A stretch of DNA of 64,000 nucleotides from Prochlorococcus sp. MIT 1223 (GTDB lineage: Bacteria; Cyanobacteriota; Cyanobacteriia; PCC-6307; Cyanobiaceae): NCBI RefSeq assembly GCF_034092465.1, contig NZ_CP139303.1, forward strand, positions 710,865-774,864, written 5' to 3'. Positions within the stretch are counted from its first letter, which is position 1. Every line of letters begins with the position of its first letter. Below, piece after piece: positions 1 through 64,000 of this stretch. The notes beneath the pieces are model-generated. The model saw only the letters and a program-made list of their open reading frames with translations. It made no database searches and was not told where the DNA came from. The position numbers were made by a program, and so were the translations under genes.

Positions 1-1
1 A

Positions 2-88
2 CAACAAGGTAAAACATCCCTTGCAACTCCTCAAGGAGTTATTCAAGATACAGATAGACTTCCTTTTGAACCAAAAAGTAAAAAATAA
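2..88 (+). CDS. 3' end of an unidentified protein gene (partial)
   Basis: An open frame enters from the left edge and ends at a TAA at 86-88, giving 28 visible residues ending in LPFEPKSKK. The tail is polar and holds no recognisable motif. It lies 61 bases upstream of the AAA ATPase gene on the same strand, so it could be co-transcribed with it. The product cannot be identified from this fragment. The frame is supported only by being open and by its position directly upstream of a core gene. Confidence 0.4.
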   Translation, partial: QQGKTSLATPQGVIQDTDRLPFEPKSKK

Positions 89-149
89 TCCAATTTAAAA
101 TCAAGTTTAATGGTACTTAGTGCTTAAGTATTAAAAAATTGAAACGGTT

Positions 150-1631
150 ATGAAAGACTGGGAAAAAAATCTAGATCTTTTAATCAGGTCAAGAACTCCT
201 CTTATTTTTATAAGAAGCAATGAAGAAATAAGGGTACAAAAATTATTAGAAGAATCATCGAAAAGAATGCATCCCCGTCGTTTAGCTATTTGGGACTATA
301 TAAAAGGAATCGAAGGATTAATTAACTCTAAAGGGATTGCTGCCAAGCAGCCAATTGCTGTTCTCCAATGGCTTCAGAATGTTGAATCAAATAATCCAAC
401 CACACTCTTACTTAAGGATTTTCATCGTTTTTGTGATGATCCTGGAATTTCTCGTATGCTCAAAAATTTGTCCTACGAGCTAAAGCAAACACCGCATAAC
501 ATTGTCTTATGTTCTGGCAGTTGGACCCCGCCTATTGACTTAGATGATTCATTAACAATTCTAGATTTACCTTTACCTAAACAATCTGAACTAAAAATCT
601 TATTAGCGAATATTGCAAGTTCAAGTGGTTCGCCCTTAGCGAATGAAGTTCTAGAAGAGTTAACAAGAGCTTGCAGTGGTCTTAGCGAATCAAGAGTTAG
701 ACAAGTAGCCGCTAGAGCATTAGCCCAGAGAGGCAAAATGGGTAAAGAAGATTTAGTAGAAGTCCTTGCAGAGAAGCGTCAGAACATCGCTAGAAGTGAG
801 GTCCTAGAATATTGCGAAACTACCGCTACTGAGGCTGATATTGGAGGATTAGATGCACTTAAAGGCTGGCTTTCTCAAAGATATATGGCTTTTTCAGAAG
901 AAGCAAAGGCTTTTGGACTTCCTTTGCCAAGGGGAGTTTTACTCTTAGGCCCTCAAGGTACAGGGAAATCATTAACTGCCAAAGCAATCGCAGATAGTTG
1001 GTCCATGCCTTTACTTAGACTTGATGTAGGAAGACTTTTTGCTGGGCTAGTAGGTGCAAGTGAGGCCAGGACAAGGGAAACAATACAAAGGGCAGAAGCT
1101 ATGGCACCATGCATTCTATGGATAGATGAGATTGACAAGGCCTTTGGAGGAGATTCCAGAAGTGATGGAGGAACAAGCCAAAGAGTTCTTGCAAATATCC
1201 TTACTTGGATGTCAGAGAAAAAGTCAGCTGTTTTCGTAGTTGCAACGGCAAATGCAATTGATCGATTACCAGGAGAGCTCTTAAGGAAAGGAAGATTTGA
1301 TGAAATTTTTATGCTTGACCTTCCAACTTCTGAAGAAAGATTCAGCATACTCAATCTTCATATTCAACAAAGACGACCAAGCTTAGAAATTAATCTTCAA
1401 GCAATTGTCGATAGAACAAATGGATTCTCCGGAGCTGAACTTGAACAAACTGTTATTGAAGGAATGCATTTTGCATTTGCAGAAAAAAGAGAGCTTCAGG
1501 AAACTGATTTAATTCTTGCCTGTTCACAATTGGTTCCCCTTTCCAGAACAGCAAAGGAACAACTTGAATCTCTAAAAGAATGGTCTTCAACTGGCAGAGC
1601 AAGACCTGCCTCAATTCATATAAATTTTTAA
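150..1631 (+). CDS. AAA-family ATPase, Ycf46-like
   Basis: A 493-residue AAA ATPase of the Ycf46-like family found in cyanobacteria and plastids. The N-terminal 220 residues are a degenerate ATPase-like or adaptor region. The AAA module begins near residue 230. Walker A reads GPQGTGKS at about 266-273, Walker B ILWIDEID at about 322-329, an arginine-finger region KGRFDE follows near 380, and the small helical domain contains FSGAELEQ. The family role is not firmly established; links to photosynthetic or inorganic-carbon regulation have been proposed. It starts at ATG and precedes serS on the same strand. The AAA assignment is certain, the biological role is not. Confidence 0.85.
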   Translation: MKDWEKNLDLLIRSRTPLIFIRSNEEIRVQKLLEESSKRMHPRRLAIWDYIKGIEGLINSKGIAAKQPIAVLQWLQNVESNNPTTLLLKDFHRFCDDPGISRMLKNLSYELKQTPHNIVLCSGSWTPPIDLDDSLTILDLPLPKQSELKILLANIASSSGSPLANEVLEELTRACSGLSESRVRQVAARALAQRGKMGKEDLVEVLAEKRQNIARSEVLEYCETTATEADIGGLDALKGWLSQRYMAFSEEAKAFGLPLPRGVLLLGPQGTGKSLTAKAIADSWSMPLLRLDVGRLFAGLVGASEARTRETIQRAEAMAPCILWIDEIDKAFGGDSRSDGGTSQRVLANILTWMSEKKSAVFVVATANAIDRLPGELLRKGRFDEIFMLDLPTSEERFSILNLHIQQRRPSLEINLQAIVDRTNGFSGAELEQTVIEGMHFAFAEKRELQETDLILACSQLVPLSRTAKEQLESLKEWSSTGRARPASIHINF

Positions 1632-1758
1632 AAAAGGCCTTAAAGTTTTTCGTAGAAAAAATCTAAAGATTTGCACAAAAAATTATTTGCCGCTCAACAA
1701 AGCAATCAAATATTTGGATCAATACCATTTAGGCTTAATTAAACAATAAAATTGCATA

Positions 1759-3036
1759 GTGCTAGATCAGCGTTTAATAAGACAAAACTCAAAACTCGTT
1801 TCTGAGGGTCTGAATCGTCGTGGGACCAAAATTGACCTAACTCAAATTCAAGAAAACAGTCAGAAGCTAAAGGAAATTGAAGAAAAGCGATCTAATCTTC
1901 AAGCTGAAGGTAATCATATTGGGAAAGAAGTTGGAAGAAAAATAAAAAGCGGGCTTAATCCAGACGCTAATGAATTAAAAATTCTTCGATCACAGGGAAA
2001 CGAAATAAAGCAGAAGGTTGGGAAATTAGAAGAGGAAGAAAAAAATATTTCAGAAAATCTAAAGCAACAAATTCTGAACCTTCCAAATATTCCATCAACC
2101 TTATGTCCTATTGGGAAAGATGAAAGTGATAATCGGGAAGTTAGGAAATGGGGAACCCCACTAAAAAAAGAAGGCTTGAAAAATCATTGGGAAATAGCAG
2201 ATGATCTTCAACTCTTCGAAACAGAACGGTCTAACAAAATTGCTAAAAGTAGGTTTGTAACATTGTTCAATCAAGGCGCTCGACTTGAAAGAGCCTTAAT
2301 TAATTTTATGCTTGATATTCATACTGCAAAAGGATATCAAGAAGTACTGCCACCTATTTTAGTTAATACTTCTAGTCTTACTGGATCTGGTCAGCTACCA
2401 AAATTTTCTGATGAAAGTTTTAGATGCTTAGAGGATGATTTATGGCTTTCACCTACTTCAGAAGTTCCTTTGACGGCACTTCATCGAGATGAAATAATTC
2501 AATTTCAAAAACTACCTATTAAATATGCTGCATATAGTCCTTGTTTCAGAAGAGAAGCTGGGAGCTATGGTCGAGACACCAAAGGACTAATAAGACTCCA
2601 TCAATTTAATAAAGTTGAACTTTATTGGTTTACTGACCCAAGTGAATCAGAAGCCGCTCATGAACAAATCACTGCTGATGCAGAATCAATCCTTCAAGCA
2701 CTTGAATTACCTTATAGAGTTTTAGAACTTTGTACTGGAGACCTTGGTTTTTCAGCTACTCGAACATACGATTTGGAAGTTTGGCTGCCTGGTGCACAAA
2801 AATATAGAGAAATCTCAAGTTGTAGCAATTGTGGTGATTTTCAAGCCAGGAGATCTTCTATTAGAACCAAAACAAACCAGACGACTAAACTAGTGCATAC
2901 TCTAAATGGAAGTGGATTAGCAGTAGGGCGGACCATGGCAGCAATTCTTGAAAATGGTCAACAAGCTGATGGATCTATCAAATTACCAAAAGCTTTAATG
3001 CCTTATTTTGGTAAAAATCAATTAATTAAAAAGTAA
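1759..3036 (+). CDS. serS: Seryl-tRNA synthetase
   Basis: Class II aminoacyl-tRNA synthetase that charges tRNA-Ser with serine in the cytosol. The 425-residue length fits the family. Residues 1-105 form the antiparallel coiled-coil tRNA-binding arm, rich in K, E and Q. Motif 2 ([16 protein letters not shown]) starts near residue 262, and motif 3 ([16 protein letters not shown]) near 384. The start is GTG at 1759, giving the usual N-terminus [10 protein letters not shown]. rseP follows 10 bases downstream in the same direction, so the two probably share a transcript. Confidence 0.96.
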
Positions 3037-3046
3037 TTCTAAATAT

Positions 3047-4117
3047 ATGAACGTTCTGACATCAATATTTGTTCTAGGGTTTCTAATCTTTTTTCATGAA
3101 GCAGGTCATTTTTTAGCTGCCAAACTACAAGGAATTAAAGTAAATGGTTTTTCCATCGGTTTCGGACCAGCTCTCATAAAAAAGAAACATCTAGGAGTCA
3201 CATATTCACTAAGAGCTTTACCCCTAGGAGGGTTTGTTTCTTTCCCTGATGATGAAAGCGACATATCTTCAGATGATCCCGACTTAATGCGCAATAGATC
3301 CATTCCACAAAGAGCAATTGTTATTTCAGCTGGAGTGATAGCTAATCTTCTACTGGCTTGGCTTGTATTAATTGGTCAAGCAACTTTTATAGGTTTACCA
3401 AGCTCTCCTAATCCAGGTGTTCTAGTAGTGGATGTAAAACAATCAGAAGTTGCTGAATTATCAGGAATAAGAGCTGGTGATCAAATTATTGGAATTAATG
3501 GAAAAACCTTAGGGAGTGGTCCAGAAGCCGTTAAGTTTTTGGTATCAGAAATTCAAGCTTCTCCTACAGAGAAGATAGATTTTGAGAGAATTAAAGTAGG
3601 TTCGAATGAAAGTCAAATCATAAGTCTTACGCCTGAAAATAATGGAGGGAATGGAAGAATAGGTGCTCAACTTCAACAAAATATTTCTAATACAATTAGG
3701 CCTGCAAGTTCAATAGGAGAAGTACTTCAACAATCTGACAAACAATTTATAGATATATTAGTCAAAACAATAAATGGATATAAAGGACTTTTAACTGATT
3801 TTAATGCAACCGCAGAACAAATGAGTGGGCCCGTGAAAATAATAGAAATTGGAGCACAACTTTCAAAGCAAGGAAATACAGGACTGTTCTTATTTGCAGC
3901 CTTGGTTTCAATAAACTTGGCTGTACTTAATGCCTTGCCATTGCCCCTTCTTGATGGGGGGCAACTATCTCTACTTATTTTAGAAGGTTTAAGAGGTAAG
4001 CCAGTTCCTGAAAGATTTCAAATAGCTTTTATGCAATCAGGATTCTTCTTATTAATAGGGCTGAGTCTTGTCCTAATAATTAGAGATACATCTCAATTGG
4101 CTTTTTTCCAAAAATAA
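3047..4117 (+). CDS. rseP: RseP-type site-2 zinc metalloprotease
   Basis: Membrane-embedded zinc metalloprotease of the S2P/RseP (YaeL) family, which cuts membrane proteins within the bilayer during regulated intramembrane proteolysis. The zinc motif HEAGH is at residues 17-21 in the first membrane segment. One PDZ domain lies at about 120-185 (AELSGIRAGDQIIGING), and the third zinc ligand motif ALPLPLLDGGQ sits near residue 300 in a C-terminal hydrophobic region. The 356 residues and single PDZ match cyanobacterial members rather than the two-PDZ E. coli protein. It follows serS by 10 bases. Confidence 0.93.
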   Translation: MNVLTSIFVLGFLIFFHEAGHFLAAKLQGIKVNGFSIGFGPALIKKKHLGVTYSLRALPLGGFVSFPDDESDISSDDPDLMRNRSIPQRAIVISAGVIANLLLAWLVLIGQATFIGLPSSPNPGVLVVDVKQSEVAELSGIRAGDQIIGINGKTLGSGPEAVKFLVSEIQASPTEKIDFERIKVGSNESQIISLTPENNGGNGRIGAQLQQNISNTIRPASSIGEVLQQSDKQFIDILVKTINGYKGLLTDFNATAEQMSGPVKIIEIGAQLSKQGNTGLFLFAALVSINLAVLNALPLPLLDGGQLSLLILEGLRGKPVPERFQIAFMQSGFFLLIGLSLVLIIRDTSQLAFFQK

Positions 4118-4269
4118 ATAACCTCAATGGTTTGATTGAAATAGATAAAGGCAGAAAAAGGTGCCTAAAAAACCACACAAAAAAAATTTCCTCCAAATTT
4201 AAACAAATTTTTGATAAATGAATTAAGCAAAGAGTTAGTATGGCTGAATTGCTACTCCCCTTAGATTGC

Positions 4270-4572
4270 ATGGCCAAGAAGTCGATGATAGCCAGAGATG
4301 TAAAACGCAAAAAGCTTGTAGAACGATTCTCAAGCAAGCGTAAGGATCTTCTTCAAGCATTTCATGAAGCAAAAGACCCTATGCAAAGGCTAGAAATTCA
4401 TAGAAAGATTCAGGCTCTACCAAGGAATAGTGCTCCTAACAGAGTAAGAAATCGTTGTTGGGCCACAGGCAAACCTAGAGGTGTTTATAGAGACTTTGGT
4501 CTATGCCGAAATCAGTTACGAGCAAGGGCACATAGAGGGGAGCTACCTGGAGTGGTTAAAGCAAGTTGGTAA
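4270..4572 (+). CDS. rpsN: 30S ribosomal protein S14
   Basis: Small-subunit ribosomal protein uS14, which binds the 3' domain of 16S rRNA. The 100 residues starting [10 protein letters not shown] match the cyanobacterial/plastid length. The C-terminal signature ([18 protein letters not shown], then [15 protein letters not shown]) is intact. It is the zinc-independent form, without paired CxxC motifs. An upstream in-frame ATG at 4240 would add ten non-conserved residues, so the ATG at 4270 was chosen. Confidence 0.96.
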
Positions 4573-4752
4573 TTCCTTCTCGATTTTTCCTTTGCAAGAG
4601 TTTTTATATAATCCATACATAAATTTTCTGAAGGAGTTTTTTATGCAATATCTCATTAAGTAAATTAGAAAAAAAAGTTCAAATGAGGTTTTTACCCAAT
4701 TAAGTACCTATTAAGTGCAAGAATATTAAAAGACAAAAAGACATAAGCTCAC

Positions 4753-6924
4753 GTGCAAGGTCAGACAAAGACGATCTCCTTTGACGGTCGGGAAATACGA
4801 CTTACTACAGGAAGATATGCGCCACAAGCAGGCGGATCAGTAATGATCGAATGCGGAGACACCGCAGTCCTAGTAACTGCAACTCATAATCAGGGAAGAG
4901 AAGGAATTGATTTCCTTCCTTTGACTTGTGATTACGAAGAAAAACTTTATGCGGCAGGGAGGATTCCAGGGAGTTTTATGCGACGAGAAGGTCGGCCTCC
5001 TGAAAGAGCAACATTAATCTCAAGGCTTATTGACCGACCACTTAGGCCTCTTTTCCCAAGTTGGATGAGAGATGACATTCAGATAGTTGCAACTTGTCTT
5101 TCATTAGATGAAAGAGTTCCTTCTGATGTCCTTGCAGTAACTGGTTCATCTATAGCAACTTTGCTTGCCGGAATCCCATTCAATGGTCCAATGGCTGCTG
5201 TTAGAGTTGGACTTTTAGGAGATGACTTTGTATTAAACCCTAGTTTCCGAGAAATTGAACGAGGTGATCTTGATCTAATTATTTCAGGGACGCCAGAAGG
5301 AGTAGTCATGGTTGAAGCGGGAGCTAATCAACTTACTGAACAAGATGTAATTGAAGCTATAGATTTTGGTATGGAAGCAGTTGGCGAACTAATAAAAGCT
5401 CAAGAGGAACTTGTTAAAGAATCAAATATAAAACTCTTAGATATAAAAGAGCCTGAAATTGATGACACTGTTCAAAAATACTTAGAGAAAAACTGTACCA
5501 AGGCAATTCAAGAAATCTTAAAAGATTTTGAACAAACAAAAGACGAAAGAGACAAAAAACTAGAAGGAGTTAAATCAAGTTCTTCCGAAAAGATTGATTC
5601 TTTAAAAGAAGATCATGCAGTTAAAAAGTCATTAGCCTCCAATAACAAAATACTTGGAAATAGCTTCAAGGCTCTCACAAAGAAATTAATGAGAGATCAA
5701 ATTCTCAAAGAAGAGAAACGTGTTGATGGAAGAGCACTTGACGAGGTGAGAAAAATTGATGCCGCCGCAGGTGTTTTACCAAATCGCGTTCATGGTTCAG
5801 CTTTATTTCAAAGAGGCTTAACTCAGGTACTTTCAACAGCAACTCTTGGAACTCCTAGTGATGCACAAGAAATGGATGATCTAAATCCAAGTACAGATAA
5901 AACCTATATTCATCATTATAATTTCCCTCCTTATTCCGTTGGAGAGACTCGTCCAATGCGTACTCCAGGAAGAAGAGAAATAGGTCATGGTGCATTAGCT
6001 GAAAGAGCTCTTATTCCTGTTTTACCAGCTAAAGACACATTCCCTTATGTATTAAGAGTAGTTAGTGAGGTACTTAGTTCAAATGGATCAACCTCTATGG
6101 GATCAGTATGTGGAAGCTCAATGGCTTTAATGGATGCTGGGGTTCCTTTAAAATCTCCTGTTAGCGGAGCCGCAATGGGGCTAATTAAAGAAGGTAAAGA
6201 AGTCAAAATCCTTACAGATATTCAAGGCATAGAAGACTTTCTAGGAGATATGGATTTCAAAGTTGCCGGGACTGAAAAAGGAATAACTGCTCTTCAAATG
6301 GATATGAAAATAAATGGATTGCCAATTAAAACAATTTCAGAAGCAATTAATCAGGCAAAGCCAGCAAGAATTCATATTCTTGAAAAAATGAATGAAGTTA
6401 TTAATCAACCTAGAGAGACTCTTTCTCCACATGCGCCAAGACTATTAAGCTTCAGAATTGATCCAGAACTAATAGGCACAGTAATAGGACCAGGGGGTAG
6501 AACTATTAAAGGCATAACTGAAAGAACTAATACAAAGATAGATATAGAGGATGGGGGTATCGTAACGATTGCCTCTCATGATGGAGCAGCTGCAGAAGAA
6601 GCACAAAAAATAATAGAAGGCCTAACAAGAAAAGTTCACGAAGGTGAGATATTCTCAGGTTCAATTACAAGAATTATTCCAATCGGCGCCTTTGTAGAAA
6701 TACTGCCTGGCAAAGAAGGAATGATACATATATCTCAATTGTCTGAAGCAAGAGTAGAGAAAGTAGAAGATGTTGTAAAAGTAGGAGATCAAGTGACCGT
6801 AAGAGTTAGAGAAATTGATAATAGGGGTAGAATTAATCTTACTCTGAGAGGCGTTCCGCAAAATGGAGGTATGTCTTATCAAGAGCCAACTCCAACACCT
6901 GTAGCACCTTTAAATCTCAATTAA
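4753..6924 (+). CDS. pnp: Polyribonucleotide nucleotidyltransferase (PNPase)
   Basis: 3'-5' phosphorolytic exoribonuclease and polyadenylating enzyme of RNA turnover, acting as a trimer. The order is a first RNase PH domain (about 1-210), an all-helical linker with a charged stretch at about 255-300, a second RNase PH domain (about 315-545), a KH domain with [10 protein letters not shown] near 575-590, and an S1 domain (about 630-700, with [15 protein letters not shown]). The length of 723 residues is typical. The start is GTG at 4753. It converges with the CysQ-like gene and the two stops overlap by 3 bases. Confidence 0.96.
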
Positions 6925-7850
6925 GTTAAGAAACCCGGATCAATATTATCCATAATTTTGATAGCTTGTTTACAAATCACGTCATGCTTAATTCCATTGG
7001 TAGCAATTAAACATCCTCTTTGAGAAATATCTCCTGTGTTATATATCAATGGTTTACCATCTGCGTGAGTAAACATTCCACCTGCAGCTATAAGTATTGC
7101 CGCAGGTGCAGCCAAATCCCAGTCTTTAGGAGCAGTTTGGCCTGATAGTGAGACATATATATCACTCTCACCTTTTAAAATAGTGGCAATTTTGCAACCA
7201 ATACTCCCCACAGATTTTTGCTGTCCAATTTTCATTCCATCAATTAAAGCTTCAAGCCGCTTATCTCGATGACTCCTACTAGCAACAAGAACCATCTCAT
7301 CAAGCTCTGAATTATGGCTAAAAGAAGGATATTTTTTTTGTCCAAGTCTATTTTCATACCATGCAGAATGACCAATAACTCCAAACCAAAGCTCCTCTAG
7401 CTCAGGAATTAAGACAACACCTAAGACAACCTCCTGATGATGGGTTAAAGCCAAGTGCACAGCATATTCGCCAGTCCCCAGAAGAAAATCTTTTGTACCA
7501 TCTAATGGATCAAGAATCCAAACCCACTCTTTATCTAATAAATCATTATTTGTTGATTTACTCTTATAAGTTTCTTCGCTAAGAATCTCCCAATTAACAA
7601 ATGGATAAGTTGATTCAAATCCCTTAAGTAACCAATTATTTACAGCTAAATCCGCTGCCGAGACTGGACCATCCTCATTATCTTGTACATTCAATGATTG
7701 AGAAAATCCATACGGAGGCTTTTCTCCTCTAGCATATGCCATCAAAATATCAGCACATCCCCAACTAAGCTCTCGAAGTTTTTCTAAAAGATTTTTTAAA
7801 TCAACATCATTAGGAAGAGAAAGCTCAACAGGCAAAATGAATTCAATCAA
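6921..7850 (-). CDS. CysQ-like 3'(2'),5'-bisphosphate nucleotidase, inositol monophosphatase family
   Basis: Member of the lithium-sensitive metal-dependent phosphatase superfamily. The nearest role is hydrolysis of 3'-phosphoadenosine 5'-phosphate, a by-product of sulfate assimilation. Metal-site motifs EILSEE (near 88-93), DPLDGTKDF (near 112-120) and [12 protein letters not shown] (near 245) are present. The start is uncertain: the longest form uses TTG at 7850, which overlaps the divergent rsmI start at 7837, and a second TTG lies at 7835. Inositol or fructose bisphosphate could also be a substrate, so no gene symbol is given. Confidence 0.85.
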
Positions 7851-8580
7851 TTCTAAGAATAATAGCTTTCGTGAAGAGCCAGGTCCATCTGTGCTTTATG
7901 TAGTTGGTACACCTATTGGTAATCTTTCAGATCTTTCACCTAGAGCAAAAAAAGTCCTTAGCAATGTCTCATATATCGCATGTGAAGATACAAGACATAG
8001 CAAACTACTTTTAAAGAGCTTCGGAGCAACAACTCCTGTCTTCAGCTTTCATCAGCACAATACCAAGCAGCAAATACCTAAAGCATTAGATTTACTTAAG
8101 TCAGGAGCAAGTTTAGCTTTAATATCTGACGCTGGCTTGCCTGCTGTTAGTGATCCGGGGGAAGAACTTGTCTATGAAGCCAAAAATGAAGGTTTTGAAG
8201 TAATTTGCATCCCTGGTCCATGTGCAGCTCTAACAGCATTAGCTTCAAGTGGTTTACCTAGTAAAAGATTTTGTTTTGAAGGGTTCTTACCAAGAAAAAA
8301 GTCAGATCGTAAAAAATTAATTGAAACTATTTCCAAAGAAGAAAGAACGGTTTTGCTATATGAATCTCCACATAGACTTATTAAACTTTTAGAAGAGCTA
8401 GGAGAAGCATGTGGATATGAACGACCACTTCATTTAGCGAAAGAAATGACTAAACGTTTTGAACAAAGTTTTGGGCCAACTATTTTAGATGCTATAAATT
8501 ATTTCAAAGAAAATAAGCCTCAAGGTGAATTTACTCTTGTATTAGGAGGATCCCCCCCCCCAATAACAATCAAAATGTAG
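7837..8580 (+). CDS. rsmI: 16S rRNA (cytidine-1402 2'-O)-methyltransferase RsmI, C-terminus shifted out of frame
   Basis: SAM-dependent tetrapyrrole-methylase-fold enzyme that 2'-O-methylates C1402 of 16S rRNA. Family motifs are clear: GTPIGNLSDLSPRA near 25-38, CEDTRHSKLLL near 48-58, SDAGLPAVSDPG near 98-109, and ESPHR near 173. The catalytic domain is complete. This frame stops at 8578-8580, just after ten consecutive C at 8552-8561, giving 247 residues. The missing helix-turn-helix tail is readable in the -1 frame from 8562 to 8717 and would restore about 293 residues. Confidence 0.9.
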   Translation: MNSINSKNNSFREEPGPSVLYVVGTPIGNLSDLSPRAKKVLSNVSYIACEDTRHSKLLLKSFGATTPVFSFHQHNTKQQIPKALDLLKSGASLALISDAGLPAVSDPGEELVYEAKNEGFEVICIPGPCAALTALASSGLPSKRFCFEGFLPRKKSDRKKLIETISKEERTVLLYESPHRLIKLLEELGEACGYERPLHLAKEMTKRFEQSFGPTILDAINYFKENKPQGEFTLVLGGSPPPITIKM

Positions 8581-8717
8581 TTAATAGTGATTTAGTAAAC
8601 CAGATGTTTTCTCTAATAGACAAAGGTGATACTGCTCGTGATGCAGTGAGAAAAGTTTCTACAGAAAGTGGTTTATCCAAGCGCTTGCTATATTCACTGC
8701 TTAATAAAGAGAAGTAG
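8552..8717 (+). other. Poly-C tract and out-of-frame C-terminal domain of rsmI
   Basis: Ten C residues (8552-8561) end the GGSPPP-encoding stretch of rsmI. Immediately after, the -1 frame is open for 51 codons (8562-8714) with TAG at 8715-8717. It encodes QMFSLIDKGDTARDAVRK followed by GLSKRLLYSLLNKEK, which is the typical helix-turn-helix tail of RsmI proteins. The gene would be whole if one more C were present, or if ribosomes or RNA polymerase slipped on the tract. A sequencing or assembly error in the homopolymer is the simplest alternative. Confidence 0.8.
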
Positions 8718-8769
8718 AATATGAATTTATCCATTATTATTGAAATAATGGTATTTATTTTAGGTGAAA

Positions 8770-9018
8770 ATGCTTTTAAGAATTCGCTTATTAACCATGT
8801 CTATTTCCATAACTGGTTTATTAGTTTTTGTTCTATGCATTGGATCACAAAATTTAAGAGATCGAAAAAATATAGAGTTAGGAATAACTTCTACAGCTCC
8901 TTTCCCAACAGGCTTTATAGTAGGTTCATCTATTGTACTAGGTTTCCTTAGTGGAAGCACAACTGCTATATCTCTTATGCCTAAAGAAGTTAAAATTAAT
9001 AAAAATTCTCTAGATTAA
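8770..9018 (+). CDS. Small two-helix membrane protein, conserved-hypothetical type
   Basis: An 82-residue protein with two hydrophobic segments: about 3-25 (ITGLLVFVLCIG) and about 45-66 (TGFIVGSSIVLGFLSGS). The polar linker NLRDRKNIELG lies between them. The ATG at 8770 has AGGTG six bases upstream; a GTG at 8764 is the alternative. It lies 52 bases after the restored rsmI stop, and its stop overlaps the convergent HTH gene by 4 bases. The layout resembles small cyanobacterial membrane proteins of unknown function; no enzyme motif is visible. Confidence 0.7.
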   Translation: MLLRIRLLTMSISITGLLVFVLCIGSQNLRDRKNIELGITSTAPFPTGFIVGSSIVLGFLSGSTTAISLMPKEVKINKNSLD

Positions 9019-9797
9019 GATTTATCTAAAGCAATCAATTGCTCATCAAAAATAATTCTTGTAATCCCTTTTGATATCAAGAAAGGTATGGTTCTAAGTA
9101 ACATTTTTGAATCTGGTATTTTTATTACTTTTTGCCCTCTAGAGCAACTTCTCTTTGCTGATCTCTGATTATCAAATAAAGATATTGAATTACGGTCTTT
9201 TTCTTCTGATGGCAAAAAATTCCATTCTGGAAATTCCTTTAATGGTGTAGGCTCTATTTCAATCTTTTGGTTAACGAGCAAATAAACAGTTTCGGGAAGT
9301 AATTTATCATCCAAATTCTTTAAAGCAACTTTTTGGACATTATTTTCAAATCCAAAATCTGCTGAGAGAGGAACAACTTCCTTGAATATATTTGAATTCC
9401 GAATAGAAAGATCTTCTTCAAAACCAGCTTTTAAATCAAATTCATTATCGCTTTCAATAGGAGTGCATGCTGTTTCTATAGACTCTAGTGATTTAATTTC
9501 TGCCTCATTTTTGCTCTGGGATATGGAATCAATAGATTCCTCTCTTGATTGAGATTTATGTTTTAGCTTATCAACTTCTGCTGAAATCTCTGAATTTATT
9601 TTTTCTTTAGCGGGAATTTCCTTTCCTCGACTCTTTTTTAAAAGAAGGTATTCATCATTAGCAATCAAACTTTTAACAACTCTACTGACAGTATTTGGAC
9701 TACATCCAAACTCATTGGACAAAATCAAAACGGATTTCCCCGAACGAAAACCTTCTACTAGTTGAAGTTTTTGACTTTCCGTAAGCCTCCTAGCCAC
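9015..9797 (-). CDS. Helix-turn-helix protein of unknown function
   Basis: A 260-residue protein whose first 55 residues form a homeodomain-like helix-turn-helix resembling transposase or resolvase DNA-binding domains (RRLTESQKLQLVEGFRSGKS, then EFGCSPNTVSRVVKSL). A long, acidic, low-complexity middle (about 60-190) follows, then a short conserved-looking C-terminus with RTIPFLISKGITRIIFDEQ. This suggests a DNA-binding regulator. No transposase catalytic residues are seen. It starts at ATG, lies at the left edge of the polysaccharide island and converges with the small membrane gene. Confidence 0.75.
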   Translation of the reverse strand: MARRLTESQKLQLVEGFRSGKSVLILSNEFGCSPNTVSRVVKSLIANDEYLLLKKSRGKEIPAKEKINSEISAEVDKLKHKSQSREESIDSISQSKNEAEIKSLESIETACTPIESDNEFDLKAGFEEDLSIRNSNIFKEVVPLSADFGFENNVQKVALKNLDDKLLPETVYLLVNQKIEIEPTPLKEFPEWNFLPSEEKDRNSISLFDNQRSAKRSCSRGQKVIKIPDSKMLLRTIPFLISKGITRIIFDEQLIALDKS

Positions 9798-10202
9798 TAT
9801 AACGATAGATTTAGATATTATAAGACTAGTAGGTTATAGAGCATTTACTCGAATTTATTGCTTAATTAGATATCTTGCAAAAATCATTTCCTTAGAAGTG
9901 AAGTGATAGCAAGTAATTAAATTTATTTATCAGTAACTTAATCAAATAGCCATCTGATTTATTTCAAACCATATCATACCTAAACCTTTCACTCACTGAG
10001 CAACCAAAAAATCAGATGGCTATTTTAGCAAAAATTTAAAATCGTAAAACCTAACACTTATTGAACTAGAATAGAATAGAAATATCAATTCCATCTCGTG
10101 TTAGTTAGTTTTATTGTATATTATGATTATTTATTTAGGTCTTCATCAAAATTAAAAGGCTCTTCTTCTACATAAAATCTACAACAAAAAATATTAATCA
10201 TA
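9798..10202. other. 405-base AT-rich spacer at the left edge of the island
   Basis: No open frame with coding character was found on either strand. The only clear structure is the 17-bp inverted repeat at 9944-9960 and 10009-10025, listed separately. The spacer separates the HTH gene, which reads leftward, from the first island gene at 10203, which reads rightward, so promoters for both probably lie here. None is distinct enough to place. Confidence 0.6.
9944..10025. repeat. Perfect 17-bp inverted repeat with 48-base spacer
   Basis: AAATAGCCATCTGATTT at 9944-9960 is matched exactly by its reverse complement AAATCAGATGGCTATTT at 10009-10025. The 48 bases between (9961-10008) hold no open frame. 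A 17-bp perfect stem is unlikely by chance in such AT-rich DNA, and the arms are mixed in composition. It could be a transcribed hairpin or small RNA, a bidirectional terminator, or terminal repeats of a tiny non-autonomous element. It lies at the island boundary. Confidence 0.75.
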
Positions 10203-11747
10203 ATGAACTATGCGTTTCTTATCGACGAGTCTTCATGGGATACTCTTCTAAAAATACTGTTAAAAGAAGAAGTTGTTGAGCAAGATAAAACAAGATTAGA
10301 CTTTATTGATTTAACAGATAAGGATATAAATAATCGCTGCAAGGAAATAGCTTATCGAATTGTATTTAAAAAGCTTCCATTCTTAAATCGTAATTCTCTT
10401 TCACTGATCAAGGATTCGTCATTAGGAAGAATTTCCCAAATACCGCCAGCCTTGCCAAAAACATGGCGAAAAAGACTAAATAGCGAAATAGATAATATAC
10501 CTTCAACATGGAAAGTATCAAATCTATTATTTAGAATTTTAATTCTTTTCTATCATTTAAATAATGCAAGTCTTATAAGATTTATATATGTTAACCTATT
10601 CAAAAGGAAGAGGCCGAAACCTTGTGCTGATTCTCCAATATTATTAGATTTTCCAAAAGAAGCTCAATATATAAATAATAATAAAAGATCTAAGAAGTAT
10701 TACTCACTTCTCCAAAACCTTTTAGACCATAAATTAATAGATAAAGATAAAAGGATATTCTCCAGATTAAATACAAGTTTACAAACAAGATATCAGTTCC
10801 CATACCATTCAATAAAAGCAAGCAGATTCTGGTTTTTCCTCATTAAAGCAATTCGTTATGAATTACTTTTTTTGATATCGATATTCAAGCCTAAAGAGAA
10901 TAAAATACTTTTCTTAATAGATGATATCATCGAATATATATACCTAAAGTCCGACAATAAAGCACCCTATAGAAATCTATATAAAACAATCAGTTCGCAT
11001 CATTGTACAAATACTCTATCTCAATTACCAGCCAGATCAAATAATCAGCCTTTAGCTTATACAAATTTAGTTTATTATTCTCAAAACGATAGATTGATTG
11101 CTTTCAATTCAGACAAATCATTTTTGTCTTATGATTATGAGTCATTTCCTTATTACAGTGTAATAACATGGACTAAGGAACATGCCTTATTTCTTAAATC
11201 AATTTCAAATTATAAACCTATATTTAAATATAGTTATTTAGGATATTTGGATTTTGTTGACAAGTTAATAGAAATTCCATCTTTTGATAATTTAAAAAAT
11301 AAAGTATTATTATTTCCAGTTGAACCAAAGCTTATAGACTATAGTTATTACTATGGTTTTCCGATGGGTTCAATACATAATTGCAAATCCCATATTACAA
11401 GATTTTTAGAAGATCTATGTCAAGTATCTAAAGACTTCGATTTAAATATTATAGTTAAGAATAAAAGGGACGATTTCCCAAATAAAGAATATCTATCAAC
11501 AAAGTATAACTTTCTCTTCTTACCTCCAGGGGTATCAGCAAGAAGAGCTATTGAATCAATAAAACCTAAGCTTATAATATCTTCACCATTTACTTCAGCG
11601 GCTCTTTATGAGCCCAAAAGATCTATATATTACTATCCTAATACTGAAATAAAACTTGGAGCAGGGTATAATCTAGAATCAATTCCTTTCATTGTTGGAA
11701 GAAAAAGTTTATATGCCTATATAAGCTCAATTATAGGGAAAGAGTAA
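10203..11747 (+). CDS. Putative surface-carbohydrate biosynthesis protein, GT-B-like
   Basis: A 514-residue protein without a confident family match. The N-terminal half is basic and rich in aromatic residues. The C-terminal half looks like a GT-B glycosyltransferase or surface-carbohydrate biosynthesis fold: NKVLLFPVEPK near 361, a helix-rich block, NIIVKNKRDDFP near 418, LFLPPGVSARRAIES near 440, and KLIISSPFTSAALYEP near 460. That layout resembles polysialyltransferase- or LPS-biosynthesis-type proteins. It is the first gene of the island and stands alone. Function is inferred mainly from context. Confidence 0.6.
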   Translation: MNYAFLIDESSWDTLLKILLKEEVVEQDKTRLDFIDLTDKDINNRCKEIAYRIVFKKLPFLNRNSLSLIKDSSLGRISQIPPALPKTWRKRLNSEIDNIPSTWKVSNLLFRILILFYHLNNASLIRFIYVNLFKRKRPKPCADSPILLDFPKEAQYINNNKRSKKYYSLLQNLLDHKLIDKDKRIFSRLNTSLQTRYQFPYHSIKASRFWFFLIKAIRYELLFLISIFKPKENKILFLIDDIIEYIYLKSDNKAPYRNLYKTISSHHCTNTLSQLPARSNNQPLAYTNLVYYSQNDRLIAFNSDKSFLSYDYESFPYYSVITWTKEHALFLKSISNYKPIFKYSYLGYLDFVDKLIEIPSFDNLKNKVLLFPVEPKLIDYSYYYGFPMGSIHNCKSHITRFLEDLCQVSKDFDLNIIVKNKRDDFPNKEYLSTKYNFLFLPPGVSARRAIESIKPKLIISSPFTSAALYEPKRSIYYYPNTEIKLGAGYNLESIPFIVGRKSLYAYISSIIGKE

Positions 11748-11775
11748 TTAATAAAGAAATAAGATTTTTACATAG

Positions 11776-12050
11776 ATGAACATACTTATAGATATAGAAA
11801 AGAAATTTGAAAGTTTATTATTTGAAAATTCTATAGATAAATTAATACTTTATTACTTGGCTTAGCTTAGAGATGAAGTATATAAATATGATTTCAAGAT
11901 CTAGATATAATTAAGATTTATATCTCAAAGTCTATAAAATTAACTTCAAAAAGATATTTAAAATATTCTGCTTTATATGATTTACACAAATCTCAATTAT
12001 TATTGGCTATGCTTTATCTTTTAAATAAATATCCTAGAAAATTAATCTAA
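11776..12050 (+). pseudogene. Remnant of a small gene, nonsense and frameshift
   Basis: ATG at 11776 opens 29 codons (MNILIDIEKKFESLLFENS at the N-terminus) to TAG at 11863-11865. The same frame then stays open for 12 codons (LRDEVYKYDFKI) to TAG at 11902. From 11892 another frame is open for 52 codons to TAA at 12048-12050, with SKRYLKYSALYDLHKSQLLL. Joined, they would give one protein of roughly 95 residues. The AT-richness means open frames can arise by chance, so this stays tentative. No family is recognised. Confidence 0.35.
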
Positions 12051-12205
12051 AACAAGCTAGCAAAAGGAAAGATAAGTTATCATTTTTTTGAATAATTATT
12101 CACAACTAGATTGAGTCGATAAAACATTATATTGTATATAGCTAAAATTATTTGCAACTTTATTGTTCCGAGTAATCTAGAAGCAACCAATCTGAACGAT
12201 AGATG

Positions 12206-12211
12206 TATAAT
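12206..12211 (+). promoter_or_regulatory. Probable -10 box for tRNA-Arg
   Basis: A perfect TATAAT lies 10 bases upstream of the mature tRNA 5' end at 12222, the spacing expected for a short tRNA leader. No strong -35 element is seen 17 bases upstream. Confidence 0.5.
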
Positions 12212-12221
12212 AAAAGTTCGT

Positions 12222-12295
<74 letters not shown>

Positions 12296-12837
12296 CTATC
12301 AGAGGGCGTATCACTAAAGAGTTGAGAGTTTCATCATCAAAGACTGATTGGTTAAGGCTGGGAAGATATAACTCTTTTGATAAATCGGTCCATTACATAC
12401 TCTGCGACCACTCATACTAATAACTTTAAAAAAATATGTTGCCTTATAAGCTATAGAATAGATATTCGGAGAAAAGCTTATGAGTAATCTTGTCTTATAT
12501 ATAAATACTGACTTTATAAGTATTTACCAAAAGATTCGCAAATAAAAATAGAAAACTATTTGACTCAATTCCGCAAGATTAAAGTATTTACAAAATGGTT
12601 ATAAATAAAAGTAAATTCTATACAAAGTCTCTATTAAAGAAATTGGGTAATCAATCTTAAAATAAAGATAATAAGTAAATCAAAAAAATTAAAATTGTAA
12701 TAGATTCAATTAAAAAACTGTCTTATTCAAATCAGATCTTTAGTTTTCTATATTAAAATACTAATGTTTAAAAAGCCAATAGAACATACTTGAAATCTCT
12801 TCATTTCTAAAAGTTCATAGAATTCATCTATTAAATT
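12296..12837. other. 542-base spacer after tRNA-Arg
   Basis: The first 120 bases are less AT-rich than the rest and contain the minus-strand 33-codon frame at 12314-12415. The remainder (about 12420-12837) is strongly AT-rich with no convincing frame or hairpin. The end of the spacer must carry the promoter of the outer-membrane protein gene at 12838, but no clear box can be placed. Confidence 0.5.
12314..12415 (-). CDS. Candidate 33-residue peptide convergent with tRNA-Arg
   Basis: ATG at 12415 reads MSGRRVCNGPIYQKSY and continues to a TAG at 12314-12316. The composition is unlike random AT-rich translation, with G, R, C, P and Q residues and balanced codons, and the segment is locally richer in GC than its surroundings. 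It runs toward tRNA-Arg from the opposite strand. No family is identified. It could be a real small gene, a transferred fragment, or a structured RNA that is open by chance. Confidence 0.35.
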   Translation of the reverse strand: MSGRRVCNGPIYQKSYIFPALTNQSLMMKLSTL

Positions 12838-14721
12838 ATGAGTCGATTCTTAATCCCTTCACTGCTTATACCAATATTGCCTATCAGCCCACTTATGGCT
12901 ACGCAAGGATTAGAGAAAAGTTCGGAAATCTCTAAAGATATTAATAAGGGTATTATTTCAAATAACTTTAATAAGGAATCAACAGACGAGAAAGTTAAAG
13001 AAAATTATACATTGGAATGGAAGAAGCATGAAAAAGAGAATAAGCTTCCAACGATGAGTATTCAATGGAAGCCTTCTGGTGAAAAGCAAGATTTTAAAAT
13101 CATAGAAAATCAAAATCCTAAAAAATCATTAAAAGAAAAATTTAAAATATATATAAGAAAAATAAATAAAGAATACCTTGAGGCCAAATTACTAAGACTG
13201 GGTAATGCTGTACCTACTGCCAATAGACTTAATGAAGGAGATATACAATTATCAGTTGGCCAAAAATCATCTATTTCAGATGCTGATTATGCAGGAGGTA
13301 CAGGTAATCAAAATTACATGGCAAAAATAGATCTTGGATTAAATGACGATATGATGCTTGGTTTTTTCTATGCCAATAGTGATGATCCTTTACATGCATC
13401 TCTTGATGGATATTCAGAGCATCCTGAAAACAGATGGATAATTTATGGTGCATCATTAAGTTGGCAGCAATATGAGAGTAAAAAGATACGAATTTCTCTA
13501 AATACTTCATTAGAGAACTGGAATGTTAAAAGTGGAGGATGTAACCAATATAGATGCACAAGTACTTCACCAAATATCTTTAATTCTAATACAAGTCCGG
13601 TAGAAAATAATAATATAGTAGGCTCTATATCATTACCTATCACATGGTATTTAAGTCGCAAATTCGAAATAACTTTTGCACCAAAAGGCGTATTTTTACC
13701 TGATAGTCAAGGGAATAAGAATGGAAATGGAAAATTTTATGGCAATAACTTTGGCCTTGGCTTAGGTGTTACTTATAATCCTTTGACAAGAGTTAAAATT
13801 TTTAGTTCTGCATTCTTACCAATAGGATCAAGTCAAAATAGTTTTGATAAATATTTAACTTTCAAGAAAGAGCCTATTTTTAGCGGTGGGATAAACTACT
13901 CACTAGATTCTAAAATCTCTTTTGAAGGAACTCTTACAAATGGGTTTGGACAATCTCCTGCTACAGGGATTCTCACACTTCCAAGTAGAAATCAAATACT
14001 TTATAGTGCAAGATTAATCTATAAACCTACAAATTATTCATATTCTGATGATAATTTTGATAGCAGTAATGTTGACCTGGGTGGGTTAAGTGTGTCAACA
14101 GCAAGAATTATCAATAAAAATCAAACAAGAGTACGGAATACAATAACTAGTAATAATACATGGTCAAGCAGAATTGATTGGGGCTCCTCAGAGTTCTTCA
14201 ACTTCGATATAGCTATAGCAAGAATTAATCAGAATTCAGATTCATCTAATCCATTAATAGATAAATACCATAACCCTGGTGAATTATATATTAGAGGTGG
14301 TGGAAAGATAAGTATATTTTCACAAGAAAGAGGGGATCTATTATCAACTAGTTTAAGAGTAAGTGGTGGAAGGCTAATGGGAAACGGTTGGGTCTTTGCA
14401 GAAATGTCAAATACATATTCTTTTAATACAAAAACAAGCTTAAATATTAATCCTAAAATGTCATCAAGTGGTAATGGTAATCCAGTTAGTCTTGGTAGCA
14501 GTATTATTTGGCAATTAACACCGTCTATTGCATTTATACCAGAAACTAATATTGCATTACAAGAATCTCAAAGTAACTGGACTTTTGCAATTAGATTATC
14601 ACCTACTTACAATACGTTTATTGACCTTTATACAACCAACAGCCTAAGCTTTGTGGATACAGGACAAATGCAAAAATCCGACTCTCAATCATATGGCTTT
14701 AACTTTGGTACTGTTTTTTAA
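12838..14721 (+). CDS. Predicted outer-membrane beta-barrel protein
   Basis: A 627-residue exported protein. A signal peptide is visible at 1-21 (MSRFLIPSLLIPILPISPLMA). A charged linker follows to about 115. The remainder has alternating hydrophobic and polar strands rich in N, S, G and Y, and the chain ends in an aromatic residue (FGTVF), as outer-membrane barrels do. Its position before gmd in the surface-glycan island suggests a role in anchoring or exporting surface polysaccharide, or as a surface antigen. No named family is recognised. The start ATG directly gives the signal peptide. Confidence 0.65.
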   Translation: MSRFLIPSLLIPILPISPLMATQGLEKSSEISKDINKGIISNNFNKESTDEKVKENYTLEWKKHEKENKLPTMSIQWKPSGEKQDFKIIENQNPKKSLKEKFKIYIRKINKEYLEAKLLRLGNAVPTANRLNEGDIQLSVGQKSSISDADYAGGTGNQNYMAKIDLGLNDDMMLGFFYANSDDPLHASLDGYSEHPENRWIIYGASLSWQQYESKKIRISLNTSLENWNVKSGGCNQYRCTSTSPNIFNSNTSPVENNNIVGSISLPITWYLSRKFEITFAPKGVFLPDSQGNKNGNGKFYGNNFGLGLGVTYNPLTRVKIFSSAFLPIGSSQNSFDKYLTFKKEPIFSGGINYSLDSKISFEGTLTNGFGQSPATGILTLPSRNQILYSARLIYKPTNYSYSDDNFDSSNVDLGGLSVSTARIINKNQTRVRNTITSNNTWSSRIDWGSSEFFNFDIAIARINQNSDSSNPLIDKYHNPGELYIRGGGKISIFSQERGDLLSTSLRVSGGRLMGNGWVFAEMSNTYSFNTKTSLNINPKMSSSGNGNPVSLGSSIIWQLTPSIAFIPETNIALQESQSNWTFAIRLSPTYNTFIDLYTTNSLSFVDTGQMQKSDSQSYGFNFGTVF

Positions 14722-14748
14722 ATAATAAATACAAGCTAAACTTTTTAC

Positions 14749-15885
14749 ATGCCTCCAAAACTCAAAAAAGCAATTATCACAGGTATTACAGGCCAGGATG
14801 GTAGTTACCTTGCAGAACTTCTTTTAGAAAAAGGTTATGAAGTACACGGCATAAAAAGAAGAGCTAGTAGTTTCAACTCTGCTAGAATTGATCATCTATA
14901 TCAAGACCCACATGTCAATGAGCCAAAGTTAATACTTCATTATGGTGATCTTACAGATAGTACTAATTTAATTAGGGTTATTCAGCAAGTTCAGCCTGAC
15001 GAAATTTATAATTTAGGTGCTCAAAGTCATGTTGCAGTTAGTTTTGAAACACCCGAATATACGGCCAATAGCGATGCCTTGGGAACCTTAAGAGTTCTTG
15101 AAGCTGTAAGGATCCTAGGACTATCTAAAAAGACAAGAATTTATCAAGCTAGTACTAGTGAGCTATATGGAAAAGTTGCTGAAATTCCACAGAATGAATC
15201 AACGCCTTTTTATCCAAGAAGTCCATATGGAGTAGCTAAATTATATGCATATTGGATAACTGTTAATTACAGAGAAGCCTACGGAATTTACGCTTGTAAT
15301 GGCATTCTTTTTAATCACGAAAGTCCTAGACGTGGAGAAACTTTTGTAACAAGAAAAATCACAAGGGGGCTAGCAAGAATTAATTCTGGACTAGATCAAT
15401 GTCTATACATGGGCAATCTTGATGCCAAACGAGACTGGGGGCACGCTAAAGATTATGTTGAAATGCAATGGCTAATGCTTCAACAGAATGAGCCTGAAGA
15501 TTTTGTTATTGCTACAGGAAGGACCGAAACAGTAAGGAGATTTATTGAACTATGTGCGACCAAACTTGGTTGGTGTGATAACAAGAATGGTGTTTCTATT
15601 ATTTGGGAGAATGATGGTATTAATGAAATAGGACGCAGAGCAGACACTAGAGATATTGTTATTCGTATAGATCCCCGCTATTTTCGCCCAACTGAAGTGG
15701 AACAGTTATTGGGTGATCCAAGTAAAGCTTTAAAGAAATTGGGTTGGGTACCAAAGACAACATTAGAAGAATTAATAACAGAAATGGTCAACTTTGATAA
15801 AGAAGAAGCACTAAAAGAATCCCTATTAAAAAAAGAAGGATTCAAAATAAGTGGTCCTATGGAAAGCCCTCCAATGAATCTATAA
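14749..15885 (+). CDS. gmd: GDP-mannose 4,6-dehydratase
   Basis: Converts GDP-D-mannose to GDP-4-keto-6-deoxy-D-mannose, the precursor of GDP-fucose, rhamnose or perosamine-type sugars. The SDR Rossmann motif GITGQDG is at 12-18. Family-typical blocks include HYGDLTD near 64, [13 protein letters not shown] near 86, and catalytic YGVAK near 160. The 378-residue length fits. No GDP-fucose synthase is recognised in the window, so the final sugar is unknown. It follows the barrel protein by 27 bases. Confidence 0.95.
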
Positions 15886-16020
15886 AAATCTATTAATTAT
15901 TTAGAATTAAATTTGTATATACCTAATAGGACTCAAATAATCTATTAATAGAATAGAAACCTTTCGCAATATTTCAAATATTCTAAAATAGTATATGATT
16001 AATGTAATGAAGCAAATTTG

Positions 16021-17037
16021 ATGAAAATACTTGTAACTGGTGCTGCTGGTTTTATAGGTTTTCACCTATGTCAAAGACTAATTAATATAGGGAACATTGT
16101 TATTGGCTACGATAATCTTAATTCATATTATGATGTTAATCTAAAAAAGGCTAGATTAAAGGTATTAGATAATATCGAGCTTAAAGCAAAAGGCAAATGG
16201 ATTTTCATTAAAGGTAATCTCGAAGATATAAATCTATTAAAAGATGTTTTCAATGATAAGAAGCCTGATATTGTAATTAATTTAGCGGCTCAAGCGGGCG
16301 TTAGGTTCTCTATAAAAAGTCCACATTCATACATTAATTCAAATATTATAGGATTTATGAATATATTAGAATGTTGCAGAGAGTTCAAGATTGAAAAATT
16401 AGTTTATGCAAGTAGCAGTTCAGTCTATAGCGGTAATGATAAAGTTCCATTCAAAGAGTCTGACAAAGTTGATAAACCTATAAATTTATATGCTGCAACA
16501 AAGAAGTCTAATGAGCTAATGGCTTATAGCTATAGCCATTTATACAATATTTCTTCTATAGGTCTTAGATTCTTTACTGCCTACGGACCTTGGGGAAGAC
16601 CAGATATGGCACCTATGCTATTTATAAAGGCAATTTTAAACAAAGATCCAATTAGATTATATAACTCAGGGATGATGTATCGGGATTTTACATATATAGA
16701 TGATATTATTGAAAGTATAATTAGACTTCTAAGTTTAAATAGTAAATCCAATAAAGATAACAATATGAATAAAGACTTCACAAGTGGAGCTCCACATATA
16801 GTGCTAAATATAGGGAATAGTAAACCAATTTTAATTTTAGATTTTGTAAGTATTCTAGAAAAAGAATTAGGTTTAAATGCTATAAAAGAATTTCATCCCA
16901 TGCAACCTGAAGAAGCCAAGATCACAATGGCTGATACAACTGAGATAGAAAAGATTACTAATTTCAAACCAAAAACTTCACTGAAAGATGGTACTAAAGC
17001 TTTTGTAAAATGGTATCGATCATTTTATGAAGTATAA
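16021..17037 (+). CDS. UDP-glucuronate 4-epimerase (CapI/LpsL type)
   Basis: Extended SDR enzyme predicted to interconvert UDP-glucuronate and UDP-galacturonate for capsule or LPS. GAAGFIG at 7-13 binds NAD. NLAAQAGVR is near 86, SSSSVY near 130, and the YxxxK pair lies in YAATK near 157-161. The block GPWGRPDMA near 190 is diagnostic of the UDP-glucuronate 4-epimerase branch. The ATG at 16021 was chosen over an adjacent TTG. UDP-glucuronate could be supplied by the sugar dehydrogenase at 21822-23159 if that enzyme uses UDP-glucose. Confidence 0.85.
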   Translation: MKILVTGAAGFIGFHLCQRLINIGNIVIGYDNLNSYYDVNLKKARLKVLDNIELKAKGKWIFIKGNLEDINLLKDVFNDKKPDIVINLAAQAGVRFSIKSPHSYINSNIIGFMNILECCREFKIEKLVYASSSSVYSGNDKVPFKESDKVDKPINLYAATKKSNELMAYSYSHLYNISSIGLRFFTAYGPWGRPDMAPMLFIKAILNKDPIRLYNSGMMYRDFTYIDDIIESIIRLLSLNSKSNKDNNMNKDFTSGAPHIVLNIGNSKPILILDFVSILEKELGLNAIKEFHPMQPEEAKITMADTTEIEKITNFKPKTSLKDGTKAFVKWYRSFYEV

Positions 17038-17061
17038 TTATTTTATAAAAAGTATCTGAGT

Positions 17062-18729
17062 ATGAATTATTCAGAAAATGATACTGCTATTATATGCTTT
17101 GCATATAATAGACCATATCACCTAAAGTTATGCTTAAACTCTTTATTAGAAAACGAGGAATCCAAAGACCTTCCATTTATACTCTACCTAGATGGCGTTC
17201 GTAATGCATCCGACAAAGAATATAGTGAGTCAATTGTTGGATTAATAAATAAGTTAAGTGGATTTAAAAGTATAAAATTAATTAGAAGGGAAAGGAACTA
17301 TGGTCTATATAAATCACTAACACTTGGAATTACTGAAGCTTTTAAAGAATACAACTCATTAATTATTTTAGAAGATGATATTGTCGTATGCAAAAACTTT
17401 CTGAGGTATATGATACAAGGTTTATCAATTTACGAGAAAAAAAAAGAAGTCGCCTCAATACATGGTTATTTACCTCCTATTAAAGATGAACTGCCAAGTT
17501 CATTCTTTTTAAGAGGTGCTGATTGTTGGGGTTGGGCAACATGGAAAGATAGATGGAATTCATTTAGGAGTGATTCAAATGAATTATTTAATGAAATAAA
17601 GTCAAAGAATTTAACAAAAGAGTTTAATCTTAACAATTCATATAATTACATGAGAATGTTAAAAGATAAATCAAAAGGTAGAAATAATAGTTGGGCTATT
17701 TGTTGGCATGCAAGTTGTTTCCTAAATAATCAATTGACTCTATATCCAGGTAAATCTCTAGTCAAAAATATAGGCTTAGATAATAGTGGTGAAAACTGTG
17801 GCAAATCTACAATGATGGTGACAGAATTATCGGATGATTGTATTGAGATTCATAAAATAGAAACTTGTGTCGATAAAGATATTTATAAAATCTACTGTAA
17901 TTATTTCAAGAAAAAACAATCGTTTTTATTTAGATTAACAAGAATTATCAAGGATAAGTTCTTATCTAGAATTAAAAATAATCTTGTTAAATATAAATAT
18001 TCATTTAAACGAAGAGGTTTAAGTCTTATTGGTCCATATTCAAGTTATCAAGATGCCCTTAAGAATTCTGTTGGATATGACCATCCAAAGATTATAAAAA
18101 AAGTTAGAGAATCGACTATAAAGTTACTTGAAGGGAGTGCAATATATGAGAGAGATGGTACTTCATTTTTTAGAAGACCAGAAAAGCTTAAAATTAGAAG
18201 TATTCTAAAAAAGTATGTATTAAAAAATTTTCTAATAATTGATTATGGGGGTGGCTTAGGTAGTAACTATATAAATAATAGAGATATTTTAGATTCTTCT
18301 ATTAGTTACAGTATAATAGAGCAAAGTAATTTTGCGAAAGAAGGCAAAGAGATATCTAATAAATATAATTTACCAATAAAATTCTTTAATTCTTTAGATC
18401 AAATAAAGGAGAGGCCAAATATTATGATCTTTTCTAGTGTACTAACTTATCTTGAGAGCCTTGAAGATATATTTGAATACATAAATAAGATAAAACCTGA
18501 ATATGTAATTATTGATAGAACAGCCTTCACAAATAGTAATAAGCTAAGATGGTGGGTACAAAATGAACCATTTTATTATGAAACTCCTGTCAGCTATCCA
18601 ATTAGACCTATAAATGAAAATCAACTTTTTTTAAGTCTGAAGGGTTATAATAAGATTTCCGAATGGGTTAATTCATTTGACGCAAAACAGCCATTGCATA
18701 AAGGTATTCTATATCAATTCATTGACTAG
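17062..18729 (+). CDS. Fusion of family 2 glycosyltransferase and TIGR04325-type methyltransferase
   Basis: A 555-residue two-domain protein. Residues 1-280 are a GT-A glycosyltransferase: CFAYNRPYHLKLCLNSLL near 12-29, LILEDDIVV with the metal-binding EDD near 102, and GADCWGWATWKDRW near 150. After a basic linker, residues 325-555 match the TIGR04325 putative methyltransferase group: GPYSSYQDAL near 331, IIDYGGGLGSNY near 394, and ERPNIMIFSSVLTYLE near 450. It probably transfers and then methylates, or caps, a sugar. It lies between two epimerase genes read the same way. Confidence 0.8.
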   Translation: MNYSENDTAIICFAYNRPYHLKLCLNSLLENEESKDLPFILYLDGVRNASDKEYSESIVGLINKLSGFKSIKLIRRERNYGLYKSLTLGITEAFKEYNSLIILEDDIVVCKNFLRYMIQGLSIYEKKKEVASIHGYLPPIKDELPSSFFLRGADCWGWATWKDRWNSFRSDSNELFNEIKSKNLTKEFNLNNSYNYMRMLKDKSKGRNNSWAICWHASCFLNNQLTLYPGKSLVKNIGLDNSGENCGKSTMMVTELSDDCIEIHKIETCVDKDIYKIYCNYFKKKQSFLFRLTRIIKDKFLSRIKNNLVKYKYSFKRRGLSLIGPYSSYQDALKNSVGYDHPKIIKKVRESTIKLLEGSAIYERDGTSFFRRPEKLKIRSILKKYVLKNFLIIDYGGGLGSNYINNRDILDSSISYSIIEQSNFAKEGKEISNKYNLPIKFFNSLDQIKERPNIMIFSSVLTYLESLEDIFEYINKIKPEYVIIDRTAFTNSNKLRWWVQNEPFYYETPVSYPIRPINENQLFLSLKGYNKISEWVNSFDAKQPLHKGILYQFID

Positions 18730-18735
18730 GTAATT

Positions 18736-19701
18736 ATGAATATTTTAATAACTGGTGGACTAGGTTTCATCGGAAGCAATTTAGCGAAGAAATTGATAAA
18801 AGATAATAATAAAATAACTATTATAGATAACCTAATACCTGAATATGGAGGGAATCTAGCAAATGTAATGGATATTAAGGATGAAGTTAGTATAAATATA
18901 AATGATCTAAGGGATACAAATGCCCTAAAGCAATTGCTTAAGGGTATAGACGTTATTTATAACCTTGCGGCACAAACTGGTCATACTGAATCTATGCTAA
19001 ATCCTATTAATGATTTAAATATAAATTCAAAAGCTCAGTTAAGTTTATTAGAGGTAGTCAGAGAAGTTTGTCCTGAAGCAATAGTAGTATATTCTTCTAC
19101 AAGGCAAGTATATGGTAAGCCTGATTACCTTCCCGTAGATGAGGCTCACAAGATTAAAGCAGTTGATATAAATGGAATAAATAAGTTTGCAGGAGAACAG
19201 TTTCACATACTTTATAACGACGTTTACAAAATAAGATCAACTGTTTTGCGACTTACAAATACTTATGGACCAGGTATGAGAATAAAAGATGCAAGACAAA
19301 TATTTTTAGGAGTCTGGATTAAAAGTTTATTAACAGATAATCCAATACTTGTTTATGGGGATGGATCTCAAATAAGAGATTTTAATTATGTAGATGACGT
19401 AGTCGATGCATTAATTAAAGCATCTAATAATAAAGACTGCTTTGGGAAAGTAATGAATTTAGGAAGCGATCAAATAATAAATCTTGAATCTCTGGCGAAA
19501 AAATTAACTAGTTATATTCCTGGATCAAATTGGAAAAAGATTCCATTTCCTAAAGAGCGAAAAGCAATTGATATTGGAGATTATTACAGTAATTATAAAT
19601 TTGCTAGTAATTTACTAAATTGGCAACCAAAAGTAAATTTAGATAAGGGGCTAAAGGCTACAATTGATTTCTATAAGAAGAATTTGAATTATTATTTATG
19701 A
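18736..19701 (+). CDS. NAD-dependent nucleotide-sugar epimerase/dehydratase, atypical active site
   Basis: A 321-residue extended SDR protein. GGLGFIG at 7-13 is the NAD site, NLAAQTGH is near 76, and VVYSSTRQVYG near 117. Where most relatives have YxxxK, this one reads NGINK at about 146-150, so the catalytic Tyr is replaced by Asn while the Lys remains. Homologues with this NGINK block exist, so it may be a subfamily feature rather than decay. LTNTYGPGMR follows near 175. The start is 6 bases after the fusion gene, and it overlaps the next gene by 4 bases. Confidence 0.8.
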   Translation: MNILITGGLGFIGSNLAKKLIKDNNKITIIDNLIPEYGGNLANVMDIKDEVSININDLRDTNALKQLLKGIDVIYNLAAQTGHTESMLNPINDLNINSKAQLSLLEVVREVCPEAIVVYSSTRQVYGKPDYLPVDEAHKIKAVDINGINKFAGEQFHILYNDVYKIRSTVLRLTNTYGPGMRIKDARQIFLGVWIKSLLTDNPILVYGDGSQIRDFNYVDDVVDALIKASNNKDCFGKVMNLGSDQIINLESLAKKLTSYIPGSNWKKIPFPKERKAIDIGDYYSNYKFASNLLNWQPKVNLDKGLKATIDFYKKNLNYYL

Positions 19702-20828
19702 ATAATAGTATTAATAATCTTATAAAACTGAATGATTTTAAAAGAGAACCATCCAGTTTAATAGAAGATCAAGTCAAGGCTGTAGAAAAGGTTTTGAATT
19801 CTGGTTGGTGGATATTAGGTAAAGAAGTAGAAGATTTTGAGAAGTCTTGGTCATCTATATGTAATACGACGCATTCAATTGGAGTAGCAAATGGACTTGA
19901 TGCTATAGAGATAGGTCTTAGGTCTCTTGATATCGGTATTGGAGATGAAGTAATAACAACTCCCGTTACAGCATTTGCAACTACTCTTGCGATACAAAAA
20001 ACGGGGGCAATTCCTGTTTTTGCTGATATTGATCCTAAAACAGGATGCTTAGATCCAAACTCAGTAGCGGAATGTATAAGCAGAAAAACCAAAGCTATTT
20101 TGGTCGTGCATCTATATGGAAGGAGTGCAGATTTAAATCATTTATTAGATATATCTAAAAAAGAAAATATATATTTGGTTGAGGACTGTGCTCAGGCTCA
20201 CTTAGGTAAGTATGAAAGCAAAGCCTTAGGTAGTTTTGGAATTTTTGGTGCCTGGAGTTTTTATCCAACAAAAAATCTTGGAGCAATAGGAGATGCTGGA
20301 GCTGTAACTACAAATGACAATTTAATTATGGAAAAATCAAAAAGTCTCAGAAATTATGGCCAAACCAACCGTTATACGCATCCAATTCTTGGTTTAAATA
20401 GTAGGTTGGATGAGTTACAAGCAGCTTTATTAAATATACGTATTAAGCATCTTCAAGAATGGACCACAAGAAGAAGGGAAATTGCAAAAAGATATTGGGA
20501 AGAAATAAATAATAAAAACATAAGTTTATTATCTAAGCCTAGTAATATGTTGAATCATGTGAATCATCTTTTCATAATAATTTGTGCAGAAGGTACAAGG
20601 AATAAGATTCAATTTCACCTAGAAGAAAATGGGATTCAAACTTTAATTCATTATCCAATATTAAATAATAATCAAAAAGCAATATTAGAGCACAGAGTAA
20701 GCCCAAAAGGAGTTTTCAATGCGGAGAATCATTGTAATAGGTGTTTAAGTTTACCCATACATCCATTTTTAACAGAAGAAGAAGTTAATAGAGTAATTAA
20801 TGCTTGCAATAGTTTTTCTATTAATTAA
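19698..20828 (+). CDS. DegT/DnrJ/EryC1/StrS-family sugar aminotransferase
   Basis: PLP-dependent aminotransferase that aminates a keto group on a nucleotide sugar. It has 376 residues. GVANGLDAIEIGLRSL near 55-70 binds PLP phosphate, VEDCAQAHLGKY near 160 carries the pyridine-ring Asp, and FYPTKNLGAIGDAGAV near 187-202 holds the PLP lysine. The start ATG overlaps the previous stop by 4 bases, indicating translational coupling with the epimerase-like protein, which may supply its keto-sugar. The precise sugar is unknown. Confidence 0.9.
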   Translation: MNNSINNLIKLNDFKREPSSLIEDQVKAVEKVLNSGWWILGKEVEDFEKSWSSICNTTHSIGVANGLDAIEIGLRSLDIGIGDEVITTPVTAFATTLAIQKTGAIPVFADIDPKTGCLDPNSVAECISRKTKAILVVHLYGRSADLNHLLDISKKENIYLVEDCAQAHLGKYESKALGSFGIFGAWSFYPTKNLGAIGDAGAVTTNDNLIMEKSKSLRNYGQTNRYTHPILGLNSRLDELQAALLNIRIKHLQEWTTRRREIAKRYWEEINNKNISLLSKPSNMLNHVNHLFIIICAEGTRNKIQFHLEENGIQTLIHYPILNNNQKAILEHRVSPKGVFNAENHCNRCLSLPIHPFLTEEEVNRVINACNSFSIN

Positions 20829-20841
20829 ATAATTAACACTT

Positions 20842-21822
20842 TTATCTAAGCCACCAAGGGTTCTCTTTTGCCCAATCCATGCAAAAAATTATTCCTTTAT
20901 TAATATCAGTCTTAGCTTCCCAATTAAGTAATTCTTTCGCTTTTTCGACTTGAGGAATTCTTCTAGGTATGTCTTCATACGATTTTCCATACCTTTCTTT
21001 TGTGTAAAAGGTCTCAGGCTCTAAATTATTTCCAGAAAGATCTATTATATTTTTCACTAAATCTGACATTTTTGTTTCAACATTAGAGCCTATATTAATG
21101 ACTTCAGAAAGTGTATTTCTACTTCTACTTGCTCTAAATACTCCCTCTATTGCATCACCAACATAAGTAAAACATCTTGTTTGTTTTCCAGAATCATAAA
21201 TAAGTGGAGGTTTTTTATTCATCGCATTATAAATTGATTTTGAAACAACAAAGATAGGGGCTTGTCCAGGACCATAAACATTAAAAAATCTTACTATTGT
21301 AAATTCCAAATTACTGCTTCTCCCTAAGGCAAAAAGCATATGCTCACAGACAGCTTTACTGCTGCTATAACTCCATCGATCAACTGAAGTTGGTCCTAAA
21401 ACACGATCGAATGATTCTGCCCAAGGTGTATTTGGATTTTTTCCATAAACTTCGCTAGTGCTTGTGAATAACACTCTTGTTTGATTGATAGCAGCTAATT
21501 CAAGTAAATTTCGTGTTCCTCCTACGACAATATCAATCAAAGCTAATGGATCATTTATATAGTTCTGAACACCAACGACACTTGCAAGATGAAACAATTG
21601 AGAAGCATCTTTCTGATACCAATCTATGATTTTTGATTTATCTCTTAAATCACCCTCAGTGTAATAAAAATTCCTATGGCTTTTGATTTTTTCAAGTCTT
21701 AAAGCCTTACTTAAAGGCAGAATATCAAAATTATGTACTTCATATCCTTCGTCAAGTAAGCGACTAATCAGGTGAGAGCCTATGAAACCAGCTCCACCAG
21801 TAACCATAATTTTATTACTCAT
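20842..21822 (-). CDS. NAD-dependent nucleotide-sugar epimerase/decarboxylase, UDP-xylose synthase-like
   Basis: A 326-residue extended SDR enzyme with GGAGFIG at 8-14, LFHLASVVGV near 77, TSTSEVYGK near 120, and catalytic YSSSK near 152. FFNVYGPGQ and TRCFTYVGDAIEG resemble the UDP-glucuronate decarboxylase (UDP-xylose synthase) and dTDP-glucose dehydratase branch. It is transcribed leftward with the UDP-sugar dehydrogenase, whose last base it shares. That pairing fits a two-step route from UDP-glucose through UDP-glucuronate to UDP-xylose, but substrate is inferred only. Confidence 0.82.
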   Translation of the reverse strand: MSNKIMVTGGAGFIGSHLISRLLDEGYEVHNFDILPLSKALRLEKIKSHRNFYYTEGDLRDKSKIIDWYQKDASQLFHLASVVGVQNYINDPLALIDIVVGGTRNLLELAAINQTRVLFTSTSEVYGKNPNTPWAESFDRVLGPTSVDRWSYSSSKAVCEHMLFALGRSSNLEFTIVRFFNVYGPGQAPIFVVSKSIYNAMNKKPPLIYDSGKQTRCFTYVGDAIEGVFRASRSRNTLSEVINIGSNVETKMSDLVKNIIDLSGNNLEPETFYTKERYGKSYEDIPRRIPQVEKAKELLNWEAKTDINKGIIFCMDWAKENPWWLR

Positions 21823-23159
21823 TACCTTCCTACTCCTTTAAAGACAAATCCTAATTCAAGGAAAGCCTCTATCTCCTTTCTTTCAAAATACATTCGACCA
21901 TCAAAAATAACTGCTCCTGGAGCCAATAGCTCCTTCATCCTTTTATGATCTATCTTCTCAAATTCTTTATGTCCCGCAAAGAAAGCTAATGCATGTGCTC
22001 CATCCATTGCTTCATCTATTGAAAATGCTCTCTTAAGAGGATTAAAAAGAGCATAATCCGAATCATTCACGTAAGGATCAAAAGCTTTAATTGAATAGCC
22101 CAACTCTAATAAAATTTTAATTGCGGGTAATGAAGGAGTAAACCTACAATCACCTGTATTATTTTTGAAAGCTAAACCTAATATCCCTATCTGAATTTCA
22201 TTTTTCTCAAGTTTAGGGAACTTCAAAGATAGAGTTTCATCTAAACGATTTGCAGAATAAATTGGACTTTCTTGGTTAACAATTCTTGAAGTGACTGCTG
22301 TCTTAAAACTGGAGCCAAAAGATTCAGCGAAAGCATTCATAAACCATGGATCCTTTGTAAGGCAATAACCACCAACACCAATAGAAGGCAAAAGTATATT
22401 CACAAAATGTTGTCCCTTAGGTAATGAGTTAGTTGCTTTTATAACAGGTAATACATCAATCTCTAGAAAATCTGCTACTTTCGCTAATTCAAAAGATAAA
22501 GCAATATTTAAATCAATCCAAGCATTATCTGCAAGTTTAACTAATTCTGCTGCAGATGAATTTTCAACTCTGATACATTCAACTCCTAAAGATTTAGTCC
22601 AAAATTCTTCTGCTAATAATGCACTCTCATCGTCAACTCCTCCTACAACAACAGGTATATTTTTACATTCTTCTATTGCATTACCCTCAGCTAATCTTTC
22701 AGGACAAAATGCAACATAAACTTTAGCAATCTTGCTCAGAGGCTTAGCCACCAACTCTTGAGTGGTTGAGGGAGGAACAGTACTTTTTAGAATTATTAAT
22801 TGATCATCCTTTATATATGGCAACATACTAGAAATTGCAGATTTAATAGCAAAATCATCCGCACTTCCATCTTCTTTTAAAGGTGTACCAACTGTAATTA
22901 AGATAACATCTGCTTCAGTAATCTTTGATATATCTGTTGATGCAGTTAGACTATTGTTATTTATTGTTTTGTTAATTAATTCCTGCAATCCAGGTTCATT
23001 AAATGGACTATTGGCTGAATTATATATCTTAATTAAAGATTCATTAATATCAATTGCAGTTACATTAAACCCTTTGTCTGCTAAGACAGCAGAGAGAACT
23101 GCACCTATATATCCAGCGCCAATTACAGCTATATTTTTAAAGTCATGATTTGATTTCAC
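21822..23159 (-). CDS. UDP-sugar 6-dehydrogenase (UDP-ManNAcA/UDP-GlcA dehydrogenase family)
   Basis: A 445-residue NAD-dependent dehydrogenase that oxidises C6 of a UDP-sugar to a uronic acid. VIGAGYIGAVLSAVLADKG near 12-30 is the NAD site, and KSTVPPSTTQ near 124 and AFCPERLAEGNA near 150 follow. The catalytic Cys lies in GVGGYCLTKDPWF near 265. That last block is nearer to UDP-N-acetylmannosaminuronate (WecC/WbpA-type) dehydrogenases than to classical UDP-glucose dehydrogenases, so the substrate is left open. It sits directly upstream of the decarboxylase-like gene. Confidence 0.85.
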   Translation of the reverse strand: MKSNHDFKNIAVIGAGYIGAVLSAVLADKGFNVTAIDINESLIKIYNSANSPFNEPGLQELINKTINNNSLTASTDISKITEADVILITVGTPLKEDGSADDFAIKSAISSMLPYIKDDQLIILKSTVPPSTTQELVAKPLSKIAKVYVAFCPERLAEGNAIEECKNIPVVVGGVDDESALLAEEFWTKSLGVECIRVENSSAAELVKLADNAWIDLNIALSFELAKVADFLEIDVLPVIKATNSLPKGQHFVNILLPSIGVGGYCLTKDPWFMNAFAESFGSSFKTAVTSRIVNQESPIYSANRLDETLSLKFPKLEKNEIQIGILGLAFKNNTGDCRFTPSLPAIKILLELGYSIKAFDPYVNDSDYALFNPLKRAFSIDEAMDGAHALAFFAGHKEFEKIDHKRMKELLAPGAVIFDGRMYFERKEIEAFLELGFVFKGVGR

Positions 23160-23270
23160 AAGAAAAATTATTAAAGATTCATTCTAAACTTTATTTTCTA
23201 ATTTTGCTTATTTATTTTATGAATCAAATCATTAAAATATAGTACTATTAACTAAAAGCTATTGATAGAT

Positions 23271-23738
23271 TTAAGAAATGTTGATCTTATTTAAAATAGA
23301 TAGTTGGCCAGGGAGCGGATTTGTTCCTGGGTGAACCTGCATCAAATAATCAAGAGACTCTTGTGGAGTTAAACCATGACGTGATACAAGCCATGCCATG
23401 CAAACAAGTGGGGATCTTTCCATTGCTGCGACACAATGTACAAATACTGGGCCGGTTTGTTTGATCTCAGAAAGCATATCTAAGGCTTCTCCCAATTCTT
23501 CCAATTTAGGCATTCTCCCAGCTTTATGGTCAGGCAATAAGGCCCTTCTACAATTAAACATATTATTCATTTCTTTAGGAGCAGAAGCCTCCGACTCGCT
23601 GCATAGACTTAATATTGAGGATATCTTATTTGTTTTAAGAATTTCAAGATGGCCCATATTAATTGGAGCTCGTCCTATAGCCAATTCATCTACAAGTACC
23701 CAATGAATTCTAAAATAATTTGATTCAGATTTAATCAT
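23271..23738 (-). CDS. Dual-specificity-type protein phosphatase
   Basis: Cysteine-dependent phosphatase of about 155 residues. The signature HCVAAMERS (near 100-108) fits HCx5R(S/T), and an upstream Asp that could be the general acid lies in LLPDHKAG. The ATG at 23738 was chosen; a TTG at 23762 would overlap the kinase gene. Its start is 8 bases after the Wzc-like kinase stop on the same strand, so it is the natural candidate to dephosphorylate that kinase. This is notable because most such operons use a low-molecular-weight phosphatase. Substrate is inferred from adjacency. Confidence 0.8.
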   Translation of the reverse strand: MIKSESNYFRIHWVLVDELAIGRAPINMGHLEILKTNKISSILSLCSESEASAPKEMNNMFNCRRALLPDHKAGRMPKLEELGEALDMLSEIKQTGPVFVHCVAAMERSPLVCMAWLVSRHGLTPQESLDYLMQVHPGTNPLPGQLSILNKINIS

Positions 23739-23746
23739 AGTAATAT

Positions 23747-26113
23747 TTAATTCTCTATCCAATTAATAAATTTAGCAGCCTTATCTTTAAGTTTTTTTAT
23801 TAAGTCAATAATTTCTTTTCTAATTAACTGCCTTTTACTAAGCTTTTCTCTGGCTTGTATCCCTGCATCGATATTTTCATTAATCTTAGTTGGTTCATCT
23901 ATAGCATAACTTGCGTAAACCTGAGAGTAATATGAATTTGTCTCTGATTTAAGCTCAGGCTTAAGAGCATTTGTGACTACTCCTAATAATGTAGCTCCGC
24001 TAGAATATATTCTTTCTAACGAAGCAATAGGCATTGATCTATCTACATTATTAAGACTAACAAGTAGAATCATTCCATCTGTATTCGCTGCAACTAAAGC
24101 AGCATCAGCTAATCCCAGAATTGGAGGAGTATCATAAAGAACTAAATCATATTTGCCAGATTGTATTAACTCATCATTTATTTCTTTCATTCTATTAGAA
24201 CTAAGTAGTCTTGTTGGATCAGGAGGTTTTGTTCCAGCTGTAATTACAAACCAATTTTCATTGGCAGGTACTTTTTGAATTACATCTTCTAAAGAATTAT
24301 TCCTATCTATAAGTACATTACTTAAACCTTTCAAGTTATTTACACCAAGTCTATGGTGGAGTTGTGGCTTTCTCATATCTGCATCTATCAAAACAACTTT
24401 TATTCCCATCTCTGCAATTGTTTTTGAAAGTAGAGCATTAAGAAGTGATTTACCTTCCGAGGGAAGACTACTAGTTATAGCAATTGACTTTAGTTGCTTC
24501 TCACTATTTAAAAATCTTATTGAAGTGTATAAGTTACGTAAAGATTCTTGATAGAAAAATCTCTCGTATTTCTCTTTTTCTTTGTCTTCTTCAGAGTCAA
24601 GAAGATTATCTAGATCATCAAATAAAAATCTATTATCTTCGCGAACACCCTCAAAAAAAGTAACATGGGGTATATGAGCTAACAAAGGAACATCTAACTC
24701 TTCAGTTACTTCTGAAGAGTTACGATAAACATAATCTAATTTATCTCTTAAAAGAGAAGCACCTATTCCTCCAACAGCGCTAGTTAGGATACCTAACATT
24801 AAATTGATTGGAATTGATGGCTTTATAGGAGAAGATTCCATTTTCGCAGATGAAATAATCCTCCAAGGTATACTTTTTTGAGCCATCTGTAATTGATATC
24901 TATCTCTAGCAGACATTAGACTTTGTAAATTCCTTTCTGCTATTTTTAACTGTGTAGTGAGATTAGTGTAAACCTTTATATTATAAGGTTGCTCAAGAAA
25001 ATCAGTTTTATTGTTTAATCTTTGATTTTTCAACGTATCTAAATTCTTATAATTTATTTCCAAAGCTATGTCTACTGTTTTTAATTGATTCTTAATTACC
25101 AAAGGTTCTAATTTATTTAATCTAGACTTAAGTCCTTTAACAACTTCAGAGTTTTCAGTGAATTTTGTTCTCGCCGCAGCTAATTCAGACTCTGCTTTAA
25201 TTAATTGATCTAATAATCCTTTATCAAATTCTGTTACTTCAAGACCAGAATTAGAATTAAATCCTCCTAAGCTATCACCAAAACCTGATGCTGATATCGT
25301 TCTATTTATTATTTGTTTTCTAACATTTTTAAGACTGGCTATCTCTTTCTCTAAAAATAAAATGTCATCTCTAATATCACGCTCTTTTATTTTAATGGCT
25401 CTACCTTCATAAGTAGGGTCTATTACTCCATATTTTTCTCTAAATGCTTCTAACTTACTCTGAATCTCAATTGTCTTTAACCTAAGCGATGGTTCCTGAT
25501 TATTCAAAAATTTCAATCCATCGATTAAACTCTCTGTTTTCTGCTCAAGTGCTGCCTCTAAATATCTTTTGGCCAATGCTTCAAGTATTTTCTGCCCCAA
25601 TTCTCTATTATTAATCTCTAATTTAACATCTAAGACCCCCCTAGGTCTTCTTCCAGCAAATACGGAAGGATGATCTATAGATAACATTCCAGCCAAAGAA
25701 CGAGGATTAATATTGAACTCCTTAGCAACATCTGATAGATAAAATGGACTTTTAAGCAAAGAGACCAATGTTGGCACATCAGCGGAAACTCCACTGCGGG
25801 CTGCAAGTCCAAAAATTCCTTCGTCAGCCATTAGATTTTTATCTATTTCATTTCTGACAATTGGATCTTGTATCATCAAAGAGAACTGTCCAATATATAC
25901 AGGTCTAAATATTCTTAAATAGGTTGTAGTTACTCCAAAAGCTATAAAAATCGAACTTGCTGTTACATAAAAGATTTTTTTTCTACGTAATATAGCTTTC
26001 CAAATTTCTCCAAATTCTATAAAGTCTTCATTAGAAGCAAATGTTTTACGACTTAAAGCTCTTGTTGTTTCATCGCCCTGTGATAACTGATTTGACTTTG
26101 AATCTTCAAGCAT
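23747..26113 (-). CDS. Wzc-like polysaccharide co-polymerase/tyrosine autokinase
   Basis: Inner-membrane BY-kinase that controls polysaccharide chain length and export. The 788 residues begin with a cytoplasmic arm, a membrane segment near 48-70, a long periplasmic Wzz-type coiled-coil region to about 430, and a second membrane segment near 437-455. The kinase has Walker A in SSLPSEGKS near 546-554, Walker A' VVLIDADMRKP near 574, and Walker B LVLYDTPPIL near 657. A tyrosine-rich tail (YYSQVYASY near 727-735) is the likely phosphorylation cluster. Its leader carries a 15-base tandem duplication. Confidence 0.92.
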   Translation of the reverse strand: MLEDSKSNQLSQGDETTRALSRKTFASNEDFIEFGEIWKAILRRKKIFYVTASSIFIAFGVTTTYLRIFRPVYIGQFSLMIQDPIVRNEIDKNLMADEGIFGLAARSGVSADVPTLVSLLKSPFYLSDVAKEFNINPRSLAGMLSIDHPSVFAGRRPRGVLDVKLEINNRELGQKILEALAKRYLEAALEQKTESLIDGLKFLNNQEPSLRLKTIEIQSKLEAFREKYGVIDPTYEGRAIKIKERDIRDDILFLEKEIASLKNVRKQIINRTISASGFGDSLGGFNSNSGLEVTEFDKGLLDQLIKAESELAAARTKFTENSEVVKGLKSRLNKLEPLVIKNQLKTVDIALEINYKNLDTLKNQRLNNKTDFLEQPYNIKVYTNLTTQLKIAERNLQSLMSARDRYQLQMAQKSIPWRIISSAKMESSPIKPSIPINLMLGILTSAVGGIGASLLRDKLDYVYRNSSEVTEELDVPLLAHIPHVTFFEGVREDNRFLFDDLDNLLDSEEDKEKEKYERFFYQESLRNLYTSIRFLNSEKQLKSIAITSSLPSEGKSLLNALLSKTIAEMGIKVVLIDADMRKPQLHHRLGVNNLKGLSNVLIDRNNSLEDVIQKVPANENWFVITAGTKPPDPTRLLSSNRMKEINDELIQSGKYDLVLYDTPPILGLADAALVAANTDGMILLVSLNNVDRSMPIASLERIYSSGATLLGVVTNALKPELKSETNSYYSQVYASYAIDEPTKINENIDAGIQAREKLSKRQLIRKEIIDLIKKLKDKAAKFINWIEN

Positions 26114-26115
26114 AT

Positions 26116-26145
26116 TTCTTATCCCTGTAGTTCTTATCCCTGTAG
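26116..26145. repeat. 15-base tandem duplication in the kinase leader
   Basis: TTCTTATCCCTGTAG occurs at 26116-26130 and again, exactly, at 26131-26145. On the minus strand this places two copies of CTACAGGGATAAGAA directly before the kinase ATG at 26113, so a purine-rich AGGGA ribosome-binding element is present twice. It could be a slippage product that changes translation of the kinase. Confidence 0.85.
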
Positions 26146-26258
26146 TTTATATACTACATTAAAATAGGCAGAAATTAGCAGGCAAAGTTCCGGTTCGCTT
26201 ATGCAAGATCTGAAAAAGCCCATTCTATGCTAATATTAAAAATATTATTGAGAAGAAA

Positions 26259-27368
26259 TTGAGTGCTCGGAAACCTGTGAGCAGCCTGTTGTTGGCTATC
26301 TTCCTGCTTTCAGCTGATTTAATAGGTTTGCCTTTAATTCATTCAAAACCTGCCCAAGATAGTCAAGCTAACAATAAAGAGATTGCTTTAAAAAGAACCA
26401 ACAAAGAGCAAGGCATTAATAATAATGATTATCTAATAGGGCCTGGAGATAGCTTATATTTAACTCTTTACGGTGCAAAAGAATTCAATGGTAACTATAA
26501 TGTAATGAGAGATGGTTATGTTCGACTACCATTAATAGGCAATGTAAATCTAAACTTTAGTACAATTGATGAAGCCTCATATAAGATAAAAGAATTATAT
26601 AAATCACAATTACTAAATCCAGAGCTTCACTTAAAAGTATCTAAGACGAGGCCTCCTAGAGTAGCGATTATAGGGGAAATAAATAATCCTGGTATTTACG
26701 TATTAGGGAAAGGAGAAAGTTTTGCGAAGGTTCCTACATATTCAGGAGAACTTCCTACCCTTGTTGACGCAATTCAAGTAGCTGGTGGTATTACAGATGA
26801 AACAAATCTAACCAATGTAAAACTAATTAGAAGGTTAGCCGGAAACAAGCCTGAATACAAAGAGGCAAGCATTAACTTAATAGAGCTATTAACAGATGGA
26901 AATCATGTGCAAAATCCTCTTATTTACGATGGTGACACTATTAAATTAAGTAAAGCAAAGTATATTCCTGACATTGATAGAGATAAAGCATTAGCTAATT
27001 TATCACCTAAAACAATTGTAGTGAGCATAATTGGACAAGTTATAGCGCCAGGAAGAATAGAAATACCAAGGAATACCCCTTTATCTCAGGCCATACTCCA
27101 AACTGGCGGAGTAATCCCTATGAAGGGAAATAAAAGCAATGTTCAATTAATTAGGGTAAATAGAAATGGATCAGTTTCCAGAAAGAAATACAGGATGAAT
27201 ATAAGTAGAGGAGGATCAGAAAAATATAACCCAATACTTAAAAATGGGGACATTATTAATGTGACAACAAGTACACTAGGGAGCATTACAACAGGAGCAA
27301 ACGCAATTACTGAACCATTAAGCCCACTAGTAACTGCAATATCGGCATATAGAATATTCACAGATTAA
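26259..27368 (+). CDS. Wza-like polysaccharide export protein
   Basis: Outer-membrane or periplasmic export channel subunit of the Wza/BexD family. It has 369 residues. A hydrophobic signal segment lies at about 8-29. The export domain opens with YLIGPGDSLYLTLYG near 56, then VMRDGYVRLPLIGNV near 81. Two SLBB-type modules follow, with PPRVAIIGEINNPGIYVL near 131 and SIIGQVIAPGRIEIP near 254. There is no ATG near the start; TTG at 26259, with GAGAAG upstream, is used here, and GTG at 26277 is possible. It diverges from the kinase gene. Confidence 0.9.
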   Translation: MSARKPVSSLLLAIFLLSADLIGLPLIHSKPAQDSQANNKEIALKRTNKEQGINNNDYLIGPGDSLYLTLYGAKEFNGNYNVMRDGYVRLPLIGNVNLNFSTIDEASYKIKELYKSQLLNPELHLKVSKTRPPRVAIIGEINNPGIYVLGKGESFAKVPTYSGELPTLVDAIQVAGGITDETNLTNVKLIRRLAGNKPEYKEASINLIELLTDGNHVQNPLIYDGDTIKLSKAKYIPDIDRDKALANLSPKTIVVSIIGQVIAPGRIEIPRNTPLSQAILQTGGVIPMKGNKSNVQLIRVNRNGSVSRKKYRMNISRGGSEKYNPILKNGDIINVTTSTLGSITTGANAITEPLSPLVTAISAYRIFTD

Positions 27369-27397
27369 ATTAGAATGTAAATTAGCAATCACCAAAA

Positions 27398-28138
27398 ATG
27401 AATATAGATATAATCACAGTTAACAAGAACTCTGGTTATCAATTTAAGAAAACAAAAGAAAACATCCTCTCTATTTTAGAAACTGAAAGTAGAGTCTCTT
27501 GGTTAATTATAGACTCCAAGTCTTCTGATATAAGTTCAATAATATTATCTTCTATAAGTCCCAGCAATAACATAAGAATAGTCAAAGCAGTTGATAGCGG
27601 CATATATAATGCAATGAACAAAGCCATAGAAATTACGAAATCTGATTATGCCTTATTTATAAATAGTGGTGATACTATAAATATTGACGCTTTTAGATTA
27701 GCTCTACTAAAACTAAAGATTATCAGGACAAGTCTTATTTGTGGATATAGATTAGAAAATAATAACTTACTGAATAATCTTATAAACTATTTGCAAAATT
27801 TGCTAGGTTTATCTATGCCTTCATCACACAATTCTATTATATATGAAGTTAAGGCACTGAAAAGACATAAATTCAAAGAAAGATACTTATGTGCTGCAGA
27901 TTACGAGCAGTATTTAGCGCTAAAAAAGTCAAATCATAGGTTTGTCTACTCTAAGAGATTTAAAATTACTAACATAAATGCTAATGGTTTTATCGCTAAG
28001 AATAAAATTAAAAGTTATATAGAGTATATTGATATAAATTATTTATACCAATATCATATTGTTAGCCAATATTGGCAGTACAGACTATTTATCTTAAAAT
28101 TATTGAAGAGATTCAATAGCAAGATTATTGCTCAATAA
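27398..28138 (+). CDS. Family 2 glycosyltransferase
   Basis: A 246-residue GT-A glycosyltransferase resembling WcaE/AmsE-type enzymes of extracellular polysaccharide synthesis. DIITVNKNSGYQFKKTKENI near 4-23 is the nucleotide-binding start, WLIIDSKSSD follows near 38, KAVDSGIYNAMNKAI near 65-79 carries the acidic motif, and ALFINSGDTI near 88 is typical of this branch. It starts at ATG 29 bases after the exporter, and its end overlaps the next glycosyltransferase by 11 bases. Donor and acceptor are unknown. Confidence 0.85.
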   Translation: MNIDIITVNKNSGYQFKKTKENILSILETESRVSWLIIDSKSSDISSIILSSISPSNNIRIVKAVDSGIYNAMNKAIEITKSDYALFINSGDTINIDAFRLALLKLKIIRTSLICGYRLENNNLLNNLINYLQNLLGLSMPSSHNSIIYEVKALKRHKFKERYLCAADYEQYLALKKSNHRFVYSKRFKITNINANGFIAKNKIKSYIEYIDINYLYQYHIVSQYWQYRLFILKLLKRFNSKIIAQ

Positions 28139-29252
28139 AGATTTGGAAATTCACTTCGCCTACGGAAATATAGCTGTTGACATCTGGCTAAAGCCTATAT
28201 GTCTTAGCTCGTCAGATAAGACTATGATTTATTATCAATCTTTAACACCTTGCCATACAAAAAGTAAAAATATAATTAGGATGCCAAACTGGTTCAATGT
28301 AAAGTTCTCCTACGACAGTAATATTTTACTATTTCTACCAAGTTGTATTTATTTATATCTTATCTTTATTAAGAATAGGCATAGCAAGTGTGTATTTCAT
28401 ATGACTTCTTTTTCATTACTACCGCTAACAATAGCAAAGCTAGCTGGAGTAAAAGAAAGGGTTTATTTTAATCATGGTTTTGCAAATATTGATTCTATCG
28501 GGATTGTCAAATATATACTCTATTTCATGGAGTTACTTAATATAGCGCTTTCTACAAGTGTTATCACAGTTTCACCAAAACATTTAGAATATCTAAAAGG
28601 TAATCTTCTAACAAAACTTAAACCAATAAAAGTTCCATTACCAGGTTCATGTAGTGGTATACATAAAAGCAGGTATCTCTCTTCTGCAGATTTAAATAAT
28701 AAGATTTCAAGTTTTTTAGATGAAAGTCAGCCTATAGTTTTAAGTTATATCGGTAGGCCAATTGCAAGAAAAGGATTTCCACTAATTTTAAATATTTTCG
28801 AAGAATTGCTTACAGAGATGAAGGAAAGAGAAGTGAAGCTTCAAATAATGGGAATAAATAGGCGTTTAATAGAAAAAAATATAAAAAATCAAGCTAATTT
28901 AGCCTTTATAGAATCAATTTCTTTCACATCAAATATTGATAATTATTTAATGAAATCAATTGCAATTATATTACCTAGTATGAGGGAAGGATTTGGGAGC
29001 GTGCTACTTGAAGGAGCAGCTAACGGGAATGCAATATTCACTTTTAACATTGAAGGTCCAAATTGCCTTACTAAAGATGGATATAATTCAATTATTATTC
29101 CTAAAGGCTATAATGCAAAGGAATTTGCCAAAACTATATCAAAAACACTTAGAGATAAAAATGGAACTATTAAACTTATGAAACAAGCCAGGTTGTCATC
29201 AGAGGAATTTGAGCAATCATTAATATTGAAAGAATTAAGAAAAATTTTATAA
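28128..29252 (+). CDS. GT-B (GT4-like) glycosyltransferase
   Basis: A 374-residue GT-B-fold glycosyltransferase. The C-terminal donor domain is clear: IVLSYIGRPIARKGFPLIL near 201, ILPSMREGFGSVLLEGAANG near 282-301 with the conserved E-x7-E, and TKDGYNSIIIPKG near 315. The N-terminal acceptor domain is diverged, with TIAKLAGVKERVYFNHGF near 101. The start is a TTG at 28128, overlapping the previous gene by 11 bases. It probably adds one residue of the repeat unit on the cytoplasmic face. Confidence 0.85.
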   Translation: MLNKDLEIHFAYGNIAVDIWLKPICLSSSDKTMIYYQSLTPCHTKSKNIIRMPNWFNVKFSYDSNILLFLPSCIYLYLIFIKNRHSKCVFHMTSFSLLPLTIAKLAGVKERVYFNHGFANIDSIGIVKYILYFMELLNIALSTSVITVSPKHLEYLKGNLLTKLKPIKVPLPGSCSGIHKSRYLSSADLNNKISSFLDESQPIVLSYIGRPIARKGFPLILNIFEELLTEMKEREVKLQIMGINRRLIEKNIKNQANLAFIESISFTSNIDNYLMKSIAIILPSMREGFGSVLLEGAANGNAIFTFNIEGPNCLTKDGYNSIIIPKGYNAKEFAKTISKTLRDKNGTIKLMKQARLSSEEFEQSLILKELRKIL

Positions 29253-29271
29253 CAAATCAATCCTAATAGTT

Positions 29272-29877
29272 ATGTATTGCTTATTTAAAGAATTTATTGA
29301 TAGGGTCTCAGCATCAATTTTATTTATTATTTTTATACCTATATACATATTAATTAGTTTAATCGTCTTTATAGATCTTGGAAATCCAATATTCTTCAAG
29401 CAATCAAGGCCTGGGCTTAAGGGTAAATTATTTACTCTAATTAAATTTCGAACTATGCAAAGTATAAAAAGTAAAGATGTAGATTTAATTTCAGACTCTA
29501 GTAGAACCTCAAAAGTAGGTAAATTCCTCCGAAAGACCTCTCTTGATGAACTACCTGAACTAATAAATATAATAAATGGTAAAATGAGTTTCGTTGGCCC
29601 TAGGCCACTTTTAATTGAATATTTAGATCTATACTCACCTGAACAAATGAGGCGACATAATGTAAAACCTGGACTTAGTGGTTGGGCACAAGTAAATGGA
29701 AGAAATTCAATATCGTGGGAAAAAAAATTTAAATTAGATCTATGGTATATAAAGAATCAAAGTTTCCTGTTAGATATAAAAATATTGTTTCTGACAATGA
29801 TAAGAGTTATTAGAATGGACTCAATATATTCAGATGGAGAATCAATTAATACTCACTTCAAAGGTCATTTAAATTAA
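29272..29877 (+). CDS. Monotopic phosphoglycosyl transferase, PglC-like
   Basis: Transfers a phospho-sugar from a UDP-sugar to undecaprenyl phosphate, starting assembly of a glycan. The 201-residue small form matches PglC. A single reentrant hydrophobic segment lies at about 12-35, the amphipathic block FTLIKFRTMQS is near 55, the catalytic Asp-Glu pair in TSLDELPEL near 88-96, and FVGPRPLL near 106, followed by KPGLSGWAQVNGRN near 128-141. The three next genes resemble PglD, PglE and PglF, so the likely substrate is UDP-di-N-acetylbacillosamine or a relative. Confidence 0.9.
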   Translation: MYCLFKEFIDRVSASILFIIFIPIYILISLIVFIDLGNPIFFKQSRPGLKGKLFTLIKFRTMQSIKSKDVDLISDSSRTSKVGKFLRKTSLDELPELINIINGKMSFVGPRPLLIEYLDLYSPEQMRRHNVKPGLSGWAQVNGRNSISWEKKFKLDLWYIKNQSFLLDIKILFLTMIRVIRMDSIYSDGESINTHFKGHLN

Positions 29878-29898
29878 TCTTAATTGTAAATAGAACTC

Positions 29899-30534
29899 AT
29901 GAATAGATTACTTATTATTGGAGCTGGAGGACATTCTAGAGTGATACTTGAAACAGCTCAAGCAATCGGCTGTTATTCTGATTATGCTTATCTAGATGAT
30001 AAATACACTAAGGAAATTGAATCGGAAACTATTAACGGCATTCCTATAATTGGCAAGATATCCTATTTATCTAGTGATTTTTGTAAATCTAATTATAATT
30101 CAGCAATAGTTGCAATAGGTGATTCAGCTATGAGAGTTTCTATTTTAAAAAAACTATTAAAATATTATCAAGTACCCTTTCTAATTCACCCCAATGCATA
30201 TGTTGCAGCGTCAGCCACTTTGGATAATGGTACTGTAGTTTTTGCGCAAGCTGCAGTACAATCCAATGCTGTTGTTGGAGAAGGTTGTATTATTAATACT
30301 TGTGCATCTATAGATCATGATGTTGTTTTAGCTGAAGGAGTACATATTTGTCCTGGAGCTCACTTAGCAGGCAATGTAAGAATTGGCAAATCAACTTGGG
30401 TAGGCATTGGTTCATCTATTATTCAAAATATTAATATTGGCTCAAATGTATATATTGGAGCAGGATCAGTAGTTTTAAAAGACATTAATAGTGGCTCTCG
30501 AGTGGCAGGAGTTCCTGCGCGTGCTATATCTTAG
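29899..30534 (+). CDS. Sugar O/N-acetyltransferase, PglD/NeuD-like
   Basis: A 211-residue left-handed beta-helix acyltransferase. The N-terminal Rossmann-like domain (LLIIGAGGHSRVILETAQ at 4-21) is followed by hexapeptide repeats from about 95 to 200. The catalytic His lies in INTCASIDHDVVLAE near 134-148. In the PglD family it acetylates the 4-amino group of UDP-4-amino-sugar using acetyl-CoA. The order C-D-E-F in this operon supports a bacillosamine-type role. The start ATG is 21 bases after the transferase stop. Confidence 0.88.
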   Translation: MNRLLIIGAGGHSRVILETAQAIGCYSDYAYLDDKYTKEIESETINGIPIIGKISYLSSDFCKSNYNSAIVAIGDSAMRVSILKKLLKYYQVPFLIHPNAYVAASATLDNGTVVFAQAAVQSNAVVGEGCIINTCASIDHDVVLAEGVHICPGAHLAGNVRIGKSTWVGIGSSIIQNINIGSNVYIGAGSVVLKDINSGSRVAGVPARAIS

Positions 30535-30560
30535 CCCTAAAAACATATACAATCCCTGTT

Positions 30561-31733
30561 TTGAATTTACCTTATTGGCCAGAGTTTGATAGTTCTCAAA
30601 TCAATGCCGCAGTTAAGGTTCTCAATTCTGGAAAAGTAAATAAATGGACAGGGAATGAAACAGAGAACTTTGAAAAAGAATTTGCAAGTTTCTGTGGGAC
30701 TAAATATGCAATTGCATTAGCAAATGGATCAATAGCTCTCTCAGCTGCTCTAAAAGCACTTGGGATAGGAGATGGCGATGAAGTTATCACGACTCCTAGA
30801 AGCTTCATCGCTACTGCTTCTTCAATTGTTTTAGAAGGCGCCCAACCTGTTTTCGCTGATATCGATAAAGATTCAGGTTGCATTACTGCCAATAGTATTG
30901 AACCTCTTATTAATCATGCTACAAAAGCAATTTTGGTAGTACATCTCGCAGGGTGGCCGGCAGATATGCTATCTATATGCAAATTAGCAAAAAGTAAAAA
31001 TATATTCGTAATAGAAGACTGTGCTCAAGCTCATGGAGCTGAGATAGGGTCTAAAAGTGTTGGGAGCTTTGGTGATATTTCAGCTTGGAGCTTTTGTCAG
31101 GATAAAATAATAAGTACAGCTGGAGAAGGCGGAATGATAACTACTGATAGAAGAGACCTATGGGAGAAGGTATGGTCACTAAAAGATCATGGTAAGAGTT
31201 TAAATTCATTAAAGCAAAGTAAAGCCTTAAAAACGTATGCCTATAAGTTCATGCATGAAAGCTTTGGTTATAATTTTAGGCTGACAGAATTACAAAGTGC
31301 GATTGGTAGAATACAATTAAGGATGCTATCAAAATGGAACGAAATCAGAACAAGGAACGCTTTAATTTTATTTAAGTATCTAGAATCAATTCCTAGTATA
31401 AGAATTGCCCTACCTAAAAAGGATTTAAAGCATGCTTACTACAAAGTATATGTTTATCTAGAAAAAAGATATCTTAAAGATAATTGGAATAGAGAAAGGA
31501 TAATGCATGAGATAAATAGTCAAGGATTTCCTGCCTTCTCAGGTACATGTAGTGAAATTTATCTAGAAGATTGCTTTAAAAAGAACTCTAAGTATGGTTT
31601 TCAAGTATTGCCGAACGCAAAACTACTAGGAGAGACAAGCCTAATGTTCTTAGTTCATCCAACTATAAATGAAATTCATATGAATAAATACTCAGAAATA
31701 ATTAGAAGTGTTTTACTAAATTCGATAAAATAA
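30561..31733 (+). CDS. DegT-family UDP-sugar aminotransferase, PglE-like
   Basis: A 390-residue PLP aminotransferase. AIALANGSIALSAALKAL near 49-66 binds PLP phosphate, VIEDCAQAHGAEIG near 151 carries the ring-nitrogen Asp, and SFCQDKIISTAGEGG near 178-192 holds the PLP lysine. In the PglE role it aminates the 4-keto carbon of UDP-2-acetamido-4-keto-2,4,6-trideoxyglucose made by the dehydratase encoded immediately downstream. The start is a TTG at 30561. The dehydratase gene begins one base after its stop, indicating tight coupling. Confidence 0.88.
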   Translation: MNLPYWPEFDSSQINAAVKVLNSGKVNKWTGNETENFEKEFASFCGTKYAIALANGSIALSAALKALGIGDGDEVITTPRSFIATASSIVLEGAQPVFADIDKDSGCITANSIEPLINHATKAILVVHLAGWPADMLSICKLAKSKNIFVIEDCAQAHGAEIGSKSVGSFGDISAWSFCQDKIISTAGEGGMITTDRRDLWEKVWSLKDHGKSLNSLKQSKALKTYAYKFMHESFGYNFRLTELQSAIGRIQLRMLSKWNEIRTRNALILFKYLESIPSIRIALPKKDLKHAYYKVYVYLEKRYLKDNWNRERIMHEINSQGFPAFSGTCSEIYLEDCFKKNSKYGFQVLPNAKLLGETSLMFLVHPTINEIHMNKYSEIIRSVLLNSIK

Positions 31734-31734
31734 A

Positions 31735-33621
31735 ATGATAACTAAACTCAAACAATTTCTTAATTATCTTTTGGGGCTTAAACCATCAAAGAGGAAGCTA
31801 GTATTAATTTTTGCTGACTTAGCTTCAATCCTGATCTCTATAAGGATAAGTTTTTATTTAACAGGGCTTCAGATCTCATCTTTACACGAAAAAGAAATAG
31901 CTCAAATAACTTTAGAGGCTATATTCTTAGGCATAATTCTGTATGGCTTTACAGGACAATATAATAGTATATCAAGATACCTAAGCAGTGTTATCTTCTA
32001 CAGAATTGCTGCAAGAAACTTTCTATTAACTCTTGGATTAATAATAATCAATAGTCTTTTAAATTTAAACTTATCTAATACTCGATTATGGATACTATTT
32101 TGGATATTAATAACTAGCATTACTTCTTTGACTAGAATATTTGCTAGAGATATATTGAGAATATTCCAAAATAATGATAAAGTTAATAAAAATAATATAA
32201 TAATATATGGAGCAGGAGAAGCAGGAGCTCAACTAGCCTCATCAATACAACTAACTGGTGTTTATAATATCAAAGGGTTTATAGATGATGATTTTAGATT
32301 ATGGGGTAGAGACTTATACAATGTTCGTATTAATCCGAAAAAATATCTCTCGGAAGTTGCAAGTACAATTGACGAGGTATTACTAGCTATTCCCGCAATA
32401 AACAATTATGAAAGGAAAGAAATAGTCAACTATGTTCAGAATCTGGGTATAAAGATAAGGCAAGTTCCATCAATAAAAGATCTTACAACTGGAAATGTAA
32501 GGATTAATGATTTAAGACCTATTTCCATCGAAGACCTTCTTGGAAGAGAAGCTGCGCCTCCAAATCAAGTACTACTAGAAAAAGTTATTGATGGATCAGT
32601 TATTTGTGTCACTGGTGCAGGGGGTTCAATTGGCAGTGAGATTTGCAGACAAGTATTGAAGAATAATCCTTCTAAATTAGTTTTAGTAGAACAAAGTGAA
32701 CTAGCTCTTTACACCATATATAATGAGATTAATTCTAATAATGTATCTAATGTAGAAATATTACCTCTACTTGGGAACGCTTGTGATTACTATTTTATAA
32801 ATAAGATTTTTGAGCATGAGTTTGTAGACTTAGTCTTTCATTCTGCTGCATATAAGCATGTACCATTAGTAGAAATGAATGCGATTGAAGGCTTAACAAA
32901 TAATGTACTTTCTACTGAGTCAATATGCCGAGCAGCAGAGAAAAATAAAGTCAAGCAGGTAATTCTGATCTCTACAGACAAAGCTGTTAGGCCTAAAAAT
33001 GTTATGGGCGCGAGCAAAAGAGTTGCAGAATTGATTATACAAAATTATGCTAATAAGCAATATTTAAAGAATTCAGAAGACAGAACTACATGTTACTCAA
33101 TGGTTAGGTTTGGAAATGTTCTAGGTTCCTCGGGGTCAGTTATTCCACTTTTCCAAAAACAGATTAAGGAAGGTGGACCTATCACATTAACTGATAGTGA
33201 AATGGAAAGATATTTCATGACAATTGAGGAGGCTTCTCAACTTGTTCTACAATCTTCAGCGCTAGCAGATGGTGGCGAGGTCTTTTTACTGGATATGGGG
33301 GAACCAATAAAGATAAAGTACTTAGCCGAACAAATGATTAAGTTAAGTGGTCTAACAGTGAAAGATAAAAGGAGCGGTATTGGAGATATCGAAATTATTA
33401 CAACTGGAATCAGACCTGGCGAAAAACTATATGAAGAACTATTAATTGATGGAGATGCAGAGAAAACAATCAATCCTTTAATTTATCGTGCGAAGGAATA
33501 TCCTATATCATACGAAAACTTGTCAAAAGAATTAGATTCATTATTTGAAAGCTTGAAGATTAAAGAGTACAAAGCAGCAATTAAATCTCTAGATAATCTA
33601 GTTGAAGGTTGGTCTAAGTAA
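31735..33621 (+). CDS. UDP-N-acetylglucosamine 4,6-dehydratase, membrane-anchored PglF/CapD-like
   Basis: A 628-residue membrane SDR enzyme. The N-terminal 140 residues hold four or so membrane helices, followed by a first Rossmann-like region (IIYGAGEAGAQLASSIQ near 155) and the catalytic SDR domain from about 285, with TGAGGSIGSEICRQ near 292. The active-site block reads STDKAVRPKNVMGASKR near 413-429, with Met in the Tyr position (MGASK) as in PglF-type dehydratases. It makes the 4-keto-6-deoxy sugar that starts the bacillosamine pathway. It is the last gene of the C-D-E-F group. Confidence 0.92.
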   Translation: MITKLKQFLNYLLGLKPSKRKLVLIFADLASILISIRISFYLTGLQISSLHEKEIAQITLEAIFLGIILYGFTGQYNSISRYLSSVIFYRIAARNFLLTLGLIIINSLLNLNLSNTRLWILFWILITSITSLTRIFARDILRIFQNNDKVNKNNIIIYGAGEAGAQLASSIQLTGVYNIKGFIDDDFRLWGRDLYNVRINPKKYLSEVASTIDEVLLAIPAINNYERKEIVNYVQNLGIKIRQVPSIKDLTTGNVRINDLRPISIEDLLGREAAPPNQVLLEKVIDGSVICVTGAGGSIGSEICRQVLKNNPSKLVLVEQSELALYTIYNEINSNNVSNVEILPLLGNACDYYFINKIFEHEFVDLVFHSAAYKHVPLVEMNAIEGLTNNVLSTESICRAAEKNKVKQVILISTDKAVRPKNVMGASKRVAELIIQNYANKQYLKNSEDRTTCYSMVRFGNVLGSSGSVIPLFQKQIKEGGPITLTDSEMERYFMTIEEASQLVLQSSALADGGEVFLLDMGEPIKIKYLAEQMIKLSGLTVKDKRSGIGDIEIITTGIRPGEKLYEELLIDGDAEKTINPLIYRAKEYPISYENLSKELDSLFESLKIKEYKAAIKSLDNLVEGWSK

Positions 33622-33699
33622 TACCTACTAAATTTTAATAACTCTACAAATAAACTATTTTATTTGTTAAAATACAATATAAGTAACATTAAAAGAAGA

Positions 33700-34509
33700 A
33701 TGAAATATTATAGCCTAGGAATTGATTGGGAGGATTTTGGACTTATAAGTTATGATCAAGGTAAGATAGTAGACTACAAAAGTTTTACAAATGATTTCAA
33801 AGATGAAACATTCTACTTACTAGATTTTCTAAAAGAAAATAAAGTAAAATGCACCTTTTTTATCAATGCCAGAACAGCAGAAATACATCCAAAACTAACA
33901 AAGATAATCAGCCAGTATGGACATGCTATTGGATCTCACGGTTACAAGCACGTAAGCAGACAATCGTTAACTAACAAGGAATTTCTAGACGACTCAATTT
34001 ACTCTAAAAACTTGATTGAAGATATTATTCAGAAGGAAGTCGTAGGATATCGATCACCATTACTTTCTATTTCAAGAAGTGATTATCTAGATAGTTTAAG
34101 GATTCTAAAGAAGGCAGGCTATCAGTATGATTCAAGCATAACAGTCAAATGCTTATCTAAATTACCTAATTACCCTGCAAGAGATGTAATCAAAATAATA
34201 CCTTTAACATCTGTTAAGTTTGGCTTTATCTCTCTAAACCTAGCTGGTGGTTCGACTTGGCGAATTTTACCATCTTTTCTAACCTCTTATATTCTCAAAA
34301 GTAAAATGACCTCCAATAATAGTTCCTTTTATCTTCATCCATACGAGTTTGGAAATCCAATTAATCCTTGTAGAGGAATATCTTCTAAAGCAAATATATT
34401 AAAAAAATTCGCTATATATTTAAGGTGGAATTTCAACAAAAATGCTATTGAAGAAATAATAACAGCCCTAGCCAACTCTCAAAGAGTTAGCATATCTGAA
34501 GTAAAGTGA
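33700..34509 (+). CDS. Polysaccharide deacetylase (NodB-type)
   Basis: A 269-residue carbohydrate esterase family 4-like protein. GIDWEDFG near 6-13 carries the catalytic acidic residues, CTFFINARTA near 52 is a core strand, and the metal ligands HxxxH lie in GSHGYKH near 82-88. YRSPLLSIS near 121 and FYLHPYEFGN near 207 complete the NodB motif set. It resembles the deacetylases of exopolysaccharide and exosortase clusters. The ATG at 33700 was preferred over TTG at 33664. No signal peptide is seen, so it may act in the cytoplasm. Confidence 0.85.
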   Translation: MKYYSLGIDWEDFGLISYDQGKIVDYKSFTNDFKDETFYLLDFLKENKVKCTFFINARTAEIHPKLTKIISQYGHAIGSHGYKHVSRQSLTNKEFLDDSIYSKNLIEDIIQKEVVGYRSPLLSISRSDYLDSLRILKKAGYQYDSSITVKCLSKLPNYPARDVIKIIPLTSVKFGFISLNLAGGSTWRILPSFLTSYILKSKMTSNNSSFYLHPYEFGNPINPCRGISSKANILKKFAIYLRWNFNKNAIEEIITALANSQRVSISEVK

Positions 34510-34516
34510 TGTATCA

Positions 34517-35143
34517 ATGATCTCATCTGCTAATCTCTCTCAAAATTATTGGTCTAAAGCAAATAAGTGGTTTATAAACACATATAAAAACTCATGGCTA
34601 GAAGAAGTTATACACGCGCCTGTCAAACTAAGAGAGAATATAGCTGTTACTACCGCGGGTTTAGTAGAAGCGAAAACCTTACTAGACCTGGGTTGTGGGC
34701 CCAGCAGAGTACTCGCTAAAGCACTAATCGAAGCAAAAGTTCAGTCGGCAGTAGGTATGGACTTTAGCGAATTTATGCTTGAAGAGTCTTCTAAGTACTT
34801 AAGTCAACTTAATTTAACGAATAGAGTGATCCTAAGGAATGTAGATTTGTTAGAAATAAATGATTACCCAGAAACAGATATTTGCTTTGCTCTAGGTTTA
34901 TTTGATTACATTAAAGAAGCTAAGTTAATTGTATCAAAAGCCCATATATCTTCAAAATATTTAGTATGCTCATGGCCTGCTAAAAATCCAAGAAATTTTC
35001 TAAGAAGATTCAGATACTCTTGCCCCATCTACACATATGATAAAGAAGATATATTGAAATTATTTGATAGTATAGGAGTAAGAAATGTCCGGCTTATCCC
35101 AGCTGGAGGTTATTCAGGATATATAACAATATCCTATAATTAG
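34517..35143 (+). CDS. Class I SAM-dependent methyltransferase
   Basis: A 208-residue Rossmann methyltransferase. LLDLGCGPSRVLAKAL near 56-71 is the SAM-binding motif I, GMDFSEFMLEES near 82 is motif post-I, and ICFALGLFDYIKEA near 119 is the motif II region. It starts with ATG 7 bases after the deacetylase stop. In this setting it probably methylates a sugar or lipid-linked intermediate, but the substrate is unknown. Confidence 0.82.
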   Translation: MISSANLSQNYWSKANKWFINTYKNSWLEEVIHAPVKLRENIAVTTAGLVEAKTLLDLGCGPSRVLAKALIEAKVQSAVGMDFSEFMLEESSKYLSQLNLTNRVILRNVDLLEINDYPETDICFALGLFDYIKEAKLIVSKAHISSKYLVCSWPAKNPRNFLRRFRYSCPIYTYDKEDILKLFDSIGVRNVRLIPAGGYSGYITISYN

Positions 35144-35278
35144 TGTTTTGAAGTTTAATCTATAAAAGAAGGTCCTGAACTCTGATGGTATTAATAGAGA
35201 GTGATTATAATTAAAATGAATTTTCAATCATTGATTCATACTAACTTTAGGTTAAAATACATTTATTAATAGCTCAAT

Positions 35279-36448
35279 ATGATTCTTGCTACGTTTTGCA
35301 TAATTTTCCAATTTATTATTTTTAATAGATTTGGTAAGTTAAAAGCTATTGAATCTGCTCTTTTAGCGATAATTAGGACTATAGCATCTCAACAATATTC
35401 ATCTATATTTCCATATTCGGATATGGTTGATTATTACTGGCCTATTGTAAAATCATGCGGACCAACACCTATATTTCGCTATGATTCTATAGCTAGTTTT
35501 TTACATTGTAGAGGGATTATAGACTCCTTGAATGATATAAATCTTATATATGTATCAATCGGTTCTATATTTATATCATTACTACTTAAATTAAGTAATG
35601 ATATGGAGAAACGATATAACCTAATAAATAATGTCTCGGATTTACGTTTTATTAGATTAATAAAATTTTTATTTGTATTTGACCCCAACTGTATTATTTA
35701 CACCACTGTACTTGGTAAAGATATAGTCCAATTTAGCTTAGTTTCCTCTTTAATATACTTTCTAAGTACGCCAGGTGTTCGAGGTTTAAGATACCTAATT
35801 CCTTCTTTTCTTTGGATATTTTTCTCGAGACCATATTTTTTATTTTTCATAACAATTGCCATTGCTATGGCATTTGTTATTCCATCAATGAGATTAAAAG
35901 TAAGTCTTAAAGATTTGGGGAGGATTCCCCGAATTAAGGGAATTAGAAAATCCAAGGCCCTTACTGCTATAACGTTATTACCTTTTTTAGTAATGTTATT
36001 CTTCTATTCTTATCAATTTTTCGATTTTTATACAGACTTAAGTATCTTTGACATATTCGATGTTCTTGGTTCATGGAATAGAAGCATGGGAGGAGTTTTA
36101 TCTTACCCAACAGAAACACCATTCCCGATTAAATTTATTTATTTCTGGGTTTTACCTTTAGGAATAATTCAAAAAGGTTTAGGAGCTTTTGTATTCACTA
36201 TTTCCAGTCTTACTTGTTTATATTTTCTCTTTAATATATTTAAAAATATACTTAAGATTAATACTTATGCAAGTAAATTTTTATTTTCTTTGACTATCAT
36301 TTATTCTGCAGCCTTCTCATTTATTGCTAATAATTCGGGAATAACAAGTAGGTATAGGTTTACTTGTATAATGCCAATACTTTTTATTTTTACAGTATTT
36401 TCATATTTCGAACGCAGAAAAATGAAACAAGAACAACTTATGAATTAA
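35279..36448 (+). CDS. Polytopic membrane protein, candidate Wzy-type polysaccharide polymerase
   Basis: A 389-residue integral membrane protein with about nine hydrophobic segments, for example near 1-15, 90-103, 145-160, 172-200, 228-245, 284-300, 303-325 and 335-375. A periplasmic-type loop containing SMGGVLSYPTETPFP lies near 268-285. FDPNCIIYTTVLGKDIVQF near 138-156 resembles the conserved region of EpsG/Wzy-like polymerases. The topology, low conservation and operon position suit a repeat-unit polymerase. A GT-C glycosyltransferase or unrelated transporter remains possible. Confidence 0.55.
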   Translation: MILATFCIIFQFIIFNRFGKLKAIESALLAIIRTIASQQYSSIFPYSDMVDYYWPIVKSCGPTPIFRYDSIASFLHCRGIIDSLNDINLIYVSIGSIFISLLLKLSNDMEKRYNLINNVSDLRFIRLIKFLFVFDPNCIIYTTVLGKDIVQFSLVSSLIYFLSTPGVRGLRYLIPSFLWIFFSRPYFLFFITIAIAMAFVIPSMRLKVSLKDLGRIPRIKGIRKSKALTAITLLPFLVMLFFYSYQFFDFYTDLSIFDIFDVLGSWNRSMGGVLSYPTETPFPIKFIYFWVLPLGIIQKGLGAFVFTISSLTCLYFLFNIFKNILKINTYASKFLFSLTIIYSAAFSFIANNSGITSRYRFTCIMPILFIFTVFSYFERRKMKQEQLMN

Positions 36449-36479
36449 TGTTTTACTCCTAATTGCTTACTATTATTGT

Positions 36480-38231
36480 TCACTCTAATAACATACCACT
36501 AGAGGTTGATAAAGGTTTTGTCTTGTTGACGATAACTTGAAGACTATCTTTTAATTTTCTTAGTTTTTTGCTTTGCACAATTAATTTATAGTCATCTGTT
36601 AAGAGTATTTTGTAATTAACATTTTCACTATTTTTACTAGTTGGGAAATCAGTTCTTTGATGTGCTCCTCGACTCTCCTTCCTCGACAACGCTCCTAACA
36701 CTGTTGCCTCAGCAGACATCATGGAGGCTAGTAAATCGTAAGTTGAAATCAAATCACTGCAACCCTCACCATCTAATCTGACATCTAGATATTTCGCTTT
36801 CTCCTTTAATTCCTCAATTTTTTCTAAAGCAACTTGCAATGAATTATCTTCTCTTACTACACCACAATATTCCCACATTATTTCACCTAATTCATGTTGA
36901 AGTACTGATGAATAATATTTCCCACTTTTCATTAATTTATCAATATTTTTAGTTGCTTCTTGAATGATATGATTTGGCCTTGATACATACTCTTTATTTT
37001 GAGAATAAAGAGAAGCTGCTTTGCCAGCTCTTTTACCAAAAACTAATATCTCAGCTAAGGAATTTCCTCCTAGTCTATTTGCACCATGGAGACCTCCGGC
37101 AACCTCACCAACAGCATAGATTCCATTTATACAAGTAGAATGAGTAGTCGGCTCGACATCTATTCCTCCCATTGAATAATGAGAAGTCGGAGCAACTTCC
37201 ATTGGTGTTTCTGAGATATCAATGAATTGTTCATTGAGAAATAATCTATAAATGCGAGGTATTCTTTTAATTATATCTTCCTTATTCCTGTGTGTTATAT
37301 CTAAGAAAACTCCGCCATTCGGAGAGTTTCTTCCTGCTTTGATTTCTAAATAGTTTGCTATTGTTACTCTGTCCCTGGTAGATAGTTCCATCCTTTCCTT
37401 ATCGTAATTAATCATAAATCTTTCATTGTTACTATTTAATAATTTACCTCCTTCTCCTCTTACTGCTTCAGTAACTAATGTCCCTGCAATTTCATCAGGC
37501 TTTAATATTCCAGTAGGATGAAATTGAACCATTTCCATATCAACTAATTTACAACCCGCCTTTAAGGCAAGATAAAGGCCATCGCCAGTATTCTCTTTTT
37601 TTCGAGAGGAACTTCTTTTCCATATACCAGTATGTCCACCAGTTGCAATTACTACTGCATCTGCTAAATGAATTGATTTTTCAGCTGAATTCATATTGAA
37701 TGATATTGCTCCAAAGCATGTACCATCACTTACCAATAATTCTGTTACATATTGACTATCAACAATAGGAATATTTAGTGAATTTGCCTTATTTAATAAT
37801 GTATTTAAGATTGTTCTTCCAGTATAATCACCTGAGAAGCAGGTTCTTCTATAGGTATGGGCACCAAAAAATCTCTGGTCAAAATTACCATTATTTAATT
37901 TAGCGAAATCAGCTCCCCAGTCTTCTAACTCATTAACTAGATCCATAGACTCTTGGGCCATTATTTCGATAGATCTAGGGTCTCCTAATCCATAGCCTTC
38001 TAAAAAGGTATCCGCAAAATGTTGTTGCCATGAGTCTTCTTGATCAACATTCCCAAAAGCCGCATTAATTCCTCCCGCAGCCAAAGCAGTGTGAGCATCA
38101 ATTTTGGATCTTTTGCTTAAGACTTGAACAGATAGACCTCTTAGCTTTACCTCAATGGCTGATCTAAGTCCGGCTCCACCAGAGCCAATGACTAATACAT
38201 TATTTATTGTGGTGGTAAATTTATTTTCCAT
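36480..38231 (-). CDS. sdhA: Succinate dehydrogenase/fumarate reductase flavoprotein subunit
   Basis: A 583-residue FAD-dependent catalytic subunit that interconverts succinate and fumarate. VIGSGGAGLRSAIE near 14-27 binds FAD. The His at residue 47 in AHTALAAGGINAA is where SdhA/FrdA attach FAD covalently; aspartate oxidases lack it. Substrate-site blocks HPTG (near 249), EAVRGEGG (near 265), HYSMGG (near 354) and GANRLGGNSLAE (near 390) are intact. No iron-sulfur or membrane subunit is adjacent. It is a metabolic gene inside a glycan island and is read against its neighbours. Confidence 0.88.
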   Translation of the reverse strand: MENKFTTTINNVLVIGSGGAGLRSAIEVKLRGLSVQVLSKRSKIDAHTALAAGGINAAFGNVDQEDSWQQHFADTFLEGYGLGDPRSIEIMAQESMDLVNELEDWGADFAKLNNGNFDQRFFGAHTYRRTCFSGDYTGRTILNTLLNKANSLNIPIVDSQYVTELLVSDGTCFGAISFNMNSAEKSIHLADAVVIATGGHTGIWKRSSSRKKENTGDGLYLALKAGCKLVDMEMVQFHPTGILKPDEIAGTLVTEAVRGEGGKLLNSNNERFMINYDKERMELSTRDRVTIANYLEIKAGRNSPNGGVFLDITHRNKEDIIKRIPRIYRLFLNEQFIDISETPMEVAPTSHYSMGGIDVEPTTHSTCINGIYAVGEVAGGLHGANRLGGNSLAEILVFGKRAGKAASLYSQNKEYVSRPNHIIQEATKNIDKLMKSGKYYSSVLQHELGEIMWEYCGVVREDNSLQVALEKIEELKEKAKYLDVRLDGEGCSDLISTYDLLASMMSAEATVLGALSRKESRGAHQRTDFPTSKNSENVNYKILLTDDYKLIVQSKKLRKLKDSLQVIVNKTKPLSTSSGMLLE

Positions 38232-38427
38232 TTTAAATAAATGCTATAAACAACTTGAGGAAAAACAATCGGATTTGAATGAAAGATGCAAAGAAAATAA
38301 TAAGTATGGTAACATGAATTACCATTAGGTACATAGATGAAAGTAAATATAGAGATAATAAATTTATTTATTAATTTCAAGTGTATCTTCTTTAATTTAA
38401 GAATAATAAATTACAGTTAATTAATAG

Positions 38428-39462
38428 ATGAATAAAAATAAAAGCAAAATTGAATACGAAGAACCCATTCTAAGCAAAGATGAATTAGGGGCTGATCAAG
38501 TAAATACTGAAAATTATGTAACTGTATTTGATCATAAGTTCATAGCTCAAGGTCTCTGTCTCTATAATTCGTTAGTTAAAAATGAAGGGAAATTTATATT
38601 ATGGATAGTATGCGTTGATATAATTTGTTTTAATGAATTACAGGCTCTTGGACTAGAAAGTATAAATCTAATTAATTTAAAAGATGTCGAGACAGAAGAG
38701 TTACTTAGAGTAAAATCTTCAAGAAACAAAGTTGAATATATATGGACGCTAAGCCCTTTTGCTCCAAGATTTGTTTTCGAAGCTGATAAGTCCATCGAAA
38801 GAGTTACCTATATAGATGCTGATATGTTTTTTATAAAATCTCCGCAACCTATTTTCGAAGAGTTTAATAACAGTCGAAAAAGTGTTTTAATAACATCTCA
38901 TAGTTATTTATCAGAATATGATCAATCAGAGAAATCAGGAAAGTATTGCGTTCAATTTATAATCTTTAAACGCAATGAAAGTGAGCCAATAAGAAAATGG
39001 TGGGAGATAAGTTGTATTAATTGGTGTTACCAGTATGTTGAAGATAATAAGTTTGGTGATCAGAAATATCTGGATGAATTCCCGATAAGATTCAATGATA
39101 AGGTTCATATTTTAAATAAAGAATATTCTATTCAAGGGCCATGGAATGCAGCTAAGTTCTTAAGTAAAGATTGTATTTTATATCATTTTCATGGTCTAAG
39201 GCTTATAAATAACAGACCCGGTCTTATTCTTCTATCTAAAGGATATAAAATACCTCAAGAAACTTATTCGTATATTTATAGTAAGTATACATATTTATTA
39301 AATATATTATTTAATGAAGGTAGTTTCAAATGGAGAGGGCAAGTAAGCAAGGATAACATTACTCTTTTATGGATTAAGGAGATAATATTGTTTATTTTAA
39401 GCCCTTTGAAAATTTATAGGAAGCCTATTGTACCACGACACATTTACTACCAACTTAAGTAA
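38428..39462 (+). CDS. GT8-like glycosyltransferase
   Basis: A 344-residue protein with a GT-A nucleotide-diphospho-sugar transferase fold. FDHKFIAQGLCLYNSL near 35-50 resembles the opening helix of GT8-like enzymes, and the metal-binding DxD is in YIDADMFFIKSP near 127-138. FGDQKYLDEFP near 211 and the late His block LYHFHG near 251 fit an inverting or retaining sugar transferase seen in glycan clusters. It stands alone between the flavoprotein and rfbA. Donor and acceptor are unknown. Confidence 0.78.
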   Translation: MNKNKSKIEYEEPILSKDELGADQVNTENYVTVFDHKFIAQGLCLYNSLVKNEGKFILWIVCVDIICFNELQALGLESINLINLKDVETEELLRVKSSRNKVEYIWTLSPFAPRFVFEADKSIERVTYIDADMFFIKSPQPIFEEFNNSRKSVLITSHSYLSEYDQSEKSGKYCVQFIIFKRNESEPIRKWWEISCINWCYQYVEDNKFGDQKYLDEFPIRFNDKVHILNKEYSIQGPWNAAKFLSKDCILYHFHGLRLINNRPGLILLSKGYKIPQETYSYIYSKYTYLLNILFNEGSFKWRGQVSKDNITLLWIKEIILFILSPLKIYRKPIVPRHIYYQLK

Positions 39463-39489
39463 GTATCTCAATTAATGTGTATGAAGTAA

Positions 39490-40362
39490 TTATTTTTCCA
39501 GAAGTTGCATTAGATAGCTTGAGTAATCATTTGAGATAGAACTATTAGCAAGTTTAACAAGCTGAGAATCATTTATCCACCCATTTCTCCAAGATACTTC
39601 TTCAGGGCAGGCTATCTTAAACCCTTGTCTTAATTCTAAGGTTCTAATATATCCAGAAGCCTCATAGAGTGAATCAAATGTTCCAGTATCTAGCCAGGCC
39701 ATTCCCCTACCCATTAGCTCTACAGAGAGTTGATTGTCGTCAAGATATAAATTATTTAAGTCTGTTATTTCAAGCTCACCGCGACTTGACGGCTTAATTT
39801 GTTTTGACCTCTCAACAACAGTTGAATCATAGAAATAAAGTCCAGTTATTGCATAATTACTTTTAGGAAACTTTGGTTTTTCAGATAAACTTAAAACATT
39901 ACCATTGGAATTAAATTCAACTACTCCATATCTTTCTGGATCTTTTACTGGATAAGCTAGTACTTTTGCTCCTGTTCTCAATTTACTCATATCTAGTAAT
40001 TTTTGGATTAATCCATCTCCATGAAAAAGATTATCTCCAAGGATTAAAGCAACTGAATTACCATCCAAAAACTTTTCTCCAATCAAAAAAGAATCAACAA
40101 GGCCAACAGGGTTAACTTGTAACTTATAACTTATTGAAATTCCCCATTGCTCACCATTTTTGAGTAATTTCTCAAAGTAAACCTTATCTAAAGGATTAGT
40201 TATTAGCAAAATATCTTTAATTCCTGCAAGCATTAATGTACATAAAGGGTAGTAAATCATTGGCTTATCATATATTGGCAAAAGATGCTTATTTAAAACA
40301 TTAGTTAAAGGACGAAGTCGGGTACCTTTACCTCCTGCCAAGATTATACCTTTGCTTATCAT
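39490..40362 (-). CDS. rfbA: Glucose-1-phosphate thymidylyltransferase
   Basis: Forms dTDP-glucose from dTTP and glucose-1-phosphate, the first step to dTDP-rhamnose and other deoxysugars. The 290 residues start with GIILAGGKGTRLRPLT near 5-20, the nucleotide-binding signature. LPIYDKPMIYYPL near 28, ILGDNLFHGDG near 106 and GRGMAWLDTGTFDSL near 218 are typical. None of the other dTDP-rhamnose genes (rfbB, rfbC, rfbD) is recognised nearby, so they must be elsewhere or another pathway is fed. Confidence 0.93.
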   Translation of the reverse strand: MISKGIILAGGKGTRLRPLTNVLNKHLLPIYDKPMIYYPLCTLMLAGIKDILLITNPLDKVYFEKLLKNGEQWGISISYKLQVNPVGLVDSFLIGEKFLDGNSVALILGDNLFHGDGLIQKLLDMSKLRTGAKVLAYPVKDPERYGVVEFNSNGNVLSLSEKPKFPKSNYAITGLYFYDSTVVERSKQIKPSSRGELEITDLNNLYLDDNQLSVELMGRGMAWLDTGTFDSLYEASGYIRTLELRQGFKIACPEEVSWRNGWINDSQLVKLANSSISNDYSSYLMQLLEK

Positions 40363-40647
40363 GATATAAACTTATCCTTCTATATAAGATATTTATTATG
40401 TTAACATAAAAGAGTAGTCAGAACAAACCTATAGCAAGTTGATACGCTGGAAAGGTTATATAATTTTCAAAGTAATGCAAAAGTAATAATTTCAGTCAGA
40501 GGAGGCGTTAAGCCAATTAAAAATAAAAAATCTAACAAGAATAGGCAATAAATCTCTCATAAAAATTCAATCTAATTTGAATAAGTATAAAATCTATATA
40601 AGTATGATTGACTAATTAAATAGAGCATTTATTCTTTAATAAAAAGT
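40363..40647. other. 285-base AT-rich spacer upstream of rfbA
   Basis: Nothing coding is visible. The part next to 40362 should carry the rfbA promoter; AGAAGGA lies upstream of its ATG on the minus strand at longer than usual spacing. Confidence 0.4.
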
Positions 40648-40839
40648 TCAAATTAGGGCAAGATCTTCAAGAAATGAGCAACGGTATTTTCCTTCACATA
40701 ATTGATTTCCTGAGTGCGCATCTTTAGTTGATTCAGTTTGTTTGTATTTTAAATCTTTGATCCATTTCTCTACTTCTTCGTCTCCTAACTCTTCTGCATT
40801 TTGCCAATCAGCAAGTGCACCTTCTTTTTAATTAGTCAT
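40648..40839 (-). pseudogene. Small gene with in-frame stop at codon 4
   Basis: ATG at 40839 begins M-T-N, then TAA, then continues in the same frame for 59 codons to TGA at 40648-40650. The read-through protein includes KEGALADWQNAEELGDEE, then VEKWIKDLKYKQTESTKD, and ends CEGKYRCSFLEDLALI. The acidic, Trp-containing composition is clearly protein-like. One base change (for example CAA or AAA to TAA) explains the stop. A later start is possible, but no ATG, GTG or TTG occurs close after the stop. It resembles small cyanobacterial proteins of unknown role. Confidence 0.6.
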
Positions 40840-40840
40840 C

Positions 40841-40877
40841 TTTAACATAGAAAACCGATACGGTTTTCTATGTTAAA
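40841..40877. terminator. Perfect 16-bp hairpin downstream of tRNA-Ala
   Basis: TTTAACATAGAAAACC (40841-40856) pairs exactly with GGTTTTCTATGTTAAA (40862-40877) around the 5-base loop GATAC. It lies 38 bases after the 3' end of tRNA-Ala on the minus strand and just before the start of the broken small gene. It could end tRNA transcription, although no long U-run follows, or occlude the ribosome site of the small gene. Confidence 0.6.
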
Positions 40878-40915
40878 TAGTTCAGATCAATTGCTATACC
40901 TTTTCTAATCCTTGA

Positions 40916-40988
40916 TGGAGCCAAGCGGATTTGAACCGCTGACCCCCTGCATGCCATGCAGGTGCTCTACCAGCTGAGCTATGGCCCC
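40916..40988 (-). tRNA. tRNA-Ala (anticodon GGC)
   Basis: A complete 73-base cloverleaf on the minus strand. The acceptor arms GGGGCCA and TGGCTCC pair with the G3-U70 wobble that is the identity element of tRNA-Ala, and A is the discriminator. The D-arm has AGCTCAGCTGGTAGAGC. The anticodon stem CCTGC/GCAGG encloses loop ATGGCAT with anticodon GGC. The T-arm contains GGTTCAAATCC. CCA is not encoded. It is near the right edge of the polysaccharide island. Confidence 0.97.
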
Positions 40989-41475
40989 TTATTTGAGTTA
41001 CAACATTAATATAGCAAGTTATAGGAAACAATCTCCTTAGGATGAAATGACTTATTGATAAAATCAGACAGTTTTCTATAGTCGATAGTCTCCTTCTCAC
41101 TCAAATGTATTAATTTTGTAGTGAATTATATGCCAATAGCTTAAATGGCCTTGAGATCTACTTGATATGCAAACTAAACATACTTACTTTCTCAAAAAAA
41201 ATTTGGGACTAGAATTTGCGAATAATTAATTATTATATTATAAATTAAAGATGAGTAATATGAATTTTCTAATATTTTAAAGTAATGATTTTAATCAAAC
41301 AACTATTTTGGTTTAAATATTTCTAGTTATATGTCGTCATAAAATCGGATTAAGGGTTAAATTATATAAACAACTGCAATTAAAAGACTTTGAACTTTAT
41401 ATCCATGAAAATATAGAGATAATTCTTCTAAGACTTACTACATGTTAAAATAGAATAATAATCTGAGAGCATTGA
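40989..41475. other. 487-base AT-rich spacer after tRNA-Ala
   Basis: No coding frame or strong hairpin is seen. The AATATA at 41008-41013 reads TATATT on the minus strand about 20 bases before the tRNA and may be its -10 box. The rest is very AT-rich, similar to the island and unlike the core block that starts at lexA. Confidence 0.45.
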
Positions 41476-42330
41476 ATGAAAAACTTAAATATAAAGGCAA
41501 TAGCAAAAGCTATTGTATATAAAAACTCATTAATAAAAACAATAGTATTATTTTTCTGGAAAAGGAAATTTGCCTATAGTTATTATAATAAAAAGCTTTC
41601 TTTAATAAATAAATGGGCCATAAAAGATAATGAATTGTCAAACTTCTACTATGACTTAGAAGAATTAAACAAAGATTACCTTGCTAATACTATTTCAATT
41701 ATAACAGGAGTTAGCTATGATCAGATATACACATACTTTAATGAGTTATTAAAAGACAAAGAACTTTTTACTTCTATTAACAACTCTCTTAAACAAATAT
41801 CTGAATATGGAAAAGATATTAAATTTGCTTATGGCAGAAGGATTGGCTGGTATGCATTTACAAGAATTTTAAAACCTAAGCTCTTAGTTGAAACAGGAGT
41901 GGACCATGGAATCGGGTCATGTGTGTTAACTAGTGCTTTACTAAGGAACAAAGCTGAGGGATTTGAAGGTAAATATATTGGCACAGATATAAATCCAAAT
42001 GCTGGAAGATTACTTGTGGAGCCTTATTCATCCATAGGGGAAATAATATATGGAGACTCTTTAGAATCTTTAGCTGCAATCGAAAATAATATAGATTTAT
42101 TTATAAATGATAGCGATCATAGTGCCGAATATGAATATAGTGAGTATTTACAAATTCAACAAAAACTTTCCAGAGAGTCAATAATACTTGGAGATAATTC
42201 ACATGTTACAGACTGTCTCTCTAGATTTTCAAAAAAGCTAAATCGTAGTTTTCTTTTCTTTCAAGAAAAGCCAAAAAATCACTGGTACCCTGGAGCTGGA
42301 ATTGGTATATCTTTCAATAAAAATATCTAA
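41476..42330 (+). CDS. Methyltransferase-like protein (Methyltransf_24 type)
   Basis: A 284-residue protein with a C-terminal class I methyltransferase-type domain. PKLLVETGVDHGIGSCVL near 136-153 is the SAM-binding start, GKYIGTDINPNAG near 169 is motif post-I, and DLFINDSDHSAEYEYSEY near 212-229 matches the acidic motif of enzymes acting on sugars such as cephalosporin hydroxylase-like or macrocin-type methyltransferases. The N-terminus is basic and helical. It ends the island, 104 bases before the convergent lexA. Substrate unknown. Confidence 0.7.
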   Translation: MKNLNIKAIAKAIVYKNSLIKTIVLFFWKRKFAYSYYNKKLSLINKWAIKDNELSNFYYDLEELNKDYLANTISIITGVSYDQIYTYFNELLKDKELFTSINNSLKQISEYGKDIKFAYGRRIGWYAFTRILKPKLLVETGVDHGIGSCVLTSALLRNKAEGFEGKYIGTDINPNAGRLLVEPYSSIGEIIYGDSLESLAAIENNIDLFINDSDHSAEYEYSEYLQIQQKLSRESIILGDNSHVTDCLSRFSKKLNRSFLFFQEKPKNHWYPGAGIGISFNKNI

Positions 42331-42434
42331 AAATTAATTCGAACAAATCTTATCTTAGTGAATTTAAAATTCAATTACTATTGAAAATACTAACTCTTGT
42401 TTTTTTTACTTTAATCATCTATATATTCCAAAAT

Positions 42435-43052
42435 TTATGAATGAGTCTTTCTCCAAACGGCCAATAATTTTCCTTGTATTTGCACCTGTGTTGCATCTAT
42501 TTCAATAGGTTCATACAAAGGATTAGCAGCCTCCAATCTGACTAAAGGGCCTTCCCTATAAAAATGTTTTAGGGTTGTACCTGAACCAGGGACCATTGCG
42601 CTCACGACAATTCCGTTTCTTAATCGAGAAGGATCATGAACTGGCTCCATCAAAACCTGATCTCCATCAGCAATAAAAGAATCAATCATTGAATCACCAT
42701 TGACTGTTAGAGCAAACAATCCTTTTGTTTGAAGTACAGATGTTAAGTCAAGGGTCTCCTGTACATCATCAAAAGTTTCAACTAATCCACCAGCAGCTAC
42801 TGAACCTAAAACAGGGATACCTGAAGAAAAGATGTCTCCCAAAAGTTGCAAAGTTCTAGCTTGTCCTTCTTTCCAGGTAATCCACCCTTTTTCCTGAAGA
42901 TGCCTCAATCTGCTTTGGATCGGTGCTGGGGACCTTAGCCCCATTGCCTGCATCATTTGCCGAATAGAGGGGCTATGATGATTGGTTCCTATGTATTCAG
43001 AAAGCCAGCTATATAGCTCTTCCTGCGCTGGGGTTAATGGTTCTTCTGACAT
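42435..43052 (-). CDS. lexA: LexA repressor
   Basis: Transcriptional repressor with self-cleaving C-terminal domain. The N-terminal winged helix (LTPAQEELYSWLSEY at 6-20, SPSIRQMMQAMGLRSPAPIQ) recognises DNA. The cleavage site Ala-Gly is in VAAGG near 81. The catalytic Ser is in GDSMIDSF near 121 and the Lys in TTLKHF near 160. The ATG at 43052 gives 205 residues, the family length. An upstream ATG at 43085 lies inside a LexA-like operator, so it was rejected. In some cyanobacteria LexA controls carbon or redox genes rather than SOS. Confidence 0.93.
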   Translation of the reverse strand: MSEEPLTPAQEELYSWLSEYIGTNHHSPSIRQMMQAMGLRSPAPIQSRLRHLQEKGWITWKEGQARTLQLLGDIFSSGIPVLGSVAAGGLVETFDDVQETLDLTSVLQTKGLFALTVNGDSMIDSFIADGDQVLMEPVHDPSRLRNGIVVSAMVPGSGTTLKHFYREGPLVRLEAANPLYEPIEIDATQVQIQGKLLAVWRKTHS

Positions 43053-43078
43053 TGGAAATAAAGGCTCTTTTGCGTCCC

Positions 43079-43092
43079 AATACATATGTACC
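43079..43092 (-). promoter_or_regulatory. Probable LexA operator
   Basis: On the minus strand GGTACATATGTATT matches the cyanobacterial LexA box RGTACNNNDGTWCB with one mismatch (T for C at position 13). It is 26 bases upstream of the chosen lexA start and fits autorepression. It overlaps the alternative upstream ATG. Confidence 0.6.
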
Positions 43093-43116
43093 TATCATAT
43101 CTGTTTAGCGCAAGTG

Positions 43117-44073
43117 CTATAACCCTCCAAGTAGCGCCGCTAAAAGAGCTTGTTGTATATGCAAGCGATTTTCTGCCTGACTAAATATTCGACTTTGATT
43201 GCTTTCTATCACTCCATTTGTAATCTCTTCTCCTCTATGCGCAGGCAAGCAATGAAGAACTATTGCATTTTTATTAGCTTTGCATAGCAATTCTTCATTA
43301 AGGCAAAAATCTGCAAATAATTTTCGCCTTTGAATTTGTTCTTTTTCCTGCCCCATGGAAGCCCAAACATCAGTATAAATTGCATTTACACCTTTAACTG
43401 CATCCCTTGGATCATTGGTGATTTCAATAGTTGAGCCAGGTAAAGCTAGTGAGCGAGCTTTTGCTAAAAAAGAATCCTTCGGTTCAAACCCTACTGGGGT
43501 AGCGATTCGTACATTCACACCTAACAGGGATCCACAAATCATTAAAGAATTTGCAACATTATTTCCATCACCTACATATGCAATAGTTTGACCTTTAAGT
43601 TCTCCGAACTCCTCCTTAATTGTTAGGTAATCAGCCAATGCCTGACAAGGATGTTCCGAGTCTGTTAAAGCATTGATAACTGGTACAGAGGACCAAAAAG
43701 CGTAATTATTTATCTCTTGTTGAGCAAAAGTTCTTATAGCTAAAACATCGCAGTAGCGACTAAGAACCCTTGCGGTATCTTCCAAAGGTTCCCCTCTTCC
43801 AACTTGAGAGATTTGTGGATTTAAATCTATAGTCTGACCACCTAATCTTGCCATTGCCACTTGAAAACTAACTCTTGTTCGTGTAGAGGCTTTACTAAAG
43901 ATCAATCCCAGCACCCTATTGCCAAGGTCTATTCTTCTATCACCATTTTTTAGTTGAGTAGCAAGATCAAAAAGGGCATTTATTTGATCTTGAGTTAAGT
44001 CAGATGAAGATAAAAAGTTATTACCTTTTAAAGGGCTTAATTTTGAGGCTACTCCGCCGGCAACTGACTCCAT
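43117..44073 (-). CDS. argF: Ornithine carbamoyltransferase
   Basis: Forms citrulline from ornithine and carbamoyl phosphate in arginine synthesis; cytosolic trimer. The 318-residue length fits. The carbamoyl-phosphate loop SKASTRTRVSF is near 61-71, HPCQALADYLT near 141, and the ornithine-site block HCLPAHRGEE near 279. The N-terminal FLSSSDLTQDQINALFDLA is typical. It lies 64 bases upstream of the lexA start, in the same direction. Confidence 0.96.
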   Translation of the reverse strand: MESVAGGVASKLSPLKGNNFLSSSDLTQDQINALFDLATQLKNGDRRIDLGNRVLGLIFSKASTRTRVSFQVAMARLGGQTIDLNPQISQVGRGEPLEDTARVLSRYCDVLAIRTFAQQEINNYAFWSSVPVINALTDSEHPCQALADYLTIKEEFGELKGQTIAYVGDGNNVANSLMICGSLLGVNVRIATPVGFEPKDSFLAKARSLALPGSTIEITNDPRDAVKGVNAIYTDVWASMGQEKEQIQRRKLFADFCLNEELLCKANKNAIVLHCLPAHRGEEITNGVIESNQSRIFSQAENRLHIQQALLAALLGGL

Positions 44074-44147
44074 AAAGCAAGTCCTAAAGATCCTTTATGA
44101 AACATCAAGAGTGTTGTCGTCAAGTATCAAAAAAAAATATTTATTTT

Positions 44148-46007
44148 TCAAGGCATTGAAGAAGAATCAAGCATTTGCTTTAAATCCTCTCCCTCAATCA
44201 CTTCTTTCTCAAGAATTTGTTTAGAAATACTTTCTAATAATGGCAAATTATTTCTAAGGATTTTCAAAGCATTTTCATGAGCTTCATCAACAATACTTCT
44301 TACTTCCTTATCTATTGCTTGAGCTGTAGCGTCACTTAGTTCTCGTCTAGGATTATTGTTACCCCCTAAAAATCTTCCACCTCCCTGCTTGTCATAAGCT
44401 AAAGGCCCTAATATCTCACTCATTCCATAAGTACCCACCATTTGTTCGGCTAAGTCAGTAGCTCTTTGCAAATCATTTGAAGCTCCAGTAGTTATCTTCC
44501 CAAAGACAATTTCTTCAGCTGATCTACCTCCCAATAAAGTTGCTATTTGTCCTTGCAATTCTTCCTTAGAGTTTAAAAATCTTTCTTCAGTGGGTAACTG
44601 CAAAGTATATCCAAGTGCACTCATCCCCCTTGGAACAATTGAAATTTTCGCTACTTTGCTCCCACCAGGCATCAAATGACCAACAATTGCATGACCAACT
44701 TCGTGATATGCAACTACTTTTTTTTCGTCATCTTGTAAAACTCTACTTTTCTTCTCCAGTCCAGCTACAACTCTCTCTATCGCTTCGTTCAAGTCACGTT
44801 GTTCAACAGATGTTCTCTTAGCTCTTGCAGCCAACAAGGCAGCCTCATTTACCATATTTGCCAAATCTGCTCCTGCAAATCCACTGGTTGCCTGTGCTAC
44901 TTGATCTAAGTCAATTTTCTCAGCAAGTTTTACTTTCTTTGTATAAATTTCAAGAATGGTTTTACGTCCAGAAAGATCAGGTCGGTCTACTAAAACCTGT
45001 CGATCAAAACGACCAGGTCTTAGAAGAGCTGCATCCAAAACTTCTGGTTGGTTGGTTGCGGCTAAAACTATTACAGGTTTATCTGTCGAAGCAAATCCGT
45101 CCATCTCTGTCAAAAGTTGATTAAGAGTTTGTTCTCTTTCATCGTTTCCTCCAACTACTCCCATAGAGCCAGAACGACTTTTCCCAATTGCATCAAGCTC
45201 GTCTATAAAAATTATGCAAGGTGCTTTCTTTTTTGCTTGTTCAAATAAGTCTCTTACTCTTGCAGCTCCTGCTCCAACAAATAATTCAACAAATTCTGAG
45301 CCTGAAATGATAAAGAAAGGAACTTCTGCTTCTCCTGCTACAGCTTTTGAAAGAAGTGTTTTACCTGTACCTGGAGGTCCTACTAATAGAACGCCTTTTG
45401 GAATACGGGCACCAATCTCTGTATATCTTTCTGGTTTCTTTAGGAAATCAACTATTTCAGTTAATTCGTCCTTAGCTTCATCTACTCCAGCAACATCTGC
45501 AAAAGTCACCCTTGACTCTTCATCTGGGACATAAACCTTCGCTTTACTTTTAGTAAAACTTAGAGCACCTTGTGCTCCCCCACCACCCATACTCCTTCTT
45601 GCAAAAAACTGTAGAACAAGAATAAAGATCAAAGGAGGTACAACCCAGCTAAGGATTGTGGTAAAAATATTTGGTTTTTTAGGCGGAGCAGCAGCAAATT
45701 CAACACCCTTACTCTCAAGTCTCTGAGGTAAGTCCATATCAAATATAGGAGTAGTTGCAAGCACTGAAGGTGCTCCTTCTTGTGGAGCAGAAAGCTCGTA
45801 CCGAATTTGATCTTGAGTTATATAGGCTCTTTTTACTTCTCCATCATTAACTTGATCTATAAAAAGTGAATAAGGTACTCTTGGTACCTGCATATTTTGA
45901 TTCGGGAAAAAGCTGCTAAACAGCAATAAAGCACCAAAACCTATTAAAACTAAATTAATAATTCCAAATCGCCGATTCGGTTGATTTTCGTCCTGACGAA
46001 TCGGCAT
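44148..46007 (-). CDS. ftsH: ATP-dependent zinc metalloprotease FtsH
   Basis: Membrane AAA protease that removes damaged membrane proteins; in cyanobacteria some FtsH proteins repair photosystem II. The 619 residues contain membrane helices near 15-33 and 112-135, Walker A GPPGTGKT near 207-214, Walker [12 protein letters not shown] near 264, the second region of homology LRPGRFDRQ near 328, and the zinc site HEVGH near 431-435. It is one of several FtsH paralogues expected in such genomes; the numbered paralogue cannot be assigned here. Confidence 0.96.
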
Positions 46008-46112
46008 TGTCTTATCATGTGATTTAGATTCTAAATTTAACTAATTTTCGCCAGAAACGTTTGTCTAAAATTACGTAAGAACCGAACGCAATAAATGAAT
46101 GGAGAACAATCG

Positions 46113-47213
46113 TTAAGGACAGCTTCCTGTTAGGAGCAAGTCATTACCAAATTTTTCTACAGAGAAATTATCAATTGATATAACTTCCTTCATCTCTGTA
46201 AATCCAAAGTCTTCAAAAGGTGTCATTGAAAATATTCCTCCCAAAATTTTTGGAGCAAGAAACACCATAAGCTCTTGAACACAATGCTGTTCGAGTGCAC
46301 TTGTTGCCAATTTTGATCCACATTCCCACAAAACTTTATTACACCCTTTGTTTGATAATTCTTTAGCGAGTTCAATTGGTTCAGATGACTGAAGAGGAAG
46401 CCTTTCTACCCCTTTTGGGAAATCATCCAATTTTGTTTTATCAACATATGGTCCATACGCAACTATTGTTCTAGCTACATGAGTATCTAAGATTTTTGAT
46501 TTAATTGGAATTTCTAAGGTTCTACTAAAAACAACCCTAATAGGCTCTGATAACGAAATACCTCTACTAGTCAACAAAGGGTCATCTTGTCTAACTGTAG
46601 AGGCTCCAACAACAACTGCATCGCATTTTGAACGTAATAAATGAACCCTTTTTCTAGATTCTTCGCCACTAATCCATTTGCTCTTGCCATTTTTCAATCC
46701 AATTCTCCCATCTAAGCTCATCGCACATTTTAAAATTCCCCAACTTCGTCCAGTTTTTACACGAAAAACAAATTCCCGATTCTGCCTCTCAATTTCTTTC
46801 TCTAAGACACCAGTAATTACTTCTATACCCGAACTTCTTAAGAGACCAATTCCACCTCCAGAAACGCGCGGATCCGGATCTTTCATACCAACAATTACTT
46901 TCTTAATTCCCGCTTTTTTAATTGCATCAGTGCATGGAGGAGTTTGTCCATGATGGCAACATGGCTCAAGGGTGACTATTAAAGTTCCGTTTTTCGCTTT
47001 ATCTCCAGCTTGGTTCAAGGCAACTGTTTCAGCATGAGCTTCTCCTGCTTGACGATGATATCCATCTCCAACAAGTAACCCTTGAGCATTAAGAACAACA
47101 GCTCCAACTAATGGGTTGGGACTTGTAAAACCTTCCCCAAGAGAAGCCAGCTGCAATGCACGCCGCATCCATGGGACCCAAGAATTTAAAATATCTCTAT
47201 TTTGAATCTCCAC
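46113..47213 (-). CDS. ribD: Bifunctional riboflavin biosynthesis deaminase/reductase
   Basis: Catalyses deamination and then ring reduction in the second and third steps of riboflavin synthesis. The N-terminal zinc deaminase has HAETVALNQA near 63 and PCCHHGQTPPCTDA near 89-102. The C-terminal reductase starts with SWGILKCAMSLDGRIG near 154 and includes VVVGASTVRQDDPLLTSR near 198. The GTG at 47213 has GAGGAG seven bases upstream and is preferred over ATG at 47258, giving 366 residues. Confidence 0.93.
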   Translation of the reverse strand: MEIQNRDILNSWVPWMRRALQLASLGEGFTSPNPLVGAVVLNAQGLLVGDGYHRQAGEAHAETVALNQAGDKAKNGTLIVTLEPCCHHGQTPPCTDAIKKAGIKKVIVGMKDPDPRVSGGGIGLLRSSGIEVITGVLEKEIERQNREFVFRVKTGRSWGILKCAMSLDGRIGLKNGKSKWISGEESRKRVHLLRSKCDAVVVGASTVRQDDPLLTSRGISLSEPIRVVFSRTLEIPIKSKILDTHVARTIVAYGPYVDKTKLDDFPKGVERLPLQSSEPIELAKELSNKGCNKVLWECGSKLATSALEQHCVQELMVFLAPKILGGIFSMTPFEDFGFTEMKEVISIDNFSVEKFGNDLLLTGSCP

Positions 47214-47356
47214 AATTATTCTCCTCAGCAATAAACAAAAGATTTTTCTCATATCCAAAATGCAAGGAATTTGAAAATTCCGCTACAAGAACACTTAAAT
47301 CAGTTCTCAGGGAGAGAATAAAAGAGTTACTTGGATATTTAATTAATCCTATAACC

Positions 47357-47620
47357 TTATACATCCTCGATTTGTTCTGAATCAAGCAATGCATCAAGCG
47401 TGATTGCTGATCTAACTAAAGATTGATATTTACTAAGAATACGCCTATTGCGATCCAACCACTTCGCTGAATCTTGACTTATTGATGAGTTTGCAATGCC
47501 ATCAAATCTTGGAGATTCTGCATCAATTAACTGCAAATCCTCTTCTCTATTAATCAAAGCAATCAATAGTTCGTGCAAGCGTTGCCTCCTTTGAGACAAA
47601 TGTGTTCCTTCTTTTTCCAA
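47357..47620 (-). CDS. Small conserved-hypothetical protein
   Basis: An 87-residue soluble, mostly helical protein with acidic and leucine-rich stretches (LHELLIALINREEDLQLIDA near 15-34, SAKWLDRNRRILSKYQSLVR near 51-70). No family motif is recognised. It begins at TTG (47620) with no better start downstream. It ends 143 bases before ribD in the same direction and diverges from cobL. Coding character supports a real gene. Confidence 0.7.
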   Translation of the reverse strand: MEKEGTHLSQRRQRLHELLIALINREEDLQLIDAESPRFDGIANSSISQDSAKWLDRNRRILSKYQSLVRSAITLDALLDSEQIEDV

Positions 47621-47715
47621 AGATAGCCTCTATTTTTAGTATTAAGGTTATGTTCTGCTTTTATAAAATCAATCACTAATGAATTGCCTATTAATTTTTA
47701 GCTAACAAACGCAAA

Positions 47716-49005
47716 ATGACAAAAGATCAAATTTCAATTCACATAATTGGTATTGATGCAGGAGGCCTCAAGTCAATTACCTCTTCTTTGCATGAAATTA
47801 TTTTTACGGCAGAAAGGATTGCCGCTCCAATAAGAGTTTTGGAATCTATTCCTCAATGGTGGGAAAAGGAAAATACTGGGGTCCCAATCCCAGAATTGAT
47901 TTCAACAGATAAAACCAATGTATTAATAGACACTCTTGAAACAAATAAAAAGAAAACCATTCTTTTTGCAAGTGGAGATCCTTTGTGGTTTGGGATTGGA
48001 AGACTGCTAACGCAACACTTCCCCAGAGAAAGTCTTCATTTCCACCCTGCACCTACCTCATTACAACTTGCTTTTGCTCGACTAGGTCGCTCCTGGCAAG
48101 ATGCAAGTTGGGTTAGCCTCCATGGTCGAGACCCTTATCCCCTCGCACAACTATTACAAAAGAGACCGCCAGCAATTGCAGTTTTAACAGACCCTAATCA
48201 AGGCAATGTACAAGAAGTAAGGAAAATTCTTAGGGCCTCCGGTCTTGAGGGAACTTACTCATTCTGGGTTTTTGAAAGACTAGGGCATGAAAAAGAAAAT
48301 ATTCAAAAATTTCTTCCAAGTGAAGAAATCAATCAAACAATAGATCCTCTAAACATCGTAATACTTTTGAGAGAAAGCCCTAAAGTAAGTGAGAAAAAGC
48401 TTCCTCTATTTGGCATTGAAGACGGTCTATACCTCCAGTATTCAGATAGACCTGGACTAATGACTAAACGAGAAATAAGAATTCAATTACTTGCCGAACT
48501 TGAACTACCAGAAGAAGGTGTCCTTTGGGATATATGTGCTGGAGTTGGGAGCATTGGCCTAGAAGCATTAAGAATAAGGCCTAACTTAAAACTTCTTTCC
48601 TTAGATAAAAGAGTAGGAGCAAAAGGACTTATCAATGCAAATGCATCACTATTATCGGTTAATCCATCTGCAATTATCGAGTCAGATGTATTAAGAACTT
48701 TTAAAAGTAAAATGTTCCCAAAAGAACTTGCCTATCCAGATAGAGTCATACTGGGAGGAGGAGGAATTAATAGAAGGGATATCCTACAAATAATCATTCA
48801 AAGACTTAAGCCACCAGGAATTGTTGTAATTCCTCTCTCAACATTTCAAGCAGCCGCAGAAGTAGAAAGTCTTTTAAGAGCGAATAATTGCCTATCAAAA
48901 GTAAGTCAATATCAAGCCTATAGAGGCATGCCCCTTAGTGATGGCACTAGAATGAAACCTATGAATCCAGTATTTATAGTCAAAGGGCAAGCAAACCCTA
49001 CCTGA
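47716..49005 (+). CDS. cobL: Precorrin-6Y C5,15-methyltransferase (decarboxylating), CbiE-CbiT fusion
   Basis: Acts in corrin-ring synthesis for (pseudo)cobalamin: methylates C5 and C15 and decarboxylates the acetate side chain. The N-terminal CbiE domain (about 1-215) contains ILFASGDPLWFGIGRLL near 78 and VSLHGRDPYPL near 134. The C-terminal CbiT domain has TKREIRIQLLAELELPEEG near 251 and the SAM-binding VLWDICAGVGSIGLEAL near 269. A fused protein of 429 residues is the usual CobL arrangement. It starts at ATG. Confidence 0.93.
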   Translation: MTKDQISIHIIGIDAGGLKSITSSLHEIIFTAERIAAPIRVLESIPQWWEKENTGVPIPELISTDKTNVLIDTLETNKKKTILFASGDPLWFGIGRLLTQHFPRESLHFHPAPTSLQLAFARLGRSWQDASWVSLHGRDPYPLAQLLQKRPPAIAVLTDPNQGNVQEVRKILRASGLEGTYSFWVFERLGHEKENIQKFLPSEEINQTIDPLNIVILLRESPKVSEKKLPLFGIEDGLYLQYSDRPGLMTKREIRIQLLAELELPEEGVLWDICAGVGSIGLEALRIRPNLKLLSLDKRVGAKGLINANASLLSVNPSAIIESDVLRTFKSKMFPKELAYPDRVILGGGGINRRDILQIIIQRLKPPGIVVIPLSTFQAAAEVESLLRANNCLSKVSQYQAYRGMPLSDGTRMKPMNPVFIVKGQANPT

Positions 49006-49033
49006 AAGTTGCTTATTAAATTTAAAAATCATA

Positions 49034-49939
49034 TTACCTATCTGGTTTGGCTACGTGAGGAAGCCCCCATCCCAACTTATTGCGAAGCACCTGGAAAAAC
49101 TCATGATCTGACAATCTCACAAACTTAACGGGGTGGTCGCTTCTTCTAATTAAAACTCTATCTTCAGGCCATACATAACATCCTGCGCTCCCATCAACAA
49201 CCATCATTAATCTCTCTGGAGTGGCGGGGAAAACAGTTACAGGTTCTTGATCACTAAAAACCAATGCTCTAGAGGCGAGTGAATGCGGAGCAATTGGAGT
49301 TAATTGCATTACAGGGCAACCAGGAGTAATTACAGGTCCCCCCGCACTAAGGGAATAGGCAGTAGACCCTGTCGGGGTTGAAAGAATCACGCCATCAGCT
49401 GATATATCTACAGGAGCATGTCGACCTATAGCAATCTCAAAATGGCACATACTGGTAAGAGGTTCTCTATGTAATGCCATTTCATTGAGACATAAAGCCT
49501 CCCATCTTCGTTGCTCTCCTCTCATAACACTGACAACTAAACTAGTACGTTCTTCTATTTCCCAATCAGTTGCTAAAACTTGTTTAATTGCCTTATCTAA
49601 GTCAACTAGATAAGCCTCAGTTAAAAATCCTAAATGTCCAGTATTAATAGTAAGAATCGGAACATCAACTGGGGCCGTTTGTCTTGCAGCAGAGAGAACA
49701 GTTCCATCTCCTCCCAACACAAATGCCATTAACATTGAAGAATCAAAGCCTTCTGGCACACATGCGTTGTACCCAAGCATTCGCATATGTTGGTCTGGAT
49801 TCGCAAACCCAACCATTCCTCCAGAACTACTAACTCTTATTACTTGATGGCCTTCATCCTCAAGTCTCTGCTGAATTGTTAACGCAGTATTTTCAGCAAG
49901 CTCCTTGCTGTCATTAACAATCAGTCCTAATCTCGACAC
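49034..49939 (-). CDS. nadK: NAD kinase
   Basis: Phosphorylates NAD to NADP using ATP or polyphosphate. The 301 residues contain [12 protein letters not shown] near 74-85, [11 protein letters not shown] near 97, and the NAD-contact block [20 protein letters not shown] near 186-205. Cyanobacteria usually carry two NAD kinase paralogues; which one this is cannot be told here. It is convergent with cobL, 28 bases apart, and starts at ATG. Confidence 0.94.
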
Positions 49940-50038
49940 TGATCAAAACAAAGTAAAGAATGAATCATTTAGTTATTTGATATAAGTTTTTTTTTTAAAT
50001 GTCAATTAAAAGTCAATGATAATAATGATTTGAATTAT

Positions 50039-51046
50039 CTAAAATTGTTCTAAGAAACGAAGGTCACTATTAAAAAGCCTCCGAATATCATCTATTTCAT
50101 GGCGAACCATACAAAATCGTTCAACGCCAAGACCAGCTGCGAAACCAGTCCAACGTTCAGAGTCTATTCCTAAGCCCTCTAAAACTGCAGGGTCAACCAT
50201 TCCACAACCCATTACTTCTAACCATTTGCCCCTCCATTGAACATCAACTTCTGCAGAGGGTTCTGTAAAGGGGAAATAACTCGCTCGAAATCTGACCGGA
50301 AGGTCACCAAAGAATTCTTTTAAAAAAGCCATAACGGTTCCTCGTAGGTGACTAAAGTCCAACCCCTCATCAATTGCTAAAACCTCCACTTGATGAAAAA
50401 CAGGGGAATGAGTTGCGTCAACAGCATCTCTTCGAAAAACTCTTCCAGGGGAAATAATCCTCACAGGTGGTGGATTATTTTCAAGAAATCTTATTTGAAC
50501 AGGGGAAGTATGGGTACGTAATAGCAAATTATCGTCCAAATAAAAAGTGTCTTGCATATCCCTTGCAGGGTGGTTGGGAGGGATATTTAAAGCCTCGAAA
50601 TTGTAAAAATCATTCTCCACTTCTGGCCCCTCGACTACTTCATAACCCAATCCTAAAAAAATATCTGTAATTCTATCTGTTGTTGAAATCAAAGGGTGTC
50701 TATGGCCATAAGGGATTCCCGAAGGCGGAGCTGTAATATCAATAGCTTCACTAGCAATTATTTTTTTTAAATCTTCTGATTTGAGAGATTCTTGTCGTTT
50801 TGTTATCAAATCAAGCAATCCTGTTTTCAATATATTTGCCCTCTGCCCAATAATTGGTCTTTCTTGTCCTGGTAGTTTTCCCATTGAACTTAAAAGGACG
50901 GATAATCTTCCTTTTTTTCCAAGAAAACTTACTCTTAATTTCTCTAGCGACTCTTGCTCAATAGCTCCCTTAATTTCTTTCTCAGCTTCTTTTTCTAAGA
51001 TTTCAAGTTCATCAATTAACGTTTTAAGAGATACTGTTGAATCCAC
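50039..51046 (-). CDS. pheS: Phenylalanyl-tRNA synthetase alpha subunit
   Basis: Catalytic subunit of the class II heterotetramer that charges tRNA-Phe. It has 335 residues. The N-terminal coiled-coil is at about 1-85, motif 2 in [20 protein letters not shown] near 199-218, and motif 3 in [18 protein letters not shown] near 300-317. No beta subunit (pheT) is adjacent. It is divergent from surE by 69 bases. Confidence 0.96.
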
Positions 51047-51115
51047 GGCAAAAATTTTTCACATAGTTAACTCTAAATCAGTCCTGAGCATTTATTCACT
51101 TTCAAAATTTTCGCA

Positions 51116-51916
51116 ATGAATCCTTTAAAAATTTTAATTAGTAACGATGATGGAGTTTTTGCTTCAGGTTTAAGGGCGCTCGCCGCAGCCGCAGCCAACA
51201 GAGGGCATTCAGTAACAGTAGTTTGTCCTGACCAAGAACGTTCAGCCACAGGACATGGAATTACTTTGCAATCACCAATAAGAGCAGAAAGAGCCGATGA
51301 ATTATTTACAAACGGAATAACCGCCTGGGGATGTAATGGAACTCCTGCAGATTGCGTAAAACTTGCACTAAACGAACTCTTACACGACAGACCTGACTTG
51401 ATACTTTCTGGAATCAATCACGGGCCTAACTTGGGGACTGATGTTTTTTGCTCAGGGACAGTAGCTGCTGCACTTGAAGGGACCTTAGATAACCTTCCAT
51501 CACTAGCTGTGAGTGTAGCTAGTTTTCAATGGCGAGAATTCAAATATGCAGGTGAATTAGCCATGGACATTGCAGAATCAGCACTATCATCTAATTGGCC
51601 AAAGAATCTTCTTCTCAATCTCAATGTACCGCCATGCCCTCCTGAAGAAATGGGTGACTTAGGTTGGACAAGATTATCAATAAGACAATACCAAGAGCAA
51701 TTTAGTAAAAGGATAGATCCAAGAGGAAATACGTACTTTTGGATGGCTGGAGAGGCTATCAAGGATTTAACAACTTCTGGAGATGGTCCTACTAACTGGC
51801 CCAGTGATGTAGCTCAAATAGACAAGAAAAACCCTTCACTAACTCCTATTCAGCCAGATTTATTTTGGAGAGGAAAAATTTCAGAACTTCCAAAAATCTC
51901 AAAAAATATTAATTAG
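51116..51916 (+). CDS. surE: 5'/3'-nucleotidase SurE
   Basis: Metal-dependent nucleoside monophosphate phosphatase of stationary-phase or stress function. [16 protein letters not shown] near 6-21 supplies the Asp-Asp metal ligands, [12 protein letters not shown] near 37, [13 protein letters not shown] near 74, and [18 protein letters not shown] near 98. 266 residues is normal. The start ATG and strong conservation from residue 5 leave little doubt. It is convergent with the DUF3611 gene, 4 bases apart. Confidence 0.96.
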
Positions 51917-51920
51917 GATC

Positions 51921-52496
51921 TTAGGTTCTATAAATTCTCTGAAGTAGCCAAAGAGAAAAAATCAGACCAATTAAATGAGCCATCAACAACTGCGTATTGC
52001 TCAAAACTGAGAGCATTTCTATAGAGGTTATAGGGAATGTAGGCATTACATTTGCACTTCTTGCATTTATCATTGCTCCTCCAAAAAAACCTGAAACTTG
52101 AGAGGCCGCTTGAACTGTCAAGGCACCTGCCAACGCTTGATATCCAATTACAGAAAGGGTTAATCCAATCAAATCAACAATCACTCCTCTCTTCAATAAC
52201 CGACTGGTCTCTCCTCGACTTGGCCTGACTGGAGTACTAAGAGCTCTTCCTTTTTGAACAATTAACCAGCCCTGCCAAAGGCTATAAAGAAGAATAAAAA
52301 AGCTAAGAGTTGTAATTGATAATCCTGACGAAAGCCCTGCTGCCTTCAATGTACCCTTCCCTAAATTCCCTCCAACGTTATAAAAAAGTAATATCCCCGC
52401 AGAGATCACTCCAAGAGCTGTCTGAATCCAAAAACGAATCCAGCCCATTCGTCGCATTCCCAAAGAAAGCAACTGGAAATCAAGTTGATCTGCCAT
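51921..52496 (-). CDS. DUF3611-family membrane protein
   Basis: A 191-residue cyanobacterial membrane protein with about four helices: near 21-44 (FWIQTALGVISAGILLFY), 60-80, 112-135 and 168-187. The first residues MADQLDFQLLSLGMRRMG are typical of the family, so the ATG at 52496 was chosen over 52583, which would run far into ribF. The function is unknown; plant homologues are in chloroplast membranes. Its start is 61 bases from the divergent ribF start chosen here. Confidence 0.85.
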   Translation of the reverse strand: MADQLDFQLLSLGMRRMGWIRFWIQTALGVISAGILLFYNVGGNLGKGTLKAAGLSSGLSITTLSFFILLYSLWQGWLIVQKGRALSTPVRPSRGETSRLLKRGVIVDLIGLTLSVIGYQALAGALTVQAASQVSGFFGGAMINARSANVMPTFPITSIEMLSVLSNTQLLMAHLIGLIFSLWLLQRIYRT

Positions 52497-52556
52497 CAGG
52501 ATATATTTGGCTGTAATACAAACTTGCCACCTAAGCGAGATATTTGCACGTCTGTT

Positions 52557-53480
52557 TTGATTCCACTCTGCTCCCCAAAGCAAGCAACCCTTCCTACAGC
52601 TTTAGCGCTAGGAAGCTTTGATGGCTTACATGCTGGGCATCGCGCAGTAATAACTTCAATAGCTGACACCGATAAAGGAATACCCTCTGTTGTTAGTTTT
52701 TGGCCACATCCGCGAGAAATTCTTTTTGGAGAATCTCGCCTGAGACTTGATTTACCCTCTGAAAAGACAGACTTACTTGATCCACTAGGAGTCAAGCAAC
52801 TAATTCTAGTTCCATTTGATCTGGAGTTAGCAAGCCTTAGTGCAGAACAATTTATAATAGAAATTCTTCACAAAACTCTTCAAGCTAAAGTAATTGGAGT
52901 TGGCGAAAATTTCAGGTTTGGCAAAAATCGCGAAGGCGATTCATCAACTTTGAAAGCAATTGGAAATGACTTAGGAATAGAGATTAAAATAGTTCCAATA
53001 ATTAATGATGACAAAGGAAGAATAAGTAGCAGTCGTATTCGTTCAGCCCTTCAAGAAGGAAAGCTCAGAGTTGCCAAAGATCTCTTAGGAAGGCCATATA
53101 GTTTTCGAGGGACTGTTATCAAAGGGAAAGGCCTGGGGAGCCAATTAGGCTGGCCAACAGCAAATCTCCAAATTAATGGTAGAAAGTTCCTTCCTGGAGA
53201 AGGGGTCTATGCCTCATGGGCTATAGAACAGAAAAAAGGGAATAAATATCTCTCAGTAATGAATCTAGGACCACAACCAACCATTGACCCTTCTTCTCCA
53301 TCAACAGTGGAAGTACATCTAATAGATCAAAAAATAGATTTATTAGGACAGGAGTTAATTATTGAACCAATAGAAAAATTAAGGAATCAAGAAAAATTTC
53401 CTAATATCCAAAAATTAATTCAACAAATAGGAATAGATGTTGATCAAGCTAAAACTATTTATGAGGAATTAATGACCTAA
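52557..53480 (+). CDS. ribF: Bifunctional riboflavin kinase/FAD synthetase
   Basis: Makes FMN from riboflavin and FAD from FMN. The nucleotidyltransferase domain opens with ALALGSFDGLHAGHRAV near 16-32, and SSSRIRSALQEG near 163 is its second signature. The riboflavin kinase domain follows with GRPYSFRGTVIKGKG near 181 and LGWPTANLQ near 201. The TTG at 52557 gives 307 residues, the normal size; an earlier TTG at 52485 would overlap the divergent neighbour. Confidence 0.9.
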   Translation: MIPLCSPKQATLPTALALGSFDGLHAGHRAVITSIADTDKGIPSVVSFWPHPREILFGESRLRLDLPSEKTDLLDPLGVKQLILVPFDLELASLSAEQFIIEILHKTLQAKVIGVGENFRFGKNREGDSSTLKAIGNDLGIEIKIVPIINDDKGRISSSRIRSALQEGKLRVAKDLLGRPYSFRGTVIKGKGLGSQLGWPTANLQINGRKFLPGEGVYASWAIEQKKGNKYLSVMNLGPQPTIDPSSPSTVEVHLIDQKIDLLGQELIIEPIEKLRNQEKFPNIQKLIQQIGIDVDQAKTIYEELMT

Positions 53481-53485
53481 CAAGT

Positions 53486-53605
53486 CTATGAAAGAGAAGG
53501 GTAAGCATTAGAAAGCCCCCAAACTACAAAAAGGGCTATTCCACCCAACAAGACCACTCCCCATACCAACACATTCATAGTGCTATCAGAATTACTTTTC
53601 TCCAT
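53486..53605 (-). CDS. 39-residue single-helix membrane peptide
   Basis: ATG at 53605 reads a polar head (MEKSNSDSTM), then one membrane helix from about 11 to 31 (VLVWGVVLLGGIALFVVWGL), and ends SNAYPSLS before TAG at 53486. Its size and single helix are like small subunits of photosynthetic or respiratory complexes, but no named subunit is recognised. It is convergent with ribF by 5 bases and divergent from thiE. The coding bias and perfect helix make it a likely real gene. Confidence 0.65.
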   Translation of the reverse strand: MEKSNSDSTMNVLVWGVVLLGGIALFVVWGLSNAYPSLS

Positions 53606-53649
53606 TACTTTGAGGATGAGGCAATCATCCCAAGGTTGGCACGAAATCG

Positions 53650-54687
53650 ATGAATTTCACACCTCCTACTGAACAAAAAACATCTCGTCTTTTAGACGCC
53701 AATTTAGACAGGGCTCGAGAAGGTATTCGAGTCATAGAAGATTGGTGCCGATTTGGACTTGAACGAAAAGATCTAGTTTTAAAACTAAAAGACTGGAGAC
53801 ATCAACTTAGTTTGCATCACCTTGAGGAATATAAAAAAGCTCGCTCATCACTAACAGACCCAGGTGCATTGTTAAGTCATCCCCAACAAATTAATCGAAA
53901 AAGGAGTATTGATATTATCTATGCAAACTGTGCGCGCATTGAAGAATCGCTAAGAGTTTTGGAGGAGTTTAGCCGTATCTCAAACCCTGAATTAGCCAAA
54001 ACTGCTGCAAGTATTCGCTTTCAAGTTTATGAGGTAGAGAAAATTATTCTCCAAGCAAATGCTTATAAGCATCGACAATCAGTGCTCAATTCCTGCAAAC
54101 TTTATTTAATTACAAAAGAAAAAGACGATTTAGTTGAAAGTGTTTCCTTGGCTTTGAAATCAGGGATAAAAATGGTGCAATATCGATATAAAGGATCTAA
54201 TGACAAAAAAGCCATCTTAGAAGCCTCTCGAATAGCTCAGTTGTGCAAAAAATATAATGCACTTTTAATAATTAATGATCGAATTGACTATGCATTGGCC
54301 ACAGATGCAGATGGCGTTCACCTAGGAGAAGATGATATGTCAATTGATATTGCAAGAAAATTACTAGGCGAGGAGAAAATAATAGGAAGAACGGCTAACA
54401 GCATTGACCAGGCAATAAAAGCCGAGAAAGAAGGCTCTGATTATATTGGGATAGGCCCTGTTTTTAGAACAAAAAATAAACCAAATAAAACTCTTATGGG
54501 ATTAGAGACATTAGAAGAAATCTTAAGTAAAATAAAGTCACCGTGCTTTGCAATAGGAGGAATAAACATGACTAATATAGGTAATATTAAGCAAGCAAAC
54601 TGCAAAAGAGTTGCTGTGATCAATGCAATTTTAGATAGCCAGAACATCTCATTAGAAACTGCTAATTTATTAAAAGAAATCTCATGA
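53650..54687 (+). CDS. thiE: Thiamine phosphate synthase with N-terminal extension domain
   Basis: Couples the thiazole and pyrimidine moieties of thiamine. The 345 residues contain an N-terminal helical domain (about 1-140, with RLLDANLDRAREGIRVIEDW near 13) that is typical of cyanobacterial ThiE, and a C-terminal TIM-barrel (about 150-345). Motifs include MVQYRYKG near 175, INDRIDYALATDADGVHLGE near 208 and GIGPVF near 261. thiS overlaps its stop by 4 bases, so the two are coupled. Confidence 0.93.
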   Translation: MNFTPPTEQKTSRLLDANLDRAREGIRVIEDWCRFGLERKDLVLKLKDWRHQLSLHHLEEYKKARSSLTDPGALLSHPQQINRKRSIDIIYANCARIEESLRVLEEFSRISNPELAKTAASIRFQVYEVEKIILQANAYKHRQSVLNSCKLYLITKEKDDLVESVSLALKSGIKMVQYRYKGSNDKKAILEASRIAQLCKKYNALLIINDRIDYALATDADGVHLGEDDMSIDIARKLLGEEKIIGRTANSIDQAIKAEKEGSDYIGIGPVFRTKNKPNKTLMGLETLEEILSKIKSPCFAIGGINMTNIGNIKQANCKRVAVINAILDSQNISLETANLLKEIS

Positions 54688-54902
54688 AAGTATATATAAA
54701 TGGTGAGCTTACAATTCTTAAAAGCAAGGCCAAATTAATTACCATCAATAAACTTTTAGAAGAATTAAACTATAACCCTAAGCTAGTAGTTATTGAATTA
54801 AATGGGTTGATAATAGAGTCCCTAAGATGGAATAATGAAAAGATAAATGATAATGACAAAATTGAAATAGTTACACTCGTTGGCGGCGGCTCTTTATATT
54901 AA
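54684..54902 (+). CDS. thiS: Thiamine sulfur-carrier protein ThiS
   Basis: Ubiquitin-like protein that carries sulfur as a thiocarboxylate for thiazole synthesis. The 72 residues begin MKVYINGELTILKSKAKL, and the end is IVTLVGGGSLY. Most ThiS proteins end at the Gly-Gly; here Ser-Leu-Tyr follows, so the tail would need trimming or activation would be altered. The gene overlaps thiE by 4 bases. Confidence 0.9.
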   Translation: MKVYINGELTILKSKAKLITINKLLEELNYNPKLVVIELNGLIIESLRWNNEKINDNDKIEIVTLVGGGSLY

Positions 54903-54913
54903 AACCCAATTAA

Positions 54914-55879
54914 ATGATAAACATCTTCCATCAAACTAAAATATTTATCAAGAGACTTAAAAAGGATGTTCTTGCACAATTTTTTAAACGCATATTACCT
55001 TTAATCACAATATTATTTCTAGGTTGCCAGCCTATTAGCGCTGCCAGTGGAGGTCGCATAGGAGGAGGAGAGTTCACAATCCCACAAATGCCTCGGGTTA
55101 GTAATTATGGAAATAATTACAGAAGATATAGCAATAAATACAATGGTGGAGGCGGTATTGGATTCCCTTTCTTAATACCTATCTTTGGATTCGGTGGTGG
55201 TGGCCTATTTATTTTTTTATTTCTTATAGCGATTTCAGGAGCAATTATTAACTCACTAAGATCTAGTAATCCCGAACTAAACACAAGTACTATTACAAGC
55301 AATAATGTTACAAACAAAATTGCAAATATCATTCAATTACAAATAGGCCTACTAGCAAGCGCAAAAAAACTGCAAGAAAGACTTAGGGAATTAGCCAATA
55401 CATCTGACACTAAATCATCTATCGGCTTGCAGGATTTATTAAAAGAAACCACTATTGCAATATTGCGAGAACCACATCTTTGGGTTTACGCAAACATCGA
55501 AAGCGGGAACATCCCGGTTAAGACAGCAGAAAAAACCTTCAATCGTCTTTCTTTATTAGAAAGAAGTAAATTAAAAATAGAAACAACTTCAAATTTTTCT
55601 GGAAAAAAACTTACTTCCCAAGGATTAGGGATCACACCTGGAGACGCAGACCCAACTTCAGAGTTCATCGCGGTAACAATCCTATTGGCAAGTACAAATG
55701 AAATTGATATTCAAAAAATTGAAACCAATGTAGACCTTGAGAGAAACTTAAGAATCATTGGATCAACAACATCAACAGAGCTAATTGCCCTAGAAATTAT
55801 TTGGCAACCAGACGGGAAGGGAGAAGTCCTAAGCCGTGAAGATTTACTAATTTCATATCCAAATCTAAAATTTTTATAA
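54914..55879 (+). CDS. DUF1517-family membrane protein
   Basis: A 321-residue cyanobacterial and plastid-type protein of unknown role. A hydrophobic signal segment lies at about 26-44, then the glycine-rich block SGGRIGGGEF near 46, then a membrane helix (about 93-117, GGGGLFIFLFLIAISGAII). The soluble DUF1517 domain runs from about 135 to the end, with REPHLWVYANIESGNIP near 185. It follows thiS by 11 bases and probably shares its transcript. Confidence 0.87.
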   Translation: MINIFHQTKIFIKRLKKDVLAQFFKRILPLITILFLGCQPISAASGGRIGGGEFTIPQMPRVSNYGNNYRRYSNKYNGGGGIGFPFLIPIFGFGGGGLFIFLFLIAISGAIINSLRSSNPELNTSTITSNNVTNKIANIIQLQIGLLASAKKLQERLRELANTSDTKSSIGLQDLLKETTIAILREPHLWVYANIESGNIPVKTAEKTFNRLSLLERSKLKIETTSNFSGKKLTSQGLGITPGDADPTSEFIAVTILLASTNEIDIQKIETNVDLERNLRIIGSTTSTELIALEIIWQPDGKGEVLSREDLLISYPNLKFL

Positions 55880-55882
55880 AAC

Positions 55883-55903
55883 TAAGGGCTTTAAAGGCCC
55901 TTA
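55883..55903 (+). terminator. Probable intrinsic terminator after DUF1517
   Basis: TAAGGGC (55883-55889) pairs with GCCCTTA (55897-55903) around a 7-base loop. A run of T starts about 16 bases later. It lies 4 bases after the DUF1517 stop. Confidence 0.6.
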
Positions 55904-56004
55904 TTCCATAATTCTTTATATTTTTTTTAGCTAATTCGCGCAATAAGTCGAAAATTAGCGCTTCAACACAGTTAGGGTATCCAAACAGTTTTTAATTTAC
56001 TTAA

Positions 56005-56172
56005 GTGTCTAGTCCATCACAACCAGAGCCTCGTTCTCTGAAATGGGAAAGCACTGGTGAATTAGCTCAAAGAGACCTCTCAGAACTAGTTACTCGTTTG
56101 CTTGATGTCGAATCAGATAATCATGGCTGCGAGCTTTCTAGACTGAGTACTAAATATGACGATAAAGAGTAA
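56005..56172 (+). CDS. Small acidic protein of unknown function
   Basis: A 55-residue soluble protein starting at GTG 56005 and ending with TAA at 56170-56172. It reads MSSPSQPEPRSLKWESTGE, then LAQRDLSELVTRLLDVESDN, with a helix-forming, acidic second half containing one Cys. Codon content is coding-like. It precedes another tiny gene in the same direction by 66 bases. No family is recognised. Confidence 0.6.
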   Translation: MSSPSQPEPRSLKWESTGELAQRDLSELVTRLLDVESDNHGCELSRLSTKYDDKE

Positions 56173-56238
56173 CTATTTCTAATTACTCTTGCACTCGATG
56201 AGTAAATAGTTCACCTTTTGCTAAACAGAAGAGATCGA

Positions 56239-56406
56239 ATGCCAAGAAAACACATTCATTGGGTTAACACCCCAGTATTAATGGAGGCTATTCTTCGCTA
56301 CGAACAAAAACGTCTTCCAAAGCCTATGCGGCTTTGGATAGAGAGCCTTCTAGATATGAATTCAAGTGATAATAAAGAATTAGTTTCCAAACCTAATCAC
56401 ATTTAG
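56239..56406 (+). CDS. Small basic protein of unknown function
   Basis: A 55-residue protein beginning MPRKHIHWVNTPVLMEAILR and followed by YEQKRLPKPMRLWIESLLDM. It is basic and helical with two Trp. The ATG at 56239 is preferred over TTG at 56218. Its 3' end overlaps the convergent larB by 14 bases. It has the size of small regulators or nucleic-acid-binding proteins, but no motif is recognised. Confidence 0.6.
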   Translation: MPRKHIHWVNTPVLMEAILRYEQKRLPKPMRLWIESLLDMNSSDNKELVSKPNHI

Positions 56407-57073
56407 ACGAACTGGTCCTATTACATTTTAAGATCCTCAAAGCTGCCATTGCAGCACCATATCCGTTATCTATATTCACGACACTTAGCCCTGGAGCACA
56501 ACTTGCAAGCATCCCATTAAGAGAAGCATTTCCTTTTTCACTAACTCCGTATCCAACAGAAACAGGTACACCTATAACAGGCTGAGGCATTAACCCAGCA
56601 AGAACTGTAGGCAATGCGCCTTCCATACCAGCACAAGCTATTAAGACCTTAGATTCTTCTATATTCTTCAGAGAAGAAAGTAGCCTATGCAAACCAGCAA
56701 CTCCAACATCAAGCAATAATTTTGTCTTTATCCCATGCCATCTCAAAGCTAATTCCGCCTCAGCTGCAACCTTTAAGTCACTTGTCCCACCACTTAAAAT
56801 AACTACCATTCCAAGACTGTTATCTTCAATAAGGGGATCGCCGAGGGTTAAACAATGAGCATCTTCATGGAATTGAGCTGTTTTGAAAAGATCAATTAAT
56901 TTTCCTGCCTTTTCCTGATTCACTCTTGTAACAAAAGCCAATTTCCCTAGTTTTTTAAGACTTTCTAAAATTTCAACTAACTGTTCTACTGTTTTATGTT
57001 CTCCCCATATGGCCTCAACCATTCCTAATCTTTGAAATCTATGAAGATCCAAGCGCGAATGCAAATAGTTCAC
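56393..57073 (-). CDS. larB: LarB-family P2CMN synthase
   Basis: In lactate-racemase cofactor synthesis LarB carboxylates and hydrolyses nicotinate adenine dinucleotide to pyridinium-3,5-biscarboxylate mononucleotide. The 226-residue protein is related to PurE: VVILSGGTSDLKVAAEAEL near 90-108, LDVGVAGLHRLLS near 120, CAGMEGALPTVLAGLMPQPVIG near 147, GYGVSEKG near 174, and NGYGAAMAAL near 203. The N-terminal domain is shorter. larC and larE are not seen in the window. It overlaps the upstream gene by 4 bases. Confidence 0.88.
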   Translation of the reverse strand: MNYLHSRLDLHRFQRLGMVEAIWGEHKTVEQLVEILESLKKLGKLAFVTRVNQEKAGKLIDLFKTAQFHEDAHCLTLGDPLIEDNSLGMVVILSGGTSDLKVAAEAELALRWHGIKTKLLLDVGVAGLHRLLSSLKNIEESKVLIACAGMEGALPTVLAGLMPQPVIGVPVSVGYGVSEKGNASLNGMLASCAPGLSVVNIDNGYGAAMAALRILKCNRTSSSKCD

Positions 57074-57516
57074 TGAGGCAATAATTCTCCTTCAAATAAA
57101 AGTGGGAAAGGATTACCTTGCTTAATTCCTGTCTCAGCGCGAGCTATATTTTCAAACTTTTCTTGAACAGTTGCAATTTCATCTTGAGGAATATTTTTCC
57201 ATATTTCTCTACTTTTCCAAGTTATCAGCAAAGTAGCTTCTTCATCTAAAGGATCCCAAAAAAGATTCCTCCCCAAGAATCCTTCTTTTTGAGCCAGCCA
57301 TTTTTCCCAACTACCTTTCTCTGCAATTATCCATGATTTGACTTGTTTCTTTTCAACTTTTAAGCGCAAGTGTTCCACAATAGGCTTATCAATAGAATCT
57401 AAAGAATGTAGATCTTCTGAATGCATACTCTGAGGATTAAAAAAAAAGAAGGCTATTGCTATTGCAAAATAAACAATTGCATTAGTCCAATGAATGCCAG
57501 AAAAAGACAATTTCAT
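57070..57516 (-). CDS. TIGR03792-family protein
   Basis: A 148-residue cyanobacterial protein. A membrane helix or signal anchor lies at about 9-27 ([18 protein letters not shown]). The domain has [18 protein letters not shown] near 46, [15 protein letters not shown] near 70 and [15 protein letters not shown] near 95, resembling a mono-oxygenase-like (ABM) fold. Function unknown. It overlaps larB and ispF by 4 bases each, so the three form a tight operon. Confidence 0.82.
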
Positions 57517-58013
57517 ATTGTCTCTAGCAAAACTACTGCATGACTACTAATTCCTTCTTCTCTACCTTCTGGACCTAACTTCTCGTTGGTTGTGGCTTTT
57601 ACACCTACAAGGTCGACTGAAACTCCAAGTTTTTTTGCAATGTTTTCTCGCATAATTTCAATATATGGTTTTAGTTTCGGTCTCTCTGCGACCAAAACGG
57701 AATCCACATTGGAAACCTTCCATCCTCGTTGATTAATAAGCTCCATTACTTGAGCAAGCAAAAGTAAGCTATCTGCTCCTTTCCACTTTGGATCATCTGG
57801 AGGAAAGTATTTTCCTATATCACCTAAAGATAGAGCTCCTAACAAAGCGTCCATAATGGCATGAGTAAGAACATCCGCATCACTATGACCGTCAAGGCCC
57901 AAACCTTTGGGATGCATTAATTTGACACCTCCTAAGATCAGATCTCTCCCTGGAATCAAGCGATGCATGTCATAACCGTTTCCGATACGCAGCTTAGGTG
58001 AAGAGTCTGTCAT
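57513..58013 (-). CDS. ispF: 2-C-methyl-D-erythritol 2,4-cyclodiphosphate synthase
   Basis: Fifth enzyme of the MEP isoprenoid pathway, supplying carotenoid and phytol precursors; forms a zinc-dependent trimer. The 166 residues start with [21 protein letters not shown] near 9-29 carrying the metal Asp and His. [20 protein letters not shown] near 41 and IGKYFPP near 64 follow. Near the end, [16 protein letters not shown] (residues about 139-154) is conserved. It leads the ispF-TIGR03792-larB run. Confidence 0.96.
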
Positions 58014-58240
58014 ATCAACGGATTACAGAGAGGCAAAAGAGACTGGGATAAAACTGGGATTCAATAACGACTTCTGTTAAGACAAAATTTAATTCTGTTT
58101 AACCCTATATACATGTTAGCAAGTGCAATTGACTGTGAAATGTATATGCAAGAGAAATTCCTGTTATTACACAGGGAAGGCTAGTTAGGAGAGAAAACCA
58201 TAGATGGAGGTTGCTGTTAACAAATGCCTAAGTGGTTGAT

Positions 58241-58270
58241 ATTCCTACTTGATATATTCCTACTTGATAT
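58241..58270. repeat. 15-base tandem duplication beside the orphan methyltransferase
   Basis: ATTCCTACTTGATAT occurs twice in direct contact, at 58241-58255 and 58256-58270. It lies 25 bases beyond the stop of the methyltransferase gene, at the end of the 281-base spacer that follows ispF. That spacer otherwise holds only a 23-codon frame (58113-58184). Confidence 0.85.
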
Positions 58271-58294
58271 ATTTCTTCTTTGTAAGATTTTAAG

Positions 58295-59029
58295 TTAGAA
58301 GATCTTATCATTTTTAATATAGTGCATTAAAGTTAATGTTGGACTTATTTTTAATGTTTTTTCTTTTGTAAACCCTGCTCTCTTAATCATGAGCCGGTAA
58401 AAACGTGGATAATAATGCAGATTTTCTGCAATAACAAATATAAATCCTTTTCTTGTTATTCTATAAAGCTCATTGAAAATATTAAAATTTGGGTGCAAAA
58501 GTTCTATTGATGCAGTATACGTAATAGCATAATCATAAAAGTTATTTTTTGAATATTTTATGTAATTCTGCGCTAAGTTATGTTCAGCATATATACCACC
58601 TGCTTTATATTCATAACTATTTTTTAAAAGATTAATCGCACTTTTCATAATATCAAACCCTGATAAGTTGTTATAATTATTTCTTTTTAATTCTTTGAGG
58701 AATCTCCCTTGGTTACAGCAAATATCTAAAATTGCATCATTGGGATTCGTGTTAGATAAAACATAATTTATGAATTTCTTCTCATACTCATTTTCTATCT
58801 TTGCAAACCATTCTGTTTTATGAAGTATTTCATCTTCCCATATTGAAGCATCTTTATTATAAATTTCATTATATTTAAATAGTGGAAGTATAAAAGTATT
58901 TATAGGTTTCCTTATTAAGACAATAAATATATTATTATTGTAAAATAATTTATATATAGATTTGAAGGTTTTTCTAATTAAATTTAACTTGAAAAGCTTG
59001 TATTCATATATCCTATTAATTAAACCCAT
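58295..59029 (-). CDS. Orphan class I SAM-dependent methyltransferase
   Basis: A 244-residue protein. AILDICCNQGRFLKEL near 96-111 is the SAM motif I, GFDIMKSAINLL near 121, and DYAITYTASIELLHPNFNIF near 168 corresponds to motif II. The N-terminal 70 residues are basic and rich in Lys, Asn, Ile and Phe. The gene is much more AT-rich than ispF and trmD on its two sides and resembles the methyltransferases of the glycan island. This suggests insertion. Target unknown. Confidence 0.75.
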   Translation of the reverse strand: MGLINRIYEYKLFKLNLIRKTFKSIYKLFYNNNIFIVLIRKPINTFILPLFKYNEIYNKDASIWEDEILHKTEWFAKIENEYEKKFINYVLSNTNPNDAILDICCNQGRFLKELKRNNYNNLSGFDIMKSAINLLKNSYEYKAGGIYAEHNLAQNYIKYSKNNFYDYAITYTASIELLHPNFNIFNELYRITRKGFIFVIAENLHYYPRFYRLMIKRAGFTKEKTLKISPTLTLMHYIKNDKIF

Positions 59030-59142
59030 TTAAAAAAAAATTATCTTCTTTATTTTACACCTCCAGGAATTAAAAATAAGTAGAAAAAACACACCGGCAA
59101 AGGATTACTCACAGGGAAACAAAGTATTAGCAAAGAGTCTAG

Positions 59143-59934
59143 TCAATCCAACCAAGGATCATCAACTGGGTCGTATTCATTACTTTTAAGAAATTCAACA
59201 CTACTAGTGCTAGTAAAATTTCTTTCCTTTTGAAAAGAAGGGTTTCTTAATAGCCATTTTTCATAAAGAGCTGGTCTTCTTATTTTCGTACGTTGTTCCT
59301 TTTGCTGATTCCTCCATTTAGAAATAGCTTGATGATCCCCGCTTTTTAGAACTTGAGGTACTTTCATTCCAAGGAACTCAGCAGGTCTAGTGTAATGAGG
59401 ATGTTCCAAAAGACCGTCAACATGACTTTCTTCTAATAAAGACTCAGGAGCCCCCAAAGTTCCAGAGAGTAGTCTTGTAACTCCATTAATGATAGTTAAT
59501 GCTGGCAATTCTCCGCCTGTAAGAACAAAGTCTCCTAGCGAAATTTCTTCTTCAGCCAAAGTTCTTATACGTTCATCAAATCCTTCATATTGTCCACAAA
59601 TCAGAATCAATTGATCATGTTCTATTGACCATCTCTTTAAATCAGATTGAACAAGAGGAATCCCTTGAGGAGAAAGAATTAAAACTCTTTTTCTAGGTCT
59701 CTTTTTAATTGATTGGTATGCAGCAAATACTGGCTCTGGTTTAAGAACCATTCCAGCTCCTCCTCCATATGGTTCATCATCAACTTTGCGATAACGATCA
59801 GTCGCAAAATCTCGAGGATTATGAATATTTAATTGAGCTATCTTTTGAGAAAATGCTCTCCCAATAACACCTTGTTCAGATACCGATTCAAAGACCTTGG
59901 GTAAAAGAGTTACTACATCAAAGCAAAAAGTCAT
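59143..59934 (-). CDS. trmD: tRNA (guanine-37 N1)-methyltransferase
   Basis: Methylates G37 of tRNAs next to the anticodon and so prevents frameshifting. The 263 residues have the SPOUT knot motifs: VTLLPKVFESVSEQGVIGRA near 8, DDEPYGGGAGMVLKPEP near 50, LICGQYEGFDERI near 105, and SLGDFVLTGGELPAL near 126. The C-terminal domain is longer than in E. coli. It is 6 bases from era upstream. Confidence 0.96.
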   Translation of the reverse strand: MTFCFDVVTLLPKVFESVSEQGVIGRAFSQKIAQLNIHNPRDFATDRYRKVDDEPYGGGAGMVLKPEPVFAAYQSIKKRPRKRVLILSPQGIPLVQSDLKRWSIEHDQLILICGQYEGFDERIRTLAEEEISLGDFVLTGGELPALTIINGVTRLLSGTLGAPESLLEESHVDGLLEHPHYTRPAEFLGMKVPQVLKSGDHQAISKWRNQQKEQRTKIRRPALYEKWLLRNPSFQKERNFTSTSSVEFLKSNEYDPVDDPWLD

Positions 59935-59939
59935 CTGAT

Positions 59940-60902
59940 TTACTGCCCGTCATAACCCAATTCAGCCAAACGAGAAGGACTTTTCCTCCAATTAGGAACA
60001 ACTTTTACGAAAAGCTCAAGATGCACAGGTCCATTTATCAATTTTTGCATTTGAATCCTTGCTGCACTTCCAATTACTTTGAGCATGCTTCCACCCTTCC
60101 CTATTAATATCCCTTTCTGAGTTTTTCTTTCTACTAAAACAGTAGCTAAAATTGCTGTACGCAAATTCTGCGAAGATTTTCCACCTTTTACAAAGTTTTC
60201 GTCAACTCTGTCAATAACAACAGCCACGCTATGAGGAATCTCTTCACGGGTATTAAACAACACTTGTTCACGAATCAACTCAGCAAGGAGAATCTTTTCT
60301 GGTTGATCAGAAACCATATTTGACGGATAAAGATGAGGACCTAGAGGTAATAGTCCTGAAATATGTTCAACAAGTTGATTACAACCGTTACCATTAATTG
60401 CACTACAGCTAAACATTGGCCAAGAAGGGTTTGGGAGGAAAGATCTGTATTCTTTTTCTCTAGCTTCAAAATAGCTGTTTTCAACTAAGTCAGATTTATT
60501 CAAGGCAAATAAGACTGGGTTTTTTTGACCTTTCAATAATTCAATAATGAAAGCATCTCCTTTGCCAGGAGGAGATGATGCATCAAAGATAACAACGACA
60601 AGATCTACCTCAGCAATTGAACCTCTTGCGCTTTGAACCAATCTTTTGCCAAGCAAGTGATGCGGTTTATGAATCCCGGGTGTATCTACAATTACTAATT
60701 GAGCTTTAGGTGTAGTTAAAATTGCTCTGAGTCTATTTCTTGTCGTTTGTGCTACAGGTGAAGTTATTGAAACTTTTTCACCAACCAACTGATTGACCAA
60801 AGTTGACTTTCCCACATTCGGTCTTCCAATTAGGGCAATAAAACCAGACCTAAAATCTTTTTTGGCAAAGTGCTCATGTTTATTCATTAAAAGACTCTCC
60901 AT
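59940..60902 (-). CDS. era: GTPase Era
   Basis: GTPase that binds 16S rRNA in small-subunit maturation. G1 is GRPNVGKST near 27-35, G3 DTPGIHKPHHLLG near 74, G4 NKSD near 135, and G5 SAING near 165. The KH domain includes QKGILIGKGGSMLKVIGSAARI near 259. The ATG at 60902 gives 320 residues; ATG at 60887 is equally plausible. It is close to trmD downstream. Confidence 0.95.
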   Translation of the reverse strand: MESLLMNKHEHFAKKDFRSGFIALIGRPNVGKSTLVNQLVGEKVSITSPVAQTTRNRLRAILTTPKAQLVIVDTPGIHKPHHLLGKRLVQSARGSIAEVDLVVVIFDASSPPGKGDAFIIELLKGQKNPVLFALNKSDLVENSYFEAREKEYRSFLPNPSWPMFSCSAINGNGCNQLVEHISGLLPLGPHLYPSNMVSDQPEKILLAELIREQVLFNTREEIPHSVAVVIDRVDENFVKGGKSSQNLRTAILATVLVERKTQKGILIGKGGSMLKVIGSAARIQMQKLINGPVHLELFVKVVPNWRKSPSRLAELGYDGQ

Positions 60903-60934
60903 CTCTAGCCTTAAAAAAGGTATTAGCTAAAGCC

Positions 60935-61453
60935 ATGAGCGAGAAAAAGCCAAGTTTTGAGCAGGCAATGAATGTCGCAAGTTTGTGGTGCAATTCTTGG
61001 GAGAAAGGAAGTCTTAGTGACGAAGTTCTCGCAGATAGAATAGCTGAACTTGTTGCAACAAAAATTGGCGCGAGAGGGTTTTTGGTAATAGCTCTCTCAA
61101 GTGACTGTCCTTTAATGGATAGACTTCCAGATCCTATTGTTTTCCAATTAAGGAAAGCAGGTGAATTAATAGTCGAGTTAACTGTGAAAAATTTAGTTAT
61201 GAGTAGTGCCATGTCATTGCATCATAAAAATCAAGGAGATAAAGAACTCTCATTGAAGTCAGAACGAATAACCGCAAGATGTACTGATCTTCTAAGATCA
61301 CTTGAGCCAAATATTGTAAAAAAACACTTGGAAAGTTTTCTTGAAGCTACTGAAGGGAGAGGAGATCAAGTCAGATTTCTTGAAAATTGGCACTATTCAG
61401 AAGAGCAAAAATTAGAGATTGCAATAAGCATAAATTCCATTGCAACCAATTAA
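60935..61453 (+). CDS. Conserved-hypothetical protein divergent from era
   Basis: A 172-residue soluble protein. Residues 1-50 are helical with FEQAMNVASLWCNSWEKG near 8, followed by an alternating region (RGFLVIALSSDCPLMDRLPDP near 47) and a helical C-terminus with ARCTDLLRSLEPNIVKKHLESF near 113. No enzyme motif is identified. It is divergent from era by 32 bases. Strong coding character supports it as a real core gene of picocyanobacterial type. Confidence 0.8.
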   Translation: MSEKKPSFEQAMNVASLWCNSWEKGSLSDEVLADRIAELVATKIGARGFLVIALSSDCPLMDRLPDPIVFQLRKAGELIVELTVKNLVMSSAMSLHHKNQGDKELSLKSERITARCTDLLRSLEPNIVKKHLESFLEATEGRGDQVRFLENWHYSEEQKLEIAISINSIATN

Positions 61454-61483
61454 AAAGGAGGTCGAAAATATCAACCTCCTTTT
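61453..61483. terminator. Bidirectional terminator
   Basis: AAAAGGAGGT (61453-61462) pairs with ACCTCCTTTT (61474-61483) around an 11-base loop. The A and T tracts at the two ends make it usable in both directions. It lies between the convergent hypothetical gene (ends 61453) and the Bax-inhibitor-like gene (ends 61506). Confidence 0.8.
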
Positions 61484-61505
61484 AGAAAATTAAATTAAAT
61501 CTTTT

Positions 61506-62243
61506 TCAATCTCTTCTACCACCGCCTTGAAGTGCGATCATAAGACGAAGAATAAATACAAATAAGTTTATATAAGTTAGGTACATTCCAAGAGCACCTG
61601 CAAGATACTGTTCATCGTTATATCTTCGTGGCATTGTGTAAAAGTCTACAAAAGACATTCCGACAAAAAGAACAGTTCCAAATCCTGCAATTATCAACTC
61701 AAGTCCGCTTCCTCCAAACATTCCTGGAGCAAAAATCCCACCAATCAACTGAAAGACCATTGCGATAATTAGACCTATTAAGCCAAGACCAACTACACCA
61801 CTTAAGGCTTGTCCAACACTATCGCTCATTTTTCTGCCTACATTTGAGGCAATAGCAAAGGTTATACCTGTTGCAAAAGCTGCAGTCCCAACCGCTCCAA
61901 TGCCAACGGTTCCAATTGCAAGCGCCACAATTCCACTTAAGGTAAAGCCAGTCAGAAGACTAAAAGCAGTTAAAAGAGGAAGAGCTTTTTCGTTATTGGA
62001 ATTATTCGCGGCGCTAGAAGCCATGAAGAATAACACCAACTCTCCTATAAAAGCTGCAAAGAATAGTGGCTGAAATAACGCGGGATTAGAAGACATTATT
62101 GAGAGTCCTCCAATAACGCCTAATGCCGTAACTACCATCCCGCCTCCAACGTACGGGAGGGCTTTATTTACTACATTTGGACCAACGAGTGCACTCGATT
62201 GTGCATCTCGTATAGCCTGCTGAAAATTACTGCTGGCTGGCAT
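61506..62243 (-). CDS. Bax inhibitor-1 (BI-1/YccA)-family membrane protein
   Basis: A 245-residue protein with seven membrane helices, for example near 30-50, 57-74, 89-112, 117-134, 145-169, 178-200 and 217-240. The C-terminal region with GLELIIAGFGTVLFVGMSF and FYTMPRRYNDEQYLAGALGM near 200 matches BI-1 family proteins with the Asp that gates calcium or proton leak in relatives. The bacterial role is uncertain. It starts at ATG 62243. Confidence 0.9.
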   Translation of the reverse strand: MPASSNFQQAIRDAQSSALVGPNVVNKALPYVGGGMVVTALGVIGGLSIMSSNPALFQPLFFAAFIGELVLFFMASSAANNSNNEKALPLLTAFSLLTGFTLSGIVALAIGTVGIGAVGTAAFATGITFAIASNVGRKMSDSVGQALSGVVGLGLIGLIIAMVFQLIGGIFAPGMFGGSGLELIIAGFGTVLFVGMSFVDFYTMPRRYNDEQYLAGALGMYLTYINLFVFILRLMIALQGGGRRD

Positions 62244-62314
62244 AGTAAACCGTCTAACTAGTAATACTTTGCCAGAAAAATCTTAAATAATGCAGTTTAT
62301 TAGTGCGGATCTCC

Positions 62315-63286
62315 TCATTGCTTAACTCTCTTTTCGTAAGCATCTACAACTTTTTGAACTAAATGATGGCGAACAACATCGGAAGAAGTCAACCTACAAA
62401 TAGCTATTCCATCAATATTATCAAGAACTTTTATTGCCTCAACAAGGCCACTTAATTGCCCAGAGGGTAGATCAATTTGAGTAATATCTCCAGTAACAAC
62501 CATTCTGGATCGTTCACCCAATCTTGTAAGAGCCATCCTCATTTGAGCCGAAGTGGTGTTTTGAGCTTCATCCAGAATTACAAAGGCGTCATCAAGAGTT
62601 CTTCCTCGCATATAAGCTAAAGGTGCGACTTCAATAGTTCCTTTCTCAAGCAAATTTGTAGTTTTTTCTAATCCAAATAACGTATGTAAAGCGTCATATA
62701 AAGGTCTGAGATAAGGGTCTACTTTTTGCTGTAGGTCTCCTGGCAGAAAACCTAATCTTTCTCCAGCCTCTACAGCAGGTCGTGTAAGGATAATTCTTTG
62801 AATCTTTCTTTCAGTCAGCATTCTGACTGCAAGAACAGTTGCTAAAAAGGTTTTCCCTGTGCCTGCTGGTCCTAATGAAAAAGTTAGATCGTTTTTTTCC
62901 ATAGCGTCCAAATAAGCCTTTTGCCTAAGTGTCCTTGGACGCAATAATTTACCTCTATCTCCGCGCGCAATTATCTGATTCCCTAATTCAAGATGGTCTT
63001 CCTTTTTTCCTGTATCAAGAGAAATTAAAGCAGCTTCTAAATCAATTCGAGAAATAGTTTGTCCTTCTGCCCAAAGAGGTCTAATAAGCTCAATCAATCC
63101 AGCTGCTCTCTCTAATTTAGAAGAAGGTCCGCTAATTTCTAGCTGTAATCCTCTCATTACAACACTTGCACCAGTTAGTGCTTCAATTCTTTTTAGTGTC
63201 TTTTGTCCAGCTCCTGCTAAAGCATTTGCAGCATCAGAATCAGGAAGAGGTAGTTGGAAGCGACCAGTTGAGGTGGCTTCAAGCAT
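62315..63286 (-). CDS. PhoH-like ATPase
   Basis: A 323-residue protein of the PhoH/PhoL family, implicated in RNA or ribosome metabolism and phosphate starvation. An N-terminal KH-like region (about 20-75) precedes the ATPase: Walker A SLGPAGTGKTF near 136-146, Walker B AFVILDEAQNTTSAQM near 233-248, and GDITQIDLP near 264. It is read with the two downstream-core genes rpsP and ffh on the same strand; rpsP ends 5 bases before its start. Confidence 0.93.
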   Translation of the reverse strand: MLEATSTGRFQLPLPDSDAANALAGAGQKTLKRIEALTGASVVMRGLQLEISGPSSKLERAAGLIELIRPLWAEGQTISRIDLEAALISLDTGKKEDHLELGNQIIARGDRGKLLRPRTLRQKAYLDAMEKNDLTFSLGPAGTGKTFLATVLAVRMLTERKIQRIILTRPAVEAGERLGFLPGDLQQKVDPYLRPLYDALHTLFGLEKTTNLLEKGTIEVAPLAYMRGRTLDDAFVILDEAQNTTSAQMRMALTRLGERSRMVVTGDITQIDLPSGQLSGLVEAIKVLDNIDGIAICRLTSSDVVRHHLVQKVVDAYEKRVKQ

Positions 63287-63291
63287 CGATA

Positions 63292-63672
63292 TTATTCAGC
63301 TGAAGCATCTTTTGAAACGCTTGAATCATCAACCTTTTCTTGAGAGTTTTTTTCTCCCAAAGTTTTTTGTTCTTTAGCAATTTGCCTGGCCTTTTCCTGA
63401 TTAGCTTTACCAACAATTTCGGCTGGACGAATTTTCTTTTCCAGCAATCCTCCCTTCTCTAAGAGAGTTCTTACGGCTTCTGTTGGCTGAGCTCCTTGGC
63501 TCAATCTCAATCTAAGCGCTTCTGTATCAAGTCTTGTTTCTTTAGTTCTTGGATTATAAAAGCCCAATTCTTGCAGAGGGCGTCCATCACGACGAGAAGT
63601 ACTGTTACAAGCAACTAAACGGAAACTCGCTTCCCGCTTCTTCCCAAACCGCTTTAGGCGGAGCTTAATCAT
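63292..63672 (-). CDS. rpsP: 30S ribosomal protein S16
   Basis: Binds 16S rRNA in early 30S assembly. The core (residues 1-80) has [20 protein letters not shown] at the start, [19 protein letters not shown] near 27, and [19 protein letters not shown] near 57. The 126 residues include a 40-residue charged tail ([20 protein letters not shown], then acidic residues), longer than the E. coli protein but similar to other picocyanobacteria. Confidence 0.96.
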
Positions 63673-63756
63673 CTTTGCTTATCTTATAAAAGGACTGAAG
63701 TTAGTAGAAAGTGGATTAATTCCACTTACTATTTTTAATTTTAGCTTGCTAAGGGA

Positions 63757-63999
63757 TCAAAGGTCACCAAATCCCTTTTTTTTCTTGACTGGACGTTTCC
63801 TCCTAGAAGATCCTCCTCCACCTCCCCTAGATTGAAATTGATTTGCACCCATACCTCCCATGCCAGGCATTCCTCCCATGCCAGGCATCCCTCCCATGCC
63901 AGGCATTCCTCCTCCACTAGAAAGCTGCTTCATAAGTCCTCTCATTTTCTGAAAATCAGCTAAAACCTTTTCTACATCTGCAGATTGATGGCCACTCCC
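63757..63999 (-). CDS. ffh: 3' end of signal recognition particle protein Ffh (partial)
   Basis: The frame runs to the right edge of the window. It begins GSGHQSADVEKVLADFQKM and continues with MRGLMKQLSSGGG, which is the end of the M domain that binds SRP RNA and signal peptides. Three near-perfect copies of MPGMGG follow, then a basic tail (SSRRKRPVKKKKGFGDL). It is upstream of rpsP, the usual order in cyanobacteria. The GTPase part lies outside the window. Confidence 0.93.
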   Translation of the reverse strand, partial: GSGHQSADVEKVLADFQKMRGLMKQLSSGGGMPGMGGMPGMGGMPGMGGMGANQFQSRGGGGGSSRRKRPVKKKKGFGDL

Positions 64000-64000
64000 A

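Follow-up and report, generated by a model that had tools for sequence, protein, structure and literature searches.

A di-N-acetylbacillosamine-type sugar cassette in a surface polysaccharide island of Prochlorococcus sp. MIT 1223

The enzymology of cassettes for di-N-acetylbacillosamine (diNAcBac) is already well known. In Campylobacter jejuni, four reactions are divided among PglC, PglD, PglE and PglF, and they are the same four considered here. The products of Neisseria pglBCD make Und-PP-diNAcBac (PMC6959607); in that genus the phosphoglycosyl transferase (PGT) and the N-acetyltransferase (NAT) are fused as a single PglB, and the glycan is passed to pilin and other proteins. By published description, Bacillus subtilis EpsL, EpsM, EpsN and EpsC make diNAcBac and load it for exopolysaccharide, after which a GT4 enzyme adds the second sugar (PMC10653937). 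Psychrobacter cryohalolentis uses Pcryo_0612, Pcryo_0638 and Pcryo_0637, and its sugar goes into surface polysaccharide; Pcryo_0638 has been shown to aminate UDP-4-keto-6-deoxy-GlcNAc en route to 2,4-diacetamido-2,4,6-trideoxy-D-glucose (PMC8040287).

We analyzed a 64,000-nucleotide stretch (the window, C1:710865-774864) of the Prochlorococcus sp. MIT 1223 genome, whose complete sequence forms a single contig of 1,795,922 bases. Four open reading frames on the + strand, with intergenic gaps of 21, 26 and 1 bases, make up the cassette:

29272-29877, + strand: small monotopic PGT, PglC-like (201 aa; Bac_transf PF02397, E 5e-61)
29899-30534, + strand: UDP-4-amino-sugar NAT, NeuD/PglD type (211 aa; PglD_N PF17836 and Hexapep)
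30561-31733, + strand: PLP-dependent UDP-4-keto-sugar 4-aminotransferase (390 aa; DegT PF01041, E 4e-89)
31735-33621, + strand: UDP-GlcNAc 4,6-dehydratase, membrane-anchored, retaining PglF/WbpM type (628 aa; Polysacc_synt_2 PF02719, E 9e-112)

The frames, coordinates and order of these adjacent, same-direction genes are as a first-pass annotation had given them. For all four proteins, the best match among solved structures is an enzyme of UDP-diNAcBac metabolism: PglC, the acetyltransferase domain of gonococcal PglB, Psychrobacter Pcryo_0638 and PglF, respectively. The annotation's comparison with the Campylobacter PglC-D-E-F set thus stands insofar as the four enzymes are of diNAcBac type, with Campylobacter PglC and PglF the best solved matches for two of them. 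It does not stand for the aminotransferase, which belongs to the Neisseria PglC / Pcryo_0638 branch rather than with PglE. Unlike in Campylobacter, both the aminotransferase and the NAT are nearer to other branches, and the PglB oligosaccharyltransferase is absent.

Of the whole operons that we compared, gonococcal pglB-pglC-pglD matches best. Its order PGT-NAT-aminotransferase-dehydratase is the same as in the window and the identities are 46, 41, 49 and 42%, respectively, although the window splits PGT and NAT into two genes. The names pglB, pglC and pglD for the gonococcal genes are our assumption from order and family. The operon was taken from a chromosome filed in a plasmid collection; NZ_CP119142.1 and NZ_CP119140.1, "Neisseria gonorrhoeae plasmids" of ~2.17 Mb, are chromosome-sized and look misfiled.

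Our main reading, to which we give a probability of roughly two in three, is that the cassette makes UDP-diNAcBac from UDP-GlcNAc and loads it onto undecaprenyl phosphate, and that the chain is then extended and exported via Wza/Wzc-type machinery. The dehydratase would first produce a 4-keto-6-deoxy sugar with the C5 configuration retained. The aminotransferase would then install an equatorial 4-amine, and the hexapeptide acyltransferase would acetylate that amine to give UDP-2,4-diacetamido-2,4,6-trideoxy-D-glucose (UDP-diNAcBac). In a fourth step the PGT would move the sugar phosphate to undecaprenyl phosphate. Neighboring GT4 and GT2 enzymes would lengthen the chain, and the product would leave by the Wza/Wzc-type machinery as exo- or capsular polysaccharide. 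The first-pass annotation's term O-antigen is not carried over, since the glycan may be one exported by Wza/Wzc. Homology and checked active-site residues or motifs point to the first three steps; the donor in the fourth and the final polymer we infer. The core assignment as a diNAcBac cassette is likely right, and B. subtilis exopolysaccharide is the closest parallel to the scheme as a whole.

Among solved structures, the dehydratase sequence matches PglF best (5bju, 264 bits, against 128 bits for the inverting PseB/FlaA1). Its active site carries an STDKA..M..K motif of PglF type, ISTDKAVRPKNVMGASK. The active-site Met occurs in 65 of 65 cassette dehydratases, so the STDK-Met-Lys motif is not specific by itself. 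The first-pass annotation had left room for a UDP-GlcNAc dehydratase with inverting activity, and the scores against solved structures place the enzyme instead with the retaining PglF type. It falls below the NCBIfam cut-offs for PseB and FnlA (PseB 168 bits, cut-off 408), and an inverting PseB-type enzyme was rejected, as the window protein fails TIGR03589 and the genome's true PseB passes. The latter (505 bits, above cut-off) lies in a separate glycan island and is followed by a 689-aa protein, the pair spanning C1:642588-645657. The second protein is apparently a fusion: its N-terminal half is RmlD-like, and the other half scores above cut-off for PseC. The sugar enzymes had also been described as three soluble proteins, which needs correction for the dehydratase, since four membrane helices are predicted at its N-terminus.

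For the aminotransferase, the best structure is Pcryo_0638 (7l7x; 402 bits, 50.4% identity), and all ten checked ligand or PLP contact residues of that enzyme are kept (W9, P10, D156, Q159, Q183, K185, K215, Y229, F335 and G337). Gonococcal PglC follows with 49% identity and 389 bits. The match to structure entry 1o61, which we take to be Campylobacter PglE, reaches only 85 bits, so a PglE label suits the reaction and not the branch. The NAT scores 205.8 bits with TIGR03570 (NeuD/PglB/VioB; cut-off 160.8) and has the DHD motif that carries the expected catalytic His. It shares 41% identity with the acetyltransferase portion of gonococcal PglB, in agreement with its best match among solved structures, 4m98 (158 bits, annotated as a pilin glycosylation protein); PglD scores only 79 bits. 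The P. cryohalolentis acetyltransferase is of another subgroup, with 46 bits to the window NAT.

These scores bear on the stereochemistry at C4. The product could instead be the D-galacto epimer, FucNAc4NAc, whose 4-amine is axial; this is the sugar of the pathway known from Shigella sonnei / Plesiomonas. The FucNAc4N pathway uses the same dehydratase chemistry and the same protein families as the cassette, and PGTs for UDP-FucNAc4N are known (WcfS, PMC12550135). However, the cassette includes an acetyltransferase, which would be superfluous in a free-amine FucNAc4N pathway. The aminotransferase, moreover, shares 49-50% identity with two enzymes whose role in diNAcBac synthesis is proven or assigned (389-402 bits), and only 31.8% over 70% of its length with an S. 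sonnei plasmid enzyme (142 bits on the hit line), which is presumably the FucNAc4N aminotransferase. On these identities the D-gluco sugar is favored, and we regard the galacto epimer as highly improbable.

The weakest link in this reading is the PGT. Its best structure is C. concisus PglC (8g1n; 198 bits, 44% identity), and the monotopic core is kept, with DX12P, the catalytic DE dyad and PRP. In enzymes of this type, the use of UDP-diNAcBac has been tied to two features, GLLP within the mobile loop and an aromatic box that includes a C-terminal Phe (PMC10942596), and we took the loop criterion from that work. The window PGT reads VDLIS where GELLP is expected, whereas gonococcal PglB retains GIPLP. 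EpsL is 58-59% identical to Campylobacter PglC, and the authors of that comparison credit it with the diNAcBac fingerprint (PMC10653937); the window PGT lacks GLLP. Among cassette PGTs, 50 of 63 have a GxxLP loop. The enzyme thus resembles PglC by core and position, yet its sequence would not place it in the fingerprint-defined diNAcBac group. Two picocyanobacteria have the cassette PGT inside longer open reading frames of 628 aa (L024:5444-7330) and 630 aa (L117:6354-8246), where it may be fused to another domain.

Could UDP-diNAcBac be made while the PGT uses a different sugar for initiation, diNAcBac being added later in the repeat unit by a glycosyltransferase? The missing GLLP specificity motif would fit, as would the several further nucleotide-sugar enzymes coded in the surrounding island. 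Yet the PGT gene sits between the cassette GT4 and the NAT, as in many diNAcBac-type operons, and the protein keeps its C-terminal Phe (THFKG), the NxISWEKKF region and the surrounding aromatic residues. Cassette PGTs of Prochlorococcus relatives also show partial loss of the motif (NLFS, NLLE, NNLLP), which argues in the same direction, and we consider a different initiating sugar unlikely. The other PGT of the genome passes a galactose-transferase family model.

With diNAcBac initiation retained as the preferred reading, the next issue is where the product goes. The cassette-bearing region, of ~30-33% G+C, is a surface polysaccharide island of ~34 kb, flanked on both sides by housekeeping genes (serS, pnp and others before ~8.6 kb; lexA, argF and ftsH after ~42.4 kb). 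The island codes for GDP-mannose 4,6-dehydratase, UDP-glucose dehydrogenase, several epimerase/dehydratase proteins, a second DegT aminotransferase, a nucleotidyltransferase, glycosyltransferases, and Wza- and Wzc-like export proteins. The genes nearest the cassette are:

23747-26113, - strand: Wzc-like polysaccharide co-polymerase / tyrosine autokinase (TIGR01007 above cut-off; Wzc 157 bits)
26259-27368, + strand: polysaccharide export outer-membrane protein, Wza-like (PF02563, SLBB domains)
27398-28138, + strand: GT2 glycosyltransferase, WcaE-like (PF00535; TIGR04009 68.6 bits, below cut-off)
28128-29252, + strand: GT4 glycosyltransferase immediately 5' of the cassette (PF00534)
33664-34509, + strand: polysaccharide deacetylase-like protein (PF01522, DUF3473)
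35279-36448, + strand: polytopic protein (at least 5 hydrophobic segments)

By analogy of position with EpsD/PglA-type enzymes, which it would match in function, the GT4 is a candidate for adding the second sugar. The polytopic protein has no Pfam family match, even at E 5, and naming it as a candidate Wzy polymerase is a guess.

Transfer of the lipid-linked glycan to proteins, by O- or N-glycosylation, would accord with the close kinship to Neisseria O-glycosylation genes and with the one Wzy_C/PglL-family protein coded elsewhere (C1:1201679). However, a search for STT3/PglB (PF02516) through the complete 1.8 Mb genome found none, which extends to the whole chromosome the first-pass annotation's observation that the window lacks a PglB-type oligosaccharyltransferase and led us to reject Campylobacter-type N-glycosylation by STT3. 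The C1:1201679 protein, the genome's sole Wzy_C-family member, occurs in nearly every member of the family that we examined, and most of these lack the cassette, which gives no sign of a protein ligase dedicated to it; nor was a PglL-specific domain found in the protein. Wza and Wzc genes adjoin the cassette. The earlier preference for polysaccharide initiation over N-glycosylation holds, because the genome is without STT3/PglB, and protein glycosylation in general seems to us very unlikely.

Export to a surface polysaccharide, the preferred route, calls for a flippase. No PF01943 or PF13440 match to a Wzx flippase was obtained in the genome, despite its two PGTs and its Wza and Wzc genes. Only 25 of 60 relatives searched have a PF01943 match, so the model may miss divergent Wzx proteins. 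Such a Wzx could serve as the flippase here, or an ABC exporter could. In the PseB/PseC island, C1:637303-639099 encodes a 598-aa ABC exporter with full-length alignment to the PglK (217 bits) and HepA models, below their cut-offs. It is a candidate lipid-linked oligosaccharide flippase by sequence, and a tie to the cassette is only a suggestion. The proposed pathway is weakened by the lost GxxLP loop motif of the PGT, by the undetected Wzx and by a Wzy candidate that is a guess. A variant that takes up the first two points is that the PGT has changed donor specificity through its eroded loop, accepting either a related but different UDP-4-amido sugar or more than one donor, and that its product enters a polysaccharide pathway in which flipping depends on something other than Wzx, for instance an ABC transporter resembling PglK; this we judge distinctly unlikely.

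The cassette is ordinary in many bacteria and common in Proteobacteria, and it is patchy in picocyanobacteria. In 48 of 93 aminotransferase-bearing loci, PGT, NAT and aminotransferase lie on one strand with PGT and NAT upstream, and 29 of the 93, mostly from Proteobacteria, have the full four-gene order; with such frequencies, the arrangement is not due to chance. Some loci scored as NAT-negative carry another type of acetyltransferase at that place, like that of Acinetobacter. Several Synechococcus-like genomes (loci L116, L117 and L118) have the identical four-gene order. The cassette aminotransferase was found in 5 of 149 relatives, the window's own genome included, and in 9 of 386 genomes sampled across the phylum, seven of the nine in the same family as the window.

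Among named organisms, Prochlorococcus single cells and Synechococcus UW140 have the aminotransferases closest to that of the window, consistent with the marine picocyanobacterial host named in the first-pass annotation. In a quick tree, for which composition bias was flagged, the 15 aminotransferases from picocyanobacteria fall together in a single clade (SH-aLRT 99), and within the same tree the window protein groups with Prochlorococcus (support 98). Judged by the aminotransferase, the cassette looks like an old, patchily retained part of the picocyanobacterial gene pool. Recent transfer from Proteobacteria is unsupported for this gene, given the single clade of 15 sequences. A viral origin was also set aside, as the viral matches are remote (at most 37%).

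If the pathway runs as proposed, a surface polysaccharide of Prochlorococcus should have a rare diamino sugar at its reducing end. Our literature search returned no report of bacillosamine in marine picocyanobacteria; most subscription journals were out of reach, and we claim no priority. Surface glycans encoded in replacement islands are thought to be targets of phage recognition (PMC4033161), which makes the patchy cassette a candidate determinant of phage sensitivity.

Several other genes of the island stand out. At its start, 10203-11747 (+ strand) encodes a protein of 514 aa for which a search relaxed to E 5 gave no family. The 627-aa product of 12838-14721 (+ strand) has no Pfam or NCBIfam match; its N-terminus is hydrophobic and its last residue is Phe, so it may be an outer-membrane barrel. 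A gene resembling those for succinate dehydrogenase / fumarate reductase flavoproteins (36480-38231, - strand) stands alone inside the island, with 527 bits to the TfrA model, below cut-off, and no obvious SdhB adjoining. A single open reading frame at 17062-18729 (+ strand) combines a GT2 domain with a methyltransferase domain that scores above the TIGR04325 cut-off (137.5 bits).
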